Assembly (NCBI RefSeq): GCF_003991425.1
Contig: NZ_CP034346.1
Coordinates: forward strand, 1,339,501 to 1,403,500
Direction: 5' to 3'
From: Paenibacillus lutimineralis
Lineage (GTDB): Bacteria; Bacillota; Bacilli; Paenibacillales; Paenibacillaceae
Length of the DNA: 64,000 bases
Positions 1 to 64,000 of the stretch are shown one piece after another. Both the position numbers and the translations under genes were made by a program. Position 1 is the first letter of the stretch, and each line of letters starts with the position of its first letter. The notes below the pieces were generated by a model. That model ran no database searches. It was not told where the DNA came from and saw nothing but the letters and a program-made list of their open reading frames with translations.

Positions 1-512
1 CACAACAAGTCTACCAACAACAAGCGTATCAAACCCCAACATGGCAAAATCAACAATCCAACCCTTATAATACACCTGAAGCAGAATGGTTATGGTTATA
101 TTCCCATAGTGATAAATATGTTGAAAAATGGATTAAAAATTCAAAATGGAACTGGGCGTCCTTTCTTTTCTTTCCGTTTTGGGCGGGGTATCGGAAAATG
201 TATGCCGAGTGCGCGATATATGCAGCCATCTTAGTCGGGCTGGCCTTCATTGAACTATTATTAGGCTTTTCACTTAAGGGTGCCTATATCGGAATCTATA
301 TTTTATGCGGAACATTAGGAAATAAACTATACTATCAGAAAGCTCAAAAAGAGATTGATCATATCCTGGCTTTACATGGGGATCATGAGCTCCGTCGCAG
401 CTTGATTTACCAAAAGGGTGGAACCTCTGGCTGGGGCATTGTCTATGGAATTGGTATGATTCTAATTGGCGTCATTATAGAGATCCTTATGGAAGAGGGA
501 TTTTATTATTGA
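1..512 (+). CDS. DUF2628-like membrane protein, 5' end missing
   Basis: The reading frame is open from base 3 and runs off the left edge, so the start is outside the window. The visible part begins with a Gln/Asn/Tyr-rich stretch, then a WNWASFLFFPFWAGYRKMY segment typical of small DUF2628-type membrane proteins, followed by about three hydrophobic segments (roughly residues 65-85, 88-105 and 140-160 of the visible part) and a charged loop between them. The Gln-rich N-terminal part is a low-complexity linker, as often precedes this domain. No enzymatic function is known to me for the family. A hairpin terminator follows 40 bases after the stop, so this is the last gene of its transcript. Confidence 0.6.
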   Translation, partial: QQVYQQQAYQTPTWQNQQSNPYNTPEAEWLWLYSHSDKYVEKWIKNSKWNWASFLFFPFWAGYRKMYAECAIYAAILVGLAFIELLLGFSLKGAYIGIYILCGTLGNKLYYQKAQKEIDHILALHGDHELRRSLIYQKGGTSGWGIVYGIGMILIGVIIEILMEEGFYY

Positions 513-554
513 ACATGGTTAATACATAATTGGAATAAGTGTTGGAAAAGGACA

Positions 555-588
555 GGACAGTTCTCAGAATGAGGATTGTCCTTTTTTT
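555..588 (+). terminator. Rho-independent terminator
   Basis: GGACAGTTCTC pairs with GAGGATTGTCC (with G-U pairs) and is followed by seven T. It closes the DUF2628 transcript and isolates the toxin gene that follows. Confidence 0.75.
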
Positions 589-727
589 GCGGCTCACTAA
601 GCTATGCTAATCATCAGTAAGCCCTACAGGGAACTAGAGCGAGAAGTATGGCAGATAGTCTATGTAGGAGAATATTGTATCATTTTATACATATTGGTAG
701 AATGAATGTAAAATAACCCCGTTTAAC

Positions 728-823
728 CCTCATATGACCATCGAATTTTATACTACTTTCCTAACATCATGCGAATCCAGAAGAATATAGAGTAATTAGT
801 GAGTGTACAGGAGGTGCCCTTCC
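728..823 (+). repeat. Conserved leader of toxin gene, copy 1
   Basis: This stretch of about 96 bases directly upstream of the first toxin gene is repeated almost unchanged at 11430-11523 and 14881-14976. It ends in the Shine-Dalgarno AGGAGGTG nine bases before an ATT codon. The conservation reflects co-duplication with the toxin gene. I could not identify a convincing promoter in it. The interval 589-727 shows nothing recognisable. Confidence 0.7.
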
Positions 824-3058
824 ATTCAAAAGATAGATCTGGATCGACTTGACAATTTGGCTAAAGTAGTGGAGCATTTGCGACAGACAATGGAGCAGGA
901 AATCATCGGCATGTCCAAGGATGTAAATTGTCTGCTCCAAAATACAGAAGCGAATTACTCGGAGTATTATGTGCGCACGGCTACTCAAGATGCGGCAAGT
1001 CTGCTCCGGGAGATTGAAATGCTGGCACGGCGATTGGATGATCAAATGCGTGAAAAGGTAAGCGGCCTGAAATATGCCGTAAGTCAATATGCGCAGACAG
1101 ACAAGCAAGTGGAGAAATTGGCTCAAACCCAGCCTTCCTCGTCTTTGTTCAATCATAAATCTCCGTTTCTAGCCGCACAGTGGTCAGATATCACAGGAAA
1201 TAGTCTGTATGGACCTGCGAAGTCCACTACTTCAGAGCCGTTCCCATTCCCCAATTTCTTCGAACAACTTGAGGCTTTTCAGCGGCAAGGAATTATGGAT
1301 CGTTTAGCTCCCTTCCAGGAAGATTCGCGAATTGCTGCTCTTCTACAAACGATGCAGAACCAAGATGCCTTCGCCCAGAAACTCGCCCAAGCAGAACTAA
1401 CCAAAATCGCTGAGGCATTTACGGAAATCGCCCGTAGTCAAAAGGCCTACGTCGTCTATCAGGCTTATGGCCAGCGTGAGTACATGGAGTCGGCTCATCA
1501 ATATGCCGAAGCCCAACGGAAGAAGCTCGAAGAAATGGGCGTATCGGACGAGTGGTATAAAGAAGGCATTGATCTGAGTGATTTTTATCAAGGTGGGTTT
1601 CTTAAGGCCTGTAGATACAATCCGTTAAAAAATGACCGATCACTCTTGCTGGATGATGAAGAGATTAGGGCTTTGTTGGAGCAGGGGATGTTGGGAGAAG
1701 TTGAATTGGATGTGCTTCGTCAGAAATATGACGAGCTGGAAGTCAAGGTACTTCACCGTCTGCAACTCGAGCAGCAGTTGGAGGAATATAATCGCTTGGT
1801 CGCCGAGGAAGATATCCGAAAGATGCAGCAGCTTCTCAAGGATATGAATCTATATCATGGAGAAATCACCGGGAAGTATGAACAAGAGCTGCTAATTGCT
1901 ATAGCTGGATATCAGTATATTGCCAATAATCACAGTACCATGTTTGCCGTGTGGCGTGAATTAAGCGGGTATCATGATGGTAAGGAATTTGAAGTAGACG
2001 GATTGATTACGAAAGAGCTGCTGGAGCTAGCGAATGCAGAAAGAGGGTTAGGATATTGGAATGATCCCAATGTGAAAGCCAGTGGACTAGGTGTGGCGCT
2101 GACATCGGTAGGAGTCGGAGATGGAATCGTTAGTCAGATTTGGGATGAAGGAAGCGGGCTTTTGAAGCAAGCCTGGTCCGTCAATCCGACCAATCCGAAA
2201 TTCTGGACAGAGACGGTACCAGGATATTATGATTTAGCCAAGGCGATCACAAATGGGGATATCACCCTGGAAGATATCAAGGAAGCACTGAAAGAAGGGG
2301 CCACAGAAGAGTTCGTGGTTCCTTTCCAGGATATCTGGGATTTGCAGGGGAAGATATTGAGTGGAAAAGCCAGCTATGAAGAGAGCGAGCGATATGGACG
2401 CGCCTTAGTCAAGGCCTTTTTGGCTCTGACGCTGGTGGAAGGAGCAGTTAAGTCAGGAGTTAAGATATCTGGCAAACTGAGCAAGCAGCTCTCCGAGCTA
2501 TTGCCCAAGCTGAATGGTGGTGCCGTGGCGGTTACCGAGGGTGGAACTAGATTCCGAATTCCTGATGGTTACCACATCGATACCCCTGACCTTCCCAAGA
2601 CGGATACACAACGGCAGTTTATTGAGTTTCAGAGGCAGCAGGAGCCTAGAGGGAATGCTGGGGGGACGGGTAATGGTGGTAGAATAATCTCAAGTGTTGA
2701 TGATTTACCAGATGTTACAAAGTCTAAAATCACTACTAGTCAGAGGGCTACATTGAATCAACAGGAAAGAACATATTCACATTTAACCGAAATGGATTTA
2801 AAAGGAGCACAGAGAGACTTAGATGGTAACCCTGTTCCAAAACCAGGGGGAGGTTTCTATGATCATGTTCAAGAAGTGTCTGATGCGTATCGTGGTTTAG
2901 TTGATTTGAAAAGAAGTTGGGAAGGGGTGCTTAAAAACCCTAATTTAGATACAGAACTTAGACAACTTTATACGTCAAAGTTGAATGAGATAAACGCTAC
3001 GATGAAAAAAATAGAAGATATGTTTGCTCCCCATGGGGGAGTGTATCCACCAAAATAA
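824..3058 (+). CDS. Polymorphic toxin 1 (type 28-like C-terminal domain), ATT start
   Basis: The protein has about 744 residues. Residues 1-100 form a predicted helical hairpin like WXG100/LXG-type export modules. Residues 331-395 resemble a peptidoglycan-binding-1 repeat (QQLLKDMNLYHGEITGKY). Residues 490-565 are a hydrophobic pre-toxin region. The last 130 residues, with HLTEMDLKGAQRDLDGNPVP and a GGGFYDHVQEVSDA motif, resemble the polymorphic toxin type 28 domain. The start is set at ATT because AGGAGG lies nine bases before it and the residue aligns with the ATG of the related toxin at 49931. A GTG 21 bases upstream has no ribosome site. The C-terminal part is richer in A+T than the rest, as expected for an exchanged toxin tip. 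The immunity gene at 3078 follows. Export by the EssC machine is inferred. Assignment of the C-terminal family is from memory of its motif. Confidence 0.75.
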   Translation: MQKIDLDRLDNLAKVVEHLRQTMEQEIIGMSKDVNCLLQNTEANYSEYYVRTATQDAASLLREIEMLARRLDDQMREKVSGLKYAVSQYAQTDKQVEKLAQTQPSSSLFNHKSPFLAAQWSDITGNSLYGPAKSTTSEPFPFPNFFEQLEAFQRQGIMDRLAPFQEDSRIAALLQTMQNQDAFAQKLAQAELTKIAEAFTEIARSQKAYVVYQAYGQREYMESAHQYAEAQRKKLEEMGVSDEWYKEGIDLSDFYQGGFLKACRYNPLKNDRSLLLDDEEIRALLEQGMLGEVELDVLRQKYDELEVKVLHRLQLEQQLEEYNRLVAEEDIRKMQQLLKDMNLYHGEITGKYEQELLIAIAGYQYIANNHSTMFAVWRELSGYHDGKEFEVDGLITKELLELANAERGLGYWNDPNVKASGLGVALTSVGVGDGIVSQIWDEGSGLLKQAWSVNPTNPKFWTETVPGYYDLAKAITNGDITLEDIKEALKEGATEEFVVPFQDIWDLQGKILSGKASYEESERYGRALVKAFLALTLVEGAVKSGVKISGKLSKQLSELLPKLNGGAVAVTEGGTRFRIPDGYHIDTPDLPKTDTQRQFIEFQRQQEPRGNAGGTGNGGRIISSVDDLPDVTKSKITTSQRATLNQQERTYSHLTEMDLKGAQRDLDGNPVPKPGGGFYDHVQEVSDAYRGLVDLKRSWEGVLKNPNLDTELRQLYTSKLNEINATMKKIEDMFAPHGGVYPPK

Positions 3059-3077
3059 TGATTGGAGTAATCTAAAT

Positions 3078-3524
3078 ATGATTGATAGAAAGAAAATATT
3101 AAAAGAGTTTTTGACTAATGAAGAATATGAGGCTGTAATACAAAATGCAACACAGTTTTCCGATATGCCATTACCTACATGGCATTTGGAAATAACAAGG
3201 AAATGTCTAACCGATTTGTCAAACTTTGATTTGATTCGTTGCATTAGACAAGATGTTTTTACAGATTTAGTAACTTTTGAAATTATTGAAAGGATTGATG
3301 AACAAAATACACCTTTCTATGCTGACATTGATTCAATAGAATTGATGGAAAAACTATCATCTGTTAGTTCGGAAATGCTCTCAGTATATAAGAGTAAATT
3401 AGTTAGAATGATTGAAAATATTGAAAAGAACAACTTAATAGATTTAGCAGATATTTGGATGTTCGATGAACAGAAGGGAACGTATCAAGGCTATATCAAT
3501 ATAATAAAAAATAAAATTCAATAA
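3078..3524 (+). CDS. Immunity protein for toxin 1, CdiI-like
   Basis: The protein has 148 residues, is acidic and helical, and has no signal peptide, so it should act in the cytoplasm by binding the cognate toxin tip. The central part (LTDLSNFDLIRCIRQDVF, then an LVTFEIIERI helix) resembles the CDI-system immunity family in which a DL...D..R.LRQ pattern is followed by a helical repeat. The start is the ATG at 3078, 19 bases after the toxin stop, behind a weak GGAG site. An upstream in-frame ATG at 3024 lies inside the toxin gene and would only add toxin-coding sequence. The gene is A+T rich like the toxin tip before it. Function follows from position and resemblance. Confidence 0.6.
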   Translation: MIDRKKILKEFLTNEEYEAVIQNATQFSDMPLPTWHLEITRKCLTDLSNFDLIRCIRQDVFTDLVTFEIIERIDEQNTPFYADIDSIELMEKLSSVSSEMLSVYKSKLVRMIENIEKNNLIDLADIWMFDEQKGTYQGYINIIKNKIQ

Positions 3525-3645
3525 TGTCAGTAAAATATTTCCTGTTTTTTGTATTGGGGTCCAACCATTGCTGAATAATCTCGCCAATCAACAACAGCAC
3601 ATATACCTTCCAGAAATGTAGACTGGTTTACATCTTAAACTCTTT

Positions 3646-3689
3646 AAAAGCTCTTTCCACCTGAATCATGAGTAGGAAATGAGCTTTTT
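3646..3689 (+). terminator. Repeated hairpin terminator
   Basis: AAAAGCTC-TTTCC pairs with GGAAATGAGCTTTT, then T residues. A near copy lies at 14504-14546 behind another immunity gene, so the element travels with toxin/immunity modules. Confidence 0.6.
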
Positions 3690-3710
3690 CTGATGTATAC
3701 AATTAAAGAA

Positions 3711-3927
3711 AAACTCGCCCAAGCAGAACTAACAAATCTATGAAAAGACTACCGTTGGGTACTATAAGGTCGAGTGGCTAGTTTCTGATAAGAGGGCTGT
3801 AGAACAATTGACAAATTTGTTCAAATCAAAAAACATTGAAATTGATGTCGAATACTTTCCAGAATTAAGGATAGGTTTTGTAAATGAAAATTATAAAAGA
3901 AGACGAGTTGAAGAATTTTATTACTGA
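3711..3927 (+). pseudogene. Toxin gene remnant (orphan C-terminal tip)
   Basis: Bases 3711-3733 match the conserved toxin core (the AAACTCGCCCAAGCAGAACTAAC stretch inside residues 185-195 of the toxins) and are then joined to a different frame, open from 3733 to the TGA at 3925-3927. That frame reads YEKTTVGYYKVEWLVSDKRA and continues to RRRVEEFYY. It looks like the last 60 residues of a toxin tip whose body was deleted. It overlaps the start of the next gene by 44 bases, the arrangement expected of a toxin followed by its immunity gene. Confidence 0.6.
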
Positions 3928-4222
3928 TGAAGAACTACGCAAATTCTGCAATGTGAATATCAATGATACTCGTTTAAATAAGTTGTTAGCATATTATACG
4001 TTTTTTAAAAGTAACGCTAGGTTAGTCTCACTTGATAAGCAAAGCACATATTACAGTATGTACTTTTGGTTTGTGCAGTTTAAAGAGCGGTATTTTAAAG
4101 TGTATGGACATGATGAAGGGATTGAGCAAGAAGGATTTAAACTGTTAGAGGAGATAGATTATCAACTTGAAGAAAGCGTAGATTGGGGTCTAATTGAAAG
4201 AATTGAACTCAAAGCTATTTAA
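3884..4222 (+). CDS. Small hypothetical protein, candidate orphan immunity protein
   Basis: The protein has 112 residues, is rich in aromatic and acidic residues, and has no signal peptide or membrane segment. I do not recognise its family. The ATG lies inside the end of the truncated toxin tip in another frame, so it was probably translationally coupled to a toxin that has since been lost. The A+T-rich composition matches the other immunity genes of the island. An orphan immunity gene, kept because it protects against neighbours carrying the cognate toxin, is the most likely reading. It could also be an unrelated small protein. Confidence 0.45.
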   Translation: MKIIKEDELKNFITDEELRKFCNVNINDTRLNKLLAYYTFFKSNARLVSLDKQSTYYSMYFWFVQFKERYFKVYGHDEGIEQEGFKLLEEIDYQLEESVDWGLIERIELKAI

Positions 4223-4361
4223 ACCTTGATGAAGTAACTATTTCTTTAACGGGAACTTTCTATAAGAGGAAAAGAATTAGCTTAAAAATAGGAAAAAGAT
4301 GCAATTCAAAAGGAGGGAATATCAGACAGGATAACTGGTATCCCTACAAGGAGGAAAAACC

Positions 4362-4985
4362 ATGAACGTTCATAGAGATGAGGAACTAATTCAATCTTTA
4401 AAGTCACACAAAATCTGGATTGAAACAATTGGTCGAGAGGGAAAAAAACTAGCGGTCGATGAAGTGGATTTTCGAGATATAGATTTAGCAGATTACCCGC
4501 TAGATCAAGCCTATATAACTGCGTGTATATTTAATGGAATGAACTTGGTAGAAAAGGATATGTACGCTTCAGTAATATGTTCCTCAACTTTTGAAAATGC
4601 AAATTTAGAAAGTGCTGATTTCTACAAGGCGGACGTCTCTTATGCAAATTTTACAAATGCGAACTTGCAAAACTCTCGATTTGCTAGAAGTGATTGTATT
4701 GAAACTATATTTAACAAAGCTGATTTGAGAAATGCGAAATTAGTAGGGGCACTTTTTGATCAAGTAGATTTTCGCAATGCAAACCTCCAAAATACTGATG
4801 TAAGCACCTCAACATTTGAGGAAGTATTGCTTCAAGCAGCACAGCTAGAAGGAATGTGTGGACTGGAAGAGGCTTTCATTAAGAGTATTAATATTGGTAC
4901 TCCAGAACAACCTATCATTCTTAAAGGCGAAGATGCTAGACAGTGGCTCATAATCAAATCGACAGATAACTTAAAAAGTAATTGA
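4362..4985 (+). CDS. Pentapeptide-repeat protein, orphan immunity candidate
   Basis: The protein has 207 residues. The middle consists of pentapeptide repeats (ANLES ADFYK ADVSY ANFTN ANLQN), which form a right-handed quadrilateral beta-helix. A conserved head (SHKIWIETIG) and tail (EEAFIKSINIGTPEQP) flank it. It is a clear paralogue of the protein at 13821-14420, which sits right behind toxin 2. That pairing suggests this copy is an immunity protein whose toxin is absent here. AAGGAGGA lies six bases before the ATG. A cytoplasmic location is expected. Pentapeptide proteins can also protect DNA gyrase, but the paralogue's position argues for immunity. Confidence 0.65.
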   Translation: MNVHRDEELIQSLKSHKIWIETIGREGKKLAVDEVDFRDIDLADYPLDQAYITACIFNGMNLVEKDMYASVICSSTFENANLESADFYKADVSYANFTNANLQNSRFARSDCIETIFNKADLRNAKLVGALFDQVDFRNANLQNTDVSTSTFEEVLLQAAQLEGMCGLEEAFIKSINIGTPEQPIILKGEDARQWLIIKSTDNLKSN

Positions 4986-5417
4986 CCTTAAAGCATTAAC
5001 TCAAGCGCGCCAGGCACCGCCCAATAATCGGGTAGAAGATAACAAACCTAAACAAAATTTTAACTATACTTGATCCTGTTAAGATTGAATTAGAATATCA
5101 TTCAAATTGTATGACGAGGTGCGGTAATCTAATCGAATCCATTTAGGATTTATGGTTATTAACTTGGCGGTGATATTTATGGATCATTCCCGATTTTACA
5201 AATTTAGGATTTAACAAACGCCCTGTGCTTCTGTATTTCTGTTGTGGTTTTCTGATTGTAGGGTGTCTAACCATGGAGAGGGCATTTAGTTAAGGAGTAC
5301 ATCCAGAAGCTAGGACTAGCACATACAGGAAGCACAACAGCAAATATCCCTTATGGAGGAAGTGGAAAGTCTAGCAAGAACTAAACGCCCCGCCGCCACA
5401 GAAGGGAGAGCGAATCC
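4986..5417. other. Gap without intact genes
   Basis: About 430 bases with stops in all frames. I see no RNA gene or clean terminator. It is probably decayed toxin-island sequence. Confidence 0.5.
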
Positions 5418-5650
5418 ATGAAACGACGACCACCGTTAGGTATGCCCTTAACCCTGATGCGGCGGGAGAATGTGTTAGGACATAGCTTTGATCTTGATGA
5501 ACTGATTGAATCTTCGATAAGTATGTCAAAGAGCCAATGACACAGGAGCAAGTCGAGCTAAGCCTCGCCCATTACTTTGCTCTGATTCTACCGGAGCGAA
5601 CTAAGACTCAGAACTTTCAATTATATAGAAAGAACTCGAACACCTAAATA
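5418..5650 (+). pseudogene. Frameshifted small gene remnant
   Basis: An ATG at 5418 opens a frame reading MKRRPPLGMPLTLMRRENVL up to DELIES, ending at 5540. In a second frame the sequence continues smoothly as FDKYVKEPMTQEQVELSLAH to LPERTK and then stops. The two frames read as one protein split by a frameshift near 5515. The family is not recognised. Its end merges into the exported-protein remnant that follows. Confidence 0.4.
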
Positions 5651-5760
5651 AACCCCTAGATACCTCCCCGACAAAACCTACGAAGGCAAAATCATCAAGG
5701 CTATAAATGAAAAATATAGCGATGAACGATATAGCACAAACCTCATGTAGAACAATCAAA
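5600..5760 (+). pseudogene. Remnant of the large exported-protein gene
   Basis: This segment matches bases 9020-9240 of the intact exported-protein gene in a degraded form, with several stops and small deletions (CCGACAAAACCTACGAAGGC against GGCGACAAAACCTTCGAAGG). It is the scar of an older tandem copy lying just upstream of the first copper-amine-oxidase-N gene. Confidence 0.6.
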
Positions 5761-5866
5761 ATAGAAGATACGAGAGTAAAAATAGGATTACAGCAGAAAC
5801 ACTAGGAACACTAGGAACACTAAACCTATAGTCATATGAAAAAGGGGTTAATTATCGGAATTTCCA

Positions 5867-5895
5867 TTGTTTGTGGTACATCGCAATAGTATAAT
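5867..5895 (+). promoter_or_regulatory. SigA-type promoter, copy 1
   Basis: TTGTTT, 17 bases, TATAAT, about 90 bases before the start at 5983. The same promoter is found 1680 bases further on at the second copy. Confidence 0.65.
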
Positions 5896-5982
5896 ATGAA
5901 GGATTGCATAAGGGAAATATTCCCACACATCTATGAAATATACATATAGGCTATAAAAAAACAAAAAAGGAGCTATTAATCT

Positions 5983-6879
5983 ATGAAACTAAAGAAAACT
6001 GGATTTGCACTTATGTCATTGATTCTAATACTGACAATGATTCCTGCCATGATATCCGCTGCATCCAAACTGTCGATCGTAGTTGAAGTTAACGGGAAAC
6101 TAATATCATTTCCGGATGCGAAGCCATTTATGGACAAGAGCAACCGGGTTCAGGTGCCTGTCCGATTTGTAAGTGAAGCACTTGGGGCGGAGGTAGGCTG
6201 GAACAGCAAGAGCAAACAAGTAACTGTACAAATGGGTGAAGACACCACTGTTTTGACGATGGGGAAAAAGGCGTATACCGTTAATGGCCAAACGAAACAA
6301 ATGGACACGGTAGCTCAGCAGAAACAGAACCGGACTTTCGTGCCTTTACGATTTGTCAGCGAGGCGCTCGGAGCTAAAGTAATCTGGCATAAAGATCTTT
6401 ATAGTGTAGAGATTTTAACGGGGCTTGCAGCCGTGCAGGAAGACAATAAGGAGGAGATAAAAGAGGAAACATCGTCCAGTGAAACCCCAAAATATATTGT
6501 GGATTCCTGGGGACGTAAGAGAAGAATAGAAGGGGAGACTCAGAAATGGACTGCTGAAGGATTCAGCTTCTACAATTCCTATAAATCGGGATTAGGTGTA
6601 AGTTACGAATCAGTAGATGGAAAAGGTCTAATGTTCTTACAATCATCTATTCATTTTGACAGAGATGGTGTGGATTATAACCAGCAGGTCAAGGATTTGG
6701 ATGAATTGCTGCGTCAAAAGATTAATTCTGAAACTGTGGATAAGATCATGAAATACGTAAAACAAAAGACCAAAAGGGAAGATGAGTTGGAAGCGAAGGA
6801 GTTCAATGACAAAACGTATGGAATTCAGGTTGAGTCCAGGTATTGGGGTAATATCGTTATATCGATTTGGTATAAGTAG
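5983..6879 (+). CDS. Exported copper-amine-oxidase-N domain protein, copy 1
   Basis: The protein has 298 residues. The first 26 or so residues form a signal peptide ending in an AxA-like site (MISAAS). Residues 30-140 form a copper amine oxidase N-terminal domain with two copies of the VPVRFVSEALGA / VPLRFVSEALGA motif, a dimerisation or cell-surface module common in spore-forming Bacillota. The charged C-terminal half has no recognised domain and no amine oxidase catalytic domain is present. AAGGAGC lies nine bases upstream of the ATG. It is one of two tandem copies: the first 150 residues are almost identical to the protein at 7663, while the C-terminal third has diverged. It is followed 11 bases later by a truncated partner gene. 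The role of the pair is unknown. Confidence 0.7.
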   Translation: MKLKKTGFALMSLILILTMIPAMISAASKLSIVVEVNGKLISFPDAKPFMDKSNRVQVPVRFVSEALGAEVGWNSKSKQVTVQMGEDTTVLTMGKKAYTVNGQTKQMDTVAQQKQNRTFVPLRFVSEALGAKVIWHKDLYSVEILTGLAAVQEDNKEEIKEETSSSETPKYIVDSWGRKRRIEGETQKWTAEGFSFYNSYKSGLGVSYESVDGKGLMFLQSSIHFDRDGVDYNQQVKDLDELLRQKINSETVDKIMKYVKQKTKREDELEAKEFNDKTYGIQVESRYWGNIVISIWYK

Positions 6880-6890
6880 GTGTAATTTAG

Positions 6891-7450
6891 ATGAAAAAAC
6901 TATTCGTTATATTTCTTATGGCCGTTCTTTTCTGCGGTCTGGTATCGCAAAACAATATAGCTGCTGAGAAAAAAGAAGATAGTGAGGAGAAGATAACTCT
7001 CGAGGAACTAAAGACTCTTACTCCGAAAGCAGTGTTAGAAAGAGCTAATAAGGATATGCAAGAATTATACGGACTGAAGGACTTTTTCCCACAAAAGGCA
7101 AAAGGGAGAGAGCTTAATACTACACTGTTGCAACATCAAATTAATGAGGCAATTAAAGCTCCTCAGAATTTTACAGGTTTTGATATTGTTTATGGTACTA
7201 GTCACGGTAAAGAGATTACCCATAAAGGAAAAGTCATGACCAGATATTCCGGATACAATGTATTTGGAGATCCTGTATCCACGGATGGATTTCCTTGGGA
7301 TGCGGGCTGGAGCGGCACTAAGATTCAGAACCTTCAATCCATATAAAAAGACCTCGAATACCAAATAACCCCTTGAGTACCTCCCGATAAAACCTTCGAA
7401 GACGAAATCATCAAGGCCCTAAATGCAACCTCATTGTAGAACAATCAAAA
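6891..7450 (+). pseudogene. Truncated copy of large exported-protein gene
   Basis: An ATG at 6891 opens a frame of 151 codons to 7346 with a clear signal peptide (MKKLFVIFLMAVLFCGLVSQ). It matches the first 150 residues of the intact protein at 8584, including GYNVFGDPVSTDGFPWDAGW. It then loses frame, and the following 100 bases match pieces of the same gene around 9120-9230 with stops and gaps. Internal deletion therefore removed nearly all of the C-terminal 770 residues. A short secreted peptide could still be made. The neighbouring copy shows what the gene once was. Confidence 0.75.
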
Positions 7451-7546
7451 TAGAAGATACGAGAGTAAAAATAGGATTACAGCAGAAACACTAGGAACAC
7501 TAAACCTATAGTCATATGAAAAAGGGGTTAATTATCGGAATTTCCA

Positions 7547-7575
7547 TTGTTTGTGGTACATCGCAATAGTATAAT
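7547..7575 (+). promoter_or_regulatory. SigA-type promoter, copy 2
   Basis: TTGTTT, 17 bases, TATAAT, identical to the copy at 5867-5895 and likewise about 90 bases before its gene. Confidence 0.65.
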
Positions 7576-7662
7576 ATGAAGGATTGCATAAGGGAAATAT
7601 TCCCACACATCTATGAAATATACATATAGGCTATAAAAAAACAAAAAAGGAGCTATTAATCT

Positions 7663-8574
7663 ATGAAACTAAAGAAAACTGGATTTGCACTTATGTCATT
7701 GATTCTCATACTGACAATGATTCCTGCCATGACATCCGCTGCATCCAAACTGTCGATCGTAGTTGAAGTTAACGGGGAACTAATATCATTTCCGGATGCG
7801 AAGCCATTTATGGACAAGAGCAACCGGGTTCAGGTGCCTGTCCGATTTGTAAGTGAAGCACTTGGGGCGGAGGTAGGCTGGAACAGCAAGAGCAAACAAG
7901 TAACTGTACAAATGGGTGAAGACACCACTGTTTTGACGATGGGGAAAAAGGCGTATACCGTTAATGGCCAAACGAAACAAATGGACACGGTAGCTCAGCA
8001 GAAACAGAACCGGACTTTCGTGCCTTTACGATTTGTCAGCGAGGCGCTCGGAGCTAAAGTAATTTGGCATAAAGATCTTTACAGTGTAGAGATTCTAACG
8101 GGGCTTGCGGCGGTGCAGGAAGATAAGAAGGAGGAAAAAAAGGGGGAGACATCCGCAACTGATACCCCCGAATATATTGTGGATTCATGGGGGATTAAGA
8201 GAAGAATAGAAGGGGAGACTCAGAAACAGACTGCTGAAGGATTCAGTTTCTATAATTCCTATAAATCGGGAATGTATGTAGCCAGCGATTATGAAGAATA
8301 TAAAAAAGAATACGGTAAAAATGCATCAATAATGCAACCACGTATCCATTTTGACAAAGATGGTGTGGATTACAACCAACAGGTTAAAGATTTGGATGAA
8401 CTGTTACGTCAGAAGATTGATTCTGAAACAGTTGATAAAATCATGAAATACGTAAAGCAAAAGACCAAAAGGGAAGATGAATTAGAAACGAAGGAATTCA
8501 GTGATAAGACATATAAGATTAGTGTGTCATCTCAATATTGGAGTAATATAATTGTTACTGTACGGTATAAGTAG
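7663..8574 (+). CDS. Exported copper-amine-oxidase-N domain protein, copy 2
   Basis: The protein has 303 residues with the same plan as copy 1: signal peptide over about the first 26 residues, a copper amine oxidase N-terminal domain at residues 30-140 with paired FVSEALGA motifs, then a charged tail. The upstream 170 bases and the first 450 coding bases are nearly identical to those at 5983. The tail differs and carries a six-residue insertion around an EYKKEYGKN segment. The start of the large exported protein follows nine bases after the stop, so the two are co-transcribed and probably act together at the cell surface. Metal or amine oxidase activity should not be assumed from the domain name. 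Confidence 0.7.
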   Translation: MKLKKTGFALMSLILILTMIPAMTSAASKLSIVVEVNGELISFPDAKPFMDKSNRVQVPVRFVSEALGAEVGWNSKSKQVTVQMGEDTTVLTMGKKAYTVNGQTKQMDTVAQQKQNRTFVPLRFVSEALGAKVIWHKDLYSVEILTGLAAVQEDKKEEKKGETSATDTPEYIVDSWGIKRRIEGETQKQTAEGFSFYNSYKSGMYVASDYEEYKKEYGKNASIMQPRIHFDKDGVDYNQQVKDLDELLRQKIDSETVDKIMKYVKQKTKREDELETKEFSDKTYKISVSSQYWSNIIVTVRYK

Positions 8575-8583
8575 GTGGGATAT

Positions 8584-11370
8584 ATGAGAGGACGAATCAT
8601 TGTACTCCTTCTGTCTATACTCATTTACAGCATTTTGCCGGAAGTGAATATACATGCGGAACCGAAGGAAGTAGTAGAAGACAAAATAAATCCTGAGGAG
8701 TATTTTAAAACTCTTACTCCTGCAAAAGTATTGCAAATAGCCAATAAAGATATGGAAGAATTGTACGGGATAAAAAACTTTTTTCCACAAAAAGCAAAAG
8801 GGAGAGAGCTTAATACTACCCTGTTGCAACAGCAAATTAATGAGGCGATGAAAGCCCCTGAGAAATTTACAGGTTTTGATATTGTATATGGCACTAGTCA
8901 CGGTAAAGAGATTACCCATAAAGGAAAAGTCATGACTAGATACTCCGGATACAATGTATTTGGAGATCCTGTATCCACGGATGGATTTCCTTGGGATGCG
9001 GGCTGGAGCGGCACTAAGATTCAGAGTTTCAATCTGATACCAACTCCTTGGGAACCGAAGGATCTCAATCGACAATTCGATTATTTTCCAACTAACTTTG
9101 GTTCTGATCCACCTGAAAAACTCACTGATTACCTAGGCGACAAAACCTTCGAAGGAAAAATCATCGAAGCCCTTAATGCGGAATACGGTGAAGAACCTTA
9201 CGGCGCAAACCTCATGTACAACAATCAAAATAAACAATACGCTACAAAAACTGTTTACGACAAAAATACCGCCCCCAAAGGCGGCTGGATTAAATACGTT
9301 CACGTCATCCAACCGCCAACGTATCTGTCCCAGGGATTTGGGAGGGTGTATCTAAAGGTCGGTACTTATATGGATGTGCCAATCGCTGCGTTTATGAATA
9401 CGAAACCGAATGATATTTCCGCGGAGTTTGTTGATTTGCCGTCCGGAGCGATGGCCGGGGAGGAAGTTCAAGTATCCGTATGGTTGAGGTCGACGTTCCC
9501 TAAAAGGGAAACTACCAAGTTTTCGTGGAGTGTTACCCGCAAGAGCGATGGATTGCCTCTGACAGCAGCGGAGAATCAGTTGAAGTTTAGCGGCGGCGTA
9601 GCGGCCGAATCCGGTGAAATCGGTATTTCCAAAACCGAGAAGAGGCGTCTTACTGTCTCATTTGTCATGCCGGAAAGTGATGTGCGGATTCAGTTTAAGG
9701 TCAACGAGGAGGGCAAAGAGCCGGAAGAGGTGTTACTAGATAATAACGTTCTAGACTCTGATGTCCTGGGCGCGGTGAAATTGATTGTTCCCCGGGAGCT
9801 CAAGCTTCCTTATGATATGCTGACCAAGAAAGAGAAAATATCCTTGCCAAGCAGTACGGCTACCTTACAGCTGCCTGATTTGACCGAGGCCAAGTGGACG
9901 GGAAATGCCACAGGGAAACTAACGGTAACCAACCTGACGAAGGAATTGCAAAAGGATTTTGAGATTCATAATAATCCAGAAATTAACGAGGCCAGCAGCG
10001 TAATTACCCGAACCCCGATAGTAACTTATACGATAAGGAGAGTGGATTATGGGGACGATCCAATGGGTGGAAATTGGCTCAAACTGGATAAACCTGGAAC
10101 TCCGTTGTCTAAAACAGGGGAAGTACACACTGAAGGCTCAGTAAGCAGACCCTATGAATATAAGCGTTATTATACGGTTTGCACAGGTGAAGGGGAAGAA
10201 AAAAAATGTGAGGAAAAATCGGAAACCCTAACGGGAACCGCAACCGCACAATTCTCACCCAACACGGTTTCCAATACCTATGACATGTATGTCTACAATG
10301 GGATGAAGGATGTTCCAAAGCGCAAGTACCGTGACGAAATCGAAGATAATCAAACGGATTCCCTTGTGAAGAATCTCTATTGGACCAATGAACCCTATGA
10401 CTATGATGTGATCCGCTGGATGCACCATCAGGACGTAGAGGGGAAGAAGTACGACTGGACGCAAGCGCCGGGACAATATAAGCGTGAATTCATCCAGCAA
10501 GCAAGCGGAAGTGTCGAGTGGGATATCAAAAGCTCCATGCGCGATGAATACGCTCAGGCTAGAGATGCTGCAGCTAAGAGGAAAAACAACAAGAAGCTTT
10601 ACGATAAAGCTGTATTTGCAACAGACAAGGTGCTTCAGGAGCACGATTATCCAATTAAATCGGGATACTATTTTAATCCTGCGGGGAGTTACACTTTCAC
10701 CGTCACAACCGAGGTATTTAAGAAAGAGAAACCTGAGGACATGACGGGAGACCATAAAGATCTGCTGAACAGTCTGATTAAATCCTTCCGCTATGAAACC
10801 GATCTAATGTTTATCAACAATCAGAAGGTTGCTGTTAATATCAAAAATGATAAGCTTACGGGAAAAGGCGGGGGCTTCGAGCGGGAACCGGGTATTTTGT
10901 CTGTTGAGGACAGCAAGTCGGTGAACGAAACATCGTTGATCAGTGTGTTGGATCGAAACGCCGATCCGTCCAGGTATACGAAAAAAGTAAAGGAGATTGA
11001 ATACTCGGACAAGCGCGGCGGCGATTCTGATAAGTTCTGGAAGATGGTCCTGGAAGGGTATAGCGAGTCGTATACGTTGGGCAAATACACGGACTATACC
11101 TACCGGGAGTATGTTAAAGCCGGACAGCATATGTATAAAATCACGGAAACGTCAACGATTACGATCGTCGTCAATTCAGGCAATGTACCGTTGTATACCC
11201 ATGCCAATATGCCGAACGGAAACTACTATATCAAAGTGTGGTTCGACAAAGTGAATATGACTGACGGGAATCATGCTTACGCAGGCCTCAAGACTTTGCA
11301 AGGCTTCGAAAATTTGGATTCTATCAAGGTAACCGTGGTTGGCTCCATGTTTGATGATTTGAATAACTAG
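8584..11370 (+). CDS. Large secreted protein of unknown function
   Basis: The protein has 928 residues. It starts with a hydrophobic signal peptide (MRGRIIVLLLSILIYSILPE) cleaved near HAE. A conserved N-terminal part with GYNVFGDPVSTDGFPWDAGW follows, then an Ig-like beta region around residues 280-390 (LPSGAMAGEEVQVSVWL). The rest is charged and Tyr/Trp-rich, with one CxxxxxxxxC pair (VCTGEGEEKKC). No sorting motif, membrane anchor or catalytic motif was seen. The ATG at 8584 is preferred to the GTG at 8575 because GGTGGG lies just upstream and copy 2 starts at the equivalent place. Remnants of the same gene at 5600, 6891 and 14656 show repeated duplication and loss. I do not recognise the family. 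A surface or adhesin-like role is only a guess. Confidence 0.6.
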   Translation: MRGRIIVLLLSILIYSILPEVNIHAEPKEVVEDKINPEEYFKTLTPAKVLQIANKDMEELYGIKNFFPQKAKGRELNTTLLQQQINEAMKAPEKFTGFDIVYGTSHGKEITHKGKVMTRYSGYNVFGDPVSTDGFPWDAGWSGTKIQSFNLIPTPWEPKDLNRQFDYFPTNFGSDPPEKLTDYLGDKTFEGKIIEALNAEYGEEPYGANLMYNNQNKQYATKTVYDKNTAPKGGWIKYVHVIQPPTYLSQGFGRVYLKVGTYMDVPIAAFMNTKPNDISAEFVDLPSGAMAGEEVQVSVWLRSTFPKRETTKFSWSVTRKSDGLPLTAAENQLKFSGGVAAESGEIGISKTEKRRLTVSFVMPESDVRIQFKVNEEGKEPEEVLLDNNVLDSDVLGAVKLIVPRELKLPYDMLTKKEKISLPSSTATLQLPDLTEAKWTGNATGKLTVTNLTKELQKDFEIHNNPEINEASSVITRTPIVTYTIRRVDYGDDPMGGNWLKLDKPGTPLSKTGEVHTEGSVSRPYEYKRYYTVCTGEGEEKKCEEKSETLTGTATAQFSPNTVSNTYDMYVYNGMKDVPKRKYRDEIEDNQTDSLVKNLYWTNEPYDYDVIRWMHHQDVEGKKYDWTQAPGQYKREFIQQASGSVEWDIKSSMRDEYAQARDAAAKRKNNKKLYDKAVFATDKVLQEHDYPIKSGYYFNPAGSYTFTVTTEVFKKEKPEDMTGDHKDLLNSLIKSFRYETDLMFINNQKVAVNIKNDKLTGKGGGFEREPGILSVEDSKSVNETSLISVLDRNADPSRYTKKVKEIEYSDKRGGDSDKFWKMVLEGYSESYTLGKYTDYTYREYVKAGQHMYKITETSTITIVVNSGNVPLYTHANMPNGNYYIKVWFDKVNMTDGNHAYAGLKTLQGFENLDSIKVTVVGSMFDDLNN

Positions 11371-11380
11371 ACGAACAACA

Positions 11381-11412
11381 AGACCTGGGATTCAACATCC
11401 CGGGTCTATTTT
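11381..11412 (+). terminator. Rho-independent terminator
   Basis: AGACCTGGGAT pairs with ATCCCGGGTCT, followed by ATTTT. It ends the exported-protein transcript. A copy lies at 14833-14864. Confidence 0.8.
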
Positions 11413-11429
11413 CTAAAAGTAGATATAAT

Positions 11430-11523
11430 CCTCATATAACCACCGTTTTAAACTACTTTCCTTACATCATGTGAATCCAGAACAATATGGAGTAATTAGT
11501 GAGTGTACAGGAGGTGTCCTTCC
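11430..11523 (+). repeat. Conserved leader of toxin gene, copy 2
   Basis: Close copy of 728-823, ending in AGGAGGTG nine bases before the ATT start of toxin 2. Confidence 0.7.
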
Positions 11524-13809
11524 ATTCAAAAGATAGATCTGGACCGACTCGACAATTTGGCTAAAGTAGTGGAGCATTTGCGACAGACAATGGAGCAGGA
11601 AATCACCGGCATGTCCAAGGATGTGAATCGTCTGCTCCAAAATACAGAGGCGGATTACTCGGAATATTATGTGCGCACAGCTACCCAAGAAGCGGCAAGC
11701 CTGCTCCGTGAGATTGAAATGCTGGCTCGGCGATTGGATGATCAAATGCATGAAAAAGTAAGCGGCCTGAAATATGCCGTGAGTCAATATGCGCAGACAG
11801 ACAAGCAAGTGGAGAAATTGGCTCAAACCCAGCCTTCTTCATCGTTGTTCGATCATAAATCTCCGTTTCTTGCCGCGAAGTGGTCAGATATCACAGGAAA
11901 TAGCTTGTATGGACCTGCGAAGTCGACTACTTCAGAGCCATTCCCATTCCCCAATTTCCTCGAACAACTTGAGGCTTTTCAGCGCCAAGGAATTATGGAT
12001 AGTTTAGCTCCCTTCCAAGAAGATCCGCGAATTCATGCTCTTCTACAAACGATGCAGAACCAAGATGCCTTCGCCCAGAAACTCGCCCAAGCAGAACTAA
12101 CCAAAATCGCTGAAGCCTTTACGGAAATCGCCCGTAGTCAGAAGGCTTATGTCGTCTATCAGGCTTATGGGCAACGTGAATATATGGAGTCGGCTCATCA
12201 ATATGCCGAAGCCCAGCGGAAGAAGCTCGAAGAAATGGGCGTATCGGACGAATGGTATAAAGAAGGCATTGATCTAAGTTATTTTTATCAAGGTGGGTTT
12301 CTTAAGGCCTGTAGATACAATCCGTTAAAAAATGACCGATCGCTCTTACTGGATGATGAAGAGATTAGAACTTTGTTGAAGCAGGGGATGTTGGGTGAAG
12401 TTCAATTGGATGTGCTTCGTCAGAAATATGACGAGCTGGAAGTAAAGGTACTTCACCGTCTGCAACTCGAGCAGCAGTTGGAGGAATATAATCGCTTGGT
12501 CGCCGAGGAAGACATCCGAAAGATGCAGCAGCTTCTTAAGGATATGAATCTATATCATGGAGAAATTACCGGGAAGTATGATCAAGAGCTGTTAATTGCT
12601 GTAGCTGGATATCAGTATATTGCCAATAACCATAGTACCATGTTTGCCGTGTGGCGTGAATTAAGCGGGTATCATGATGGTAAGGAATTTGAAGTAGATG
12701 GATTGATCACGAAAGAGCTGCTGGAGCTAGCGAATGCAGAGAGAGGGTTAGGATATTGGAATGATCCCAATGTGAAAGCCAGTGGACTAGGGGTGGCGCT
12801 GACAGCGGTAGGAGTGGGGGATGGAATCGTCAGTCAGATTTGGGATGAAGGAAGCGGGCTTTTGAAGCAAGCCTGGTCCGTCAATCCGACCAATCCGAAG
12901 TTCTGGACAGAGACGATCCCAGGATATTATGATTTAGCTAAGGCAATCACAAATGGGGATATTACCCTGGAAGATATCAAGGAAGCGCTGAAAGAAGGGG
13001 CCGCAGAAGAGTTCGTGGTTCCGTTCCAGGATATTTGGGATTTGCAGGGGAAGGTATTGAGTGGAAAAGCCAGTTATGAAGAGAGCGAGCGATATGGACG
13101 CGCTTTGGTCAAGGCCTTTTTGGCTCTGACGTTGGTGGAAGGAGCAGTTAAGTCAGGAGTTAAGATATCTGGCAAACTGAGCAAGCAGCTCTCCGAGCTA
13201 TTGCCTAAGCTGAACGGCGGAGCCGTGGCGGTTACTGAGAGTGGAGTGAAAATCCAGGTTCCGAACAATTATCGTATCGAGACCCCGGAGAATCCAAATA
13301 TTCAGAGAAGGCAATATAATTTAGATAAAGAAGAGGGTATTGAGGGGACGGGACAAGGTAATAAACCTAACCTCTTTGATAAGGATGGAAATTATACGGG
13401 CGGTAGAACGCAAAAGGAATTGGATGATTTAGCAGGCGATCCTTCACATGGCGGTAAAATTAGGGATCAAGGTTTGAAAGAAAGAGAGATAGGACTAGAT
13501 TTGGAACAACAAGGAAAACTAGGGAAGATAGTACGTGACCCACAAGGAAACGGAGGAGCAGAATTTATTGATACAACCAATAACGTTAAATGGGACGTTA
13601 AAAGTTTCGTATCTTATCCAAATGGTCATACTTCACCCAAGAAAGGCGCATTTACAGTAAATAACGGGATGAAGGCAATTAATAAAGAACTAGATAAAAC
13701 TTATAATGTAATTGTGGATAAAAGAGACATGATTCCTGAACATATTGAACAGTTAAAAGAGGCAATTGAAAAAGCTGGGATATCAGATAGGATTATTTGG
13801 TATCCATAG
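11524..13809 (+). CDS. Polymorphic toxin 2 (nuclease-like C-terminal domain), ATT start
   Basis: The protein has about 761 residues. The first 570 residues are almost identical to toxin 1: helical export-type head, peptidoglycan-binding-like repeat near 331-395, and pre-toxin region to LPKLNGGAVAVTE. From about residue 575 the sequence is unrelated. The tip (about 639-761) has KEREIGLDLEQQGKLGKI, then GGAEFIDTTNNVKWDVKSF near residue 690, a D...DxK pattern that fits a PD-(D/E)xK nuclease fold like CDI-type tRNA or DNA nucleases. This assignment is inference from the motif. AGGAGGTG precedes the ATT start, as in the other two copies. The pentapeptide-repeat gene 11 bases downstream is the likely immunity gene. 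Export by the EssC system is inferred. Confidence 0.75.
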   Translation: MQKIDLDRLDNLAKVVEHLRQTMEQEITGMSKDVNRLLQNTEADYSEYYVRTATQEAASLLREIEMLARRLDDQMHEKVSGLKYAVSQYAQTDKQVEKLAQTQPSSSLFDHKSPFLAAKWSDITGNSLYGPAKSTTSEPFPFPNFLEQLEAFQRQGIMDSLAPFQEDPRIHALLQTMQNQDAFAQKLAQAELTKIAEAFTEIARSQKAYVVYQAYGQREYMESAHQYAEAQRKKLEEMGVSDEWYKEGIDLSYFYQGGFLKACRYNPLKNDRSLLLDDEEIRTLLKQGMLGEVQLDVLRQKYDELEVKVLHRLQLEQQLEEYNRLVAEEDIRKMQQLLKDMNLYHGEITGKYDQELLIAVAGYQYIANNHSTMFAVWRELSGYHDGKEFEVDGLITKELLELANAERGLGYWNDPNVKASGLGVALTAVGVGDGIVSQIWDEGSGLLKQAWSVNPTNPKFWTETIPGYYDLAKAITNGDITLEDIKEALKEGAAEEFVVPFQDIWDLQGKVLSGKASYEESERYGRALVKAFLALTLVEGAVKSGVKISGKLSKQLSELLPKLNGGAVAVTESGVKIQVPNNYRIETPENPNIQRRQYNLDKEEGIEGTGQGNKPNLFDKDGNYTGGRTQKELDDLAGDPSHGGKIRDQGLKEREIGLDLEQQGKLGKIVRDPQGNGGAEFIDTTNNVKWDVKSFVSYPNGHTSPKKGAFTVNNGMKAINKELDKTYNVIVDKRDMIPEHIEQLKEAIEKAGISDRIIWYP

Positions 13810-13820
13810 GAGGGTTAAGT

Positions 13821-14420
13821 ATGACAACTGATATCAAAGAAATTATGACTCAATTAGAATCACACCGCCTTTGGATTGAAACTATTGGAGAACAAGGCGA
13901 AAAACTAGGTATAGATGAAATTGATTTGCGAAATGTGGATTTGTCACAATACCCATTAGACCAAGCATATATAACAGCTTGTATCTTTGATGGCATGAAC
14001 TTAAATCACAAAGATTTCTCTTCATCTTTACTAAGTTCATCAACTTTTATATCTACAAATTTAGAAGGGGCAGACTTTTGTAAATCTAATGTCTCGTATG
14101 TGGACTTCACAAATGCCAATGTTAAAGCTGCTAGACTTGCTGATAGTGAATGTATTGAGACGGTGTTTGTTCAAGCTGATTTATCAGATGCTAATTTAGT
14201 AGCTGGTCTTTTTGACGAGACGGATTTTCGCAATGCAATATTGTTTAATGCTGATGTGCGGTTAGCTACGTTTGAAAGAGTATTGCTAAAAGGAGCTAAA
14301 TTAACTGGGGTTCGGGGGCTAGAAGAGGCTTTTATAAAAAGCATCAATATTGGGACGCCAGAACAACCAAATATTCTAGTAGGTGAAGAAGCTAGAAAAT
14401 GGTTACAAGATAATAAGTAG
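13821..14420 (+). CDS. Pentapeptide-repeat immunity protein for toxin 2
   Basis: The protein has 199 residues. Head SHRLWIETIG, then pentapeptide repeats (ANLVA, ADLSD, ADFCK, VDFTN), then the tail EEAFIKSINIGTPEQP shared with the orphan paralogue at 4362. The ATG at 13821 has AGGAGGG six bases upstream and is preferred to an in-frame upstream start inside the toxin. It begins 11 bases after the toxin 2 stop, the usual toxin-immunity order. Pentapeptide beta-helices can mimic nucleic acid, which would suit a nuclease toxin. This last point is a hypothesis. Confidence 0.7.
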   Translation: MTTDIKEIMTQLESHRLWIETIGEQGEKLGIDEIDLRNVDLSQYPLDQAYITACIFDGMNLNHKDFSSSLLSSSTFISTNLEGADFCKSNVSYVDFTNANVKAARLADSECIETVFVQADLSDANLVAGLFDETDFRNAILFNADVRLATFERVLLKGAKLTGVRGLEEAFIKSINIGTPEQPNILVGEEARKWLQDNK

Positions 14421-14503
14421 ACCCTTTACATCAGTAGAGAGTAGGTCATACAATACAACCAACAAACCAAACACTAAACAATTCAAACACTTGATAAACT
14501 TTC

Positions 14504-14546
14504 AAAAGCTCTTTCCAACTTGAACTATGAGTAGGAATGAGCTTTG
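14504..14546 (+). terminator. Repeated hairpin terminator, second copy
   Basis: AAAAGCTCTTTCC pairs with GGAATGAGCTTT. It is related to 3646-3689 and lies after the toxin 2 immunity gene. Confidence 0.55.
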
Positions 14547-14580
14547 TTTGCATGTTCAAAATCAAAGGAGGACGAAACGA

Positions 14581-14655
14581 ATGGCAAAACGTGAACAGGT
14601 AGTGGCAGAAGAGTTGAAAATAAAGCAACTAGCACAGGAAGCAGAAAAAAAGTGA
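14581..14655 (+). CDS. 24-codon ORF with strong ribosome site, gene stub
   Basis: AAAGGAGGA lies eight bases before an ATG that reads MAKREQVVAEELKIKQLAQE and four more residues before TGA. The strong ribosome site and charged helical sequence suggest the 5' end of a once longer gene cut at the recombination junction at about 14655, where the exported-protein remnant begins. A genuine small peptide cannot be excluded. Confidence 0.35.
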   Translation: MAKREQVVAEELKIKQLAQEAEKK

Positions 14656-14821
14656 GGTCTATTGCGAACGGAAACCACTATATCAAAGTATGGTTCGACA
14701 AAGTGAATATGACTGACGGGAATCATGCTTACACAGGCCTCAAGACTTTGCAAGGCGTCGAAAATTTGGATTCCATCAAGGTAACCGTAGTTGGCTCCAT
14801 GTTTGATGATTTGAATAACTA
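14656..14821 (+). pseudogene. 3' end remnant of the large exported-protein gene
   Basis: Bases from about 14662 to the TAG at 14819-14821 match 11212-11370, the last 53 codons of the intact gene, at about 95 percent by eye. The terminator and toxin leader follow as in the original. This fixes the duplication unit as exported-gene 3' end, terminator, leader and toxin. Confidence 0.8.
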
Positions 14822-14832
14822 GACGAACAACA

Positions 14833-14864
14833 AGACCTGGGATCCAACATCCCGGGTCTATTTT
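14833..14864 (+). terminator. Rho-independent terminator, duplicated copy
   Basis: AGACCTGGGAT pairs with ATCCCGGGTCT and is followed by ATTTT. Copy of 11381-11412. Confidence 0.75.
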
Positions 14865-14880
14865 CTAAAAGTAGATTTAC

Positions 14881-14976
14881 CCTCATATGGCCATCGACTT
14901 TTAAACTACTTTCCTTACATCATGCGAATTCAGAAAAATATGGAGTAATAAGCGAGTGTACAGGAGGTGTCCTTTC
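14881..14976 (+). repeat. Conserved leader of toxin gene, copy 3
   Basis: Close copy of 728-823 and 11430-11523, ending with AGGAGGTG nine bases before an ATT codon. Confidence 0.7.
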
Positions 14977-17124
14977 ATTCAAAAGATAGATCTGGATCGA
15001 CTTGAGAATTTGTCTAGAGTAGTGGAGCATTTGCGACAGACGATGGAGCAGGAAATCACCGGCATGTCCAAGGATGTGAATCGTCTGCTCCAAAATACAG
15101 AAGCGAATTACTCGGAGTATTATGTACGCACAGTAACTCAAGAAACGGCAAGCCTGCTCCGGGAGATTGAAATGCTGGCACGGCGATTGGATGATCAAAT
15201 GCGTGAAAAGGTAAGCGGCCTGAAATATGCCGTAAGTCAATATGCGCAGACAGACAAGCAAGTGGAGAAATTGGCTCAAACCCAGCCTTCCTCGTCTTTG
15301 TTCAATCATAAATCTCCGTTTCTAGCCGCACAGTGGTCAGATATCACAGGAAATAGTCTGTATGGGCCTGCGAAGTCCACTACTTCAGAGCCGTTCCCAT
15401 TCCCCAATTTCTTCGAACAACTTGAGGCTTTTCAGCGGTAAGGAATTATGGATCGTTTAGCTCCCTTCCAAGAAGATCCGCGAATTGCTGCTCTTCTACA
15501 AACGATACAGAACCAAGATGCCTTCGCCCAGAAACTCGCCCAAGCAGAACTAACCAAAATCGCTGAAGCCTTTACGGAAATCGCCCGTAGTCAGAAGGCT
15601 TATGTCGTCTATCAGGCTTATGGTCAGCGTGAATATATGGAGTCGGCTCATCGATATGCCGAAGCCCAGCGGAGAAAGCTCGAAGAAATGGGTGTGTCGG
15701 AGGAATGGTATAAAGAAGGCATTGATCTGAGTTATTTTTATCAAGGTGGGCTTCTTAAGGCCTGTAGATACAATCCGTTAAAAAGTGACCGATCACTCTT
15801 GCTGGATGATGAAGAGATTAGGGCTTTGTTGGAGCAGGGGATGTTGGGAGAAGTTGAATTGGATGTGCTTCGTCAGAAATATGACGAGCTGGAAGTCAAG
15901 GTACTTCACCGTCTGCAACTAGAGCAACAGTTGGAGGAATATAATCGCTTGGTCGCCGAGGAAGATATCCGAAAGATGCAGCAGCTTCTCAAGGATATGA
16001 ATCTATATCATGGAGAAATCACCGGGAAGTATGATCAAGAGCTGCTAATTGCTATAGCGGGATATCAGTATATTGCAAATAACTATAGTACAATGTTCGC
16101 CGTCTGGCGTGAATTAAGTGGGTATCATGATGGTAAAAAATTTGAAGTAGATGGATTGATTACGAAAGAGCTTCTGGAGCTAGCGAATGCAGAGAGAGGG
16201 TTAGGATATTGGAATGATCCCAATGTGAAAGCCAGTGGACTAGGTGTGGCGCTGACATCGGTAGGAGTCGGAGATGGAATCGTGAGTCAGATTTGGGATG
16301 AGGGAAGCGGGCTTTTGAAGCAAGCCTGGTCCGTCAATCCGACCAATCCGAAGTTCTGGACAGAGACGATCCCAGGATATTATGATTTAGCTAAGGCAAT
16401 CACAAATGGGGATATTACCCTGGAAGATATCAAGGAAGCGCTGAAAGAAGGGGCAGCAGAAGAGTTTGTGGTTCCGTTCCAGGATATCTGGGATTTGCAG
16501 GGGAAGGTATTGAGCGGAAAAGCCAGCTATGAAGAGAGCGAGCGATATGGACGCGCTTTGGTCAAGGCATTTTTGGCTCTGACATTGGTGGAAGGAGCAG
16601 TTAAGTCAGGAGTTAAGATATCTGGCAAACTGAGCAAGCAGCTCTCCGCGCTATTGCCTAAGCTGAATGGCGGAGCCGTGGCGGTTACTGAGAGTGGAAC
16701 TAGATTCCGAATTCCTGATGGTTACCACCTCGATACACCTGAACTTCCCAAGACAAATGCACAACGGCAATTTATCGATTTTCAGAGGCAACAGGAGCTT
16801 AGAGAAAATGCTGGAGGGGCAGGGAATACAACAAGACAGACTGTAAAGTCTAATCTCGGTACTGAAATTGATATAACACCATCTGGTAATCATAAAATTG
16901 CGCCTTCTAATAAGAATTCTGGATTGAAGGGGGAACCTAACTCGAGTGTTGACATTGTTGACCCAAAAACTGGGGAAGTAAAGACACGAAGATACTATGG
17001 AGCTGATGGGAAAGCAGCTAGAGATGTAGATATGACAAATCATGGTAACCCCAAGCAACATCCAGAATACCCACATGAGCATATATTTGAATATAATCCT
17101 GACGGTTCCTTAAAGTCGAGATAA
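14977..17124 (+). pseudogene. Polymorphic toxin 3, interrupted by an in-frame stop
   Basis: The frame is colinear with toxins 1 and 2 for about 570 codons, but codon 155 is TAA (15439-15441) where both other copies have CAA, a single C to T change. No frameshift is involved, and the frame continues open to 17124. An ATG at 15448 just after the stop, with AAGGA close by, could restart translation, but the product would lack the N-terminal export-type domain. The tip (from about residue 610) differs from the other toxins and contains RYYGADGKAARDVDMTNHGN followed by a PHEH motif, resembling His-rich nuclease tips of Rhs/CDI-type toxins. The exact family is not known to me. The matching immunity gene follows at 17136. 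Toxin 3 is probably not delivered in its present form. Confidence 0.75.
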
Positions 17125-17135
17125 GGAGAATCTAT

Positions 17136-17366
17136 ATGACGCACAGTGAATTTATCCAGCTAGTAAAGTGTGGTATGGAGTATAATTTTTACGTGAAAGA
17201 TGAAGAGTATTGGATTAGCTCGAATGAGAATGGGTACTACTTAACAAGAGTCAGAGATAGTAGTTCACAAGAATTTAAGACACCCGAGGAATTACTTGAA
17301 AATGGGCGGATAAATGGTCTCTCTCTATTTGATCTATGGGATGATCTAAAGGATTTCTTCCAATAG
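17136..17366 (+). CDS. Small immunity protein for toxin 3
   Basis: The protein has 76 residues, is acidic and aromatic, and has no signal peptide. The pattern YxISxNExGYYLTRVRDSS, then a FKTPEELLENGRINGLSLFD segment, is one I associate with small immunity proteins next to toxins ending in a TNHGNP...PHxH tip. That association is from memory. It begins 11 bases after the toxin stop behind AAGGAGA. It appears intact even though its toxin carries a nonsense codon, consistent with selection for protection. Confidence 0.6.
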   Translation: MTHSEFIQLVKCGMEYNFYVKDEEYWISSNENGYYLTRVRDSSSQEFKTPEELLENGRINGLSLFDLWDDLKDFFQ

Positions 17367-17448
17367 TTTTTTATATAAACAGCGGAGTTTCCCTTTTATG
17401 GACTGGGACTAGATATAAGGTTGGAGATATAGTTTAAGGGACTTTGAA

Positions 17449-17481
17449 GGCTATGATCGATTGCGATCATGGCTTTTTTTC
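17449..17481 (+). terminator. Rho-independent terminator
   Basis: GGCTATGATCG pairs with CGATCATGGC around an ATTG loop, followed by seven T. It marks the right edge of the toxin island. Confidence 0.8.
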
Positions 17482-17511
17482 TGTGTGTACCTAATTCATT
17501 TTTTTGAAAAC

Positions 17512-17542
17512 TGTCCCTTTTTCCGTTCCTTAAGTGTTATAC
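17512..17542 (+). promoter_or_regulatory. Putative ECF-sigma promoter for sigma factor operon
   Basis: TGTCCCTTTT, then a GTTATAC element, with exactly 19 bases between TGTCCC and TTATAC. The same pair with the same spacing occurs at 19126-19156. Shared upstream elements for a sigma factor and its neighbour suggest autoregulation. Confidence 0.5.
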
Positions 17543-17566
17543 ATAGTTAGAGGGGAGGATGGCTTG

Positions 17567-18139
17567 ATGGAGTTCGTTGAGGAATGCGTAATGCAAGTCA
17601 AAGCGGGCGAAGTGAATAAGTATGTACATATTGTTGAGGCGTTCCAAGCTCCGATTTATCGATATTGCAGTCGTATGTTAGGGAATCGGCAGGAGGCGGA
17701 GGATGCCGTACAGGACATTCTAGTTAAAGCCTATGAAAAAATAGACAAGTATGAGCCGACGAGCAGCTTCTCATCCTGGCTGTATAAGATTGCGCACTAC
17801 CATTGTCTGAATCTGCTTCGTAAACGCAGCGTGCAGCGTAAATTCCAGGGCTGGTTCCAGCAAGAGGCAATTGCGGAAAGTGCGGAGCAGACGATGACGA
17901 ACCGATTATTCGGGGAGCCGTTGGCATCTGCTATAACAGCTTTAAGCGCGGACGAGCGGAGTTTACTGATATTACGGGCGCTTGAGGAGAAGTCTTTTGC
18001 CGAGATTGGAGAAATTTCCGGAAAAAGCACGGAAGCGGTGAAGAAGAAGTACGGGCGGCTCAAGCTGAAGCTGCAGAAACTGATGGAGCAGAAGGAGGGA
18101 GCAGGTTATGCGAAAAGCCAAAGTTACACTTCAAGATGA
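17567..18139 (+). CDS. ECF-type RNA polymerase sigma factor
   Basis: The protein has 190 residues. Region 2 is visible as an IYRYCSRMLGNRQEAEDAVQ stretch with DILVKAYEKIDKY (residues about 28-65), and the WLYKIAHYHCLNLLRK segment matches the end of region 2.4. Region 4 (about 130-175) has LSADERSLLILRALEEKSFA followed by a helix-turn-helix ending KKKYGRLKLKLQKL. Start ATG 17567 is chosen because GAGGGGAGG lies eight bases upstream. The anti-sigma-like gene overlaps the end by 32 bases, so the pair is co-translated. The stimulus is unknown. The exported protein downstream, sharing the promoter motif, suggests an envelope-stress role. Confidence 0.85.
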   Translation: MEFVEECVMQVKAGEVNKYVHIVEAFQAPIYRYCSRMLGNRQEAEDAVQDILVKAYEKIDKYEPTSSFSSWLYKIAHYHCLNLLRKRSVQRKFQGWFQQEAIAESAEQTMTNRLFGEPLASAITALSADERSLLILRALEEKSFAEIGEISGKSTEAVKKKYGRLKLKLQKLMEQKEGAGYAKSQSYTSR

Positions 18140-19112
18140 TCAGATCAAGGAGCTTCTCATGAATAAGGAGCCGGATGATATTGATGTGCGACTGAGCGTG
18201 ATGAATCGGGTTCGGGAAATTCACGGACGACGCACTGGCACTAAGAAGGTTCGGCACCGGACCGGAGCCATTGTCACGATTGCCTGCATCATTTTGGTGC
18301 TGTCCTCCTTAACAGGCTATGCGGCTTCCCGGTACGTACAAATTATGAATTCAAAAGGTGAAGTCATTGTTGAAACGAAGGAAATTATAGAAGATCAGTA
18401 TACTCCCCATGCCAAAACATATGATAAGCTGCTGTCTGAGTACAGAGAGCGTGTCCAGGCCCAGCTTAAACCGGGGGAACTTGTGGCTTACTACATTAAT
18501 GACGATACACTGAATGCCTATAACCAAGCTAATAAGATTAAAACGGAGTTTAAACCGGTGGTCTACAGTAGTTTCGTGGAATTGAAGAAGCAGATTGAAA
18601 TTACATCTGGGCCAATGCTGGCTGAGCCGAAGTATTTGCCTAAAGGGTACTCTTTTACAGAAGGAAATGTATTTGTTAGTGTGACGGAAGGCGAGGCCAG
18701 CTTGGCAAATCTGCATAAGTTAGAACCGGAGTTTATCCAAATGGCTGAATCCTCGACTAGTGGTGCTAAATTGTTCATCAAGCCGTTGACTTGGAGTAAA
18801 GCAGGGAGTTCAAAGGCGATCTATAGCAATGGGAAGGATACGATCGATATCATTGCTTTTACACGGGAAAAACACCCATCCTCGGTAATAACGAAGTATC
18901 CCAAGGGCGTATCGGTCGAGAAGCTGACGGCAGGCGCTCAGGAGATGGTTTATATGGAGGCAGAAACAGCCGAAGCGGATACTGTCTACTACAAGCACAA
19001 ATTGGAGTGGCTTGATGAAGAAGCGGAGATTTATTATTCCATATTCGATAATCCAGATAGTGCTCTGTCCAAGTCTGAATTCATCCGTTTTGCAGGCAGC
19101 ATGGTGAAATAA
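18108..19112 (+). CDS. Membrane-anchored anti-sigma-like protein
   Basis: The protein has 334 residues. A cytoplasmic N-terminal part of about 65 residues precedes one membrane segment (AIVTIACIILVLSSLTGYAA, about 66-88). The extracytoplasmic part includes the AEPKYLPKGYSFTEGNVFVS pattern found in DUF4367-type sensor domains of sigma-associated proteins. This topology and the 32-base overlap with the sigma gene point to an anti-sigma factor that holds the sigma at the membrane. No zinc-binding HxxxCxxC anti-sigma motif is present, so the binding mode is not the classical ZAS type. AGGAGGGAGCAGG precedes the ATG. Confidence 0.7.
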   Translation: MRKAKVTLQDDQIKELLMNKEPDDIDVRLSVMNRVREIHGRRTGTKKVRHRTGAIVTIACIILVLSSLTGYAASRYVQIMNSKGEVIVETKEIIEDQYTPHAKTYDKLLSEYRERVQAQLKPGELVAYYINDDTLNAYNQANKIKTEFKPVVYSSFVELKKQIEITSGPMLAEPKYLPKGYSFTEGNVFVSVTEGEASLANLHKLEPEFIQMAESSTSGAKLFIKPLTWSKAGSSKAIYSNGKDTIDIIAFTREKHPSSVITKYPKGVSVEKLTAGAQEMVYMEAETAEADTVYYKHKLEWLDEEAEIYYSIFDNPDSALSKSEFIRFAGSMVK

Positions 19113-19125
19113 CTTCACTTCATAG

Positions 19126-19156
19126 TGTCCCTTTTCCAGAGGCTCAGGGGTTATAT
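19126..19156 (+). promoter_or_regulatory. Putative ECF-sigma promoter, second site
   Basis: TGTCCCTTTT and GTTATAT with the same 19-base spacing as at 17512-17542, 47 bases before the start of the exported protein gene. Confidence 0.5.
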
Positions 19157-19202
19157 AAGTAAACCAAACCTCATGCCTACATGGCCGAAAGGAGATTCAT
19201 CC

Positions 19203-19982
19203 ATGAACCTTACGAAGAAAATGATCATTGCCACTACAAGCATTCTGCTAGTGTTGGGATCAGCAGGCGGATTTGCTGCAGAGGCAGGCGCTGCATCGCA
19301 GAAACAGACGAAGACACAGGCTACTTCAAGCAAAAGCAACCTTGAACGTCAGAAAAAAGAAGCTATGGACATATTTCACCCGAAAGAAGTAAAACCAGGT
19401 CATTTAACCGTGCTGTATGATGGGACTGACAATACGCTGTCTTTTAGCTATCTTGGTATAACCAGTTCAGATTACGATGAATTTACAAAGCTGTTGTCCA
19501 AGTACAAAGCGCCAGAATTGCAACAACCCGGTGGGCTCCCGGAAGGTTATATGTTTAAGTCTGGAGAGATCGTGCCACTGTATCCTCTGTTTCATACCAA
19601 GCCATATGAAAGTATGCTGAAAGAACTTAAAGCGGAGGCGAAAGGGAAGAAATATTACGCGAAAAAACTGAAATGGAATGAAGCTGGTGGGGCAATAATG
19701 ATCTTCTCTAAGGATTCGGACATCATCCGTATCAGCTCCCAAAAAGTTCAGCCGTTCACTACGGAAGTCACCCGGGTACCAGGTAAAGGGGAAAAGTTTG
19801 AAAACTTAAGTATCAATGGAATCGATGCTCTTTACTCCACAAACTCTAATGATTTGTACTCTACCAAGTTAAGATGGGAAGATGCAGAGAACCAATTGCA
19901 ATACGAGATTTCCACCTATAAGAAGAGCCATCTGACGAAGGAAGATCTTGTAGCGATAGCGGAGAGTATGATCCAAGAGTAG
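19203..19982 (+). CDS. Exported DUF4367-like protein
   Basis: The protein has 259 residues. A signal peptide of about 30 residues (MNLTKKMIIATTSILLVLGS, then AGGFAAEAGA) is followed by a Gln/Lys/Thr-rich linker and a domain similar in layout to the outer domain of the preceding anti-sigma-like protein: GGLPEGYMFKSGEIVPLYP, then LKWNEAGGAIMIFSKDSD, and an end in LVAIAESMI that parallels FIRFAGSMV there. The two are distant paralogues by eye. The ATG at 19203 has AAAGGAG upstream. An upstream in-frame start would put the promoter motif inside the gene. It probably contributes to sensing or output of the sigma pathway. Confidence 0.6.
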   Translation: MNLTKKMIIATTSILLVLGSAGGFAAEAGAASQKQTKTQATSSKSNLERQKKEAMDIFHPKEVKPGHLTVLYDGTDNTLSFSYLGITSSDYDEFTKLLSKYKAPELQQPGGLPEGYMFKSGEIVPLYPLFHTKPYESMLKELKAEAKGKKYYAKKLKWNEAGGAIMIFSKDSDIIRISSQKVQPFTTEVTRVPGKGEKFENLSINGIDALYSTNSNDLYSTKLRWEDAENQLQYEISTYKKSHLTKEDLVAIAESMIQE

Positions 19983-20008
19983 ATTGTAATAGAATTAGTT
20001 GTATCTTA

Positions 20009-20035
20009 GGAGTCTGCATATGCAGACTCTTTATT
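20009..20035 (+). terminator. Rho-independent terminator
   Basis: AGTCTGCA and TGCAGACT form a perfect stem followed by CTTTATTT. Confidence 0.8.
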
Positions 20036-20124
20036 TAATTCCTGCGGTACTTCAGAGTGAAGATAGTATAGTATCGGACAAATCCATTCCATACCACAGA
20101 TTTGCCGAAGGATGCCTACCAACG

Positions 20125-21048
20125 TTATACGCTGACGGTAGGTTCAACCACAGTTATTGAGCTATTGATTGAATCGAGATTCACCGTTGCGCCAATCGGC
20201 AAAGCCGCTTTATAAACACCATGGCCTGTAGCTAGGTTTGTTATTAGTGGCTTACCGAGAGGTACTATGAATTCTTTGATTATATCCTCATAGGACTTGC
20301 CGTATGCCGCCTGGCAGCCCGTGCATTCCCCCATAATAATGCCGATGCAGTCATGAAATTTTCCAGCCAGCTTCAAATGATTTAAGTATCTGTAGACGGT
20401 ATTGGTAGGTTCATGAGTTTCTTCAAGAACGAGAATTTTACCCCGTGTATCGATTTCGAAGGGTGTGCCCAATGTATCAACAAAAGATGTCAGATTACCA
20501 CCCACTAGCGGCCCCGTAACGTTGCCCGGTACCCGGCTTATCAGCGGAACTCCCGGCGGATTTAGGATCGGTCTGGTTAGTGAGAAAAGGGACGTCGCAG
20601 AGAAAAATTGGTCGAAATTATAGCCAGGTGTATTGGATTTGAAGTCAATAAGCAGCAAACTATGGAATGTTATTAAACCCACAATTTCATACAGTACGTT
20701 TAATAATACTGTTATGTCACTGTAGCCTGTAATGATTTTTGGATTTTTCTGGATCACATTATAATCCAGGTACGGAAGAATACCTGCCACTCCTGTACCG
20801 CCTCGGGTGGGCAGTATCATTTTAACTTGCTCGTCTTGAAACATCCTCATCAAATCGGATGCTCGCTGCTCGTCTGTACCAGCTAGAAACCCATCTTGCG
20901 CATATACAAATTGACCCAATAGGACATTAAGCCCCATTGCCTTCAAATATTCGATCCGTTCATTAATGATGTTTGCTGCCAATGGGCTACCTAAGGTAAC
21001 GATTCCAACGGTATCTCCCTTCTGTAATATTGGCGGACGTATCGGCAT
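20125..21048 (-). CDS. Peptidase S66 family LD-carboxypeptidase
   Basis: The protein has 307 residues, the normal length for the family. The N-terminal LQKGDTVGIVTLGSP opens the family's Rossmann-like half. The nucleophile Ser lies in GYSDITVLL, after the LPTRGGTGVAGILPYLDY segment. The catalytic Glu is expected in LVLEETHEPT and the His in the NLATGHGVYKA region. Family members cleave L-D bonds in murein tetrapeptides (LdcA) or hydrolyse microcin C-type toxic nucleotides (MccF). No signal peptide is present, which points to cytoplasmic murein recycling or detoxification. AGGAGAGG lies upstream of the ATG. It is the only gene on its transcript and faces the sigma operon tail-to-tail. Confidence 0.85.
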   Translation of the reverse strand: MPIRPPILQKGDTVGIVTLGSPLAANIINERIEYLKAMGLNVLLGQFVYAQDGFLAGTDEQRASDLMRMFQDEQVKMILPTRGGTGVAGILPYLDYNVIQKNPKIITGYSDITVLLNVLYEIVGLITFHSLLLIDFKSNTPGYNFDQFFSATSLFSLTRPILNPPGVPLISRVPGNVTGPLVGGNLTSFVDTLGTPFEIDTRGKILVLEETHEPTNTVYRYLNHLKLAGKFHDCIGIIMGECTGCQAAYGKSYEDIIKEFIVPLGKPLITNLATGHGVYKAALPIGATVNLDSINSSITVVEPTVSV

Positions 21049-21267
21049 ATGCTCATCTTCCTCTCCTGAAAATAGAAGAAGCCATTGTGATACCCTATTT
21101 TTAGATTATATTGGTGAAGGCGACTATGCAGTACTAAATAGCAGCAAGTGCAATATTAGATTGTTGAGTCTTAGTTGAGTTTATAGAGAGTGAATATTGC
21201 CAAACAGGAACGTATGTTCTATAATCTATAAGTGATTTAGAAATATGGAATAAGGGGGATGTTAGCT

Positions 21268-21618
21268 TTGATAAATCGAATTCCCACACCTTTCAGTTAT
21301 TCATCTGCAGTTGTGGCTGGGGAGTACATATTTTTAGGGTTACATAGAGGATTCGGTGAGTCGTTCACTCAGCAGATTCATGACACCTTTGAACATCTGA
21401 AAAAGACACTTCTACAATGCAATGCATCATTAGATAGTGTCGTGAAGGTTCATGTTTATCTAAAGAACATTAAGGATTTACCCGAAATGGAAAAGGTATT
21501 TTGTGACTACTTTGAAACAGATCGATTTCCAGCTAGAATGACCTCAACGACTGAGTTTATTGATTCGGATTGCCTTCTGATGATTGATGGAGTAGCCTAT
21601 CATCCAATCCCCCAATAA
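21268..21618 (+). CDS. RidA/YjgF family protein
   Basis: The protein has about 116 residues. The pattern YSSAVVAGEYIFLGLHRGFG, a central helix VVKVHVYLKNIKDLPEMEKV, and the end RFPARMTSTTEFIDSDCLLM match the trimeric RidA/YER057c family, which deaminates reactive enamine intermediates or acts in related pathways. The usual Arg before the conserved xxxAxxG segment is present in the PARMTST region. The TTG at 21268 is preferred because AGGGGG lies nine bases upstream. The ATG at 21259 directly abuts the G run and would leave no spacer. It is a single-gene transcript with its own terminator. Confidence 0.75.
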   Translation: MINRIPTPFSYSSAVVAGEYIFLGLHRGFGESFTQQIHDTFEHLKKTLLQCNASLDSVVKVHVYLKNIKDLPEMEKVFCDYFETDRFPARMTSTTEFIDSDCLLMIDGVAYHPIPQ

Positions 21619-21629
21619 TCAAGCAAAAT

Positions 21630-21668
21630 GCCGAAAGGATAGTCTAACTTACTATCTTTTCGGCACTT
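21630..21668 (+). terminator. Rho-independent terminator
   Basis: GCCGAAAGGATAGT pairs with ACTATCTTTTCGGC, followed by ACTTTTT. The strong stem serves the RidA gene. Confidence 0.8.
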
Positions 21669-21737
21669 TTTATAACCAATTCTAACGCTAACATATTGAT
21701 GTCCTTGCACCTCATAACGGGACCCGTTAGGTTGATC

Positions 21738-22196
21738 TCAAATACGAACCTTCGGCGCACGCAGCTTCAGCGTCAATTCCTTGCCACCAGGAGCTTCCTT
21801 GGCTTCAGCCACAGTCCAGTTCACAGCCAAGCGCTGATGAACCAGTTCGGCTTGCTGCTCGGTGAGGTGCAATTTCTCGATGATCCCCTCGCCTACTTCG
21901 AAATCTTGTCCGCCTTGCAGGCCAAAGGCTTGCTCCAACCAGCTTTTTAGCCCATTGCGGGTATTGAAAGTCAGGCGGTATCCTTCCTTAATAGCTTCGG
22001 CCAGTCTCTCTCCATGTTCTTCGGCATAGCTGATGAAGTGCTCATAATTGAAGCGTTCATCTTCAATTTGCTGAAAGACGGCAGAATCTTTGGCTTCGAC
22101 CGCAGCAAGGATCGCTTGGTCAGACATTCCTGCTCTGCGGGCATGCTCCAGCAAAATAGCGGTGCTCTGCGATAATTTAATAGATATATGAGTCAT
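21738..22196 (-). CDS. Hypothetical cytoplasmic protein
   Basis: The protein has about 152 residues. Start ATG at 22196 has GAGAGGAAGAG just upstream. An ATG six codons earlier lacks a ribosome site. The N-terminal part (SIKLSQSTAILLEHARRAGM) is helical, the middle is acidic, and the end is a basic beta-rich tail KELTLKLRAPKVRI. No membrane segment, signal peptide or catalytic motif is visible. I do not recognise the family. It is transcribed alone, convergent with the RidA gene. Confidence 0.5.
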   Translation of the reverse strand: MTHISIKLSQSTAILLEHARRAGMSDQAILAAVEAKDSAVFQQIEDERFNYEHFISYAEEHGERLAEAIKEGYRLTFNTRNGLKSWLEQAFGLQGGQDFEVGEGIIEKLHLTEQQAELVHQRLAVNWTVAEAKEAPGGKELTLKLRAPKVRI

Positions 22197-22431
22197 GTAT
22201 CTCTTCCTCTCCATCGGATACTAGTAAATCAATAGGATTACCTTACATTATAGCGTCTGAACCTTAAAATTAAAACGATTCTACCATTACTTCTCTCGTC
22301 TAGGTACTAAGTTATAATCCCAAATACCTTGCGATATCGGTATAAAGTTGCAAAGTCGGCCGCTAGAGCTGTTCATCAAGCGCCATTTTTCGAACATTTG
22401 TAACGGTTTTCGGCGGCCCGTACGGCCTATT

Positions 22432-22451
22432 CACAATTGTCTAGAATTGTG
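22432..22451. promoter_or_regulatory. Inverted repeat, possible operator
   Basis: CACAATT, six bases, AATTGTG: a perfect 7+7 inverted repeat about 70 bases before the S-layer-homology protein start. The rest of 22197-22520 shows nothing else clear. Confidence 0.35.
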
Positions 22452-22520
22452 GTTTTCTGAATAATGGTGCAAGATTTTGCTGTCATGCAGCTTGTATTAT
22501 ATTATTCAGGGGGCATATCT

Positions 22521-23807
22521 ATGAGAATTCATTTAATCAAGCCAAGAGGTGTGCGTATCCTCCTATCTCTTAGCTTGATCGTCGGACTATTTGCCGGGGT
22601 ACCCCAAGCCGAGGCGGGTGCGGTACCCGTAGAAGCGAAGGATCCGGTATTCAAAGACATCAAAGGGCATTGGGCGAGACAAGAGATCGAGGCTATGGTA
22701 CAACAAGGTATTCTGGACGGTTATCCGGACGGAAGCTTCCGCCCGAACGAGCCAGTGAAGGTCGATCAGTTCATCAAAATGTTAATTATGTCTTACAGTG
22801 AGCAGCATCCGAATCTGGAGCGAAGCTGGAAGAGCTCCTTCCTTGACTCCCTCACTGAGGAGAATCGGACAATCCTGAAGCAGGATTACCGATATTTCAA
22901 TTTCAAGCCTGCGATGACTGGGTATTGGGCTAAACCTTACATAGATGTTGCCAGTGATCTGAATTTTCTGAATAAAGGCCGGTACAGTGATTTTCAGGCG
23001 AATATGACCCGTGAGAATGTAGCGGAAGTACTGTTCTACACACTGCAGGAAACCGAGTATCTGGAAGATGAACAGTTCAGCCGCTCAGTTGCACAAGGTT
23101 ATGGAGATTTAACGAGCGCTAGTGATCGAGAGCAGAAATTCATTGCTGAGTCCTTAATCAAAGGAATCATGGAAGGATATCCAGATGGCAAATTTGGCGT
23201 AGGCCGTTATGTCTCCCGTGCGGAGTCACTCGTTATCTTGAATCGTCTGACTGATAAAACAAAGCGTATTCCAGTTCTCCCACGGGCAGATATGCTGCAA
23301 CGGCTTGTGCCTACGAACGGGGGCGGACAGAAGATCGTTGCCTTCCCGGACAAGAAAATGTGGGATGCTTACGATACATTGAAGCAGGCTGGACAGCTGC
23401 GCGGAACCAATTATGATCTGTTCGATACGACGCTTCGCCTGTTCAAGGATGAGAAAGAGAAGAAAGCGGTGCAAGAGAACACAGCGTTGGGTGCTACAAG
23501 CGCGAAGGCCGCAACCGAAGAGGCGGCGATCTGGCTCGATCCGGCCTATAATACGTATGGAATTACGGTAAGACTACGTGAAGGTACCCAGGCACGGAAC
23601 AAGGAGCCAATCCAACTCTTTGCCAATCAGTTATTCTCTTATGACGCGATTGCCTTCAATCGCTGGTTCGATGCGATTTGCGCTGAGGTTGAAGCAGGCA
23701 GACCGTTAGCTTCCAAGCAGGCCGATCTCGGAGATTATACCGTCAATGTCCTGGTCGATAACCCAGCCAAGACAGTAGTATTCTCAATCGCAATCAAGAA
23801 GGGATAA
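22521..23807 (+). CDS. S-layer-homology domain exoprotein
   Basis: The protein has 428 residues. The signal peptide covers about the first 34 residues (VRILLSLSLIVGLFAGVPQA). Three S-layer-homology domains follow: residues about 42-90 (FKDIKGHWARQEIEAMVQQG with a GYPDGSFRPNEPV motif), about 133-180 (YWAKPYIDVASDLNFL), and about 210-255 (GYPDGKFGVGRYVSRAESLV). These bind pyruvylated secondary cell-wall polymer, so the protein is cell-wall attached. The C-terminal 170 residues have no recognised domain. AGGGGG lies seven bases before the ATG. An upstream in-frame start would place unrelated sequence before the signal peptide. Confidence 0.8.
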   Translation: MRIHLIKPRGVRILLSLSLIVGLFAGVPQAEAGAVPVEAKDPVFKDIKGHWARQEIEAMVQQGILDGYPDGSFRPNEPVKVDQFIKMLIMSYSEQHPNLERSWKSSFLDSLTEENRTILKQDYRYFNFKPAMTGYWAKPYIDVASDLNFLNKGRYSDFQANMTRENVAEVLFYTLQETEYLEDEQFSRSVAQGYGDLTSASDREQKFIAESLIKGIMEGYPDGKFGVGRYVSRAESLVILNRLTDKTKRIPVLPRADMLQRLVPTNGGGQKIVAFPDKKMWDAYDTLKQAGQLRGTNYDLFDTTLRLFKDEKEKKAVQENTALGATSAKAATEEAAIWLDPAYNTYGITVRLREGTQARNKEPIQLFANQLFSYDAIAFNRWFDAICAEVEAGRPLASKQADLGDYTVNVLVDNPAKTVVFSIAIKKG

Positions 23808-23832
23808 TTGCAGAATAGATCGCAAATCACAA

Positions 23833-23875
23833 TAAAGCCTTCGGTTTCCTGAACAGAGGAAGCTGAAGGCTTTTT
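23833..23875 (+). terminator. Rho-independent terminator
   Basis: AAAGCCTTCGGTTTCCT pairs with AGAGGAAGCTGAAGGCTTT, followed by T residues. Confidence 0.85.
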
Positions 23876-23997
23876 GTATCCTATTTACATATCACTCCAG
23901 AACTTTTCCGAATGTCTCTCGTCTAATGAAATAAATCCTTCTATTCGGTAATAAATAAGCGCATAATCAGATAATTGTTCATAAGGGAGATGAGGCG

Positions 23998-26280
23998 ATG
24001 TTACCGTTAAGCAAGATGGCTGCAGGGCTGGGGTTATGTACTCTTTTAATACTTTCTCCACTAGATGCAGCTCTAGGGACTGAGGCTAGTTATACAACGT
24101 TTGCCGCAACCGACTTCTCTAGTACTGTTCTTCCGAAAAAGGGCGATTCCCTGGAGGCTCAACAACGAGCTCCTTTATTTCCAAAACAAATAACCACCAA
24201 GAGTGACATACATAAATTGAACTTGTCATATTACGGGCAGAGGGGAGACAGGTTCAAAGTCCGTGATATGAAGGGCGAGCTGCTTCAGGTTCATTCTGAT
24301 GATCGGGGTGAGGTCTGGACCCCACTGTGGTATTGGACGAAGGATGCAGGTCAGGTAGTACAGCTTGGAGATATGAAGTGGATTACTCTGAGCAACGAGG
24401 CTAAGCTGGCGTTAACTCCGAACAGTTCGCTCACATGGGATAACAAAGTGGCAAGTGATTCCGAATGGGTTGCTGTAGCCCAATGGAAGAGCTGGGTAGG
24501 GGTGCTCGCGAATCCCGAGCCTTGGCAACAGGACGGAGAGATCTATCAGCCGGTTCTGCTGTGGATTCAGAAGCAGGATATAGCGAGTGAAGTTCCGCTT
24601 CCTCCGGGAATCTTTGCCCCAAGCTCCAAAGTATCCACGGATCTGATCAGAAATATGGCCAGTTGGCTGCTGGTTCCCGGCACAGATAGTTCATACGTGA
24701 AGAAGCTGCTAGGCGCACCGCAATTTATCGAAACTTCAGGGAACTTACAGATGGAGAACGGAAAGCCGATGCAGCTAGGAAAGACCTGGCGTTACGAACG
24801 GCCTGACGGGCAGTTCTTAGTGACTTTCTCTCAGGAAGGCAAGCTGGAGAGGAACAGTTGGATCATTCCTGGTGCAGATAGGAGCAGGAGCATCTACACT
24901 GGGCTGGACTATCGTGATTCTTATCATTTTATGAATACTCCTATGTCAGAGACGTTGCAGATGGATCCGTTATGGAGGCAGCAGGGGGATTTGGATTTTG
25001 CTTACATGCTGGCGGCTACTCCGGATGTATTGTTAATCAAGGGAGACGACGGCGGCTTCAGTGGAATGCATCAGAGCTCTAATATATACGCAGTCACCCG
25101 GACGGATGGCAAGAAGCTGTGGCAGGTGGAGGCCGGCTTTGGAATTTTGCAGGCGGAAGTAGCAGATTCCGGTGATATGGTGACGATCTTGACGGATTAC
25201 AACCCGGAGGCGAAGCAGTACGAGAACAGATTGCGGCAGATCCGTTTATCCGATGGCAAGGTTCTATGGGAGAGAAAGTCTGAGGACCAGGGGTATAGAG
25301 TTGGAATGGGGCTGGCGAAAAACAGCGTAATTACGCTGGAGACTCCAGATATGGAAGAGAAGGATCATCTAGCGCAATTATCTGTCTTCGATAATACTAC
25401 GGGCAAGCTGAAATGGAAGCGGGAAGTCCCTGCGAAGGCTCAAATATTCAATGCAGGTGGTCAAGATCCCTATGTGCTGGTTCGAGATCAGAAAGCCTTG
25501 AATGCTTATGATCCGAATTCCGGGCAGGTGAAGTGGACGGTTGAGCTGCAAGGGCAGCAGTCTGGCTACGCTAGTTACGATGCCTACTATCCGGGAGGAC
25601 CAAGGATCAATCCCCTCGAGCCGCCTTCGTCCAGTCGTTGGATTCAGCTGGGCGATCGCTGGATGCTGTTGGATTTACGGACGGGGAACAGCTTGACCGT
25701 GTATTCCTTGACTGCAAATGAACGAATCGAGATAATCGATGAGCGTTATTTGCTTGTGCAACGCATGGCGAAGACCGCCAATCATACGGGTGTTAACCGG
25801 AGCGAGGAGCAATATGAATCGGTGCTGTATGATGCAGAACGGGGGCAGGAACTGTGGACGATGAAGGGTAGAGCCTCCAAGGGAACCATCGCCGAGGATA
25901 TATTATATCTCTTGGCTGATGGGATTCCTACAGCGGTAAGGCTTGGTGACGGTACACCGGTATGGCAAATGAACCATACTACTGCTGAGGCAGAGAATAT
26001 GTCCTACTTTGCCGGAGGCGGATATATGGTGATGAGCGATTACTTGCTTCTGCCCTATGGCCCGAACCTGCTCGTTATCGACAGACAGAGTGGCGATCTG
26101 CTGGGACGGATGCAAAATATGCTGATGGGCTACGCAGAGCTGCGTGAGCTGGAGTCGCGTAACGGAACAATCAACAGATCGGGAGATGAACTGTATGTTG
26201 GCACGGCCAACGGGGCGATCGTACGGTTTAGTATTCGTGAGATAGAGCAGGGATTAAGAACAAAAGATCAAATACAATAG
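23998..26280 (+). CDS. Exported PQQ-like beta-propeller protein
   Basis: The protein has 760 residues. It begins with a signal-like hydrophobic segment (MAAGLGLCTLLILSPLDAAL). The second half carries at least six propeller blades with the G-x-x-x-W signature: GKKLWQV, GKVLWER, GKLKWKR, GQVKWTV, GQELWTM and GTPVWQM. These are typical of PQQ-like WD-type propellers that fold as an eight-bladed ring without necessarily binding PQQ. The first third is unassigned. GAGATGAGGCG precedes the ATG. It is transcribed alone between an S-layer-homology gene and a convergent LysR gene. It probably acts as an extracellular binding or scaffold protein. The substrate is unknown. Confidence 0.7.
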   Translation: MLPLSKMAAGLGLCTLLILSPLDAALGTEASYTTFAATDFSSTVLPKKGDSLEAQQRAPLFPKQITTKSDIHKLNLSYYGQRGDRFKVRDMKGELLQVHSDDRGEVWTPLWYWTKDAGQVVQLGDMKWITLSNEAKLALTPNSSLTWDNKVASDSEWVAVAQWKSWVGVLANPEPWQQDGEIYQPVLLWIQKQDIASEVPLPPGIFAPSSKVSTDLIRNMASWLLVPGTDSSYVKKLLGAPQFIETSGNLQMENGKPMQLGKTWRYERPDGQFLVTFSQEGKLERNSWIIPGADRSRSIYTGLDYRDSYHFMNTPMSETLQMDPLWRQQGDLDFAYMLAATPDVLLIKGDDGGFSGMHQSSNIYAVTRTDGKKLWQVEAGFGILQAEVADSGDMVTILTDYNPEAKQYENRLRQIRLSDGKVLWERKSEDQGYRVGMGLAKNSVITLETPDMEEKDHLAQLSVFDNTTGKLKWKREVPAKAQIFNAGGQDPYVLVRDQKALNAYDPNSGQVKWTVELQGQQSGYASYDAYYPGGPRINPLEPPSSSRWIQLGDRWMLLDLRTGNSLTVYSLTANERIEIIDERYLLVQRMAKTANHTGVNRSEEQYESVLYDAERGQELWTMKGRASKGTIAEDILYLLADGIPTAVRLGDGTPVWQMNHTTAEAENMSYFAGGGYMVMSDYLLLPYGPNLLVIDRQSGDLLGRMQNMLMGYAELRELESRNGTINRSGDELYVGTANGAIVRFSIREIEQGLRTKDQIQ

Positions 26281-26301
26281 AATCCTCTATGGTCATAATC
26301 C

Positions 26302-26336
26302 AAAGGAGTGAACGGTGAACAGCCGGATCACTCCTT
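26302..26336. terminator. Bidirectional terminator
   Basis: AAAGGAGTGA pairs with TCACTCCTTT between two convergent genes. A and T runs flank both sides. Confidence 0.75.
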
Positions 26337-26343
26337 TCTTTTA

Positions 26344-27213
26344 TCATTCCTTACTGAAGCTCTCCAGGAACTTTCTAGCCAACGAGGACATGTAACGATC
26401 CTTGATCCAGATTGCCGCGACCCGGGTCTGGAGGGAGGGACTGTCAATTTCCTTATAGATCAGATTGCTGTGGTTCGCCAGCTCAAACGCGGACTTCGGG
26501 ATAATTCCGATGCCGAGGCCGGCATTGGCCCAGAGCAGGGTGGTCCGTGCATCGTCATTTTTACAGAATAGGTTTGGTTCGAAGCCGGATTTCTGGCAGG
26601 TCTCGCGGATCAGCTGCTCGAATCGGCGGTAAATGACCAGAGGGCGCTCGCGGAGTTCATCGATTCCGATGGCATCCCGCCCTCCGCTCCAATCCAGCTC
26701 CGGGGTCATCACGGCGATCATCGGCTCGCTTTCGGCATATTTGTAACCTATCCCCGCATTATGAAAGGGCGTTCTAACGATCCCCAGTTCGATGACTCCA
26801 CTCTGCAGCAATTCAATGACCCTGAATGTGTTGCCCTCATGGATTTCAAATTTGATCCCGGTGTAAGTTTTGTGAAATTCGGATAATCTATCCTTTAATA
26901 ACGTCGCTCCGGAGGAGGACACCGTACCGATCGTCAATGTGCCTTTCAATCCTTTGGCAAAATCACTGACCTCTCTGGACGTCGAGTCTGTTAAATCTAC
27001 AATTTGCTGCGCTCTGCGGCGTAGAATCTCACCGGCGTCCGTGAGTCGGATACTGCGTGGACCACGCTCTACGAGCTTCACGCCAAGCTCCTCCTCCAAC
27101 AGCTTAAGCTGCTGGCTAAGCGGGGGTTGGGCCATTTGCAGTTTTTTGGCGGCTGAGGTAATCTGTCCTTCCTCCGCAATCATCAGAAAATATTTTAACT
27201 GCCTGATGTCCAT
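26344..27213 (-). CDS. LysR-family transcriptional regulator
   Basis: The protein has 289 residues, typical for the family. The N-terminal winged helix-turn-helix (MDIRQLKYFLMIAEEGQITS, then AAKKLQMAQPPLSQQLKLLE) is clear. The co-inducer domain starts near residue 90 (GTLTIGTVSSSGATLL) and contains the usual two Rossmann-like lobes. GGAG lies seven bases before the ATG. It is divergent from the ABC exporter pair at 27430, so the 216-base A+T-rich space probably holds its operator and the exporter promoter. Regulation of the exporter by this protein is an inference from position. Confidence 0.85.
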   Translation of the reverse strand: MDIRQLKYFLMIAEEGQITSAAKKLQMAQPPLSQQLKLLEEELGVKLVERGPRSIRLTDAGEILRRRAQQIVDLTDSTSREVSDFAKGLKGTLTIGTVSSSGATLLKDRLSEFHKTYTGIKFEIHEGNTFRVIELLQSGVIELGIVRTPFHNAGIGYKYAESEPMIAVMTPELDWSGGRDAIGIDELRERPLVIYRRFEQLIRETCQKSGFEPNLFCKNDDARTTLLWANAGLGIGIIPKSAFELANHSNLIYKEIDSPSLQTRVAAIWIKDRYMSSLARKFLESFSKE

Positions 27214-27429
27214 AAGCTTCTCCTTTTATGCTGACATATTTATTTCATATAGATTAGATATAAATCAAATATTATTAATATGGAAGATGTTATGTCATAA
27301 TCATATCCGGTAAATAAATTTCGTCAAACCCTTTGTATTGCATGAAATGAAATTTTTAGTCCAAGTTCAGAATGGCCGATTTGTCAGATCAAAAGCGGCC
27401 TTTATAACAGTCATGATGGGGATGATACT

Positions 27430-29187
27430 TTGTTTAGACTCGTTGCATTTTTAAAACCTTACAAGAAGGAAAGTATTCTAGGCCCTTTCTTTAAGCTGGT
27501 GGAGGCAATTCTAGAGCTGCTTCTACCGACGATTGTGGCCCTGATTGTGAACCATGGGATTGGTAGAAATGATATCGCTTATGTATGGAAGATGGGCGGC
27601 TTAATGGTCGTCATGTCGATACTGGGCTTCGGCAGCTCGCTGATCTGTCAATATTATGCGGCCCGGGCATCGCAGGGCTTCGGGACAACGCTGCGTAATA
27701 CGCTGTTCCGGCATGTCTCGACGCTGTCTTATGCTGAGATTGATCGCTTCGGGACACCATCACTGATCAACCGTATCACAAATGATGTCAATCAGCTGCA
27801 GATCGCGGTAGCGATGCTGATTCGGCTCGTGATTCGTGCCCCGTTCATTTGCATTGGGGCAATCATCATGTCGATGCTGCTTGATTTTAGACTGTCGCTT
27901 GTTCTGCTTGCGGCAACACCCGTGTTTGCAATTATTCTATATTTGATTATTACCAAGACCGCACCTATGTATCGGTTATACCAGAAGAAGCTGGACAGAA
28001 TCGCACTAGTATTGAGCGAGAATCTGACGGGGGTTCGCGTCATCCGTGCGTTCGCGAAGAGACAGGCTGAGAAGGCGAGATTCCGCGAGGCTTCCGACGA
28101 CATTACGGCCACTGCGATCCGAGTAGGGCGTGTGTCTGCGCTGCTTAGTCCGGTAACAACGGTTGTTGTCAACGGGGCGATTATCGCTATTCTATGGATT
28201 GGCGGTATTCACATTAATACGGGGACATTATCTTCTGGCGAGATCATCGCCTTTATTAACTATGTCACGCAAATTTTGCTCGCTTTGATCGTCGTGTCGA
28301 ACCTGATTATTATTTTTACCAAGGCAGCGTCCTCGGCAGCACGGATCAATGAGGTGCTCGATACCGTTCCTTCCATTGCGGACCCTGCGCCAGAAGAGCG
28401 AAAACAGTCTGCAGCGAAAATAGAAGATAAAAAGGACGGTCCCGCTGTTGTATTTGATCATGTCACCTTCGGATATAGCGCAACGGGTGATCCGGCTCTG
28501 ACAGATATATCGGTGGAGATAAGACGTGGCGAGACCGTGGGCATTATCGGTGGTACTGGTTCAGGCAAATCTACATTTGTGAACCTGATTCCGAGATTCT
28601 ATGACACTACCTCTGGGCAAATCCTCATCAATGGGATCGACGTAAGGGATTATAGCCTGCATGAGCTACGCGGCAAGATCGGGATCGTTCCGCAGAAGGC
28701 ACTGCTCTTCACAGGGACGATTGACGATAACATCCGTTGGGGCAATGAATTAGCTGCGGATGAAGAGGTTAAGCGGGCAGCTGTCATTGCACAGGCCGAT
28801 GAATTCATATCGAAAATGCCAGAAGGCTATAACACTCCGGTGTCCAGGGGCGGACTTAATCTGTCGGGTGGGCAGAAGCAGCGCTTAACGATCGCCCGGG
28901 CAATTGTCGCCAGTCCCGATATTCTCATCCTTGATGATTCTTCGAGCGCACTCGATTTTGCCACAGATGCGGCGTTAAGAAGGTCGATCCAGGAGAACAG
29001 CCAGGGAATGACGGTATTCCTCGTCTCGCAGCGGGTTAGCACCGTGCAGCAGGCTGATAAGATCATCGTCATCGAAGATGGACGGATCGCCGGCATCGGC
29101 ACAGATGCTGAACTCAAGCGCGATTGCAGTGTCTATCAAGAGATTTGCCGCTCACAGTTCTCTAATGAGGAGGCAGGACAACAATGA
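27430..29187 (+). CDS. ABC exporter half-transporter with degenerate ATP site
   Basis: The protein has 585 residues: six transmembrane helices over residues 1-300, then an ATPase domain with Walker A GGTGSGKST, signature LSGGQKQ and Walker B ILILDDSSSALD. The catalytic Glu after the Walker B Asp is Asp here, as in the degenerate site of heterodimeric exporters such as BmrC or TM287. The start is TTG with GGGGA seven bases upstream. The gene overlaps its partner at 29184 by four bases (ATGA), so they are translated together and form a heterodimer. The substrate is probably a drug or lipid-like compound. The divergent LysR gene is the likely regulator. Confidence 0.85.
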   Translation: MFRLVAFLKPYKKESILGPFFKLVEAILELLLPTIVALIVNHGIGRNDIAYVWKMGGLMVVMSILGFGSSLICQYYAARASQGFGTTLRNTLFRHVSTLSYAEIDRFGTPSLINRITNDVNQLQIAVAMLIRLVIRAPFICIGAIIMSMLLDFRLSLVLLAATPVFAIILYLIITKTAPMYRLYQKKLDRIALVLSENLTGVRVIRAFAKRQAEKARFREASDDITATAIRVGRVSALLSPVTTVVVNGAIIAILWIGGIHINTGTLSSGEIIAFINYVTQILLALIVVSNLIIIFTKAASSAARINEVLDTVPSIADPAPEERKQSAAKIEDKKDGPAVVFDHVTFGYSATGDPALTDISVEIRRGETVGIIGGTGSGKSTFVNLIPRFYDTTSGQILINGIDVRDYSLHELRGKIGIVPQKALLFTGTIDDNIRWGNELAADEEVKRAAVIAQADEFISKMPEGYNTPVSRGGLNLSGGQKQRLTIARAIVASPDILILDDSSSALDFATDAALRRSIQENSQGMTVFLVSQRVSTVQQADKIIVIEDGRIAGIGTDAELKRDCSVYQEICRSQFSNEEAGQQ

Positions 29188-30929
29188 ACATGAAGCAAAC
29201 ATGGGGAAGACTGCTGACTTATACAGGAAAATATAAAAGCTATACAATCTGGGCCTTCATTAGTGCGATTATTAGCGTAGCTTCCAGCTTGATCGGGCCG
29301 CTTATGATCGGGATTACGATCGACCATATGGTCGGCAAGGGTGCCGTTGAGTTCGCGGACATATTCAGACTGCTTACGCAGCTTGGTCTGGTGTATCTCA
29401 TCGGAAGCTTGTTCGGTTGGCTGTTGACATATCTTACGAATCGGCTTGCTTATCAAACGGTTAATGATCTGCGCAGCGAGATGTTCGACAGGCTGAATGT
29501 TCTACCGCTGAAATATCATGATAATCATCCGCAAGGGGACAGCATCAGCCGGTTCGTCAACGATATGGATGCCATATCGGACGGGTTGCTGCAAGGCTTC
29601 TCCACACTCTTAACCGGCGTTGTTACAATCATCGGAGCGATCGCGCTCATGCTGTATACGAATCCACTCATGACCATCGTCGTGCTGTTATCTGCACCAG
29701 CGGCCTTCTTCGTAGCGCGGTTCATCACGATGCGCTCCCAACAGCTATTTCGTGATCAGGCCCGTATATTGGGTGGGCTAAATGGTTATGTCGAGGAGAT
29801 GATCGGCGGGCAGAAGGTGGTTCAGGCCTTCCGTTATGAAGACCACTCTTTTGCGGAGTTCACAGCGCGAAATGATGAATTACATCACACCGGGGTAAAA
29901 TCACAATTTGTCAGCTCCCTGTCTAATCCATCTACCCGCTTGGTGAACAATGTGACCTTCTCAATCATCGCGTTAATTGGGAGTATTATGGTCATCATGT
30001 CCAGAATATCGGTGGGGGGACTGTCCAGCTTCCTGATCTATGCCAATCTGTTCGCTAAGCCGTTCAACGAGATCACTGGCGTAATTACGCAGTTGCAATC
30101 AGCTACGGCCTCGGCGCAGCGTGTCTTCCAGGTGCTTGATGAACCGGCGGAGTCACCGGATGCTGATGATGCTGTTCATATCCCGGCGAAGCAGGGGACG
30201 ATTACGTTCCGGCATGTGAAGTTCGCTTACCAGCCTGAACGGCCCCTTATTACTGATTTGAACCTCGTTGTCGAACCAGGCACGCGGGTCGCGATCGTGG
30301 GACAGACCGGTGCCGGCAAGACAACGCTGGTGAATCTGTTAATGCGATTCTATGATGTTGATGCTGGCGAGATTGCGATAGACGGCATTAACATTAACGA
30401 TATGACCCGTGACAGCTTACGCCATACCTTCGGGATGGTGCTACAGGATACCTGGCTGTTCGGCGGGACGATCCGCGACAATATCGCCTACGGGAAGCCG
30501 AATGCTAGCCAGGAGGAGGTTATTGCTGCCGCTAAGGCGGCTAACGCCCACAGCTTCATCAAGCGGCTGCCGCAGGGCTATGATACGGTGATCAGCGGCT
30601 CCGGCGACAGCCTGTCCCAGGGACAGAAGCAGCTCCTGACGATCGCTCGGGTTATGCTGGTTGATCCGCCGATGCTGATTCTTGATGAAGCGACGAGCAG
30701 CATCGATACGCTGACGGAGATTCGTATCCAGGCGGCGTTCCTGAAGATGATGGAAGGCCGAACGAGCTTCGTCATCGCCCACCGTCTGTCGACGATCCGT
30801 GAGGCCGATATGATCCTCTACATGAAGGACGGGGATGTCATCGAGAGCGGCAGTCATGAACAGCTGCTGGAGAGCGGCGGGTACTACGCCAATCTGTACA
30901 ACAGCCAGTTCGCGGCAGTGAACGGGTAG
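29184..30929 (+). CDS. ABC exporter half-transporter with consensus ATP site
   Basis: The protein has 581 residues: six transmembrane helices followed by an ATPase domain with Walker A GQTGAGKTT, signature LSQGQKQ and Walker B MLILDEATSSID with the catalytic Glu intact. It is the catalytically competent partner of the preceding protein, whose equivalent residue is Asp. The asymmetry supports a heterodimer of the BmrCD, YheIH or TM287/288 class, commonly multidrug exporters. A strong terminator follows the gene. Substrate specificity cannot be read from the sequence. Confidence 0.85.
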   Translation: MNMKQTWGRLLTYTGKYKSYTIWAFISAIISVASSLIGPLMIGITIDHMVGKGAVEFADIFRLLTQLGLVYLIGSLFGWLLTYLTNRLAYQTVNDLRSEMFDRLNVLPLKYHDNHPQGDSISRFVNDMDAISDGLLQGFSTLLTGVVTIIGAIALMLYTNPLMTIVVLLSAPAAFFVARFITMRSQQLFRDQARILGGLNGYVEEMIGGQKVVQAFRYEDHSFAEFTARNDELHHTGVKSQFVSSLSNPSTRLVNNVTFSIIALIGSIMVIMSRISVGGLSSFLIYANLFAKPFNEITGVITQLQSATASAQRVFQVLDEPAESPDADDAVHIPAKQGTITFRHVKFAYQPERPLITDLNLVVEPGTRVAIVGQTGAGKTTLVNLLMRFYDVDAGEIAIDGININDMTRDSLRHTFGMVLQDTWLFGGTIRDNIAYGKPNASQEEVIAAAKAANAHSFIKRLPQGYDTVISGSGDSLSQGQKQLLTIARVMLVDPPMLILDEATSSIDTLTEIRIQAAFLKMMEGRTSFVIAHRLSTIREADMILYMKDGDVIESGSHEQLLESGGYYANLYNSQFAAVNG

Positions 30930-30944
30930 TAGGCTATTAGTAAC

Positions 30945-30996
30945 GCCATTCCGGCTGGTGAACGCCTGATGTACCAGCCGGAATGGCATTTTTTGT
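30945..30996 (+). terminator. Rho-independent terminator
   Basis: GCCATTCCGGCTGGT pairs with ACCAGCCGGAATGGC, followed by ATTTTTT. Confidence 0.85.
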
Positions 30997-31126
30997 CTAA
31001 GAGTTCTATCCTATGGAGTGTGAGAGTTCATGAAGATCATGTGGCATGGTAACGACCGCTCATATAGAACGGTATAGATGCGGTGTGGATATACCAGTTC
31101 GCATTTGGAAGGCCCAGCGGACAGTA

Positions 31127-31312
31127 AATTCCTGCAAAAATACAGTTTTTATCAGGAATAGAGATCGTAAATCGGGAATTCCTGCAAAAATGCAGTTTTT
31201 TTCTCGAAATAGACTCGATTACGCCGGATTAGGCGTAAAAGCCTGCATATTTGCAGGCTTTTTGCTAAATCAAGTGATTTGTATCTTAAAAAGCTGCATA
31301 TTTGCAGTTTTC
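31127..31312. repeat. Palindrome array A (four CTGCA-N4-TGCAG-type units)
   Basis: Four short palindromes with cores starting at 31132, 31182, 31243 and 31294 are spaced 50, 61 and 51 bases. The first two are of the form TTCCTGCAAAAATGCAGTTT. The last two have TATTT centres and A/T flanks in the opposite sense. The array lies between convergent genes after a terminator. Copies with the same spacing lie at 37125 and, inverted, at 40711. Confidence 0.8.
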
Positions 31313-31401
31313 GTTACTTGCCCTGCTAAGTACGAGTGCGATTAAGTTCTACTAAGTTCTTGATCTCTAATATGTTCAAGTTCTTAATCACTAAATATGT
31401 G

Positions 31402-31448
31402 CAAAGCCGTTGTTCAACTGCGATATGCAGTGAGAGCAGCGGCTTTGC
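31402..31448 (-). terminator. Hairpin after lipoprotein gene
   Basis: AAAGCCGTTGTTC pairs with GAGCAGCGGCTTT. It lies past the 3' end of the minus-strand lipoprotein gene. The T run is poor. A related hairpin follows lgt at 40010. Confidence 0.45.
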
Positions 31449-31485
31449 TGTGTTCACACTCGATTTTCAGGAGTGTATGCTACCC

Positions 31486-31917
31486 TTACCCTTCTATAAG
31501 CGCCAAATATCGGTGCTGCTTACCGTCCAACTCAATGATGAGAACTTCTCCTCCTTGCCGGGGCGAAGGAGCATAAATTTCAGTTCCGACAGTCAGCTTC
31601 GTAGACATGCCATTAATGAAGCTGTCTTGCTTATCATATACAGCTGTAATCTCTCCGACTTTGCTCTGATCCTCGAACTTTAATTCCTGAACCCAACTCG
31701 AGGGATCAGCTTTGATGAAGATAAGATCCCCGAACATGAAGATGTCGGCGTCAGGATTGAGCTTGAGCACCTCCTCACCAGTGGGATTGTGAGTTGTACT
31801 CACCTGTACTTGGTCCCCATCAGTCCCACCTCCAAGCACGGAACATGCCGTTAACACATACCCCGCAATCACAATAGTGAGCATGCAGATAGCTAGTGAC
31901 CAGTATCTTCGTTTCAT
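31486..31917 (-). CDS. Small lipoprotein
   Basis: The protein has 143 residues. The signal peptide ends in the lipobox LTAC near residue 25 (MLTIVIAGYVLTAC), so the mature protein is lipid-anchored on the outer face of the membrane after Lgt modification. The body contains DADIFMFGDLIFIKADPSSW and ends YLALIEG, a pattern seen in DUF3221-type lipoproteins. The ATG at 31917 is preferred because AGAGG lies seven bases upstream, while the earlier in-frame ATG overlaps that site. No function is known. It stands alone, divergent from the LacI gene. Confidence 0.65.
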   Translation of the reverse strand: MKRRYWSLAICMLTIVIAGYVLTACSVLGGGTDGDQVQVSTTHNPTGEEVLKLNPDADIFMFGDLIFIKADPSSWVQELKFEDQSKVGEITAVYDKQDSFINGMSTKLTVGTEIYAPSPRQGGEVLIIELDGKQHRYLALIEG

Positions 31918-32106
31918 AACTAATCCTCTCATAGTTCTCCTCCCCCCGCATAAAGCGACTTAAGCTTGAACATATAAGCTGCACGAGAATGGTTGTATGG
32001 CTGACTCATCTTAGTAAAATGTTCTATCATTTCCCGCTTCTGTCTGCTATTTATTCTTATTCCAGATGACGAATGAATCGGCTCCGATGTTGCATACATA
32101 TGTAAC

Positions 32107-32120
32107 TGAAAAGCTTTTCG
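32107..32120. promoter_or_regulatory. LacI-type operator, site 1
   Basis: TGAAAAGCTTTTCG, a near-perfect palindrome 19 bases before the LacI start. Similar sites lie at 33244 and 34822 in front of the transporter genes. Autoregulation is inferred. Confidence 0.5.
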
Positions 32121-32138
32121 GAAAAGAGGTCGTGACCA

Positions 32139-33143
32139 TTGAAGACTACGATTCATGATGTTGCCAGGAGGGCGGGGGTTTCGATCAGTACCGTATCCCG
32201 GGTGATGAATACGCCGCAGATGGTAGGCAAGAGTAAGCGGCTGCGCGTGCTTGAAGCGATCGAGGCGTTGAAGTACCAGCCGAACGCTTTTGCCAGGGGA
32301 CTCATTTACAAGAAGTCGTTCACCCTCGGCCTGCTCATTCCCGACATTGAGAGTATGTATTATGCAGGGATGATCCGCGGCATGCAGGATGCCTGTATTA
32401 AACTTGGCTACAGCCTGATGATCTGCAACACGGACAGGAATAAGGAACGTCTGCTGGCCTACATCGATACCTTCCATGAGAAGCAGGTAGACGGGATCGT
32501 CTTCGCTAGCGACGCCATGCTGCCGGAATATCACCGCAAATTAACAGACTACAAAATCCCGACAGTGCTTGTCTCTACCCATTCGGAGGAATATAGCCTC
32601 CCCTGCATCGAGATCGATGATGAGGCGGCGGCTTATGACGCCGTTAAATTCCTGATCGGACTGGGCCACCGGGATATCGGGATGATCGGCTTCCACCATG
32701 ACAACTCCATATCCGGACCGCCGAGGTACGCCGGGTTCATCCGTGCAATTACTGAATTCGGTCTTCCGGAAAATACAAGCAAAGTAAGCTACGCTAATTA
32801 CCGCTTCAATCACGCCTATGCTGCGACACATGATCTGCTAATAAGTTACCCTGAGTTAACCGCGCTGTTCTGCGTGTCGGATGAGTTCGCCATGGGGGCG
32901 ATCTCCTATCTGAAGGATCGGAACATACTCGTTCCCGGGCAGATCTCGATCATCGGATTCGATAATGTACGCATGGCCGGCATGTTCATTCCCAAGCTGA
33001 CGACCGTCGCCCAGCCGATCTATCAGCTCGGTTATCGTGCAGCTGAGAAGCTGCATGAGCTGATTACCACCGGAAGAGTAGAGATCCGAAGAGAGATTTT
33101 AGAGCATCAGCTGATGATTCGCGAATCTACACGAGAGAGATAA
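32139..33143 (+). CDS. LacI-family transcriptional regulator
   Basis: The protein has 334 residues. The N-terminal helix-turn-helix and hinge are canonical (TIHDVARRAGVSISTVSRVM, then LKYQPNAFARGL). The periplasmic-binding-protein-like effector domain follows from residue 60 (FTLGLLIPDIESMYYAGMIR) to the C-terminal dimer region. The start is TTG with AAGAGGT eight bases upstream. It is followed 195 bases later by a sugar ABC importer, so the sugar or a derivative is the likely effector. Candidate operators lie before this gene and before the binding protein and permease genes. Confidence 0.9.
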   Translation: MKTTIHDVARRAGVSISTVSRVMNTPQMVGKSKRLRVLEAIEALKYQPNAFARGLIYKKSFTLGLLIPDIESMYYAGMIRGMQDACIKLGYSLMICNTDRNKERLLAYIDTFHEKQVDGIVFASDAMLPEYHRKLTDYKIPTVLVSTHSEEYSLPCIEIDDEAAAYDAVKFLIGLGHRDIGMIGFHHDNSISGPPRYAGFIRAITEFGLPENTSKVSYANYRFNHAYAATHDLLISYPELTALFCVSDEFAMGAISYLKDRNILVPGQISIIGFDNVRMAGMFIPKLTTVAQPIYQLGYRAAEKLHELITTGRVEIRREILEHQLMIRESTRER

Positions 33144-33243
33144 TGAGGCATGAGCAGTATATTACAGGTTCAGGCATATAACCGACTGATAGCGCATACA
33201 AAGATGAATAAACCAATCGATATGATTTTATCCGGTAAATTTC

Positions 33244-33257
33244 TGAAAAGCTTTGCA
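33244..33257. promoter_or_regulatory. LacI-type operator, site 2
   Basis: TGAAAAGCTTTGCA, 82 bases before the binding-protein gene, shares its first 11 bases with site 1. Confidence 0.45.
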
Positions 33258-33338
33258 AAGGGGGGATGCGTACTGCCACAGGCTGGCAAACAGATGCATG
33301 ACAGAGCTTAATAACGGTTAGAGGGGATGTATGAAAAT

Positions 33339-34778
33339 ATGAGAAAATCTCTCACACACAAAGTCTCGCTGCTGCTCATCTTATGCCTATCCTTCGCAAT
33401 GCTGTTAAGTGCCTGCGGGGGAGGCGGTAATGAGGGGAAGACGGCGAATCAGCCCGGTGATAATCAGAAGAATGAGGGGAATCAGGGGAAATCTCCCGAC
33501 AACGCGAATACGAACGGCAATCAAGGCTCAGATACACAAGGCTCGCCGCTTGAATTAGCGCTGAAGGGCGAATATAAGGGAACGAAAGTAACAATGTTCG
33601 GCCCCTTCGTAGATGCTGACCAAGTCAAGTTCGAGAATAGCATTAAGGACTTTGAGGAGAAGACGGGCATCGATATTCAATATGAAGGCTCCAAGGAGTT
33701 CGAGGCAACGATCAATATCCGTGTAGATGGCGGGAATGCGCCTGATATTGCTGATTTCCCACAGCCGGGCTTGCTCGCTTCAATTGCCAAGACGGGCAAG
33801 GTCATTGATCTGAACAATATTCTTGATATCAATAAATTGAAGTCTAATTACAATCAGAGCTGGCTTGATATGGCGACCATGCCGGGTAAGGACGGCGATA
33901 TTATGACCGGGGTATGGAACCGCAGTAATGTGAAGAGCCTGGTCTGGTATCCGAAGAAGCAATTTGAAGATGCCGGATATCAAATTCCGGAGACCTGGGA
34001 TGAGTTGATGGCGTTAACGGAACAGATTGCCAAGGACGGCGATGCGCCTTGGACGATCGGGATTGAGAGCGGCGCGGCGACAGGCTGGACGGCCACGGAT
34101 TGGGTCGAGGATATCATGCTCCGTACGACTACTCCAGAGAATTACGACAAATGGGTAAAGGGCGAGCTTGCTTTCACCTCGCCGGAAGTGAAGCATGCCG
34201 TGGAGTTGATGTCGCAGATCTGGATGAACAAAGATTATGTATACGGTGGCACTAAGTCGATCGTTACGACAGCCTTTGGTGATGCCACTGCCCCGATGTT
34301 CGACAATCCGCCGAAGGCATGGCTGCACCGTCAGGCCAACTTTATCACAAGCTTCTTCCCGGAGACAGCTAAGATCGACGAGGATGTAGCCTGGTTCTAT
34401 TTCCCGCCGATTGATGAGCAGTACGGCAAGCCGGTGCTGGTAGCAGGGGATATTTATTCGATGTTCAACGACCGTCCAGAGGTTCGCGCGGTCATGGAGT
34501 TCTTCACGACAGGCGAATCGATCAAGACCTGGGTACAGTCCGGCGGGGTTATTGCACCGATGAATGATGCATCGCTGGATTGGTATACAACGGATTCCGA
34601 CCGCCGGATGGCGAAGCTCGTTCAAGAGGCTTCCACACTGCGCTTCGACGGCTCCGATCTGATGCCGGGAAGCGTTGGAGCGGGTACGTTCTGGAAAGGC
34701 ATGACCGACTATGTCAGCGGTGCGGCGAATCTGGATGATGCGTTGAAGCAGATCCAGGCAGGCTGGGACAACAAATAA
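33339..34778 (+). CDS. Sugar ABC importer, solute-binding lipoprotein (AglE-like)
   Basis: The protein has 479 residues. The lipobox LSAC lies near residue 26, and the mature Cys is followed by a Gly/Asn/Gln-rich linker. The body is an extracellular solute-binding protein of the family 1 type (VTMFGPFVDADQVKFENSIK, then NAPDIADFPQPGLLASIAKT) and resembles alpha-glucoside binding proteins. The ATG at 33339 gives a normal signal peptide. An ATG four codons earlier abuts the G run. Two permease genes follow. No ATPase gene is present, so a shared MsmX-type ATPase elsewhere in the genome is expected. Confidence 0.8.
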   Translation: MRKSLTHKVSLLLILCLSFAMLLSACGGGGNEGKTANQPGDNQKNEGNQGKSPDNANTNGNQGSDTQGSPLELALKGEYKGTKVTMFGPFVDADQVKFENSIKDFEEKTGIDIQYEGSKEFEATINIRVDGGNAPDIADFPQPGLLASIAKTGKVIDLNNILDINKLKSNYNQSWLDMATMPGKDGDIMTGVWNRSNVKSLVWYPKKQFEDAGYQIPETWDELMALTEQIAKDGDAPWTIGIESGAATGWTATDWVEDIMLRTTTPENYDKWVKGELAFTSPEVKHAVELMSQIWMNKDYVYGGTKSIVTTAFGDATAPMFDNPPKAWLHRQANFITSFFPETAKIDEDVAWFYFPPIDEQYGKPVLVAGDIYSMFNDRPEVRAVMEFFTTGESIKTWVQSGGVIAPMNDASLDWYTTDSDRRMAKLVQEASTLRFDGSDLMPGSVGAGTFWKGMTDYVSGAANLDDALKQIQAGWDNK

Positions 34779-34880
34779 TCCGCTTTTGATCACCCCGCGG
34801 CAGTCCCTAGCTTCATCCAGCTGAAACGTTTTGAAAAAACGCACATCGGAAGCATAAGCTTCGGTGCTGAAAACCGGATT
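34778..34880. repeat. Partial copy of dispersed intergenic repeat
   Basis: CCGCTTTTGATCAC, AGTCCCTAGCTTCATCCA and GGTGCTGA...AACCG occur here in the same order as in the complete element at 43681-43851, but with the middle deleted and both ends missing. Confidence 0.6.
34822..34835. promoter_or_regulatory. LacI/CcpA-type operator, site 3
   Basis: TGAAACGTTTTGAA, 69 bases before the first permease gene, fits the general LacI/CcpA half-site pattern around a central CG. Confidence 0.4.
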
Positions 34881-34903
34881 TATTAAAAAAAGGAGGCGGC
34901 CGT

Positions 34904-35986
34904 ATGCGGGAAGTGATTAAATCCAAAATCAGCATAGGGGCAGTTTTGCTATCGCTTGCTGTGCTTGTGGTAAACACGGCAGTCCATGGGGCAATCTTCA
35001 TCTTTTTTCGCAACACCGCTCTAAATCCGCTTATTACGGCCGTTCTCGCTGTTCTATGGGGAGTGCTGGGCGTCTATTTTCTCTACTATACGTTGAACTG
35101 GGCAGCGGAGAAGTATCCTGATCATCTTCGCGGCAAAATATTACCCTATATCTTCATCGGCCCCGCGGCTATATTGCTCGGCTGGCTGTTGATCATTCCG
35201 GCGCTGCGTACCTTCTACTTAAGCTTCTTCAACGCCTCCTCCGATCGATTCATCGGCTTCGGCAATTATGCGGCCATCTTCAGTGATCGGCTGCTGGGCG
35301 TTGCGCTGCGCAACAATCTGCTCTGGGTATTCATCGGCACACTGGCCTGTGTATCGCTGGGACTGTTAATCGCCATATTGGCGGATCGGAGCAGCTATGA
35401 GCGAATCGCCAAGGCGATCATCTTCATGCCAATGGCGATCTCGTTCGTCGCCGCAGGGGTCATCTGGAAGTTCATCTATTACTATCAGCCGGGTGATGAA
35501 CAGATCGGCTTGCTCAACGCGATAGTCATGTTCTTCGGCGGCGAACCGCAGGCATGGACGAGTATGCTCCAGCCCTGGAACAATCTGTTCCTGATCGTCA
35601 TTCTGATCTGGATGCAGACCGGGTTCGCGATGGTAATCTTCTCGGCGGCGATCAAGGGGGTTCCCGATGATATTCTGGAGGCAGCCCGCGTCGATGGCGC
35701 CGGTGAGATCCGCATATTCGGCCGCATCATTATTCCGTATATTTCGGCGACAATATTGACGGTAACGACGACGATTATTGTATTTACGCTTAAAATATTC
35801 GATGTCGTCATGGTCATGACCGGAGGTCAGTATGATACCGAGGTGGTAGCTACCCAATTTTACCGCCAATTCTTCATGTATCGTAATTTCGGGTATGGAT
35901 CGACGCTGGCCATTGTCCTGCTGATTGCGATCATTCCTGTCATTATTATTAATTTGCGGCAGTTCCGCAGACAGGGGGGATGGTAA
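34904..35986 (+). CDS. Sugar ABC importer permease (AglF/MalF-like)
   Basis: The protein has 360 residues with about eight membrane segments. The EAA loop that docks the ATPase is seen as ILEAARVDGAGEIRIFGRII near residues 260-285. The two extra N-terminal membrane segments and the IGFGNYAAIFSD motif match the alpha-glucoside/maltose permease family. AGGAGG lies nine bases before the ATG. The second permease starts immediately after the stop. With the binding protein upstream it forms an importer, probably for an alpha-glucoside. The substrate assignment is inferred from family resemblance only. Confidence 0.85.
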   Translation: MREVIKSKISIGAVLLSLAVLVVNTAVHGAIFIFFRNTALNPLITAVLAVLWGVLGVYFLYYTLNWAAEKYPDHLRGKILPYIFIGPAAILLGWLLIIPALRTFYLSFFNASSDRFIGFGNYAAIFSDRLLGVALRNNLLWVFIGTLACVSLGLLIAILADRSSYERIAKAIIFMPMAISFVAAGVIWKFIYYYQPGDEQIGLLNAIVMFFGGEPQAWTSMLQPWNNLFLIVILIWMQTGFAMVIFSAAIKGVPDDILEAARVDGAGEIRIFGRIIIPYISATILTVTTTIIVFTLKIFDVVMVMTGGQYDTEVVATQFYRQFFMYRNFGYGSTLAIVLLIAIIPVIIINLRQFRRQGGW

Positions 35987-37078
35987 ATGGCCGCAAAATC
36001 CAGACGAAGGGGCAGCAAGACTGTCGTCAACATTGTACTCGGTATCATCTGTCTGATCTGGCTGATTCCTACGCTCGGACTGTTCATCTCTTCCTTCCGT
36101 CCGGCGGCGGATATACTGCAGAGCGGATGGTGGAAGGTATTCCCCCATCAAGGCTGGCAGACGAAGGATACACTGACCTTACCGAAGGAGACGGATCTGC
36201 GCGAGCCGATTCAGGTCGATGGCAGGACTTTCAGTGATGAGCAGTTGAAGGCGGGCGTTGTTGTTGACGGTCAGCGACTGCAATGGGAGAACCGCAGGGC
36301 GAGAACGCTGAATGTGCAGGAACGCGGCTGGGAGGCACTGCCGAATTTCACACTGGACAATTACAGAAATGTGCTGTCCGGTAAGGAATATAAGCTCAAG
36401 CAGGCTGACGGCAGCGAGACGATCCAGAAGGGAACCGGCCTGTCTCAAGCCTTCTTGAATACGCTGACGATTGCCGTTCCAGCGACAGTGATCCCTGTGC
36501 TGATTGCCTCCTTTGCCGCCTATGCCTTCGCCTGGTTGCGTTTCCCAGGCAGGAAGACATTATTCGTCGCCATCATCGCACTGCTCGTTATTCCACTGCA
36601 GGTGGCGCTGATTCCGGTACTGAAGGATTACACGGCGCTCGGCCTGAACGGGAGCTATCTGGGAATCTGGCTAGCCCACACGGCCTTTGGACTGCCGCTC
36701 GTGACTTACTTTATGTACAATTTCATTAGTCAGCTCCCGCGGGATTTGTTCGAATCGGCCTTCATAGATGGGGCCAGTCATTTTACGATCTTCAGTCGAT
36801 TGATCCTTCCGTTATCGGTGCCGGCCCTGGCTTCGATCGGGATCTTCCAATTCCTGTGGGTGTGGAACGACTATCTTGTCTCGCTTATCTTCATCGGCAA
36901 TCAGCCAAGCGTACAGGTGATATCCATGAAGATCGCCGATCTGGTCGGTTCTCGCGGCAGCGACTGGCATCTCTTAACCTCGGCTGCCTTTATCTCCATG
37001 CTGATGCCGCTCACCATCTTCTTCCTGCTGCAGAAGTATTTCGTCAGAGGGCTGATGGGCGGTTCGGTCAAAGGCTAA
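35987..37078 (+). CDS. Sugar ABC importer permease (AglG/MalG-like)
   Basis: The protein has 363 residues. After the first membrane segment comes a soluble insert of about 110 residues (WWKVFPHQGWQTKDTLTLPK onwards to LPNFTLDNYRNVL), a feature of AglG-type permeases. Five more membrane segments follow. The EAA loop is FESAFIDGASHFTIFSRLIL, near residues 255-275. The ATG directly follows the upstream stop codon, with GGGGGAT as ribosome site. The operon ends here without an ATPase gene. Palindrome array B starts 47 bases after the stop. Confidence 0.85.
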   Translation: MAAKSRRRGSKTVVNIVLGIICLIWLIPTLGLFISSFRPAADILQSGWWKVFPHQGWQTKDTLTLPKETDLREPIQVDGRTFSDEQLKAGVVVDGQRLQWENRRARTLNVQERGWEALPNFTLDNYRNVLSGKEYKLKQADGSETIQKGTGLSQAFLNTLTIAVPATVIPVLIASFAAYAFAWLRFPGRKTLFVAIIALLVIPLQVALIPVLKDYTALGLNGSYLGIWLAHTAFGLPLVTYFMYNFISQLPRDLFESAFIDGASHFTIFSRLILPLSVPALASIGIFQFLWVWNDYLVSLIFIGNQPSVQVISMKIADLVGSRGSDWHLLTSAAFISMLMPLTIFFLLQKYFVRGLMGGSVKG

Positions 37079-37124
37079 GTGTGGATAGGAACGAGAACGA
37101 TGCTACATTGCTTCATACATCATA

Positions 37125-37312
37125 AAAGCCTGCAATTATGCAGGAATTTCGTAAACAGATCGACCTGAAATAGTGAATTCCTGCGAAAATGCAGTTTTTT
37201 TCTCCACATTAGCTTGATTTCAAGAAAAAAGGAGGAGAAGCCTGCATATTTGCAGGTTTTTCCTAATAACTAGTGATTTGATGCGATAAAGCCTGTATAT
37301 TTGCAGTTTTGA
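37125..37312. repeat. Palindrome array B
   Basis: Four palindromes with cores starting at 37130, 37181, 37242 and 37293 are spaced 51, 61 and 51 bases. They are in the same order and orientation as array A. Spacer remnants such as AGTGATTTG are shared with A. Confidence 0.8.
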
Positions 37313-37512
37313 GTTTGTAGGGGGAATGGCAGGTATACATATCGTTATGTACAACTAAGGAGCTGCGTCCGTATCAATGTGAGGTGGCTTCTTTGCTGTT
37401 GTTTAAGTCTCAATATCGGATGCTGTTAAGCGACTGAAGTGCAGAAGGGATGTATGATGATAATTGCAATAAGATGCATTTCAATGCGAGAGAAAGTTTT
37501 ATATAATAATAA

Positions 37513-37526
37513 TGCAATCGGTTGCA
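37513..37526. promoter_or_regulatory. CRE/LacI-type operator
   Basis: TGCAATCGGTTGCA matches the CcpA cre pattern TGNAANCGNTNNCA at every fixed position and is palindromic. It lies just behind an A+T-rich TATAATAAT stretch, so it could block a promoter there. The next gene starts 118 bases later. Confidence 0.45.
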
Positions 37527-37644
37527 CAAAGAGAGCGTGTATAGTAACCTGCTGACTCATCTGGAGTTCAGGCTATTCAGCTCGTACGCTTGGCGGTTGC
37601 TTTTGATTGTGAGTGGATGAACCAACAAGAATGGAGGAGAGGCT

Positions 37645-38454
37645 ATGTTTGATTTACATACACATCACGAACGATGTGGACATGCTGCGGGGACCATCGA
37701 GCAGTATATCGAAAGCGCAATCTCTAAAGGTATACAGGTGCTTGGTATTACCGATCATTCTCCGTATTTTTTTGCGGATGAGGATCATCCCTTTCCGGGC
37801 TTGGCTATGGCCAAGAGTGAATTTGCTCGCTATGTGGAAGAGGCTGTACAGTTAAAAGAGAAATATGGGGACCGGATCGAGCTGTTAATCGGGGTCGAAT
37901 CGGATATTTTTAAGGAGCATATGGTATTGTACAACCAGGTATACAGAGGCTTTCCGCTGGATTATGTGATTGGTTCGATCCATTTCACCTCTCCATCCCT
38001 TATTCTCCAAGGACTGGATTGGAGCCAGGCTTCTGAGGAAGAGCGGATGGCGGAATTTAGAAGATTCATAGAGCTGATGCAGCACGCTGTACAGAGCGAT
38101 TGGGTGAACATCATCGGGCATATGGACCGGGTTCATCGAGGGAATCCGTCGTTCGAAGATTTATATGCCCCCTATATCGCACCTTTGCTCAAGACGATGG
38201 CTGGGAGAGGGGCCGTGCTGGAAGTGAATACGGGTGGATTCCGGAAGAGCGCGAAGGACTGGTATCCTTCGATAAATATCATCGAGCAGGCCTACCATTA
38301 TGGCGTAGATGTTACCTTTGGCTCGGATGCGCATGATCCGCTGCGGGTCGGAGATGAATGGGAAGAGGTTCGTCAGACATTAGAGCAGATTGGTTATAAG
38401 CGATGGGTTATTTTCAGACAGCGTAGGCCTTATTACTTGGACATTCATTCCTAA
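37645..38454 (+). CDS. PHP-family histidinol-phosphatase-like phosphatase
   Basis: The protein has 269 residues. The PHP metal motifs are visible: DLHTHHERCGHA at the N-terminus, GITDHSPYF near residue 34, the Glu of GVESDIFKEH, GSIHF, the His-Asp pair IIGHMDRVHR, and GSDAHDP near the C-terminus. This matches the HisJ/HisK type that dephosphorylates L-histidinol phosphate with a trinuclear metal site. No other his gene is nearby, so the physiological substrate is not certain. GGAGGAGAGG precedes the ATG. It is transcribed alone. Confidence 0.85.
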   Translation: MFDLHTHHERCGHAAGTIEQYIESAISKGIQVLGITDHSPYFFADEDHPFPGLAMAKSEFARYVEEAVQLKEKYGDRIELLIGVESDIFKEHMVLYNQVYRGFPLDYVIGSIHFTSPSLILQGLDWSQASEEERMAEFRRFIELMQHAVQSDWVNIIGHMDRVHRGNPSFEDLYAPYIAPLLKTMAGRGAVLEVNTGGFRKSAKDWYPSINIIEQAYHYGVDVTFGSDAHDPLRVGDEWEEVRQTLEQIGYKRWVIFRQRRPYYLDIHS

Positions 38455-38584
38455 GATATCCCTTTCGACACCATATTTTGAAGCGTCGCCCGACGGTATA
38501 AGAGGCGGCGTTTCTCATTTATAAGACCCGTGGGGAACATGCTCTAATAGGGCAACAATCGCCGTAGAAGTCATGACCTTACAC

Positions 38585-38637
38585 TTGACAGAGTTTCGCT
38601 CTGTAATGCACAATATTAACAGAGTCGGACTCTGTTA
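38585..38637 (+). promoter_or_regulatory. TetR promoter with two palindromic operators
   Basis: A TTGACA box (38585) overlaps ACAGAG-TTTCG-CTCTGT (38588-38604). A second, perfect 9+9 palindrome TAACAGAGT-CGG-ACTCTGTTA (38617-38637) follows 31 bases centre to centre, close to three helical turns. Both lie just before the TetR start and indicate autorepression. Confidence 0.7.
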
Positions 38638-38649
38638 GGAGAGTGCTAT

Positions 38650-39264
38650 ATGGCCAGGGTTGTTAAGAAGCCGGAAGAGAGAAAAGAAGAATTACTGGAT
38701 ATTGCAATCAAGCTGTTTATGGAGAAGGGCTACATCAATACTTCAGTCAAAGATATTTACACACAGGCCAACGGTTCGTTTGGCATGTTCTATCACCACT
38801 TTGCTTCGAAGGAAGAAATATTTGAAGCTGCCATGGCCAAGTATACCGACTTGTTCGTGTCCGGCATTTCTGAGATTTTACAAGATAAGAGGCTTCCCTA
38901 CCCCGAGCGCTACAAGCGCGTGCTCATTCATTGGATGGGATTAATGAACGGTCGCGACAAAGTACGAGGGAGCAGGCATGATGTTGAGGTGTTCCGCGTA
39001 TTGTCCGGTAAAATGCTGAGCGGTGCTATCGATCCGGTGAGGCGTTATTTGGACGAGGGAATCGAGCAGGGATTTATAAAGACAGATGATAGCCATAGCT
39101 CTGCTATATTTATAGTCTATGGAACTTTCGGATTGCTGAATGAAGAGAGAAACCACATAGGCAGTAATGACAACGCCCTACATATTTTTGCTGAGGTATC
39201 CAAACGAATAACGGCGATGCTGGATGCTGGTGAGAATACTTTTAATTTTGCAGAGGAGGGATAG
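38650..39264 (+). CDS. TetR-family transcriptional regulator
   Basis: The protein has 204 residues. The N-terminal TetR helix-turn-helix is clear (KEELLDIAIKLFMEKGYINT, then VKDIYTQANGSFGMFYHHFA with the usual FYHHF ending). The ligand-binding domain is not assigned. AGGAGAG lies before the ATG and the two operators above lie within 60 bases upstream. The lgt-like gene starts one base after the stop, so TetR and Lgt form one operon, and the regulator probably controls its own expression and that of Lgt. Confidence 0.85.
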   Translation: MARVVKKPEERKEELLDIAIKLFMEKGYINTSVKDIYTQANGSFGMFYHHFASKEEIFEAAMAKYTDLFVSGISEILQDKRLPYPERYKRVLIHWMGLMNGRDKVRGSRHDVEVFRVLSGKMLSGAIDPVRRYLDEGIEQGFIKTDDSHSSAIFIVYGTFGLLNEERNHIGSNDNALHIFAEVSKRITAMLDAGENTFNFAEEG

Positions 39265-39265
39265 T

Positions 39266-40030
39266 GTGTACAATGATTTATTTTCAATAGGCCCCTTTAC
39301 GGTTCATGGATACGGGGTGATGATCGCCATTGGTGTCCTGGCTGCTTACATGGTTATGATGAAGCGGGCCAAGCGGCTCAACATCGATAGTAGTCATATT
39401 GATTCGCTAACAGTTTGGGTTCTAGTAGGCGGGGCAATCGGCGCCAAGGTTTTGTTTTGGCTCACTCAGATGGAGAATATCTTGCAAAATCCTAGCCTCT
39501 TGCTGCTGATGATCACAGACGGTTTTGTGGTATACGGAGGGATTATAGGCGGCGTATTAGCCGGATATATCTATTGCCGAAAGAAGCAGATAGGGTTCTT
39601 GAAGTATTTTGATTTGATTATCCCTTCTGTAGCGCTAGCCCAAGGCTTCGGGCGTATTGGTTGCTTTATGGCGGGCTGCTGTTATGGCAGGGAGACAGAT
39701 AGTGCGTTTGGAGTGGTCTTTCCATCCTCCTCTCTTGCCCCAGGTGGCGTAAGGCTGGTCCCCACACAGTTAATTTCAAGCGGCTTGGATTTCCTTCTGT
39801 TTGCGGTACTGGTTCTCTATGCGAAGAGAAAAAAAGCCGACGGTCAGGTAGCAGCACTCTATTTGATCTTATATAGCGGCGGTAGATTTATACTTGAATT
39901 TTTCAGAGGGGATATCATACGTGGAAGTGTCGGTATTCTATCGACCTCGCAATTTATAGCCATTTTCCTGTTCGCAATCGGATGTGGAATGTTCATAGCA
40001 AGGCAATATAAAGCCGCTATACTGCGATAA
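39266..40030 (+). CDS. lgt: Prolipoprotein diacylglyceryl transferase (Lgt)
   Basis: The protein has 254 residues with about seven membrane segments. Lgt features are FTVHGYGVMIAIGVLAAYMV at the N-terminus, the YGGIIGGVLAGY loop, and the signature GRIGCFMAGCCYGRETDSAF near residues 130-150. The C-terminal QLISSGLDF and GRFILEFFRGD match the family. It transfers diacylglycerol from phosphatidylglycerol to the lipobox Cys of prolipoproteins at the membrane. The GTG start at 39266 has AGGAGGG five bases upstream and follows the TetR stop directly. The Cys-rich GCC signature and linkage to TetR suggest a paralogue beside a housekeeping Lgt elsewhere. Confidence 0.8.
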   Translation: MYNDLFSIGPFTVHGYGVMIAIGVLAAYMVMMKRAKRLNIDSSHIDSLTVWVLVGGAIGAKVLFWLTQMENILQNPSLLLLMITDGFVVYGGIIGGVLAGYIYCRKKQIGFLKYFDLIIPSVALAQGFGRIGCFMAGCCYGRETDSAFGVVFPSSSLAPGGVRLVPTQLISSGLDFLLFAVLVLYAKRKKADGQVAALYLILYSGGRFILEFFRGDIIRGSVGILSTSQFIAIFLFAIGCGMFIARQYKAAILR

Positions 40031-40048
40031 GCAGTAATTAGCGGCTTT
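40010..40048 (+). terminator. Hairpin terminator overlapping the lgt stop
   Basis: AAAGCCGCTATACTGC pairs with GCAGTAATTAGCGGCTTT, and the stop codon lies in the loop. It resembles 31402-31448. Confidence 0.6.
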
Positions 40049-40054
40049 GCTGCG

Positions 40055-40524
40055 ATGCTCGTCAGAGCGCTTGATCTTCAAAGGGGAAGCAGTAGTAGTG
40101 GAGATGCTTTGTATAACGATGTGAAGTCCGATGCATGGTATGGAGATGCTATTGCTACGGCTGTCATTATGGACTGGTGCAAGGCTATGCCGATCAAAGC
40201 TTCCGACCGAACGCGCAAATTACCCGGGAGGAAATGTCCGTAATGGGCGCGCGGGCGCTGCGTATACTGCAGAATGGGGTGAAGCAGGGAACGGGCACGG
40301 AAGTGATCCTTGCTACCGGGGAGAGCACGGATCTAGTGTCAGGTTATGCCGACGGTTCACAGCTTCATTCATGGTCTCAGGCAGAGGTGGAGCTAATGCT
40401 CCAGGCAGGCATTATGCAGGGACAGAGCAAAGACAAATTTGCTCCAGCCAGCCGCACGACAAGAGCGGAAGCGGCGGCCATCCTGTCCCGACTGCTTGCA
40501 GCAGTAAAGCTGCTCAATCCTTAA
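40055..40524 (+). pseudogene. Frameshifted S-layer-homology gene fragment
   Basis: One frame reads YNDVKSDAWYGDAIATAV up to about base 40168. The +1 frame then continues as HYGLVQGYADQSFRPNAQIT and on through REEMSVMGARALRIL and a last S-layer-homology half (AEVELMLQAGIMQGQSKDKF to RAEAAAILSRLL). Together they read as the C-terminal end of an S-layer-homology protein split by a frameshift near 40165. Its N-terminal part is absent. The piece abuts the lgt terminator, so the rest was probably lost by deletion. Confidence 0.7.
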
Positions 40525-40577
40525 CTCGGAAATGGAACGGATGAAAGTGCAGAGTTTAGGAGATAGGGGTTAACTAT

Positions 40578-40608
40578 AGAGGGCGCTTATTAGCGTCCTC
40601 TTTCTTTT
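40578..40608 (+). terminator. Rho-independent terminator
   Basis: AGAGGGCGCT pairs with AGCGTCCTCT, then TTCTTTT. It belonged to the decayed S-layer-homology gene. Confidence 0.75.
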
Positions 40609-40710
40609 GAACATACGTATGCGAGATATGCTTCTAGACGGGCAAAGGGGGAGATGTGTTCGATGACGACTCCAATTGATCCTTGACTACGCCTAGTAAG
40701 TTATAAGCAG

Positions 40711-40900
40711 TGAAAAACTGCAAATCTGCAGTTTTTGGTATGTAAAATCGCCTGCATTTATAAAAAGCCTGCAAATCTGCAGGCTTTTAGCGTTATCCGC
40801 TTGAAATCGGGTTAATCCAGCGAAAAAAGCTGCATTATTGCAGGAATTTTCTATTTTCGACTACTATCGTATTCGAAAAACTGCATTTTTGCAGCAATTG
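40711..40900. repeat. Palindrome array C (inverted orientation)
   Basis: Palindrome cores start at 40718, 40769, 40830 and 40881: spacing 51, 61 and 51. Read on the minus strand, the order and flanks match arrays A and B (units ending in GCAGTTTTT first, GCAGGCTTTTT third). Between the array and the ABC-2 gene, 40901-41114 shows nothing else recognisable. Confidence 0.8.
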
Positions 40901-41114
40901 GTTGGCCTGCGCTGCTTGCGGGCTCTCCAGTGTATAGTAATCAGATGCCTAATTAAATCAGCCAAGCATTCAATTCATACATTGTTTCAAAGCCTATAAA
41001 AAACAGTTGCCACCTCTGGAATAATAAGGTATGATGTTTGTCCCTACTGCTGCAAAATGCCCTTGTCTGAAGTGGACGGAACAAGCCGTCAAAAATGCTT
41101 ATCGGAGGTGCTTC

Positions 41115-41891
41115 ATGCTTTATTTTACGTTGGCTGCCAAGGCCTATTCACGCAATTTGCAGTACCGCGGTGCACATATGGTGCACAATCTTGCCAGCGC
41201 GATGTTCGGATTCATCTACGCCAGTATTTGGATCGGGCTCGGCAGGGATAATCCCCTCGGCACTTATGGAACCCACGGCATGATCAGTTACATCTGCTTC
41301 ACGCAGAGCCTGCTGTGGATCACCAGCTTCATCTCGAACGGACTCGGCATTCCGCAAGCCGTGCGGACCGGTCAAATCTCACTGGATCTGATGCGTCCCG
41401 TCCATTTATTCAGCCATATGGCGGCGCGCGAATGGGGGCAAATCGCCTACCAGTTCATTTACAAATCAATCCCTATCTACATGCTGTATCTCATCATTTT
41501 CCCGCTTCACATTCCCAAGAGCAGCTTCACCGTTATGCTTGTTGCAATCAGTATAGTTGGCGCAGCCTACATATCGATTTGCATGAATTATCTGATCGGG
41601 GTAACTGCATTGTGGACGACGGAATCTTCCTGGTTCTACTGGGCGAATCATGCGCTCGTGAATTTACTGGCTGGCTTCTTCATTCCGCTGGAGTGGCTGC
41701 CCTCCTGGTTATCTCAGTTAGCCTGGTTATCGCCATACCCGTATCTTCTCTATATTCCTACGCGCATCTATCTCGGTTATGAACACGGCTCTCATTTATG
41801 GGGGACGCTGCTTTGGTGTGCCTTCTTGACGTTGATCTGCCTGCTGGCGACTAAGGTGCTGCGGCATAAAGTGGAGGTGCAGGGCGGATGA
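41115..41891 (+). CDS. ABC-2 type exporter permease 1
   Basis: The protein has 258 residues with about six membrane segments (ASAMFGFIYASIWIGLG, MLYLIIFPLHIP, ALVNLLAGFFIPLEWLPSWL). The last segment with FFIPLEWLP is typical of ABC-2 family membrane proteins. GGAGGTG lies four bases before the ATG at 41115. The in-frame start 28 codons upstream has no ribosome site and adds a non-membrane Cys-rich stretch. It overlaps the second permease by four bases. With the ATPase at 42709 it forms a three-gene exporter. The substrate is unknown. Confidence 0.75.
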   Translation: MLYFTLAAKAYSRNLQYRGAHMVHNLASAMFGFIYASIWIGLGRDNPLGTYGTHGMISYICFTQSLLWITSFISNGLGIPQAVRTGQISLDLMRPVHLFSHMAAREWGQIAYQFIYKSIPIYMLYLIIFPLHIPKSSFTVMLVAISIVGAAYISICMNYLIGVTALWTTESSWFYWANHALVNLLAGFFIPLEWLPSWLSQLAWLSPYPYLLYIPTRIYLGYEHGSHLWGTLLWCAFLTLICLLATKVLRHKVEVQGG

Positions 41892-42694
41892 GCAGCAAGT
41901 TAAAGACATGGCTGGAACTATACGTTCTATTGATCAAGACAAGTGTTCGCAGCCGGATGCAATACCGATTTAATTTTATTCTCGGATCGGTACTCGCGGC
42001 GTTGATTCAAATTTCGGAGTTCCTGATGATCGCGATTGTTCTATACAAGTTCGGGGCAATCCAAGGGTGGTCCATCTATGAAATTGGTTATCTGTTCTCG
42101 GTGATTACACTATCCAAGACCTTATACCGTACGTTCGCCGATGAGGTTCATCATTTGGAAAAATATCTGGTAGACGGTGAACTGGATCAAATATTGACCA
42201 GGCCTGTCCCCGTGCTTCTTGCCATCATGCCGCGGAATTTCCGCATTATGATTGGAGAGGTGCTGCAGGGCGGTTTCATCCTATGCTGGTCAATGAACGG
42301 ATTATGGCGCAGCGGGCAGATCGATTGGACCTCCATCGTATTTACTCTATTCATAATAGTAACTGGAGCGGTCATTCTTTTCTCGATCGGGTTGGCTACA
42401 GCAACGATTGGCTTCTGGACGACACGGATTGAAGAATTGCAGACCTTCACCGAGGATGCAGCTAGAACAGCTGGGCAATATCCGCTGACCATATATCCCA
42501 AATGGATGTCATCTATGCTGCTGATCGTCATCCCCGTCGGCTTCGTCAATTATATTCCAGCTCTATATATTATTCGCGGCGAGCTTGGAGCTTGGGTGCT
42601 GGTAGCTGTGGCCGCGATGGCGACGATTTGTCTTGGGGTAAGTATGCGGTTCTGGCGGTTCGGAATTACGAAATATCAGAGCACAGGAAGCTAA
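41888..42694 (+). CDS. ABC-2 type exporter permease 2
   Basis: The protein has 268 residues and six predicted membrane segments (FNFILGSVLAALIQISEFLM, SIVFTLFIIVTGAVILFSIG, WVLVAVAAMATICLGVSMRF). The EVHHLEKYLVDGELDQILTR segment resembles the cytoplasmic loop of COG3694-type permeases, which pair with COG4586/4587 proteins. That name is from family memory. It overlaps permease 1 by four bases (ATGA) and is followed 14 bases later by the ATPase. The two different permeases suggest a heterodimeric membrane domain. Confidence 0.75.
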   Translation: MSSKLKTWLELYVLLIKTSVRSRMQYRFNFILGSVLAALIQISEFLMIAIVLYKFGAIQGWSIYEIGYLFSVITLSKTLYRTFADEVHHLEKYLVDGELDQILTRPVPVLLAIMPRNFRIMIGEVLQGGFILCWSMNGLWRSGQIDWTSIVFTLFIIVTGAVILFSIGLATATIGFWTTRIEELQTFTEDAARTAGQYPLTIYPKWMSSMLLIVIPVGFVNYIPALYIIRGELGAWVLVAVAAMATICLGVSMRFWRFGITKYQSTGS

Positions 42695-42708
42695 GGGAGG
42701 GTATAGAA

Positions 42709-43677
42709 ATGATCGAAGCCAAACATTTATATAAAGAATTCAAGACCCCGATCGTTCGTGAGGGACGATTCTCCGGCATTCGGACACTATTCGCACGGGA
42801 ATATACTAGGAAAGAAGCGGTCCGTGGCATCAGCTTCCAGATTGAGCAGGGCGAATTCGTCGGATACATTGGACCGAACGGGGCCGGTAAATCGACGACG
42901 ATCAAGATGCTGACCGGCATCCTTCATCCGAACTCAGGCGAAGTAGTTGTTGGCGGCTATAATCCTCACCAGGAGCGGCGGAAGGCGGTGCGGAACCTCG
43001 GTGTTGTATTTGGTCAGCGAAGTCAACTGTGGTGGGATCTTCCAGTCAAGGCCTCCTATGACATCTTGGCCAAAATGTACAATGTGACGGATAGCGATAA
43101 GCGAAGACGCTTGGACCAATTGGCAGAGCTTCTGGATTTGTATGAATTCTGGGCTACACCGGTTCGCAAGCTGTCGCTCGGACAACGAATGCGGGCCGAT
43201 CTGGCCGCATCCATGCTGCATGATCCCGATGTGCTGTTCCTGGACGAACCGACGATTGGACTCGATGTAAATGCGAAGCGGAATATCCGGAAATTTCTTA
43301 AGCAGCTGAATGAGGATTTCGGGAAGACGATATTGCTTACTACGCACGATATGGATGATATTGAGCAGCTCTGCGGTCGTGTGATGGTCATCAATCACGG
43401 TGAACTCACCTTCGATGGCACCGCTCGCTCGCTTCGTGAGACGATCGGCCTGCCGACCGAGATTCGCGTCACATTCCGCGGCCAATTTCAGCTGCCGGAT
43501 ACCCTTAATCCCGCAATTCGAGTAACCGATCAGGAGGATGATGTCGTAACGATTGAGGCCAATCGCCAGGAATGGAGTACGGTTGATATCTTGCGTGAGC
43601 TAGAGACCTGGGGGGACATCGACGATTTTGAGATGAAGGAGCCGGACTTCGAGGAGATCATCCACAAGGTCTATTAG
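42709..43677 (+). CDS. ABC-2 exporter ATPase
   Basis: The protein has 322 residues. Walker A is GPNGAGKSTT near residue 65, the Q-loop is VFGQRSQLWWDLP, the signature is LSLGQRMRADLA and Walker B is DVLFLDEPTIGLD followed by the H-loop TTHDMDD. The QRSQLWWDLP insertion is typical of the COG4586 exporters. A C-terminal extension of about 90 residues follows. ATG 42709 has GGGAGGG eight bases upstream. The longer frame would start inside permease 2. It energises the two permeases before it. Confidence 0.85.
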   Translation: MIEAKHLYKEFKTPIVREGRFSGIRTLFAREYTRKEAVRGISFQIEQGEFVGYIGPNGAGKSTTIKMLTGILHPNSGEVVVGGYNPHQERRKAVRNLGVVFGQRSQLWWDLPVKASYDILAKMYNVTDSDKRRRLDQLAELLDLYEFWATPVRKLSLGQRMRADLAASMLHDPDVLFLDEPTIGLDVNAKRNIRKFLKQLNEDFGKTILLTTHDMDDIEQLCGRVMVINHGELTFDGTARSLRETIGLPTEIRVTFRGQFQLPDTLNPAIRVTDQEDDVVTIEANRQEWSTVDILRELETWGDIDDFEMKEPDFEEIIHKVY

Positions 43678-43680
43678 AGG

Positions 43681-43851
43681 TTGTTCAAACCGTCCGCTTT
43701 TGATCACGAAGTAAATAAGGAAGCTGCTCGGCATCGAATCTTGAATTCAGCCGGGCCTTCCGGTGCTCACGTACCAAAAACGTACGTTCCGCTCCTCAGT
43801 CCCTAGCTTCATCCAACCTTCTCGGTGCTGAGAACCGACCTCTTTGAACAC
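43681..43851. repeat. Dispersed intergenic repeat with terminal inverted repeats
   Basis: It begins TTGTTCAAACCG and ends with TCTTTGAACAC, inverted matches of about 9-10 bases. Inside, several palindromic stretches occur (ACGTACCAAAAACGTACGT). Internal blocks recur in the partial copy at 34778-34880. No coding capacity exists. The form suits a small non-autonomous mobile element or a folded dispersed repeat. Between it and the riboswitch (43852-44078) only A+T-rich, probable promoter sequence is seen. Confidence 0.6.
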
Positions 43852-44078
43852 GTACTATTAGAGCTTGATGAATGAGACCGATTTTGTGTTGCGCGGACCT
43901 GTTGCGCTGCATACAAATATTAAATAGCATGAAACAATGAAATTATTCTCATTGAAAATACATGAAACAAGTCATATACTAAGTATAATGTGATATTCAT
44001 TACAGTTATATCCGCGGCAAAGATTGTAATATGAATTCAGCGGATATTGTAAAATCAAACAATTAAAAATTTGAATAT

Positions 44079-44240
44079 GGATCTTCGGGGTAAGGTGAAA
44101 TTCCTGACCGGCGGTGAATGGTTCGATCAGCACATAGCGATTGAATCACAGCCCGCGACTCGCTGTCTGTCCTGTAGGACGATAGCGACTGATCTGGTGC
44201 AAATCCAGAGCCGACGGTAAAGTCCGGATGGGAGAAGATC
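44079..44240 (+). ncRNA. FMN riboswitch (RFN element)
   Basis: The conserved blocks are all present: GGTAAGGTGAAATTCCTGACC, CGGCGGTGA, AGCCCGCGACTCGC, then GGTGCAAATCCAGAGCCGAC and GGTAAAGTCCGGATGGGAGA. The P1 stem pairs GGATCTTC at the 5' end with GAAGATC at the 3' end. FMN binding is expected to lower expression of the transporter downstream through the attenuator at 44298. Confidence 0.93.
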
Positions 44241-44297
44241 AATCTTAAGTTTGTGCGACAAGGCGATAAGCCTGTCTTTGCACATGCTTATTTGATC

Positions 44298-44340
44298 AGC
44301 CCCCGTAGATGTCGACTGTTGTCGATTCACGGGGGCTTTC
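44298..44340 (+). terminator. Attenuator of the FMN riboswitch
   Basis: AGCCCCCGT pairs with ACGGGGGCT around a 22-base loop and is followed by TTCT. It lies between the riboswitch and the coding region, so FMN probably works by transcription termination. Confidence 0.75.
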
Positions 44341-44383
44341 TGCTGGCAAGACTCCGTATTCAAGGAGAGGGAGAGACAGCAAG

Positions 44384-45346
44384 ATGGAAAACGTAAGTAC
44401 AGGCTATAAGGTGCAGGAGCCCGCTTCAGTGCGTCCTGCTAAGGCAAAAAGCGGTTTTTGGCTAGTGGTATTGGGAGCGGCTCTATGGGGTGTCGATCCA
44501 TTATTCCGGATCATTCTGCTCCGTGCACTGACTTCAGCGCAAATCGTTCTGCTGGAGCATGTCATTATCGCGTTGATCGCTATTCCAGTGTTATGGAAGA
44601 ATCGCGGGGAATTGAAAGGCATGAGCATGAAGCATCTCGGCGCTTTGCTCTTCATTTCTTGGGGTGGCTCAGCCATAGCAACTATCCTGTTCACGATGGG
44701 GCTTGCTAACGGCAACGCCAACGCAGTATTGCTGCTGCAGAAGCTGCAGCCGTTGTTCGCCATCATTTTAGCGAGCTTGTTGCTCAAAGAGAAGCTACCG
44801 CGTCATTTCTCGATTCTGTTCCTGATCGCGCTGGCTGGAACTTATTTTCTAACCTTTGGATTTGCTATTCCGATCGGGCACTGGAATGAATTTGTGCAAG
44901 TGGGGAGTCTGTTATCTTTGGGGGCTGCAGCCCTATGGGGCGGTTCCACCGTGATGGGCAGATTGATGGTCGGACAGATGAAATACGAGACAGTGACCTC
45001 GCTACGGTTCGTTCTCGCTCTTCCGCTGTTGCTCGCGGTAACCTGGAATGAAGGTGCTGCGTGGAATCTTCCATCAGGCACATACGATCTATCTTTGGTA
45101 GGACTTAACCTGCTTGGTCAGGCGCTTCTGCCAGGACTGCTCAGCATCCTAGTCTACTATAAAGGTCTAACCACTACAAAGGCGTCTGTGGCTACACTGG
45201 CGGAGCTCAGCTTCCCGATGGTCGGCGTTCTGATCAACTGGATCGCTTTCCAGCAGATCGTAACCGTCCCTCAAGTGCTAGGCTTCCTGCTAATCTGGTT
45301 CGTATTGTTTGCCATCTCCAGACAAAATAGTGCTTCGGCGGCTTAA
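44384..45346 (+). CDS. EamA/DMT-family transporter under FMN control (possible flavin transporter)
   Basis: The protein has 320 residues with ten predicted membrane segments in two EamA repeats (FWLVVLGAALWGVDPLF opens the first, LLSLGAAALWGGSTVMGRLM the second). DMT-family members exchange or take up small metabolites. Control by an FMN riboswitch strongly suggests riboflavin or a related flavin as substrate, as for RibN-type proteins, but known riboflavin importers of Bacillota are mostly RibU, so this is an inference. GGAGAGGGAGAG precedes ATG 44384. The longer frame would run through the attenuator. Confidence 0.8.
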   Translation: MENVSTGYKVQEPASVRPAKAKSGFWLVVLGAALWGVDPLFRIILLRALTSAQIVLLEHVIIALIAIPVLWKNRGELKGMSMKHLGALLFISWGGSAIATILFTMGLANGNANAVLLLQKLQPLFAIILASLLLKEKLPRHFSILFLIALAGTYFLTFGFAIPIGHWNEFVQVGSLLSLGAAALWGGSTVMGRLMVGQMKYETVTSLRFVLALPLLLAVTWNEGAAWNLPSGTYDLSLVGLNLLGQALLPGLLSILVYYKGLTTTKASVATLAELSFPMVGVLINWIAFQQIVTVPQVLGFLLIWFVLFAISRQNSASAA

Positions 45347-45366
45347 GTTTTTCATATGATATTACA

Positions 45367-45405
45367 GAATAACCTGGGACGGACTGTCTCGGGTTGTTCT
45401 TTTTA
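45367..45405 (+). terminator. Rho-independent terminator
   Basis: AACCTGGGAC pairs with GTCTCGGGTT, followed by GTTCTTTTTATTTT. Confidence 0.8.
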
Positions 45406-45408
45406 TTT

Positions 45409-45644
45409 TCTAACGAAACTACAGATCGTTATTTCCTCATCAAAAGCCGCAAATTAAATCTAACGAAACTACAGATCGTTATTCGGGTGAAATTCGGACT
45501 TTAAGCCTCTTTTTTGCTTCAATAGCGATACCCAGTTTCGTTAGAATTTTTTAATGCCTAATTTGGCCTAAATAGCGATACCTAGTTTCGTTAGAATTTT
45601 CAAGTGCCCATTTGGTCTGAATAACGATACCCAGTTTTGTTAGA
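45409..45644. repeat. Inverted repeat array D (25-base units)
   Basis: Two direct units start at 45409 and 45459 (TCTAACGAAACTACAGATCG followed by TTATT). Three inverted units start at 45521, 45571 and 45620 (AATAGCGATACCCAGTTTCG followed by TTAGA). Start-to-start steps are 50, 62, 50 and 49. Spacers are about 25 bases and A+T rich. It lies between convergent genes. Confidence 0.85.
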
Positions 45645-45708
45645 GGACGGGTTCTAGGTTCAGAAAGTGGTTGCGAACAGTTACTATGAATAAATTATCG
45701 GAAGAAAA

Positions 45709-45769
45709 GAGCCCCACACGCTCTTCATCCTCCCCATTTAGTGGGGGTAAGAAAGTCGTGTGAGGCTTT
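45709..45769. terminator. Bidirectional terminator
   Basis: AGCCCCACACG pairs with CGTGTGAGGCTTTT around an inner CCCC...GGGG hairpin, placed just after the end of the minus-strand GH52 gene. Confidence 0.65.
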
Positions 45770-45790
45770 TGCGATAGGTTGGTTGAAGTA

Positions 45791-47914
45791 TTACGCAGAC
45801 GGTTGCTCATCCAGCCACAGAATGGATGTCACTCCGCGCGGATAGTAGCGGCTGCCGCAGATCACTCCGGCGAGCATCTGGTCGCTCCAGCTCCAGTAAG
45901 CATTCGCCGTGGAAGTCAGCCAGCCGACATGGGCTGCGTCCGCAGCTCTGCCTTGCTCGTTCCACTCCAGGCCAAGAATTTGCCGAGCGATGAATTGGCA
46001 CAGATAGATCTTACTGAGCCAGGAGTTGTCGCTGGTGGAGGAGAGCTTCCAGCCTCCGTCTGCGAACAGGCACACACCTGGTTGGAGCACTGTATTCAGA
46101 TGCTTGTTCAGCGTCTGGATGTATGCACCGAAGCGTCCATTCGGATCAAGCGCTTCTTTGCAGCCGGTAAAGAGCGGGAAGATCAGCCCTTCGATAGCCG
46201 GAATAATTCGGGAATCGTTGTTCTCTTGAATGACAGCCGGAACGTAGCCTTCTGGCAGCATCTGCGACACAATAGTCGCTGCGCAGCGATCAGCTTGTTC
46301 AGCAGCCAGGCTTGCTTGTTCCCCACGGCCAAGCTTCGTGAACAGCTTCTCCATGGCTACATAAGCAGCCCAGCTCTTGCCGGCCAAATAGATGTTGTTC
46401 CGTGCTTGTCCAAGCGATACGTCAAGGCTGTCATAGGTTGTGATCTCAGCTCCACCCATCGTGCGGGAGCTATCGAGACCCATAATACCTGTGCGTTTGG
46501 CTGGATCCGGATGGTCACGGTTCACCATGCTCTCCAGGCACTGCTCCATAATGCTCAAGTTATCATTGATCCACTTGCTATCCTGTGTTTGCTGTACGTA
46601 TACAGTAGCGCACAGTAACCAGTTCACGAGCTGCTCATGCGTCATGTGCGAGAAGCAGTCATCAATCGAATGCAGCTCGTAGGAGGAATATTCAGGCTTG
46701 GAGAAGGCATTGGCCACGCCCATATCATGGGTGAAGCTGATGCCGCCCGGATAAGGAGTCGGATCTCCAGGGAAGTGAACCTGATCGGTGTAGCTGTAGC
46801 GCTTCACGAACAGATCGAGCTCATTTTTCACGGTCCATGGGTTCATTTTCATCTCATAGAACAGTTGGTCTACGGTCAGGTCGAACGTATTCATCATCCG
46901 GTACTCGCCTTCATTCACAACCCAGAGCGCTTCTCCCTTGTGGTCGAGCAATTGTGTAGAGCCATAGTAGCTGCGAATTGAAGACTTAAGCATGAAGCGC
47001 TGATCGTCATTCAGGTGAGGTGCATCTGTGATGCGGTCAGCCTGCTGTGCAATTTCTACCTTCTTATCGAAGTGATCCATCGCATAAGCGGCAACCTCTT
47101 CAATATTTCCAAAATAGCGTGTGTAATAGTAGGTAGTATCGAGACCGGTTGTAACATATCCCTCACGGTAGAAGCAGATCGCAAAGCGGTAGGTTGCTTT
47201 CTCCCCTGCAGGTGTATCCATAAGCAGAGCGCCGACGGCTCCGAGACCAAAACGCAGATTCTCTTCGACCTTAGGCTCAAGAATGGCTTCCATTGTGAAG
47301 AAGCCTGCACTTTTTACTCGGCTGTCACTCGTCGCAATCGCGGTATGTCTGCCTTGTCCAATCCCGATAATCTCACCGTTCGTTACTTCTTCAAGACGGC
47401 GGATAGATCTGTACGGGTCGCTGTTCTGCAAGCCGAAGAAGGCCCGGCGGCTGCTTGTTCCGCGTGTGTTATCGACGACGATCTCAGCCAGAACGGCTGG
47501 CATAATGGCAAATTTAAGTTCCTCATCCTTGGAGGTAGCTGGATCAGGCACACTGTCAAATGGCGAATAGATCCGGAAGGTCAGATCTCCGGCTTGCCAT
47601 TCATCGGTTGCCGCATTGAAGTTGCGAGTAATGCTCTCTTGGGCAAAAGAAGTGATCAGCTTATCTTCAACGACTTCTTTCTCGCCATCCTGTTCAGAAG
47701 TATAGCGATCGCGCTCATCCTGGCCCTCCCCGAAGAAAGGTAGCGCTTGGTAACGGTTCTTGCCATCCTCTTGCAGTCCAATGTATATATTCTGATTGGG
47801 CGGGCTAGCCAGTTCAAGATCTAAGCCGCCTTTCTTGCCGGGATAACCTAGTGTAAAACTCGCAAACGCTCCTATTGGAGAGTGGTGTGCGTTGAATAAC
47901 ATCTTCTTATCCAA
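45791..47914 (-). CDS. Glycoside hydrolase family 52 beta-xylosidase
   Basis: The protein has 707 residues, the normal GH52 length, and the N-terminal FNAHHSPIGAFASFTLGYPG is the hallmark of the family. The retaining beta-xylosidase (EC 3.2.1.37) cleaves xylose from xylo-oligosaccharides. By analogy to the Geobacillus enzyme the nucleophile Glu lies in WVVNEGEYRMMNTFDLTVDQ and the acid/base Asp in TTYDSLDVSLGQARNN. No signal peptide, so it is cytoplasmic and works on imported oligomers. The start is TTG with GGAGGTAG seven bases upstream. An ATG four codons further is less well spaced. It is divergent from an AraC-type regulator that probably controls it. Confidence 0.9.
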   Translation of the reverse strand: MDKKMLFNAHHSPIGAFASFTLGYPGKKGGLDLELASPPNQNIYIGLQEDGKNRYQALPFFGEGQDERDRYTSEQDGEKEVVEDKLITSFAQESITRNFNAATDEWQAGDLTFRIYSPFDSVPDPATSKDEELKFAIMPAVLAEIVVDNTRGTSSRRAFFGLQNSDPYRSIRRLEEVTNGEIIGIGQGRHTAIATSDSRVKSAGFFTMEAILEPKVEENLRFGLGAVGALLMDTPAGEKATYRFAICFYREGYVTTGLDTTYYYTRYFGNIEEVAAYAMDHFDKKVEIAQQADRITDAPHLNDDQRFMLKSSIRSYYGSTQLLDHKGEALWVVNEGEYRMMNTFDLTVDQLFYEMKMNPWTVKNELDLFVKRYSYTDQVHFPGDPTPYPGGISFTHDMGVANAFSKPEYSSYELHSIDDCFSHMTHEQLVNWLLCATVYVQQTQDSKWINDNLSIMEQCLESMVNRDHPDPAKRTGIMGLDSSRTMGGAEITTYDSLDVSLGQARNNIYLAGKSWAAYVAMEKLFTKLGRGEQASLAAEQADRCAATIVSQMLPEGYVPAVIQENNDSRIIPAIEGLIFPLFTGCKEALDPNGRFGAYIQTLNKHLNTVLQPGVCLFADGGWKLSSTSDNSWLSKIYLCQFIARQILGLEWNEQGRAADAAHVGWLTSTANAYWSWSDQMLAGVICGSRYYPRGVTSILWLDEQPSA

Positions 47915-48058
47915 TTTAACTACCTCCTATATATAGAGATGATTATGTGATATGTTAATTATAACAAGGTAGAAAATGATATATTATATCCAAACTATGA
48001 ATCAATTTACCCAAATTGACTACAAATTATCGAGCTTGGGTATAAGGAGGCTGCTGCC

Positions 48059-48979
48059 ATGGAACTGGAACTGGCTAATAATCGTTATATCGCGGAATTT
48101 ATGCTGCCGGATATGGATTCGACCTTTCGGATATTTGCATCCCATGTCCGTACGGTGACTAGGGATTGGTCATACCCTCGGCATACTCATCCTTTGTTTG
48201 AAGTCAATTTACTGCTCGCCGGGGGACAGGAGATGATTGTGAACAGTCAGCGTTATATCCAGAAGCCCGGTGATTTACTGCTGCTTAGGCCGGAGGATGT
48301 TCATGAGAGTCGGGCGATTGGTGAAGAGCCGATGACTTATTACTGTTTGCATTTTAATGCGGATGATCCTATTCTCCATGCCTTGCTGAGCCGTAGGAAC
48401 TTCGACCTGTATGAGTCGACGAGCGCCCTGACCCGGGCAATTCGCCCAAGTCTGGACAAGCTGATCTCACTGACCTCAGCTAATGAGGTGCCGCTGAAGC
48501 TAGCTAACAAGATGAGGGCCATGTCCGCCGTATTCGACCTGCTTGCTGGCCTGAGCGAGGTGCTGTCAGAGCAGGGCGAGGAGGAACTGGCCAGCAGCAA
48601 GATGGGCAGGGTAGCCTTTGAGATTGCGGCGAGATTGGAGAAGTGTGTTGAGGATAGCGATATCCAGGGAGAGACTTTGTCCGAGGTTGAAAAGGAAGAG
48701 CAGCATTCCAGAGATGCTGTAGCGGCTGCCACCGCGGATCTCGGATACAGCGCTTCGTCTTGCAACCGCATCTTCCAGCGAGTATATGGTATATCGCCGC
48801 GCCAATATTTATCCGGCCTGAAGCTGAAGAAGGCCAAGCTTCTGCTCATGGAGCCCGAGCTTACGGTAGAGGCCGTCTCCACCCGTCTTGGCTACAAGGA
48901 TATTGCCCATTTCAGCCGTCAATTCAAGCGCTGGACCGGAGAGTCCCCAGGGAAATTCCGGGCCCGGTTTCATGTGTGA
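48059..48979 (+). CDS. AraC-family transcriptional regulator
   Basis: The protein has 306 residues. The N-terminal cupin is visible as WSYPRHTHPLFEVNLLLAGG and PGDLLLLRPEDVHESRAIG (residues about 42-95). The C-terminal double helix-turn-helix spans about 215-300, with LGYSASSCNRIFQRVYGISP and LGYKDIAHFSRQFKRWTGES. GGAGG lies upstream of the ATG. The divergent promoter region of 144 bases to the GH52 gene makes regulation of xylosidase synthesis by a xylose- or xylo-oligomer-responsive AraC protein the likely role. Confidence 0.85.
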   Translation: MELELANNRYIAEFMLPDMDSTFRIFASHVRTVTRDWSYPRHTHPLFEVNLLLAGGQEMIVNSQRYIQKPGDLLLLRPEDVHESRAIGEEPMTYYCLHFNADDPILHALLSRRNFDLYESTSALTRAIRPSLDKLISLTSANEVPLKLANKMRAMSAVFDLLAGLSEVLSEQGEEELASSKMGRVAFEIAARLEKCVEDSDIQGETLSEVEKEEQHSRDAVAAATADLGYSASSCNRIFQRVYGISPRQYLSGLKLKKAKLLLMEPELTVEAVSTRLGYKDIAHFSRQFKRWTGESPGKFRARFHV

Positions 48980-48989
48980 GAGGAACTAG

Positions 48990-49038
48990 AGCACACCGTG
49001 CAATAGCTGATTTATAGCTATGCAGGTGTGCTTTTTTT
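48990..49038 (+). terminator. Rho-independent terminator
   Basis: AGCACACC pairs with GGTGTGCT, extended by inner pairing of AGCT-rich bases, and followed by seven T. Confidence 0.8.
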
Positions 49039-49154
49039 AGTTTAATAGAATGGATGTTTATATCTGGATGAGTAGGGGGTTGTTCCTATATATACCAATT
49101 GTTATAATGTGGTTGGAAATTCTAATAGAAGGAAAAAGGGGAGGATTCTGCTAA

Positions 49155-49913
49155 ATGGTGAAATGTACCCTGCCTAATGAGGAGCTATTTTACTTATGTA
49201 TGCTGGCTGGTGCGGAGTCTCTGCTTGGGATTGAAGATTTACGAGGTAATTTGGACACAGAGGAAATTCGCAACAAGTGGATTGCGGTTTCAGATCGATT
49301 GATACATAAGGGGATTTTGTCATTTGAAGAGAACTCTGAGCTATACATAGATTCTGATTATGCTGAGCTGATCTCGGTACTGGCTTTTCCGGAGCAAGCA
49401 TTCGCATGTTTGCTAGAGGAAAATGATGAAGTAAGCCTGGAGTTTATTCACTCACGCCATGGGAAATATACCTCTCTAAAAGGGGAAGAGAATTGCGAAG
49501 TGGAACTTTTTCTGGAGAGGGATGATTGTTTTAAACTGCTAGTGGAACATTTTCTGTTAAGTGATTGCCTTGAGGAACTGCAGTTTGATCTACCTGCTGA
49601 AATTATTAACTATGCGTTTGCCTTGGCTGGAACGGGAGCTGTGAAGAGCTCGGCAATGATGTTGGAGCCATATGGATTGAAGTATGAAGTAGCGGAGGAA
49701 CTGACAAGGGCAGTGTATGATGAATCCTTATGTCGGATCGTTGCGGGGTATCGGTTTGATCGTGAGCATCCTGCGGAAGCTCTCTTCCATTGTCTAAAGA
49801 CTCCGCAAGGGACGTGGATCACTTGTATGAGGCAAGGTCGGGAGCAGGTTAGGCTGTTTCGCCAACGACCGGAGGCTGCTTTACGACAAATTATTCAATT
49901 TCACGGGATATAG
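49155..49913 (+). CDS. Unknown protein before toxin 4, possible export chaperone
   Basis: The protein has 252 residues, is acidic and leucine-rich, and has no signal peptide or membrane segment. It begins NEELFYLCMLAGAESLLGIE, continues with a winged-helix-like section (IRNKWIAVSDRLIHKGILSF) and ends GTWITCMRQGREQVRLFRQR. The order (helical head, mixed middle, a GxWIT strand near the end) recalls EspG-type chaperones of mycobacterial type VII systems, which bind the head of the secreted substrate. The resemblance is by layout only and is not proven. It is the first gene of the toxin 4 operon and ends 17 bases before the toxin start, consistent with a dedicated chaperone. Confidence 0.45.
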   Translation: MVKCTLPNEELFYLCMLAGAESLLGIEDLRGNLDTEEIRNKWIAVSDRLIHKGILSFEENSELYIDSDYAELISVLAFPEQAFACLLEENDEVSLEFIHSRHGKYTSLKGEENCEVELFLERDDCFKLLVEHFLLSDCLEELQFDLPAEIINYAFALAGTGAVKSSAMMLEPYGLKYEVAEELTRAVYDESLCRIVAGYRFDREHPAEALFHCLKTPQGTWITCMRQGREQVRLFRQRPEAALRQIIQFHGI

Positions 49914-49930
49914 AGAGGAGCTCGGGGCTT

Positions 49931-52414
49931 ATGGAGCAGAAGGTGAATCCCAATCAGGTAGAAGGATTGGCAGATAGCCTTGGACGTCTAAACCGAATGA
50001 TTGAAGATCAGGTTACAGGAATGTGCAAGGATGTATCCCGAGTCGTGGGTGACACTCGTACCCAGTATTCGGAGGATTACGTTGGCAGAGCCGCAGATGA
50101 GGTAGAGCGCTTGATTCAGGAGATTCAGCAGCTGGCCCTGGCGATTGATGATCAGCTGCGAATTAAGGAGAAGACGTTGAGGTGGGCGGCAGGAGAATAT
50201 GTTGAACGTGAGAAGGAAGCGATCCGGAAAATCGAAGAAATGCAGCAGAAGAAAATTCCTCTCGTTCTGAGTCGAGAAGCTCTATTCCAAGAGAAGAATC
50301 AAACCTTATCTCCATTTGGGGCCCTTCCCGTGTATCCATTCGTTTTATCCGCCTCAGTTTCACTGCCGGTATATATTCCACCCTTGTCTGAAGAATTAAG
50401 CTTAAATTCCGAGAAGTATAGCGATGAAGTGTTGCGGCTGCAGCAGAGATTGAAGGAGCTAGGCTATGAAGTAGAGGCCAATGGCTTCTTCGACGAGGAG
50501 ACTCTAAAAGCGGTGAATCAGTTCAAAGATAATTATGGACTAGAGAACCGAAGAAGCGCAGCAGGCGTTGTAGACGATCAGATGTGGCGCTATTTGTTTG
50601 GAGGTTTAAATGGAATCCTGACAAAAGACTCAGGGGTCTATTCAGATCCAGTTAAGATAGTGCAGAGCCGTCTGAAGAAATTGGGATTTGATATTGAGGC
50701 AACAGGCTACTATGATGAACAGACCCAGCGAGCGATTGATGGATTCCGGGAAATCTACGGGAAGGATCTGTCCGGAGCAGACGGAGTCATTGGAGAGCAG
50801 ACGTGGAATGCATTATTCAATATTAAAGTCCCCCAGCCTCAGTATACGATAGGAGCCTATGATCCGTATAATTCAGTAGATGTGAACGATATATTGAACC
50901 GTGACGATCCTGAAGTACAGAAAAGGTTGGAACAGACGTATTGGGCCACGTTATCGAAGGAAGAGCAGGATCGGCGGTATCGGGAAATCAAGGAGGAAAT
51001 GGATGCGATCGATAATAAATGGGCAGACAAAATGCGTCGGGCCCAGAGCGGAATCGGAAATCAATTCTTCGCAAATTTGATTACAGGAACATCGAATGCT
51101 GTAGTCAATACTATTAATACCGCTTCAGCAGGATTACCGGAGTTGATTACCGAATGGATAATGGGACCGATGCCAGAAGGATACGTAGACCCGTTAGACG
51201 ATCCATACGGAAAAAAGGCCGGAGTAATCGCAGGCAATATGGTCGGCTTCTTTCTACCATTCAAGTATTTAAAGGGGATCAAGACGCCAGCTCTATTAGC
51301 AAAGCTGTCCCCAACCGTGTTGCGATCGGTGACGGCAGAAGCCATATTCAGTGGAGTAACTGAAGTGTCTGATTCCGTAACGGATTTCCGCAAGGATGGA
51401 GATCAGAGCCTGGGAGAGCGATTATTCAATATAGCATTCAACTCTTCAGCAGCGGGTGTTGGTGATGTGGCATTTACTTACGCGTTCAAGACAATATCCG
51501 GCATGTTAAAAAGTTCAGGTGCACAAAAAATATTTGAGTATATTAGGCCGAAGAAGATAGAGAAAACCTATCAGGGTAATGAAAATGTCGATAAGAATTT
51601 GTATGATGAAATACGAAGACGCGTATTGCAGAATATTGAAAATAGTCGGAAAGCACGAGAAGCTTCTAAGTATAAGGAATATGCAAAAAAGGAAAAGTCG
51701 ATACTTGATGATATTAATAAGAGACATCAATTAGAAGGAACGGGCAATGTTGTCAACAGAGTCCCCCTGCCAGATACATCAACTATAAAGAATATAGAAC
51801 AAGCTATTATTAATAATAGATTAACTAAAGACAGCTTTTTATCTTTAATGAGAAAGTCTGCAAATGAATTAACACCAGATGAAGCAAGAATTATGGAAAA
51901 TATCAGAAAAACCGTTCCAACCCCAGAAGTTAATACACCGTTACAAAAAGTGCTAAACCCTTCATTTGTTAACGGATATCTAGACGGCAGTTTCATGAAT
52001 TTTAACGGAGGAAAAATAGGGGGTTGTATAACTACTGTAGAAGATGCATCAAAATTAATGAGTCCCAAAATAATATACGATGGATTACGTTTGGATTATC
52101 CAGGTACGCCATTTAGTCCAACAGATGGTTTTACGACGGTGATTAGGTTTACTTCTAAAGATGCAGGCAATATTAAAATCCCTTTTGGAGACAGTATGCC
52201 AAACCCTACAGGAGGAAGAGTGTCGACTATGACAGACCCATTTACCGGGAATGGATTTACTTCTGCAACAAATGGACAAATAATTCCAGAGTTCTATTCC
52301 GATGGGCTTACTTTAACTAATGGGGCTCAAATGATTAAAATCAGTAGTGATGGGATAGAAACCCTATTTGCTGTATTTGATAAAGTCGAGGGGAAATTTA
52401 TACCTGTAAATTAA
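49931..52414 (+). CDS. Polymorphic toxin 4 with two peptidoglycan-binding domains
   Basis: The protein has 827 residues with a normal ATG start (AGGAG upstream). Residues 1-100 form the helical export-type head, clearly related to toxins 1-3 (QVTGMCKDVSRVV against EITGMSKDVNRLL). Two peptidoglycan-binding-1 domains follow at about 163-225 (LRLQQRLKELGYEVEANGFF) and 238-298 (VQSRLKKLGFDIEATGYYDE). A hydrophobic stretch spans about 430-490. The tip from about residue 670 is A+T-rich DNA, with GGKIGGCITTVEDASKLMSP and RVSTMTDPFTGNGFTSATNG. I cannot assign it to a toxin family. An ADP-ribosyltransferase-like fold is one possibility. The neighbours are a possible chaperone upstream and an immunity candidate 18 bases downstream. 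Confidence 0.7.
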   Translation: MEQKVNPNQVEGLADSLGRLNRMIEDQVTGMCKDVSRVVGDTRTQYSEDYVGRAADEVERLIQEIQQLALAIDDQLRIKEKTLRWAAGEYVEREKEAIRKIEEMQQKKIPLVLSREALFQEKNQTLSPFGALPVYPFVLSASVSLPVYIPPLSEELSLNSEKYSDEVLRLQQRLKELGYEVEANGFFDEETLKAVNQFKDNYGLENRRSAAGVVDDQMWRYLFGGLNGILTKDSGVYSDPVKIVQSRLKKLGFDIEATGYYDEQTQRAIDGFREIYGKDLSGADGVIGEQTWNALFNIKVPQPQYTIGAYDPYNSVDVNDILNRDDPEVQKRLEQTYWATLSKEEQDRRYREIKEEMDAIDNKWADKMRRAQSGIGNQFFANLITGTSNAVVNTINTASAGLPELITEWIMGPMPEGYVDPLDDPYGKKAGVIAGNMVGFFLPFKYLKGIKTPALLAKLSPTVLRSVTAEAIFSGVTEVSDSVTDFRKDGDQSLGERLFNIAFNSSAAGVGDVAFTYAFKTISGMLKSSGAQKIFEYIRPKKIEKTYQGNENVDKNLYDEIRRRVLQNIENSRKAREASKYKEYAKKEKSILDDINKRHQLEGTGNVVNRVPLPDTSTIKNIEQAIINNRLTKDSFLSLMRKSANELTPDEARIMENIRKTVPTPEVNTPLQKVLNPSFVNGYLDGSFMNFNGGKIGGCITTVEDASKLMSPKIIYDGLRLDYPGTPFSPTDGFTTVIRFTSKDAGNIKIPFGDSMPNPTGGRVSTMTDPFTGNGFTSATNGQIIPEFYSDGLTLTNGAQMIKISSDGIETLFAVFDKVEGKFIPVN

Positions 52415-52432
52415 TGACGAGGAGATGTTTTT

Positions 52433-52837
52433 ATGTTGAGGACTTTGGGGATAAATGCAATTTATGATGAAAAGGAGTATGAGTTTATTGATCTTGATGA
52501 TGGTACGTTTGCTTTGATTTCTAATGACAACAATGATTTAAATCGTGGTTTTGTTAAAGTGATAAATTCTAGTAATAGGTTTATTAAATATGTAAAACTC
52601 GAAGAGTTATCCTTTATCTATCAGAAGGATACTGAGGTGAAATATAAAGGAGACATTTTTATAGGTTCAATTATTGAAGGAAATCAAATAATGCTTTACA
52701 CAAGGGATGTCCCTTTAGGAAAAAAGCATAATATGATGATGAGGGATAAGGATGAGTATTATCTCCATGTCGATTTAAAAGAAGTTGATGAAATAATCCA
52801 AATATTGAAACCATTATCTCAATATACAAAAAAGTAA
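52433..52837 (+). CDS. Immunity protein candidate for toxin 4
   Basis: The protein has 134 residues, is acidic and beta-rich, and has no signal peptide or membrane segment (YEFIDLDDGTFALISNDNND, later EYYLHVDLKEVDEIIQIL). It follows the toxin 4 stop by 18 bases with GAGGAGA before the ATG and shares the A+T-rich composition of the toxin tip. Family not recognised. The role as immunity protein rests on position, size and composition. Confidence 0.55.
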   Translation: MLRTLGINAIYDEKEYEFIDLDDGTFALISNDNNDLNRGFVKVINSSNRFIKYVKLEELSFIYQKDTEVKYKGDIFIGSIIEGNQIMLYTRDVPLGKKHNMMMRDKDEYYLHVDLKEVDEIIQILKPLSQYTKK

Positions 52838-53400
52838 AAAATACCCCATATAAAGCTTTTTAATTTTTGATTCATAATGGTATGAAACAGACACTGGTGA
52901 TAGTTGGGTAAAAGCAGCTATCATCTTTTTATTTCCAAGACTTAGATAGCAATTTAGGTAAAGGGAACTGTCGCTCCACAAATTATTAAACCACCCACTG
53001 GTGAGATTATTGAATCAAGCCCTGAAAGTGCAATTCAATATTGGATAAATAGCATTAATAACGACTGGCTATTAAAGTGAATATCAAGGGGATCAAGACG
53101 TCGGCTCTATTAGCAAGGCTGTCCCCAACCTTACTGCGTTCGGTGACGGCTGAAGCCATATTTAGTGTAGTAAATACGGTTGGTTACTTCAAGCCATGAA
53201 TAAATGGTGGGGGGATTTCGAGGATCTGCCTCCCGGATTAAAAGACATTGAACTAGATGAATGGTTTGTTAATTCAGAAAGGTGACAGAACAGGAAGCTA
53301 AGGGGATAACTTTTAAAGAGATGTTAAGACGAGAAAATGAGGTAGGTGTTAAATTTGTTGATAACCAATGGGAAGTATATAACGGACGAAAGGGCTAGTA
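52838..53400 (+). pseudogene. Toxin 4-type gene remnants
   Basis: Bases about 53085-53175 match 51277-51362 of toxin 4 (AAGGGGATCAAGACG, then the GGTGACGG...GAAGCCATATT block), cut on both sides. Around it lie short open stretches: IIKPPTGEIIESSPESAIQY ending at about 53080, a 29-codon frame from ATG 53196 (MNKWWGDFEDLPPGLKDIEL), and a 38-codon GTG frame at 53282-53398 overlapping it by four bases. These look like pieces of tips or immunity genes left by recombination. None is convincingly functional. Confidence 0.6.
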
Positions 53401-53474
53401 TAGTTACGGGTTCAATTATTAAGTTTAATAATGAAAGCAACGCTTTAGATAACTTTATAAAAAGATTAAGAACT

Positions 53475-53510
53475 GAAAAATCCAGCCTATCTTAGGTTGG
53501 ATTTTTTTTC
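53475..53510 (+). terminator. Rho-independent terminator
   Basis: AAAATCCAGCC pairs with GGTTGGATTTT, followed by T residues. It separates toxin debris from the pilus-secretion operon. Confidence 0.8.
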
Positions 53511-53629
53511 TTGAATTCAACTAATCAAAAAGAATCGTTGTCCGTGCGAAAATGAGCTTATTGCATAGGATAATCGACAAATCGATAGGCATATAGTCCT
53601 TAAAAAGGGCAATTTACCCATATAAGGTA

Positions 53630-53658
53630 TTGTCTGAATGTGTAGATACTTGTATAAT
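53630..53658 (+). promoter_or_regulatory. SigA-type promoter of the pilus/secretion operon
   Basis: TTGTCT, 17 bases, TATAAT, 65 bases before the first gene. No other promoter or terminator was seen between 53723 and the window end. Confidence 0.6.
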
Positions 53659-53722
53659 AGCATTCAGATAAAGAGGTAGATTTTACTAATTACTAGTAAA
53701 TAATTCATTGGCAGGTGAATAT

Positions 53723-55102
53723 ATGAAACTACTAGTGATCGCCGGTGGATTTCATAGTTTGGTGTTGGGTAGTCTCTCTAGAAAGACCGTTGTTATTAAT
53801 TCCAAAGGATTAGAACTTCAGGATCTGAGGGAGTTTGTTGCTGAAGAATCTCCAACTGCAGACTCAGTCTTGATTACTGATGAGGCGTTCTCGCAGAAGC
53901 TGGGCCAGGATCGCGAGCATCTGACTCATTTCCTGGAATGGGTGAAGGATAGCGGTCGTCCAGGGATTCCAGTACTCATCATCACCAGGGATAGCATGAG
54001 AGTTGAGGATTTCGCCGCACTGTCCTCACGATACAGCAATCTTAGAATAGTGACCATTGACAAGGTCCGAGCCCCGCTAGATATTTTTCAATTTGAACTT
54101 GATATAGCAGCCAGACGAGAATCCTCCTCGATACATACAAATTCACAAGCAGTACATAAGATTCAGAACGAAACGCAAGCAAATAAGGAACCTGTAGAAC
54201 GTAAAAGATCATTCTTCGACCGTTTTCGCTCCAAGCCGGATAGTTCAACAGAGCAATTGGAAGCTACAGATCGATTAAGCCGGGAATTGGACAACATAAG
54301 CCGGGGAATTAGCCGGATTATAGCGATAACCGGGCATCGGGGAAGCGGAGTAACAAGTACGATTGTGAACTTGGCTCATGAAGCCTCGAAGCGGGGGCTA
54401 AGCACGATCATCATCGATATGGATACCGAGTATAGAAGTATGAATATGTACTTTGACCGTTTCCACGAAAGAACCAATAAAGAAGAACAAATGAGCTCTT
54501 CGCTCATCCGCACACTTGCCAGACCTCAAGATTACATGACAACCGCTTTTAATATCAAAGACAACTTATGGCTTACCTCACTAGGATATTCCTTTCACGA
54601 CCACAGACTAATGGAGCAATTCTACAACAGTGAGAAATTAATAGGCTTGATCTCAGTACTAAGAAGCAGATTCAATCTGGTCTTACTGGATATGCCGTTG
54701 GATTTGTTCAGGAAGTTCAAAGAAACAATGATTCATATCGACATATTCGGGTTATGCGTTCCTAACAATTTACATGCCGTATTAAGTACGGTTCGGAACG
54801 TAGAAGTCGTGCTCGATCAAGAGAAGGCCACCTATCTAAATGCCAAGGCGAAGGTGATCGTTACTCAGTATAATGATCGTTCCAGATTTCAGGATCAATT
54901 ATTTACACCGGATAAAGTGAGTGAGGTGTTAACTTCCGGATTGAGCGAGTACTTCCGCTATGACATGAGGACGGCAGGAGCTGTCCCTTACAATTCCGGA
55001 TTCGATTCCCAGATTGAGACGGATGTTCCATTGACCAATACAGGCGCTGAATTCGAGAGAGCATTCGGTCAGATGCTTCTTAGATTAATGGAGGGTGCAT
55101 AA
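53723..55102 (+). CDS. TadZ/CpaE-like P-loop protein
   Basis: The protein has 459 residues. The first 130 residues look like a receiver-like domain without obvious phospho-acceptor, followed by a charged linker (about 150-185) and a MinD/ParA-like P-loop domain (RIIAITGHRGSGVTSTIVNL). The Walker A is atypical: GHRGSGVTS lacks both the signature and the catalytic Lys, as reported for TadZ-type localisation proteins. IIIDMDTEYRSMNMYFDRF follows as the A' region. In Tad systems the TadZ/CpaE protein positions the machine at a pole or site. ATG 53723 has CAGGTG upstream. First gene of the operon. Confidence 0.7.
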   Translation: MKLLVIAGGFHSLVLGSLSRKTVVINSKGLELQDLREFVAEESPTADSVLITDEAFSQKLGQDREHLTHFLEWVKDSGRPGIPVLIITRDSMRVEDFAALSSRYSNLRIVTIDKVRAPLDIFQFELDIAARRESSSIHTNSQAVHKIQNETQANKEPVERKRSFFDRFRSKPDSSTEQLEATDRLSRELDNISRGISRIIAITGHRGSGVTSTIVNLAHEASKRGLSTIIIDMDTEYRSMNMYFDRFHERTNKEEQMSSSLIRTLARPQDYMTTAFNIKDNLWLTSLGYSFHDHRLMEQFYNSEKLIGLISVLRSRFNLVLLDMPLDLFRKFKETMIHIDIFGLCVPNNLHAVLSTVRNVEVVLDQEKATYLNAKAKVIVTQYNDRSRFQDQLFTPDKVSEVLTSGLSEYFRYDMRTAGAVPYNSGFDSQIETDVPLTNTGAEFERAFGQMLLRLMEGA

Positions 55103-55106
55103 CACT

Positions 55107-55982
55107 ATGGATTTAAAGACGGTAAAGAGCGTATCCCCGAACAGAAAATTGTTCAAGAAAATTTTAGCATTACTGCTCAGTATTCTTATCATTATTGTCT
55201 CTTATGTTGTTCTCAATAATGCCAATGAGGCAGCCAAGGATACGGTGGAGGTCCTTCGCATAAGTCAGTCGGGGGGAGTTCCGGCTTACGTTCCAATCAC
55301 AGAGAAACAAATCAAGAAGTACTCGATCATTCGCAGAGAATATTCCGATGATATGGTACTGGCGAAGGATATGGATTCTGTGGTGGACAAATTCACCAAA
55401 TACTACTTGCGGGACGACAGCATCCTCTACAAAGATCAATTCATGGATGAAAAGCCGCAGCAGAATGAATGGCTCTATGAAATGGAGGATCAACATGAGG
55501 TTCTTACCTTGCCCTATAACTTCCTGGAGGCAGGTGGAGATATTCTGATGCCTGGGGATCGGGTGAGGATCCGTGTCTCCTATGAACAGGAAGAAGGTTC
55601 ATCAGCGGGCAATCCCAATGCGGGATATTCCTCTGGAGGATCCAAGATGAAGACAGAGATACTGTTCGACAGTATCGAAGTCCGTGACATGCTCAACTCA
55701 AGCAGCCACTCGATTTATGAAGTCTACAAAGAGGTGCTTAAGCTTAGTGAAGACAAGCGGCAGGAAGTGATGAAGAGCAATGACTTTCTGAAGAGTATTC
55801 AACCGAAATCGCTGCTGCTGGAAGGAACGAAGGAGCAAATCGATAATTTTGCCAAATATAACGGGTACGACGGTAAAAAGTATCTGATAACGATGCTTAG
55901 TCGCAAGAACAGTCAGGTGATATTAGATCAGTTGCCTACCTTGCAGAGGGAGGTAGAGTCATGGATCAAACCGAAAGACTAA
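55107..55982 (+). CDS. CpaB/RcpC-like pilus assembly protein
   Basis: The protein has 291 residues. One N-terminal membrane segment (KILALLLSILIIIVSYVVLN) is followed by an SAF-like domain: VPAYVPITEKQIKKYSIIRR, then an EVLTLPYNFLEAGGDILMPG stretch with GDRVRIRVSYEQ, as in CpaB proteins. The rest is charged and lies outside the membrane. CpaB/RcpC supports pilus assembly at the cell envelope. In a Gram-positive cell without secretin it probably links the membrane platform to the wall. ATG 55107 is chosen because GGAGGG lies 11 bases upstream. A GTG at 55095 abuts that site. It overlaps the next gene. Confidence 0.65.
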   Translation: MDLKTVKSVSPNRKLFKKILALLLSILIIIVSYVVLNNANEAAKDTVEVLRISQSGGVPAYVPITEKQIKKYSIIRREYSDDMVLAKDMDSVVDKFTKYYLRDDSILYKDQFMDEKPQQNEWLYEMEDQHEVLTLPYNFLEAGGDILMPGDRVRIRVSYEQEEGSSAGNPNAGYSSGGSKMKTEILFDSIEVRDMLNSSSHSIYEVYKEVLKLSEDKRQEVMKSNDFLKSIQPKSLLLEGTKEQIDNFAKYNGYDGKKYLITMLSRKNSQVILDQLPTLQREVESWIKPKD

Positions 55983-56788
55983 GCCTCGATCAGGTACTAG
56001 ACAAAATATCTCCCAAAGAATATATGGGCTCCGAATTCCAGGAGAGCAAGCTCATCTATAGCGTCATCGGATTTATACCAGCCTGCGATATGGTTGATAA
56101 TGCGCTTGTGATTAGCAATTTAGGCTACATGCTATCCCAGAAGGGCTTAAATACCTGCATTCTGGACTTGAAGGTCTTCAATCCCAATCTGTATCACTAT
56201 CTGGATGCTAAGCCGAATAAGAAAGGCAGCGGACTTATACGTGTACTGAAGAGCGACAAGGTGGATTTCCGGGAAGAGATCCAGGCTACTAAATACGAGA
56301 GACTATACCTGCTCTCCCCAAGTCCGCATGATCTGATTGAGGAATATTTGGATTTTGAATTCGATCATCTGGAACATGTAATTAATACGCTGAAGGGCAT
56401 GTTCGATATCGTGCTAGTGGATATACCGAATAACCCTCCGCTGGAATTCTGTCTGGGAGCGATGAAATTTTCTCATATCGGCTTCTTTACTTCTACCGAG
56501 CGGATTGAAGCAACCAGCAACATGATCCGGCTGCTCGATTTTGCTTCATCGGTCGGCATTAGTACAGCCAAGTTCACGAGCGTTATTCTGATGAACATCC
56601 AGGATATTAACTATGATCACAAGGCAATCAGTGAGTTCGGACTCAATATTGTGGCTGCATTGCCGTATGTGAAGGCGGCTTACGCTTATTCCTTGGAAGG
56701 CAAGCTGTATGTAAGGGATAATCCTCTGATTAACAGATATTTTCTGAAGCAAATGAGGCGCCTAACGGATATCCTCTGCAACCAGTAA
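55961..56788 (+). CDS. MinD/CpaE-like protein with degenerate nucleotide site
   Basis: The protein has 275 residues with a MinD/ParA-like fold: LIYSVIGFIPACDMVDNALV takes the place of the Walker A strand and loop, LNTCILDLKVFNP that of the A' motif, FDIVLVDIPNNPP the Walker B. The P-loop Gly and Lys residues are absent, so ATP binding is unlikely and a structural role beside the TadZ-like protein is probable. GGGAGGTAG precedes the ATG, which lies inside the end of the CpaB-like gene. Confidence 0.6.
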   Translation: MDQTERLSLDQVLDKISPKEYMGSEFQESKLIYSVIGFIPACDMVDNALVISNLGYMLSQKGLNTCILDLKVFNPNLYHYLDAKPNKKGSGLIRVLKSDKVDFREEIQATKYERLYLLSPSPHDLIEEYLDFEFDHLEHVINTLKGMFDIVLVDIPNNPPLEFCLGAMKFSHIGFFTSTERIEATSNMIRLLDFASSVGISTAKFTSVILMNIQDINYDHKAISEFGLNIVAALPYVKAAYAYSLEGKLYVRDNPLINRYFLKQMRRLTDILCNQ

Positions 56789-56802
56789 GGAGGGAGAGAC
56801 GA

Positions 56803-58272
56803 ATGCTTACTCGCGCCAAGATTAGTGATATGCAGCAGAAGGTGAGCTATCAGGTCAGCAAAAAAGAAGATATGGACGACCTGAAGAACAAATATACGAC
56901 GATTCAATTTGAAGAGGCACTAGAGCATTGCCAGAAATATATCACCAAGGTGGCGACGCATGCTTTCAGACGGGAACATGATCCTGCACGAAAGAGAGAG
57001 ATGACCAAGGCCTACATCAATGAGTTCGTAGATTCACAGAAGCCGGTTGTCGAAGGCTATTACGAATTGGTTGATCTAAAAAGGGCGCTGATTGACGAGA
57101 TCACTCACTATGGTCCGATTACGAAAGCGATGGAGGATCCGGCAATTGATGAGATTCGCATTAACGGGATAGAGCAGATCTTTGTTGAGACAGGCGGTAA
57201 GACATTACCTTGGGAGCATCAATTTCTGGATCGTGATCATCTGGAGAGGATTATCTCCAAGCTGCTCGGCGTCTCCAAAGTACGCTTAACTCCGAAAATT
57301 CCGATGGTCAATGCCAGGACGATTGAAGGATACCGGGTCAATGCGACACATGCAGATATATCTCCTTACGATATGCCTGCGGTAGTTATCCGGAAGTTCA
57401 GCAAGAAGAGCATCACACCGGAAATGATGATCAAGAACGAATCATTCTCTGTGAACATGTTCAAGATGCTGTCTCTGCTTCCCAAATCTGACCTGTCCTG
57501 GATTACGGTAGGGCCGACCGGCAGCGGCAAGACAACGCTTAACGAAATGATGGTTAAGGAGATTAACCCGCTGTCCCGAATCATCACGATAGAGAATCCA
57601 TCGGAAATGCGCTTGCTTCGCCGCGAAGGGAATCTGGAGCATGGCAGAATCATTAATGATGTGTTGCAGTATGAATCGGTTCCGGATGACGATGATGCCA
57701 GTCCGGCTACGATGGAGAACTTGCTGATTAACGCGATGCGGCAATCCCCTCACTGGATTGGCCCAGGGGAGTTGAGAACTCCGGGAGAGTTCGCGACCGC
57801 GCTTCGCGCCGCCCAGACCGGGCACTTCTTCTTCACAACCTTGCATGCCGAAGGAGACAGAGAGGCGATCTTCCGCTTCTTGACAGCCTATCTGATGGCC
57901 TCGAATGAGCCGGCTGAACTTGCTCTTCGCAACATCTGCAGCGCCGTCAAGTTTGTTGTGTTCCAGGAGAAGCTCGCAGATGGTACACGTAAGGTTACTT
58001 CAATCTCCGAGGTGATCGGCTCCGAAGGTCTGGAACCGATTATCAATCCGATCTATAAATTTATCTCTGAGGATGTGGTGGAAGACGAGGAGACGCATCG
58101 AGTACTGAAGATCATTGGTAAACATAAGCGGGTGGGGACATTGTCAGAGAAGGTGCAGCAGACGATGATCAAGGCGGGGATTAAGCGAAGCAGATTTGAG
58201 TTTCTGACAGCAGAGCCTGCAGAAGATGAGATAGAGGAGTATGGGTTCGATGGATACAACTTCAATCATTAG
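56803..58272 (+). CDS. CpaF/TadA-type secretion ATPase
   Basis: The protein has 489 residues. The N-terminal region includes GPITKAMEDPAIDEIRINGI, typical of the CpaF family. The ATPase core has Walker A GPTGSGKTT near residue 235, the segment WIGPGELRTPGEFATALRAA in the Walker B position, and TGHFFFTTLHAEGDREAIFR as His box. It powers assembly of Flp-type pili or related secretion at the inner face of the membrane as a hexamer. AAGGAGGGAGAG precedes the ATG. The platform gene overlaps its 3' end. Confidence 0.85.
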   Translation: MLTRAKISDMQQKVSYQVSKKEDMDDLKNKYTTIQFEEALEHCQKYITKVATHAFRREHDPARKREMTKAYINEFVDSQKPVVEGYYELVDLKRALIDEITHYGPITKAMEDPAIDEIRINGIEQIFVETGGKTLPWEHQFLDRDHLERIISKLLGVSKVRLTPKIPMVNARTIEGYRVNATHADISPYDMPAVVIRKFSKKSITPEMMIKNESFSVNMFKMLSLLPKSDLSWITVGPTGSGKTTLNEMMVKEINPLSRIITIENPSEMRLLRREGNLEHGRIINDVLQYESVPDDDDASPATMENLLINAMRQSPHWIGPGELRTPGEFATALRAAQTGHFFFTTLHAEGDREAIFRFLTAYLMASNEPAELALRNICSAVKFVVFQEKLADGTRKVTSISEVIGSEGLEPIINPIYKFISEDVVEDEETHRVLKIIGKHKRVGTLSEKVQQTMIKAGIKRSRFEFLTAEPAEDEIEEYGFDGYNFNH

Positions 58273-59233
58273 TCTGTTCTTCGGTATAGCTGCATTTATT
58301 GTTCTGAACTCCATGTTCGAGATTCGTTTCTTCGAAGGGACAGGTCGTTTCTTCCTGAACCTATTGGATACTTTCGCAGAGTACTTAGGGAAATACAACA
58401 CGAAACGCTATGTGGAGCGGATGAAGAAGGAACGGATCGTTAAGCAGAAAGAGAATGTGTATGCGAAGTACAACCGGCTTGTTGAGGGACTGATCATTGA
58501 CTTCAATTTACCGTTGACTTTAGAGAGCTTTACGTCTCTGCTCTGTATTTGCTTCGCGATTGTTGTCCTGGTCGTCGTCATTTTTATGCAGAACGTGACT
58601 CTGGCGGTAGTCGTTACGGTTGCTATTTTCATTGGGCTCTTGACCTACTTCGTCATGCAGTCTAAGGCGATCAAGGCGGAGAAGCTGGAGAGCATCATGG
58701 ATGCTGAAGATATCATCTGTCCTCTTGCCAGAGAGGGAGTGCTTGTGGCGATTAAGAAGGTGATGGAGAGCGACGAGTACATTAGGCCCGGGATCAGGCC
58801 GTACTTCCAGCAGTTCATCGATAACTGCGAGAATAACGGTTACTCCTTCAAGCAGGCGATTACACTCCTTAACCGACAGCTTGGTCCCAAGTTCGATAAC
58901 TTCACCAAGAAAGCGATCGTGTTCGAATACAATGAGCGCAAAGGGATGGCCGATATCTTCCTCGACATTGTTGATGAGAATGCCGTGCTACGAGAGATCA
59001 ACGCCAGGAAGGACCGGATCTTCCGCAAGATGAATCGTGACTTTTTACTGAAGACCGTGATTATCGTGCTGTTCTTCCTGTACGCTCTATCGGTCAAGGA
59101 TTTCCGCGAGTTCATGCTCTATACGACTTTTGGGAAAGTCATCAATACATCAATGATCAGTATTATTTGTCTGAGCTTCGCCCGAACGCAGGCGTTGCAG
59201 GGAAATCTGGGACCTGGAAGTGATGGCAAATGA
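58250..59233 (+). CDS. TadB-like membrane platform protein
   Basis: The protein has 327 residues. An N-terminal membrane segment (IISLFFGIAAFIVLN), a charged cytoplasmic stretch, two membrane segments (FAIVVLVVVIFMQNVTLAVV and the following one), and a type II secretion F-like domain (DNCENNGYSFKQAITLLNRQ, then FEYNERKGMADIFLDIVDEN) before a C-terminal membrane segment. This matches the TadB half of the pilus platform. ATG 58250 has GAGGAG ten bases upstream and is preferred to ATG 58241. It overlaps TadC-like by four bases. Confidence 0.7.
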   Translation: MDTTSIISLFFGIAAFIVLNSMFEIRFFEGTGRFFLNLLDTFAEYLGKYNTKRYVERMKKERIVKQKENVYAKYNRLVEGLIIDFNLPLTLESFTSLLCICFAIVVLVVVIFMQNVTLAVVVTVAIFIGLLTYFVMQSKAIKAEKLESIMDAEDIICPLAREGVLVAIKKVMESDEYIRPGIRPYFQQFIDNCENNGYSFKQAITLLNRQLGPKFDNFTKKAIVFEYNERKGMADIFLDIVDENAVLREINARKDRIFRKMNRDFLLKTVIIVLFFLYALSVKDFREFMLYTTFGKVINTSMISIICLSFARTQALQGNLGPGSDGK

Positions 59234-60111
59234 GTCTGTTGGTGAAGCTTATCGCTCTGGCCTGTGTGATATATCTGGTGAAGGTATTTATTTATCCCTA
59301 TTTCAAGCCAGTCAATCGAAGGCAGAAGAAGCGCAACCGCAAGTACCTGCAGGAGCGCAAGAACGAGCAGTTCAATCAGAAGCTTAAGAACTTCAAACGC
59401 AACTTCGCAGAGAAGTATGTTAGCAAGCTGCTCAGTAATGCCGAGCGAATGAGATTCCAGAAAATGATCGATCGCCTCGATCTTCCAATCAAGGCGGAAG
59501 AGCTGCGGGCAGAGCAATTGTTTTATATGGCCTGCGGGATCGTTGTAACGGTCGTGATGATGACGGCGAATCAGCTCCTTGGTTATGTAACAGCGATTTT
59601 CATCGTTCTAGGCTGGATGTATCCGGTATCGGAGATGGAGAAGAAGATTGAGAAGAAGAACAAGAATATTGCCTTCGATTTTCCGGCCTTCTACAGCATG
59701 GTTTACTACCAGTACTCGAAATCGGTCAATATTTATCTGGCGGATGTCATCCGCGATTATTTGCCCAATGCCCAGGCGGATATGGCCGAGGAGCTGGGTG
59801 TTATGCTCGACAATATTGAGTATGGCGAGGAATACGCCCTGAAGCAGCTGAAAAAGCGCGTGCCAATTCATTACATCATCAAGTTTTGCGATGTAATGGA
59901 AACCCGGCTCAAAGGCTATGACAATATCTCGCAAATGGTCTATCTCAAGAACGAGGTGGACAGTTACCGAATCCTTGCATTGGAGGAGGATCTGGAGCGT
60001 CGGCAGAAGACGAATTCTAGGGTTCAGCTGGTGCTGATTGGGGTATTGGGGATTTATATAATGGTTTATTTTGCTTTTTCAATTATGAGTTCTATCAAAA
60101 TGTTTCTATAA
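59230..60111 (+). CDS. TadC-like membrane platform protein
   Basis: The protein has 293 residues. An N-terminal membrane segment, a basic stretch (KPVNRRQKKRNRKYLQERKN), two central membrane segments around residues 100-138 and one at the C-terminus (VQLVLIGVLGIYIMVYFAFS), with the GEEYALKQLKKRVPIHYIIK helical region between. The plan is that of TadC-type partners of TadB. The ATG overlaps the TadB-like stop (ATGA), so the two are co-translated. They form the membrane base on which the CpaF ATPase acts. Confidence 0.65.
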   Translation: MSLLVKLIALACVIYLVKVFIYPYFKPVNRRQKKRNRKYLQERKNEQFNQKLKNFKRNFAEKYVSKLLSNAERMRFQKMIDRLDLPIKAEELRAEQLFYMACGIVVTVVMMTANQLLGYVTAIFIVLGWMYPVSEMEKKIEKKNKNIAFDFPAFYSMVYYQYSKSVNIYLADVIRDYLPNAQADMAEELGVMLDNIEYGEEYALKQLKKRVPIHYIIKFCDVMETRLKGYDNISQMVYLKNEVDSYRILALEEDLERRQKTNSRVQLVLIGVLGIYIMVYFAFSIMSSIKMFL

Positions 60112-60143
60112 AAATGCACTTAAAAAAATGGAGGTATTAAGTT

Positions 60144-60350
60144 ATGGAGCAAAAAAGTCAAAGAAAAAATGAAAGAACCTCTTTCTGGAGAGAAGAAAGG
60201 GGAGAGATTGGGATTAAACAGATAGCGATTACTGTTGGAGTGATTGTCCTCGTAGGTCTTTCTATTACCATTGTTAATGGCAAAATCGGGGAGTGGTTGG
60301 ATACAATATTCGGAATATTTACGAAATACATTAACGAAATAACGGGATAA
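60144..60350 (+). CDS. Flp-like small pilin
   Basis: The protein has 68 residues. A basic leader (MEQKSQRKNERTSFWREERG) ends in Gly before EIGIKQIAITVGVIVLVGLS, an N-terminal hydrophobic helix that resembles the prepilin cleavage site and shaft helix of Flp pilins. The canonical Glu-Tyr pair of Flp pilins after the cleavage site is not present. The A+T-rich composition changes sharply from the neighbouring TadC gene and lasts to about 61360. GGAGGT precedes the ATG. It is the likely major subunit, yet no prepilin peptidase gene lies in the window. Confidence 0.6.
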   Translation: MEQKSQRKNERTSFWREERGEIGIKQIAITVGVIVLVGLSITIVNGKIGEWLDTIFGIFTKYINEITG

Positions 60351-60356
60351 ACATAA

Positions 60357-60860
60357 ATGCGAGCCTTTGCTAAATCTATGTTGATTTCAATTTTTGCTGT
60401 CATCGTTATTATGCTATTTACTAACTTGGTTTTCTTCTTTCCCTGGTATATGACTTTAGTTGTCGAAACTTTTAATGTTACTCAGTACGTAGCAAGTGAT
60501 AATTATCTTAAAGAAAGTTATTATAACGATACAAAGGAGCGATTGGAGAAGCGTCCAATTTTTTCTCAGAAAGCTAATGACATAAAAATTGTTGCTGAAC
60601 ATGAAGATCACCATTCTACTAAAGGAAATGATGACGTATATGATTATGAGAAAAAGGATGATGCAGATAAACCTTATAGGCAGCGGGGAGAATCAGTAAT
60701 AGTAACGATAAGTGCTGTATACCCTCTAAGTGTTAAATTATGGGGGGAGAGGTATGAAAGAGAAATACCTGTATCTTTTACGTTAAAAACGACGGGCCTC
60801 AAGCATTATAAAGATCTGGAATATGACGAATATTTAGAAAATTGGAATGGACAACCATGA
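60357..60860 (+). CDS. Pseudopilin-like membrane protein 1
   Basis: The protein has 167 residues: short positive N-terminus, one membrane segment (MLISIFAVIVIMLFTNLVFF), then a charged extracytoplasmic domain (ISAVYPLSVKLWGERYEREI near the end). The type resembles TadE/TadF minor pilins, but no clear motif proves it. It starts six bases after the pilin stop without an obvious ribosome site, so coupling is likely. It overlaps the following gene by four bases. Confidence 0.5.
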   Translation: MRAFAKSMLISIFAVIVIMLFTNLVFFFPWYMTLVVETFNVTQYVASDNYLKESYYNDTKERLEKRPIFSQKANDIKIVAEHEDHHSTKGNDDVYDYEKKDDADKPYRQRGESVIVTISAVYPLSVKLWGERYEREIPVSFTLKTTGLKHYKDLEYDEYLENWNGQP

Positions 60861-61357
60861 GAAATGTCGCTATTGGTTTATTACTATTAGTCTTAGCTTC
60901 CGTTATAGTTCAGCCATTAATAGAAATAGTAAATCTAGGACGTGAAAAGTTAATTCTTAGTACTGCGATTATTACATCTGCTCGTTCAGCCAAGGATCGA
61001 AGTTTGGAGTATAAATTCCAGAGGGATTTAAATGCCGTAGTTAATGAAAAACTGTTTGCTGAATATTTTGCAGATGCATTTCTGAAATCAATGAATCTAT
61101 CTTTAGTAAACTCGGATGGTATTAATAAATATAGATTCAAACCAGAGAAAGACAAATATAATGATATTATTGTAACTTTGGATTTTGTAAAAGAAGGGGA
61201 CGGATTATCCAATCAATATGTTACAACGGTAAGGATGAGAGCTGAGACTGAATATAAGTTTAAAACTAAAGCGATGCAATTAGTGGAGAAGATGAGTATT
61301 AACGAAAAGAATAACTTAGTTGAGGAACGAATTCTCATCCTCTCCATTAAGAACTAA
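60857..61357 (+). CDS. Pseudopilin-like membrane protein 2
   Basis: The protein has 166 residues with one N-terminal membrane segment (NVAIGLLLLVLASVIVQPLI) and a charged outer domain of about 135 residues (LGREKLILSTAIITSARSAK onwards). The plan matches TadE/F-like minor pilins. The ATG overlaps the previous stop (ATGA) and is preferred to an upstream TTG. With 60144 and 60357 it forms an A+T-rich pilin cassette set inside the more G+C-rich operon. Confidence 0.5.
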   Translation: MRNVAIGLLLLVLASVIVQPLIEIVNLGREKLILSTAIITSARSAKDRSLEYKFQRDLNAVVNEKLFAEYFADAFLKSMNLSLVNSDGINKYRFKPEKDKYNDIIVTLDFVKEGDGLSNQYVTTVRMRAETEYKFKTKAMQLVEKMSINEKNNLVEERILILSIKN

Positions 61358-61375
61358 CCATAGGGATGTGACGGC

Positions 61376-61606
61376 ATGGACTATATTATAGTCACTTTTC
61401 AGGCGGGGCCGCAGATGACGAAGGAGCTGAAGATTCCGGTATTTGTGACTCCGGAAGATCTCCTCGCTATGCTGTCTGAAGCGCTGGGGCTGCCGATTAG
61501 AGCTGAGCATCGGATTCAGGCGGAGCCTCTGGGGCGAATTCTGGAACACACCCGGACACTTGAAGAGGAGGGCGTAGCGGATGGAGCGCTGCTTACTCTC
61601 ATATAG
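61376..61606 (+). CDS. YukD/EsaB-like ubiquitin-fold protein
   Basis: The protein has 76 residues. The strand-helix pattern (YIIVTFQAGPQMTKELKIPV, FVTPEDLLAMLSEALGLPIR) and the final GALLTLI strand give a beta-grasp ubiquitin-like fold, as in YukD and EsaB of type VIIb secretion systems. These small proteins sit in the cytoplasm and regulate or assist the machine. It lies directly before the propeller protein and EssC, supporting the assignment. It is also the junction between the Tad-like and the type VII parts of the operon. Confidence 0.75.
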   Translation: MDYIIVTFQAGPQMTKELKIPVFVTPEDLLAMLSEALGLPIRAEHRIQAEPLGRILEHTRTLEEEGVADGALLTLI

Positions 61607-61620
61607 AAGGGGCCGATTAA

Positions 61621-62442
61621 ATGATAGGAAACGGTAGCAATGGCGGATTAGCTCTAAAAATAGGCGAAAATCTGCTTCTGACGGATATTAAGCATTACTC
61701 TGGTACATGGATGTACAATAACGCAACTGAAGAAGCAAAGCTGCTGGATGGCGTGTTCTGGTTCATGAACCAGGCGGAGAATATGATCGTGTACAGTGAT
61801 CAGGCGCGTGGAAATAAATTATGCAGCATCGATCTGGGAACACACATCTCACAAGTGCTCGTTGATCAGCCAGCGTATGGAGTCATTGTTCATGGCGACT
61901 GGATTTACTATCTCAATGAATCTGATCATGCTATCTATCGCTGTACTTGGAATGGCAGGGATAAGTCTCGGATTGCGGATGATAAAGTTGAATCTTTTCT
62001 AATCGATCAGGAACGCATTTATTACACGACTCAACAAGGGATCAGAAGCTGTAGTCTGACCGGCCGGGATAGAGAACTCGTCTCGGAAGATACGGCGGTT
62101 CATATGCTCTTAATCGGCAACAAGCTAGCCTACGCCAATCGAAAGAATCGTTATTTACTGACCTTACTAAATTTACATACTGGAACTACTGAACTGGATC
62201 AAGATATTTCACCGAATAGTCTGAATAGTGACGGGCGTTATTTGTACTGTGCTAACCGCGGCAATGAGATGACCATATACCGTATTGATCCGGAGATGGG
62301 GCATAAAATACGGATTTGCGGTGAAAGTGCAGATTACCTTCATATCGTAGAGGACAGGATTTATTTCTGTAGCCGCAGAGAATGGAACAGCATGTCGCTA
62401 ACAGGTGGTCAAGCCGTCAAAATTGATTTCTCTGAGAGGTAA
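61621..62442 (+). CDS. DUF5050-like beta-propeller protein
   Basis: The protein has 273 residues with repeated YY/YF plus small-residue motifs (GDWIYYLNESDHAIYRCTWN, DQERIYYTTQQGIRSCSLTG, VEDRIYFCSRREWNSMSLTG), each a propeller blade of the DUF5050 type. No signal peptide is present, so it probably faces the cytoplasm, possibly as a scaffold of the secretion complex. AGGGGCC precedes the ATG. It ends two bases before the EssC start. Confidence 0.7.
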   Translation: MIGNGSNGGLALKIGENLLLTDIKHYSGTWMYNNATEEAKLLDGVFWFMNQAENMIVYSDQARGNKLCSIDLGTHISQVLVDQPAYGVIVHGDWIYYLNESDHAIYRCTWNGRDKSRIADDKVESFLIDQERIYYTTQQGIRSCSLTGRDRELVSEDTAVHMLLIGNKLAYANRKNRYLLTLLNLHTGTTELDQDISPNSLNSDGRYLYCANRGNEMTIYRIDPEMGHKIRICGESADYLHIVEDRIYFCSRREWNSMSLTGGQAVKIDFSER

Positions 62443-62444
62443 TT

Positions 62445-64000
62445 ATGATTAACGAAAAATATGAATTTAGTCGTCAGCCTCGGTTTCTGCCGGAAATGCC
62501 GAGAGGTGAAATTGAAATACCCAATCCGCCCAGTGCTTATGATAAACCGGAAATAGCGTGGTTTGCTATTTTAGCTCCACCAGCGGTCATGCTCGTTATT
62601 TCAATGCTGCTGGCGATGACCTCCAATTCAAGGTACATGCTGTTGTCTATTTCGATGACGATCATGACTCTGATTGTCTCTCTAACCGGGGCCGCCTCTC
62701 AAATCAAGAAGTATAAAAAGAAGAAGAAGGAACGGGAGAAGAAGTATTTGCAATTCATTGCCGACAGTCGAAGTGAACTACAGCTTGCCAGAGAACAGCA
62801 GATCAAAGCGATGAATGAGATGAATCCCGATCCTAATGCCTGCCTGCAGCGAATACAGGAATCGGACAATCGTCTCTGGGAAAGAACGCCGTCATCTCCG
62901 GACTTTCTATCGCTTCGTCTCGGGGTGGGGAGTGTATCAGCTGCCTTGCGAATTAATTATACCAAGCAGGCGATCATTATGGAGACAGATCCGCTCTTGA
63001 TGGAGCCGCAGCGGTTAGCGCTTGAATTTGACCGTGTACCGGGCGTTCCTGTCTCTGTTGACCTCATTGCATCAGAAATATGCGGCATTGCAGGCGAGGA
63101 AGACAAGACCTTTGACATGGTTACGCAAATGCTGCTTCAGCTCATTACTCATCATGGCTACGATGATGTGCGGGTCGTTATACTGGCCTCTGAAGAAGGC
63201 TTGGAGAAATGGGATTGGCTTAAGCATTTACCGCATCTATGGAGCGAGGGATATGGTATTCGGTTTCTGCTGTGCGGCAAGGCCATCGCGCATGCTGTAT
63301 TTGGAGAATTAAATACCGTCTTCAAGGAACGGGAGATGAAGAAGCTTGGCGGAATTCCCCTTCCCCATTATGTGTTCATTATCGAGGAGCCGTCTCTTCT
63401 TGAAGAGGAACCGGTTAATAAATACCTTTACAACAAAAGCGCTTCGCTTGGAATCTCTTCCGTATATATTGCCAGAAATCAGGCCTATCTTCCGATGAAC
63501 TGTAAGCAAGTTATATTGGTTCAGGGGAAAACTGGAGAGCTGGCCGACCGGGAGACCGGAGAAAAGACGACCTTCAATCCGGATACGGTCAACCTGCAGT
63601 CACTCAGCGAGTCGGTTCGGAAAATGGCTCCGCTGCGAATTAAAAATTCAGGCGGCAACTTTACTTTACCCACCTCATTAACGCTATTGGATATGCTGCA
63701 AGCGAAGAAGACCGGGGAAATTGATTTATTAACACGCTGGAATATGAATAAGCCGTATCAGGGGATGAGTGTTCCGATTGGGGCTAAAGCGGGTGGAACG
63801 TTATTCCATCTGGATATGCATGAGACTGGACATGGTCCGCATGGACTGGTGGCAGGGACGACCGGATCAGGGAAGAGTGAGTTGCTTCAGAGCATCATTA
63901 TTTCTCTGGCGATCAACTATCACCCGCATGATGTCGTGTTTGTACTTATCGATTATAAGGGCGGCGGCATGGCTGATGTCTTCCAGGGAATGCCGCATCT
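62445..64000 (+). CDS. essC: EssC-type type VII secretion ATPase, 3' end missing
   Basis: About 518 residues are visible before the window ends. Two membrane segments (about 41-61 and 68-90) follow a short cytoplasmic head. A basic and then acidic region follows, then a domain typical of YukB/EssC (LGVGSVSAALRINYTKQAII and PRGVP-like GVPVSVDLIASEICGIAGEE). The first FtsK/SpoIIIE ATPase begins near residue 440 with Walker A GTTGSGKSELLQ (about 470) and Walker B FVLIDYKGGGMADVF. EssC is the motor that exports WXG100 and LXG proteins. No EssB, EsaA or WXG100 gene lies in the window. They may follow. The toxins upstream are plausible cargo. Confidence 0.9.
   Translation, partial: MINEKYEFSRQPRFLPEMPRGEIEIPNPPSAYDKPEIAWFAILAPPAVMLVISMLLAMTSNSRYMLLSISMTIMTLIVSLTGAASQIKKYKKKKKEREKKYLQFIADSRSELQLAREQQIKAMNEMNPDPNACLQRIQESDNRLWERTPSSPDFLSLRLGVGSVSAALRINYTKQAIIMETDPLLMEPQRLALEFDRVPGVPVSVDLIASEICGIAGEEDKTFDMVTQMLLQLITHHGYDDVRVVILASEEGLEKWDWLKHLPHLWSEGYGIRFLLCGKAIAHAVFGELNTVFKEREMKKLGGIPLPHYVFIIEEPSLLEEEPVNKYLYNKSASLGISSVYIARNQAYLPMNCKQVILVQGKTGELADRETGEKTTFNPDTVNLQSLSESVRKMAPLRIKNSGGNFTLPTSLTLLDMLQAKKTGEIDLLTRWNMNKPYQGMSVPIGAKAGGTLFHLDMHETGHGPHGLVAGTTGSGKSELLQSIIISLAINYHPHDVVFVLIDYKGGGMADVFQGMPH

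Follow-up and report, generated by a model that had tools for sequence, protein, structure and literature searches.

Arrays of four palindromes with near-fixed 51/61/51 spacing, dispersed in Paenibacillus genomes and possibly serving as docking sites for a DNA-binding protein

REPs and similar dispersed palindromes were first recognised decades ago, and we know of no agreed function for them. The bcr1 repeat of Bacillus cereus is a short interspersed element with mobile traits, MITEs are small, have an inverted-repeat layout and reach high copy numbers, and the sites of Noc and SlmA are single palindromes dispersed on the chromosome, read by a dimer and depleted near the terminus. REPs are used as targets by the insertion sequences IS1397 and ISKpn1 (PMC1525189, available portion), and their GTAG/GTGG heads have been tabulated (PMC2817692, available portion). 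Among the best-ranked matches in the open-access literature we found no earlier description of the family reported here; the word Paenibacillus is absent from the main text of PMC12306157, a REP survey, and of PMC2267715, on stem-loop families, and the available part of PMC9202436 names standard repeat programs only. Within the open-access literature searched, the initial annotation was right that no family of this design has been described, and the habit of the family is REP/BIME-like.

The window, a stretch of 64,000 nucleotides of Paenibacillus lutimineralis, contains three arrays of four palindromes, and both the steps given for them by the initial annotation and the inversion of the third were borne out. 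Array A1 (31126..31313, + strand, steps 50/61/51) is flanked by convergent ORFs (29184-30929, +, and 31486-31932, -) and has its units at 31132..31145 (CTGCAAAAATACAG, one mismatch to CTGCA-N4-TGCAG), 31182..31195 (CTGCAAAAATGCAG), 31243..31256 and 31294..31307 (both CTGCATATTTGCAG, in inverted orientation). Array A2 (37124..37312, +, steps 51/61/51), with ORF 35987-37078 (+) before and ORF 37645-38454 (+) after it, has units at 37130..37143 (CTGCAATTATGCAG), 37181..37194 (CTGCGAAAATGCAG, one mismatch), 37242..37255 (CTGCATATTTGCAG) and 37293..37306 (CTGTATATTTGCAG, one mismatch). Array A3 (40712..40900, - strand, steps 51/61/51, ORFs 40135-40524 and 41031-41891, both +, on either side) aligns best to the other two as reverse complement, so its units at 40718..40731, 40769..40782, 40830..40843 and 40881..40894 are units 4, 3, 2 and 1 in family orientation. 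One mismatch to CTGCA-N4-TGCAG is thus present in 3/12 window units. The arrays were unmatched in an Rfam search of the window, the sole match above gathering score being an FMN riboswitch.

The unit is ~26 bp long with the consensus AAAnnnCTGCA-N4-TGCAGnnnTTT, and it is slightly asymmetric, the loop being purine-rich one way and pyrimidine-rich the other. Two direct units are followed by two inverted ones (> > < <), a layout drawn in part from 19 copies of the own genome (G000), and the element has terminal inverted repeats in the sense that unit pairs are inverted about its centre and loops are complementary left to right. The window has 10 exact TGCA-N4-TGCA sites, 9 within arrays and a solitary one, where 20 Markov shuffles gave 1.0 on average and 5 at most; every distance of up to 400 between the real sites is 51, 61, 112 or 163. 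Raw sequence from three carrier genomes, read whole (the window and 200 kb each of G015 and G028, both chosen as rich carriers), has such sites almost only 50-51, 61-62, 111-113 or 161-164 apart, with four single exceptions, all in G015. Spacing mostly tracks orientation, direct neighbours being 49-52 and convergent ones 61-62 apart: 72/83 of the > > pairs and 92/137 of the < < pairs are at 49-52, and of the 232 > < pairs 86 are at 61-62, 131 at 111-114 and 8 at 50-52. Many of these loci, like those used for the > > < < layout and for pooled covariation, were preselected by a geometry pattern, so that they illustrate the geometry and are no test of geometry alone.

These arrays belong to a dispersed family of high-copy extragenic palindromic units. 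The own genome has ~20 strong copies, one genome-wide search counting only among the matches listed and seemingly missing some exact sites. A strict two-unit pattern matched in 18/40 genomes of the genus, own included, with counts ranging from 0 to 234 per genome and a reversed control giving 0 in all 40; strict pairs number 20 in G000, 12 in G030 and 2 in G003. The initial annotation had named random spacing elsewhere or a single-copy occurrence as outcomes that would speak against it, and the searches it proposed revealed instead many copies, with fixed distances in the raw scans. The strict pattern is absent from 22/40 genomes, so the function of the element is dispensable, which counts against the binding array discussed below. 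A simple ORF call places 8/75 elements inside a called ORF, of which at least that at A1 is spurious. Tandem direct-orientation arrays were found in G230 and G111, and arrays of 15 and ~9 same-direction units with a step of 51 occur in other genera. Furthermore, the own genome contains a second palindrome family with core TGY-N6-RCA, flanks ATAG/CTAT and steps mostly of 51/61/50. Its fixed-spacing count allowed only the family spacing; when spacing was left free, 11/19 fetched weak places had 50-51/61/50-51, although these places came from a model with a preference for that spacing. In a 400-kb stretch picked for its weak hits, 2/20 units lay outside five clusters, which were places already hit by the model and from which the pattern was partly drawn. 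A strict and insensitive sequence-free scan revealed no further palindrome types of like geometry.

Drifted spacers between fixed palindromes and distances, as the initial annotation had described them, were confirmed in the own genome, where units are 81-86% identical and the first spacer, which separates units 1 and 2 and was compared after removal of 8 nt from either end, reaches 29% identity vs 26% in shuffles. This alignment comprised 18 copies, without the three-unit copy at 5547061 and the later-found copy at 1422379. The AGTGATTTG patch falls in the third spacer, within the weak motif AGnnGATTT. In the seven uninterrupted copies with orthologs in G030, the core differs at 12/224 positions (5.4%) and the spacer at 166/586 (28%; Fisher p 1.4e-14), and the contrast is significant (p <0.05) in 5/7 copies taken singly and not in the other 2/7. 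The span of these orthologs changes by 0, 1, -1, 0, -4, 1 and 0 bases, against 0-145 bases for the adjoining unalignable DNA, a contrast that is partly a selection effect because flank lengths are by construction those of non-aligning parts. The array A1 has an ortholog in G030 and none in G003, and that of A3 is decayed in G003 and interrupted by an insertion sequence in G030. For G003, seven copies were compared, of which four gave partial alignments; the whole comparison set aside orthologs interrupted by an IS, the copy at 5547061 and other incomplete copies, leaving the most decayed G003 parts uncounted. The G003 core differs from G000 at 30/174 positions, 12 of them from one copy, and the best model score is 78 bits in G003 vs 120 in G030. 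Without that copy, core (18/142) and spacer (92/406) still differ (p 0.01), which points to a residual constraint; the three loci that G003 and G030 have in common show 7/96 and 10/79 differences in the core (p 0.31). The G003 palindromes appear partly decayed, as under relaxed constraint, a fragile contrast resting largely on one copy.

Selection on spacing, also proposed by the initial annotation, is well supported by the ortholog spans and by the like layout of the second family. Bacterial indels are rarer than substitutions, and one could suppose that these are old repeats by neutral descent, with palindromes surviving by chance and distances kept through the scarcity of indels; the variation of spans by a few bases is in line with this, as are the two orthologs without a significant difference of their own. 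Yet core and spacer diverge differently over all copies, the first-spacer interior is near-random at a fixed length, one layout is common to two sequence families and neighbouring DNA shows larger length changes. Neutral descent is hard to hold against the core/spacer and span data, and we consider it very improbable.

Of the three mechanisms offered by the initial annotation (a folded RNA, a protein bound on one DNA face, a replicating small element), the protein fits best. We put at a little under one half (about 0.47) the probability that each element serves as a docking site on the chromosome, occupied by four copies of a putative dimeric sequence-specific DNA-binding protein; the protein itself, its dimeric state, offset centre, phasing and purpose are inferred. 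Four such dimers would bind the four units, one per unit, and, if the functional centre lay ~5 bp inward of the dyad, direct steps of 51 and convergent steps of 61 would become an even spacing of ~51 bp between the four centres. This is close to five helical turns, which would place all centres on one DNA face, and the dimers could then assemble into a single nucleoprotein complex on intergenic DNA, which lies downstream of genes more often than upstream, perhaps for chromosome organisation or for insulation near transcription ends. The evidence in favour is the set of near-fixed distances in the raw scans, the orientation rule, the slower change of core than spacer and the near-constant span of orthologs, all of them observed, together with the relaxation suggested in G003, the second family, the low within-genome stem complementarity and the tandem arrays of other genera. 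At 10.5 bp/turn, 51 and 61 correspond to 4.86 and 5.81 turns, so that phasing on one face would need ~10.2 bp per turn. The neighbouring genes offered no recurrent candidate for the binder, only general families lying beside the elements (the largest cluster, ABC ATPases, at 11 loci). The same lattice would predict divergent pairs at 41 bp, of which there were none among the 11 found (9 at 50-51, one each at 59 and 62), loops perhaps being mis-scored. More tentatively, these could be a new class of four-dimer lattices with five-turn phasing, in which geometry and not sequence is conserved, read by paralogous proteins with at least 2 specificities in one genome; such lattices would be scattered over the chromosomes of Paenibacillus, Fontibacillus, Cohnella and relatives, and selection would maintain them wherever the protein occurs.

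The arrays could instead act as structured RNA or as clustered bidirectional intrinsic terminators, with A/T-tailed hairpins at gene 3' ends. In fact, A1-A3 fold far better than their shuffles (z -6.3, -9.2 and -6.6), the nearest ORFs point their 3' end at the element in 170/276 cases (p 1.4e-4, which is too small as loci of one genome were partly counted twice), and 6/14 terminator-like sites of the region 29000-43000 are inside arrays, although the 14 sites of that whole region are not above shuffles (11.2, sd 3.4). The compensatory stem changes that the initial annotation suggested looking for are hardly present within genomes: pairing in the 18-copy alignment is 80.5% vs 80.0% shuffled, complementarity inside single genomes is hardly above the shuffle level, and the outer units of P. 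faecis are mostly mismatched beside the core (7/84 paired). When species were pooled, symmetric covariation appeared at several distal positions, which could also come from a hairpin and to that extent speaks against a binding array. As within-genome pairing hardly exceeds shuffles, the hairpin or RNA reading is weak, and terminators would not need fixed distances of 51 and 61. A folded RNA was therefore set aside as main reading, and we regard it, together with terminators, as an improbable minor rival.

A replicating small element was probably part of the history of the family. Across 19 P. faecis copies, the most frequent base accounts for 0.71-0.99 of the copies throughout the stretch from ~-20 to +180 relative to the first unit, in spacers as well, and this value drops beyond ~-40 and ~+200, a sign of fairly recent amplification. 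The family could then be a REP/BIME- or MITE-like selfish repeat, non-autonomous and spread in trans, each end having two transposase-binding palindromes and the geometry being a need of the enzyme. The 0 to 234 matches within the genus, the similar P. faecis copies and the inverted layout would fit such a repeat, as would the two IS3-type insertion sequences that target the palindrome loops in G030, much as REPs are targeted by IS1397 and ISKpn1 (PMC1525189, in the part available). IS-A occupies 5 places, one of them the loop of the A3 unit at 40830..40843, and its 4-bp duplication is the loop in all 4 places read on both sides; IS-B occupies 3 places, with a 3-bp duplication in both of those read on both sides. 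That insertion sequences are tolerated in several G030 copies is, for its part, a point against a binding array. Hits to half an element, separated by 1.25-1.4 kb in G030, were considered as an autonomous parent, and those read were IS3-type insertions inside palindromes. No copy with its own transposase and no parent element was seen, short of a systematic search, and sets of plasmids, phages and viruses, which may omit records of this genome, gave no match as a source. A single empty locus was read, that of A1 in G003, where the missing part corresponds to 31020-31427 of the window, wider than the element. PF01797 (Y1 transposase/RAYT) has 0 matches in G000, is absent from the carriers G030 and G010 as well, and is frequent in G008 and G017, both without elements by the strict pattern; it is positive in 20/40 genus genomes with no evident relation, by inspection, to element copy number, and a RAYT/REPIN identity was rejected. 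As for Y1 genes near elements, an array is present in 3/10 regions (L397-L404, L410 and L411), and those 3 had been picked for such nearness. In orthologous fixed copies, core and span are maintained by selection where they stand, and pure selfishness would leave this unaccounted for. We consider the selfish repeat a rather unlikely account of the family.

The signs of function in this family are unusually strong: its geometry is nearly fixed, its core and span are conserved in place, its spacing follows an orientation rule and its layout recurs in a second sequence family. The question of function becomes testable through the identity of the binder and the effect of half-turn changes in spacing, and, if the protein reading is true, Gram-positive bacteria would have a new system for organising or insulating their chromosomes.

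Among known systems, bcr1, likened here by its general description alone, also belongs to a group within the Bacilli and is likewise short, interspersed and mobile in some of its traits. MITEs share the small size, inverted-repeat layout and high copy number, but the Paenibacillus element has no parent insertion sequence found and is constrained in place. Like Noc and SlmA sites, the arrays are scattered palindromes read by a dimer, in this case a putative one; those are single and terminus-depleted, whereas in G006, treated as one circle (its first contig, 7,574,443 bases), the origin half contains 37/61 places (p 0.12), with no clear terminus gap. In G000, 15/20 strong copies are in the origin half (p 0.04), and depletion near the terminus was set aside as suggestive in G000 and not in G006. 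REPINs, paired REPs moved by RAYT (PMC3116915, as far as available), are likewise short symmetric intergenic elements with inverted palindromes and a copy number varying between relatives, but the Paenibacillus element has four sites, a genome without Y1 transposase and conservation in place. The REP/BIME of enterobacteria and pseudomonads are closest in being dispersed extragenic palindromes of tens to hundreds of copies, composite, lineage-specific in sequence and targeted by the IS3 family (PMC1525189 and PMC2817692, available portions), and their role as insertion targets is shared through IS-A and IS-B. However, REP/BIME alternate in orientation and are mosaic, whereas this family has four units in a > > < < order at near-fixed distances; they carry a 5' GTAG-type tetranucleotide (PMC2817692, available portion) that the unit consensus does not have, and REPs are linked to RAYT, with no evident link here. 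Finally, unlike REP/BIME, two sequence families share one layout in the Paenibacillus elements.

The three intergenic arrays of the window were found as the initial annotation had described them, each with four palindromic units of the CTGCA-N4-TGCAG type, starting at 31132, 31182, 31243 and 31294 (A1), at 37130, 37181, 37242 and 37293 (A2), and at 40718, 40769, 40830 and 40881 (A3, which aligns to the others as its reverse complement). The window contains 10 exact sites of the core, TGCA-N4-TGCA (mean 1.0 and maximum 5 in 20 shuffles), and their mutual distances up to 400 are only 51, 61, 112 or 163. An ORF at 37645-38454, which by eye resembles a PHP-type hydrolase, adjoins A2, and Paenibacillus sp. 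D2_2 lacks both A2 and this ORF at the corresponding place. An FMN riboswitch (RF00050) is located at 44077-44243.

The search of this and other Paenibacillus genomes that had been proposed as a check revealed many copies at near-fixed spacing. In the P. lutimineralis genome (a single contig of 6.5 Mb), 353 units were found when one mismatch was allowed, versus 63 for the reversed pattern, and a sequence-only model built from 18 copies gave 104 matches on both strands (E up to 1), with 20 places above 60 bits. The steps are exactly 51/61/51 in 8 of these 18 copies and within 50-52/61-63/50-52 in all of them. A strict two-unit pattern was present in 18 of the 40 genomes of the genus, that of P. 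lutimineralis among them (counts 1 to 234), its reversed control giving 0 in all 40, and at the order level in 64 of 296 genomes, spread over 22 of 48 genera, where a few genomes also matched the control, one of them as often as the true pattern. With the looser model 41 of 59 relatives matched, many just near threshold. Hosts among the matches listed include P. faecis, P. oralis, P. alba, P. ferrarius, P. macerans, Fontibacillus panacisegetis and Cohnella; a Flavobacteriales MAG contig (L211), also among them, showed no regular three-unit run, and searches of phages, plasmids and IMG/VR gave zero matches.

It had also been claimed that the spacers drifted while the distances stayed fixed, and this holds, with near-fixed spacer lengths: the interior of the first spacer is near random among the P. 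lutimineralis copies (29% identity vs 26% shuffled), yet its step is 51 in 15 of 18, and the second and third spacers are weakly similar (39% and 40% vs 27-28%). In two 200-kb stretches scanned entire, from P. faecis DSM 23593 (37 exact sites) and F. panacisegetis DSM 28129 (18), site distances are almost only 50-51, 61-62, 111-113 and 161-164, the exceptions being 94, 144, 205 and 256, one each, in the former and none in the latter. The steps are 52/62/52 in one array of another genome (G010) and 51-52/62/52 in the P. oralis loci. Furthermore, weak model matches in P. lutimineralis are other palindromes, roughly AATAgTTGYN6RCAaCTATT, with steps of 51/61/50 or 50-51/61/51. This second family (ATAG..TGY-N6-RCA..CTAT) lies at least at contig positions 289653, 2784847, 3582360, 5381879, 5767928, 5858573, 5906611, 5100371, 3010648 and 3884947 (loci L416-L421, L423, L424, L426 and L427). 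A scan of 400 kb of this genome found 20 such units versus 0-1 in five shuffles, 18 of them in five clusters (steps 51/61/50 in three, 61/48 and 50/61 in the others) and 2 elsewhere; as these clusters were already known from the model matches, the scan shows the rarity of stray units and is no independent discovery of the layout. The window and the P. faecis and F. panacisegetis stretches contain one unit each, the chance level. Because two sequence families in one genome share one layout, there is a strong sign that the distance between units is a selected trait.

The loops have 2.83 purines of 4 in units 1 and 2 (n=206) and 1.11 in units 3 and 4 (n=192), so that the element is laid out > > < <. 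Among the fetched loci, with each sequence counted once and 398 ambiguous-loop pairs excluded, 72 of 83 > > pairs and 92 of 137 < < pairs are at 49-52, a further 21 of the latter at 102-104 stemming from tandem arrays, and the 232 > < pairs include 86 at 61-62, 131 at 111-114 and 8 at 50-52. Two genomes of other genera contain tandem arrays in which same-direction units follow one another mostly at 51 and in a few places at 52, one of fifteen units (L405:2060-2830) and one of about nine (L407:1837-2312). A functional centre about 5 bp off the dyad would turn 51/61/51 into an even 51-bp lattice; the divergent pairs at 41 bp that such a lattice predicts were not borne out among the fetched loci.

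The initial annotation had also considered a folded RNA, to be sought through compensatory changes in the stems. These were at shuffle level in the 18-copy alignment (pairing 80.5% vs 80.0%), and flanking positions mostly lacked covariation within each of four genomes (P. lutimineralis, P. faecis, F. panacisegetis and G035), except for position 3 of the inner units in P. faecis and P. lutimineralis and position 6 of the outer units in P. lutimineralis. In the outer units of P. faecis the positions beside the core are mostly mismatched (7 of 84 paired). When species were pooled, symmetric covariation appeared at several positions, which is expected for a dimer site with changed specificity and equally for a stem.

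Many copies are orthologous among P. lutimineralis, Paenibacillus sp. D2_2 and a third genome, G003, their flanking blocks being mostly 80-94% identical. In seven uninterrupted D2_2 orthologs, differences affect 12 of 224 core and 166 of 586 spacer positions (significant singly in 5 of 7), together with 3 of 56 C/G positions beside the core, 31 of 324 in the A/T flank and 19 of 112 in the loop. Their spans changed by 0, 1, -1, 0, -4, 1 and 0, and adjoining unalignable intergenic pieces by 0 to 145 bases. In G003 the core (30/174) and spacers (108/490) do not differ significantly (p 0.19), and the core changed more than in D2_2 (p 2e-4) although the spacers diverged less. This contrast is fragile, as the A3 copy supplies 12 of the 30 core differences; without it, the core (18/142) is below the spacers (92/406; p 0.01) and still above the D2_2 core (p 0.02), and the three loci common to both relatives give core differences of 7/96 in one and 10/79 in the other (p 0.31). 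The fewer strict pairs in G003 (2, versus 12 in D2_2 and 20 in P. lutimineralis), its lower model scores and element parts too altered for alignment agree with the core contrast. Selection on the elements is probably partly relaxed there, as if a reading factor had been lost. In G003 orthologs such as that of A3 (L345), palindromes are altered, often via transitions, and spacers persist; selection may have relaxed there, or palindromes may be subject to a mutational bias.

By a simple ORF-based call, the genes on either side of the 18 P. lutimineralis copies are convergent in 9 cases, codirectional in 8 and divergent in 1; A1 was re-read as convergent because a spurious ORF covers it. Nearest ORFs (138 left and 138 right) point their 3' end toward the element in 170 of 276 cases (p 1.4e-4, too small a value because some loci are identical). 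Recurrent neighbour clusters were general families only, ABC ATPases first.

Nineteen P. faecis copies are similar from about -20 to +180 of the first unit (commonest-base frequency 0.71-0.99), dropping beyond about -40 and +200, which suggests a mobile past. IS200-type Y1 transposase genes occur a few hundred bases from the element in P. faecis (two places) and in G031 (L397, L398, L399). Two F. panacisegetis loci on different contigs (L182, L183) share by eye the same element and flanks in opposite orientation, perhaps a larger duplication. In D2_2, N4 loops contain two distinct inserted elements whose ORFs are of the IS3 type (HTH_Tnp_1 and rve domains): IS-A, seen five times (L330:17000-18410, L360, L362, L363, L365), its 4-bp duplication being the loop in 4 of 4 cases with both sides read, and IS-B, seen three times (L359, L361, L368), with a 3-bp duplication in 2 of 2 such cases. 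IS1397, ISKpn1 and others are known to target REP palindromes (PMC1525189).

We read the anatomy of this element as a four-site phased protein-binding array with a mobile past. In the features tested it is unlike REP/BIME, having no alternating orientation, no GTAG head and no RAYT, but it resembles them in its way of working and in how insertion sequences handle it.
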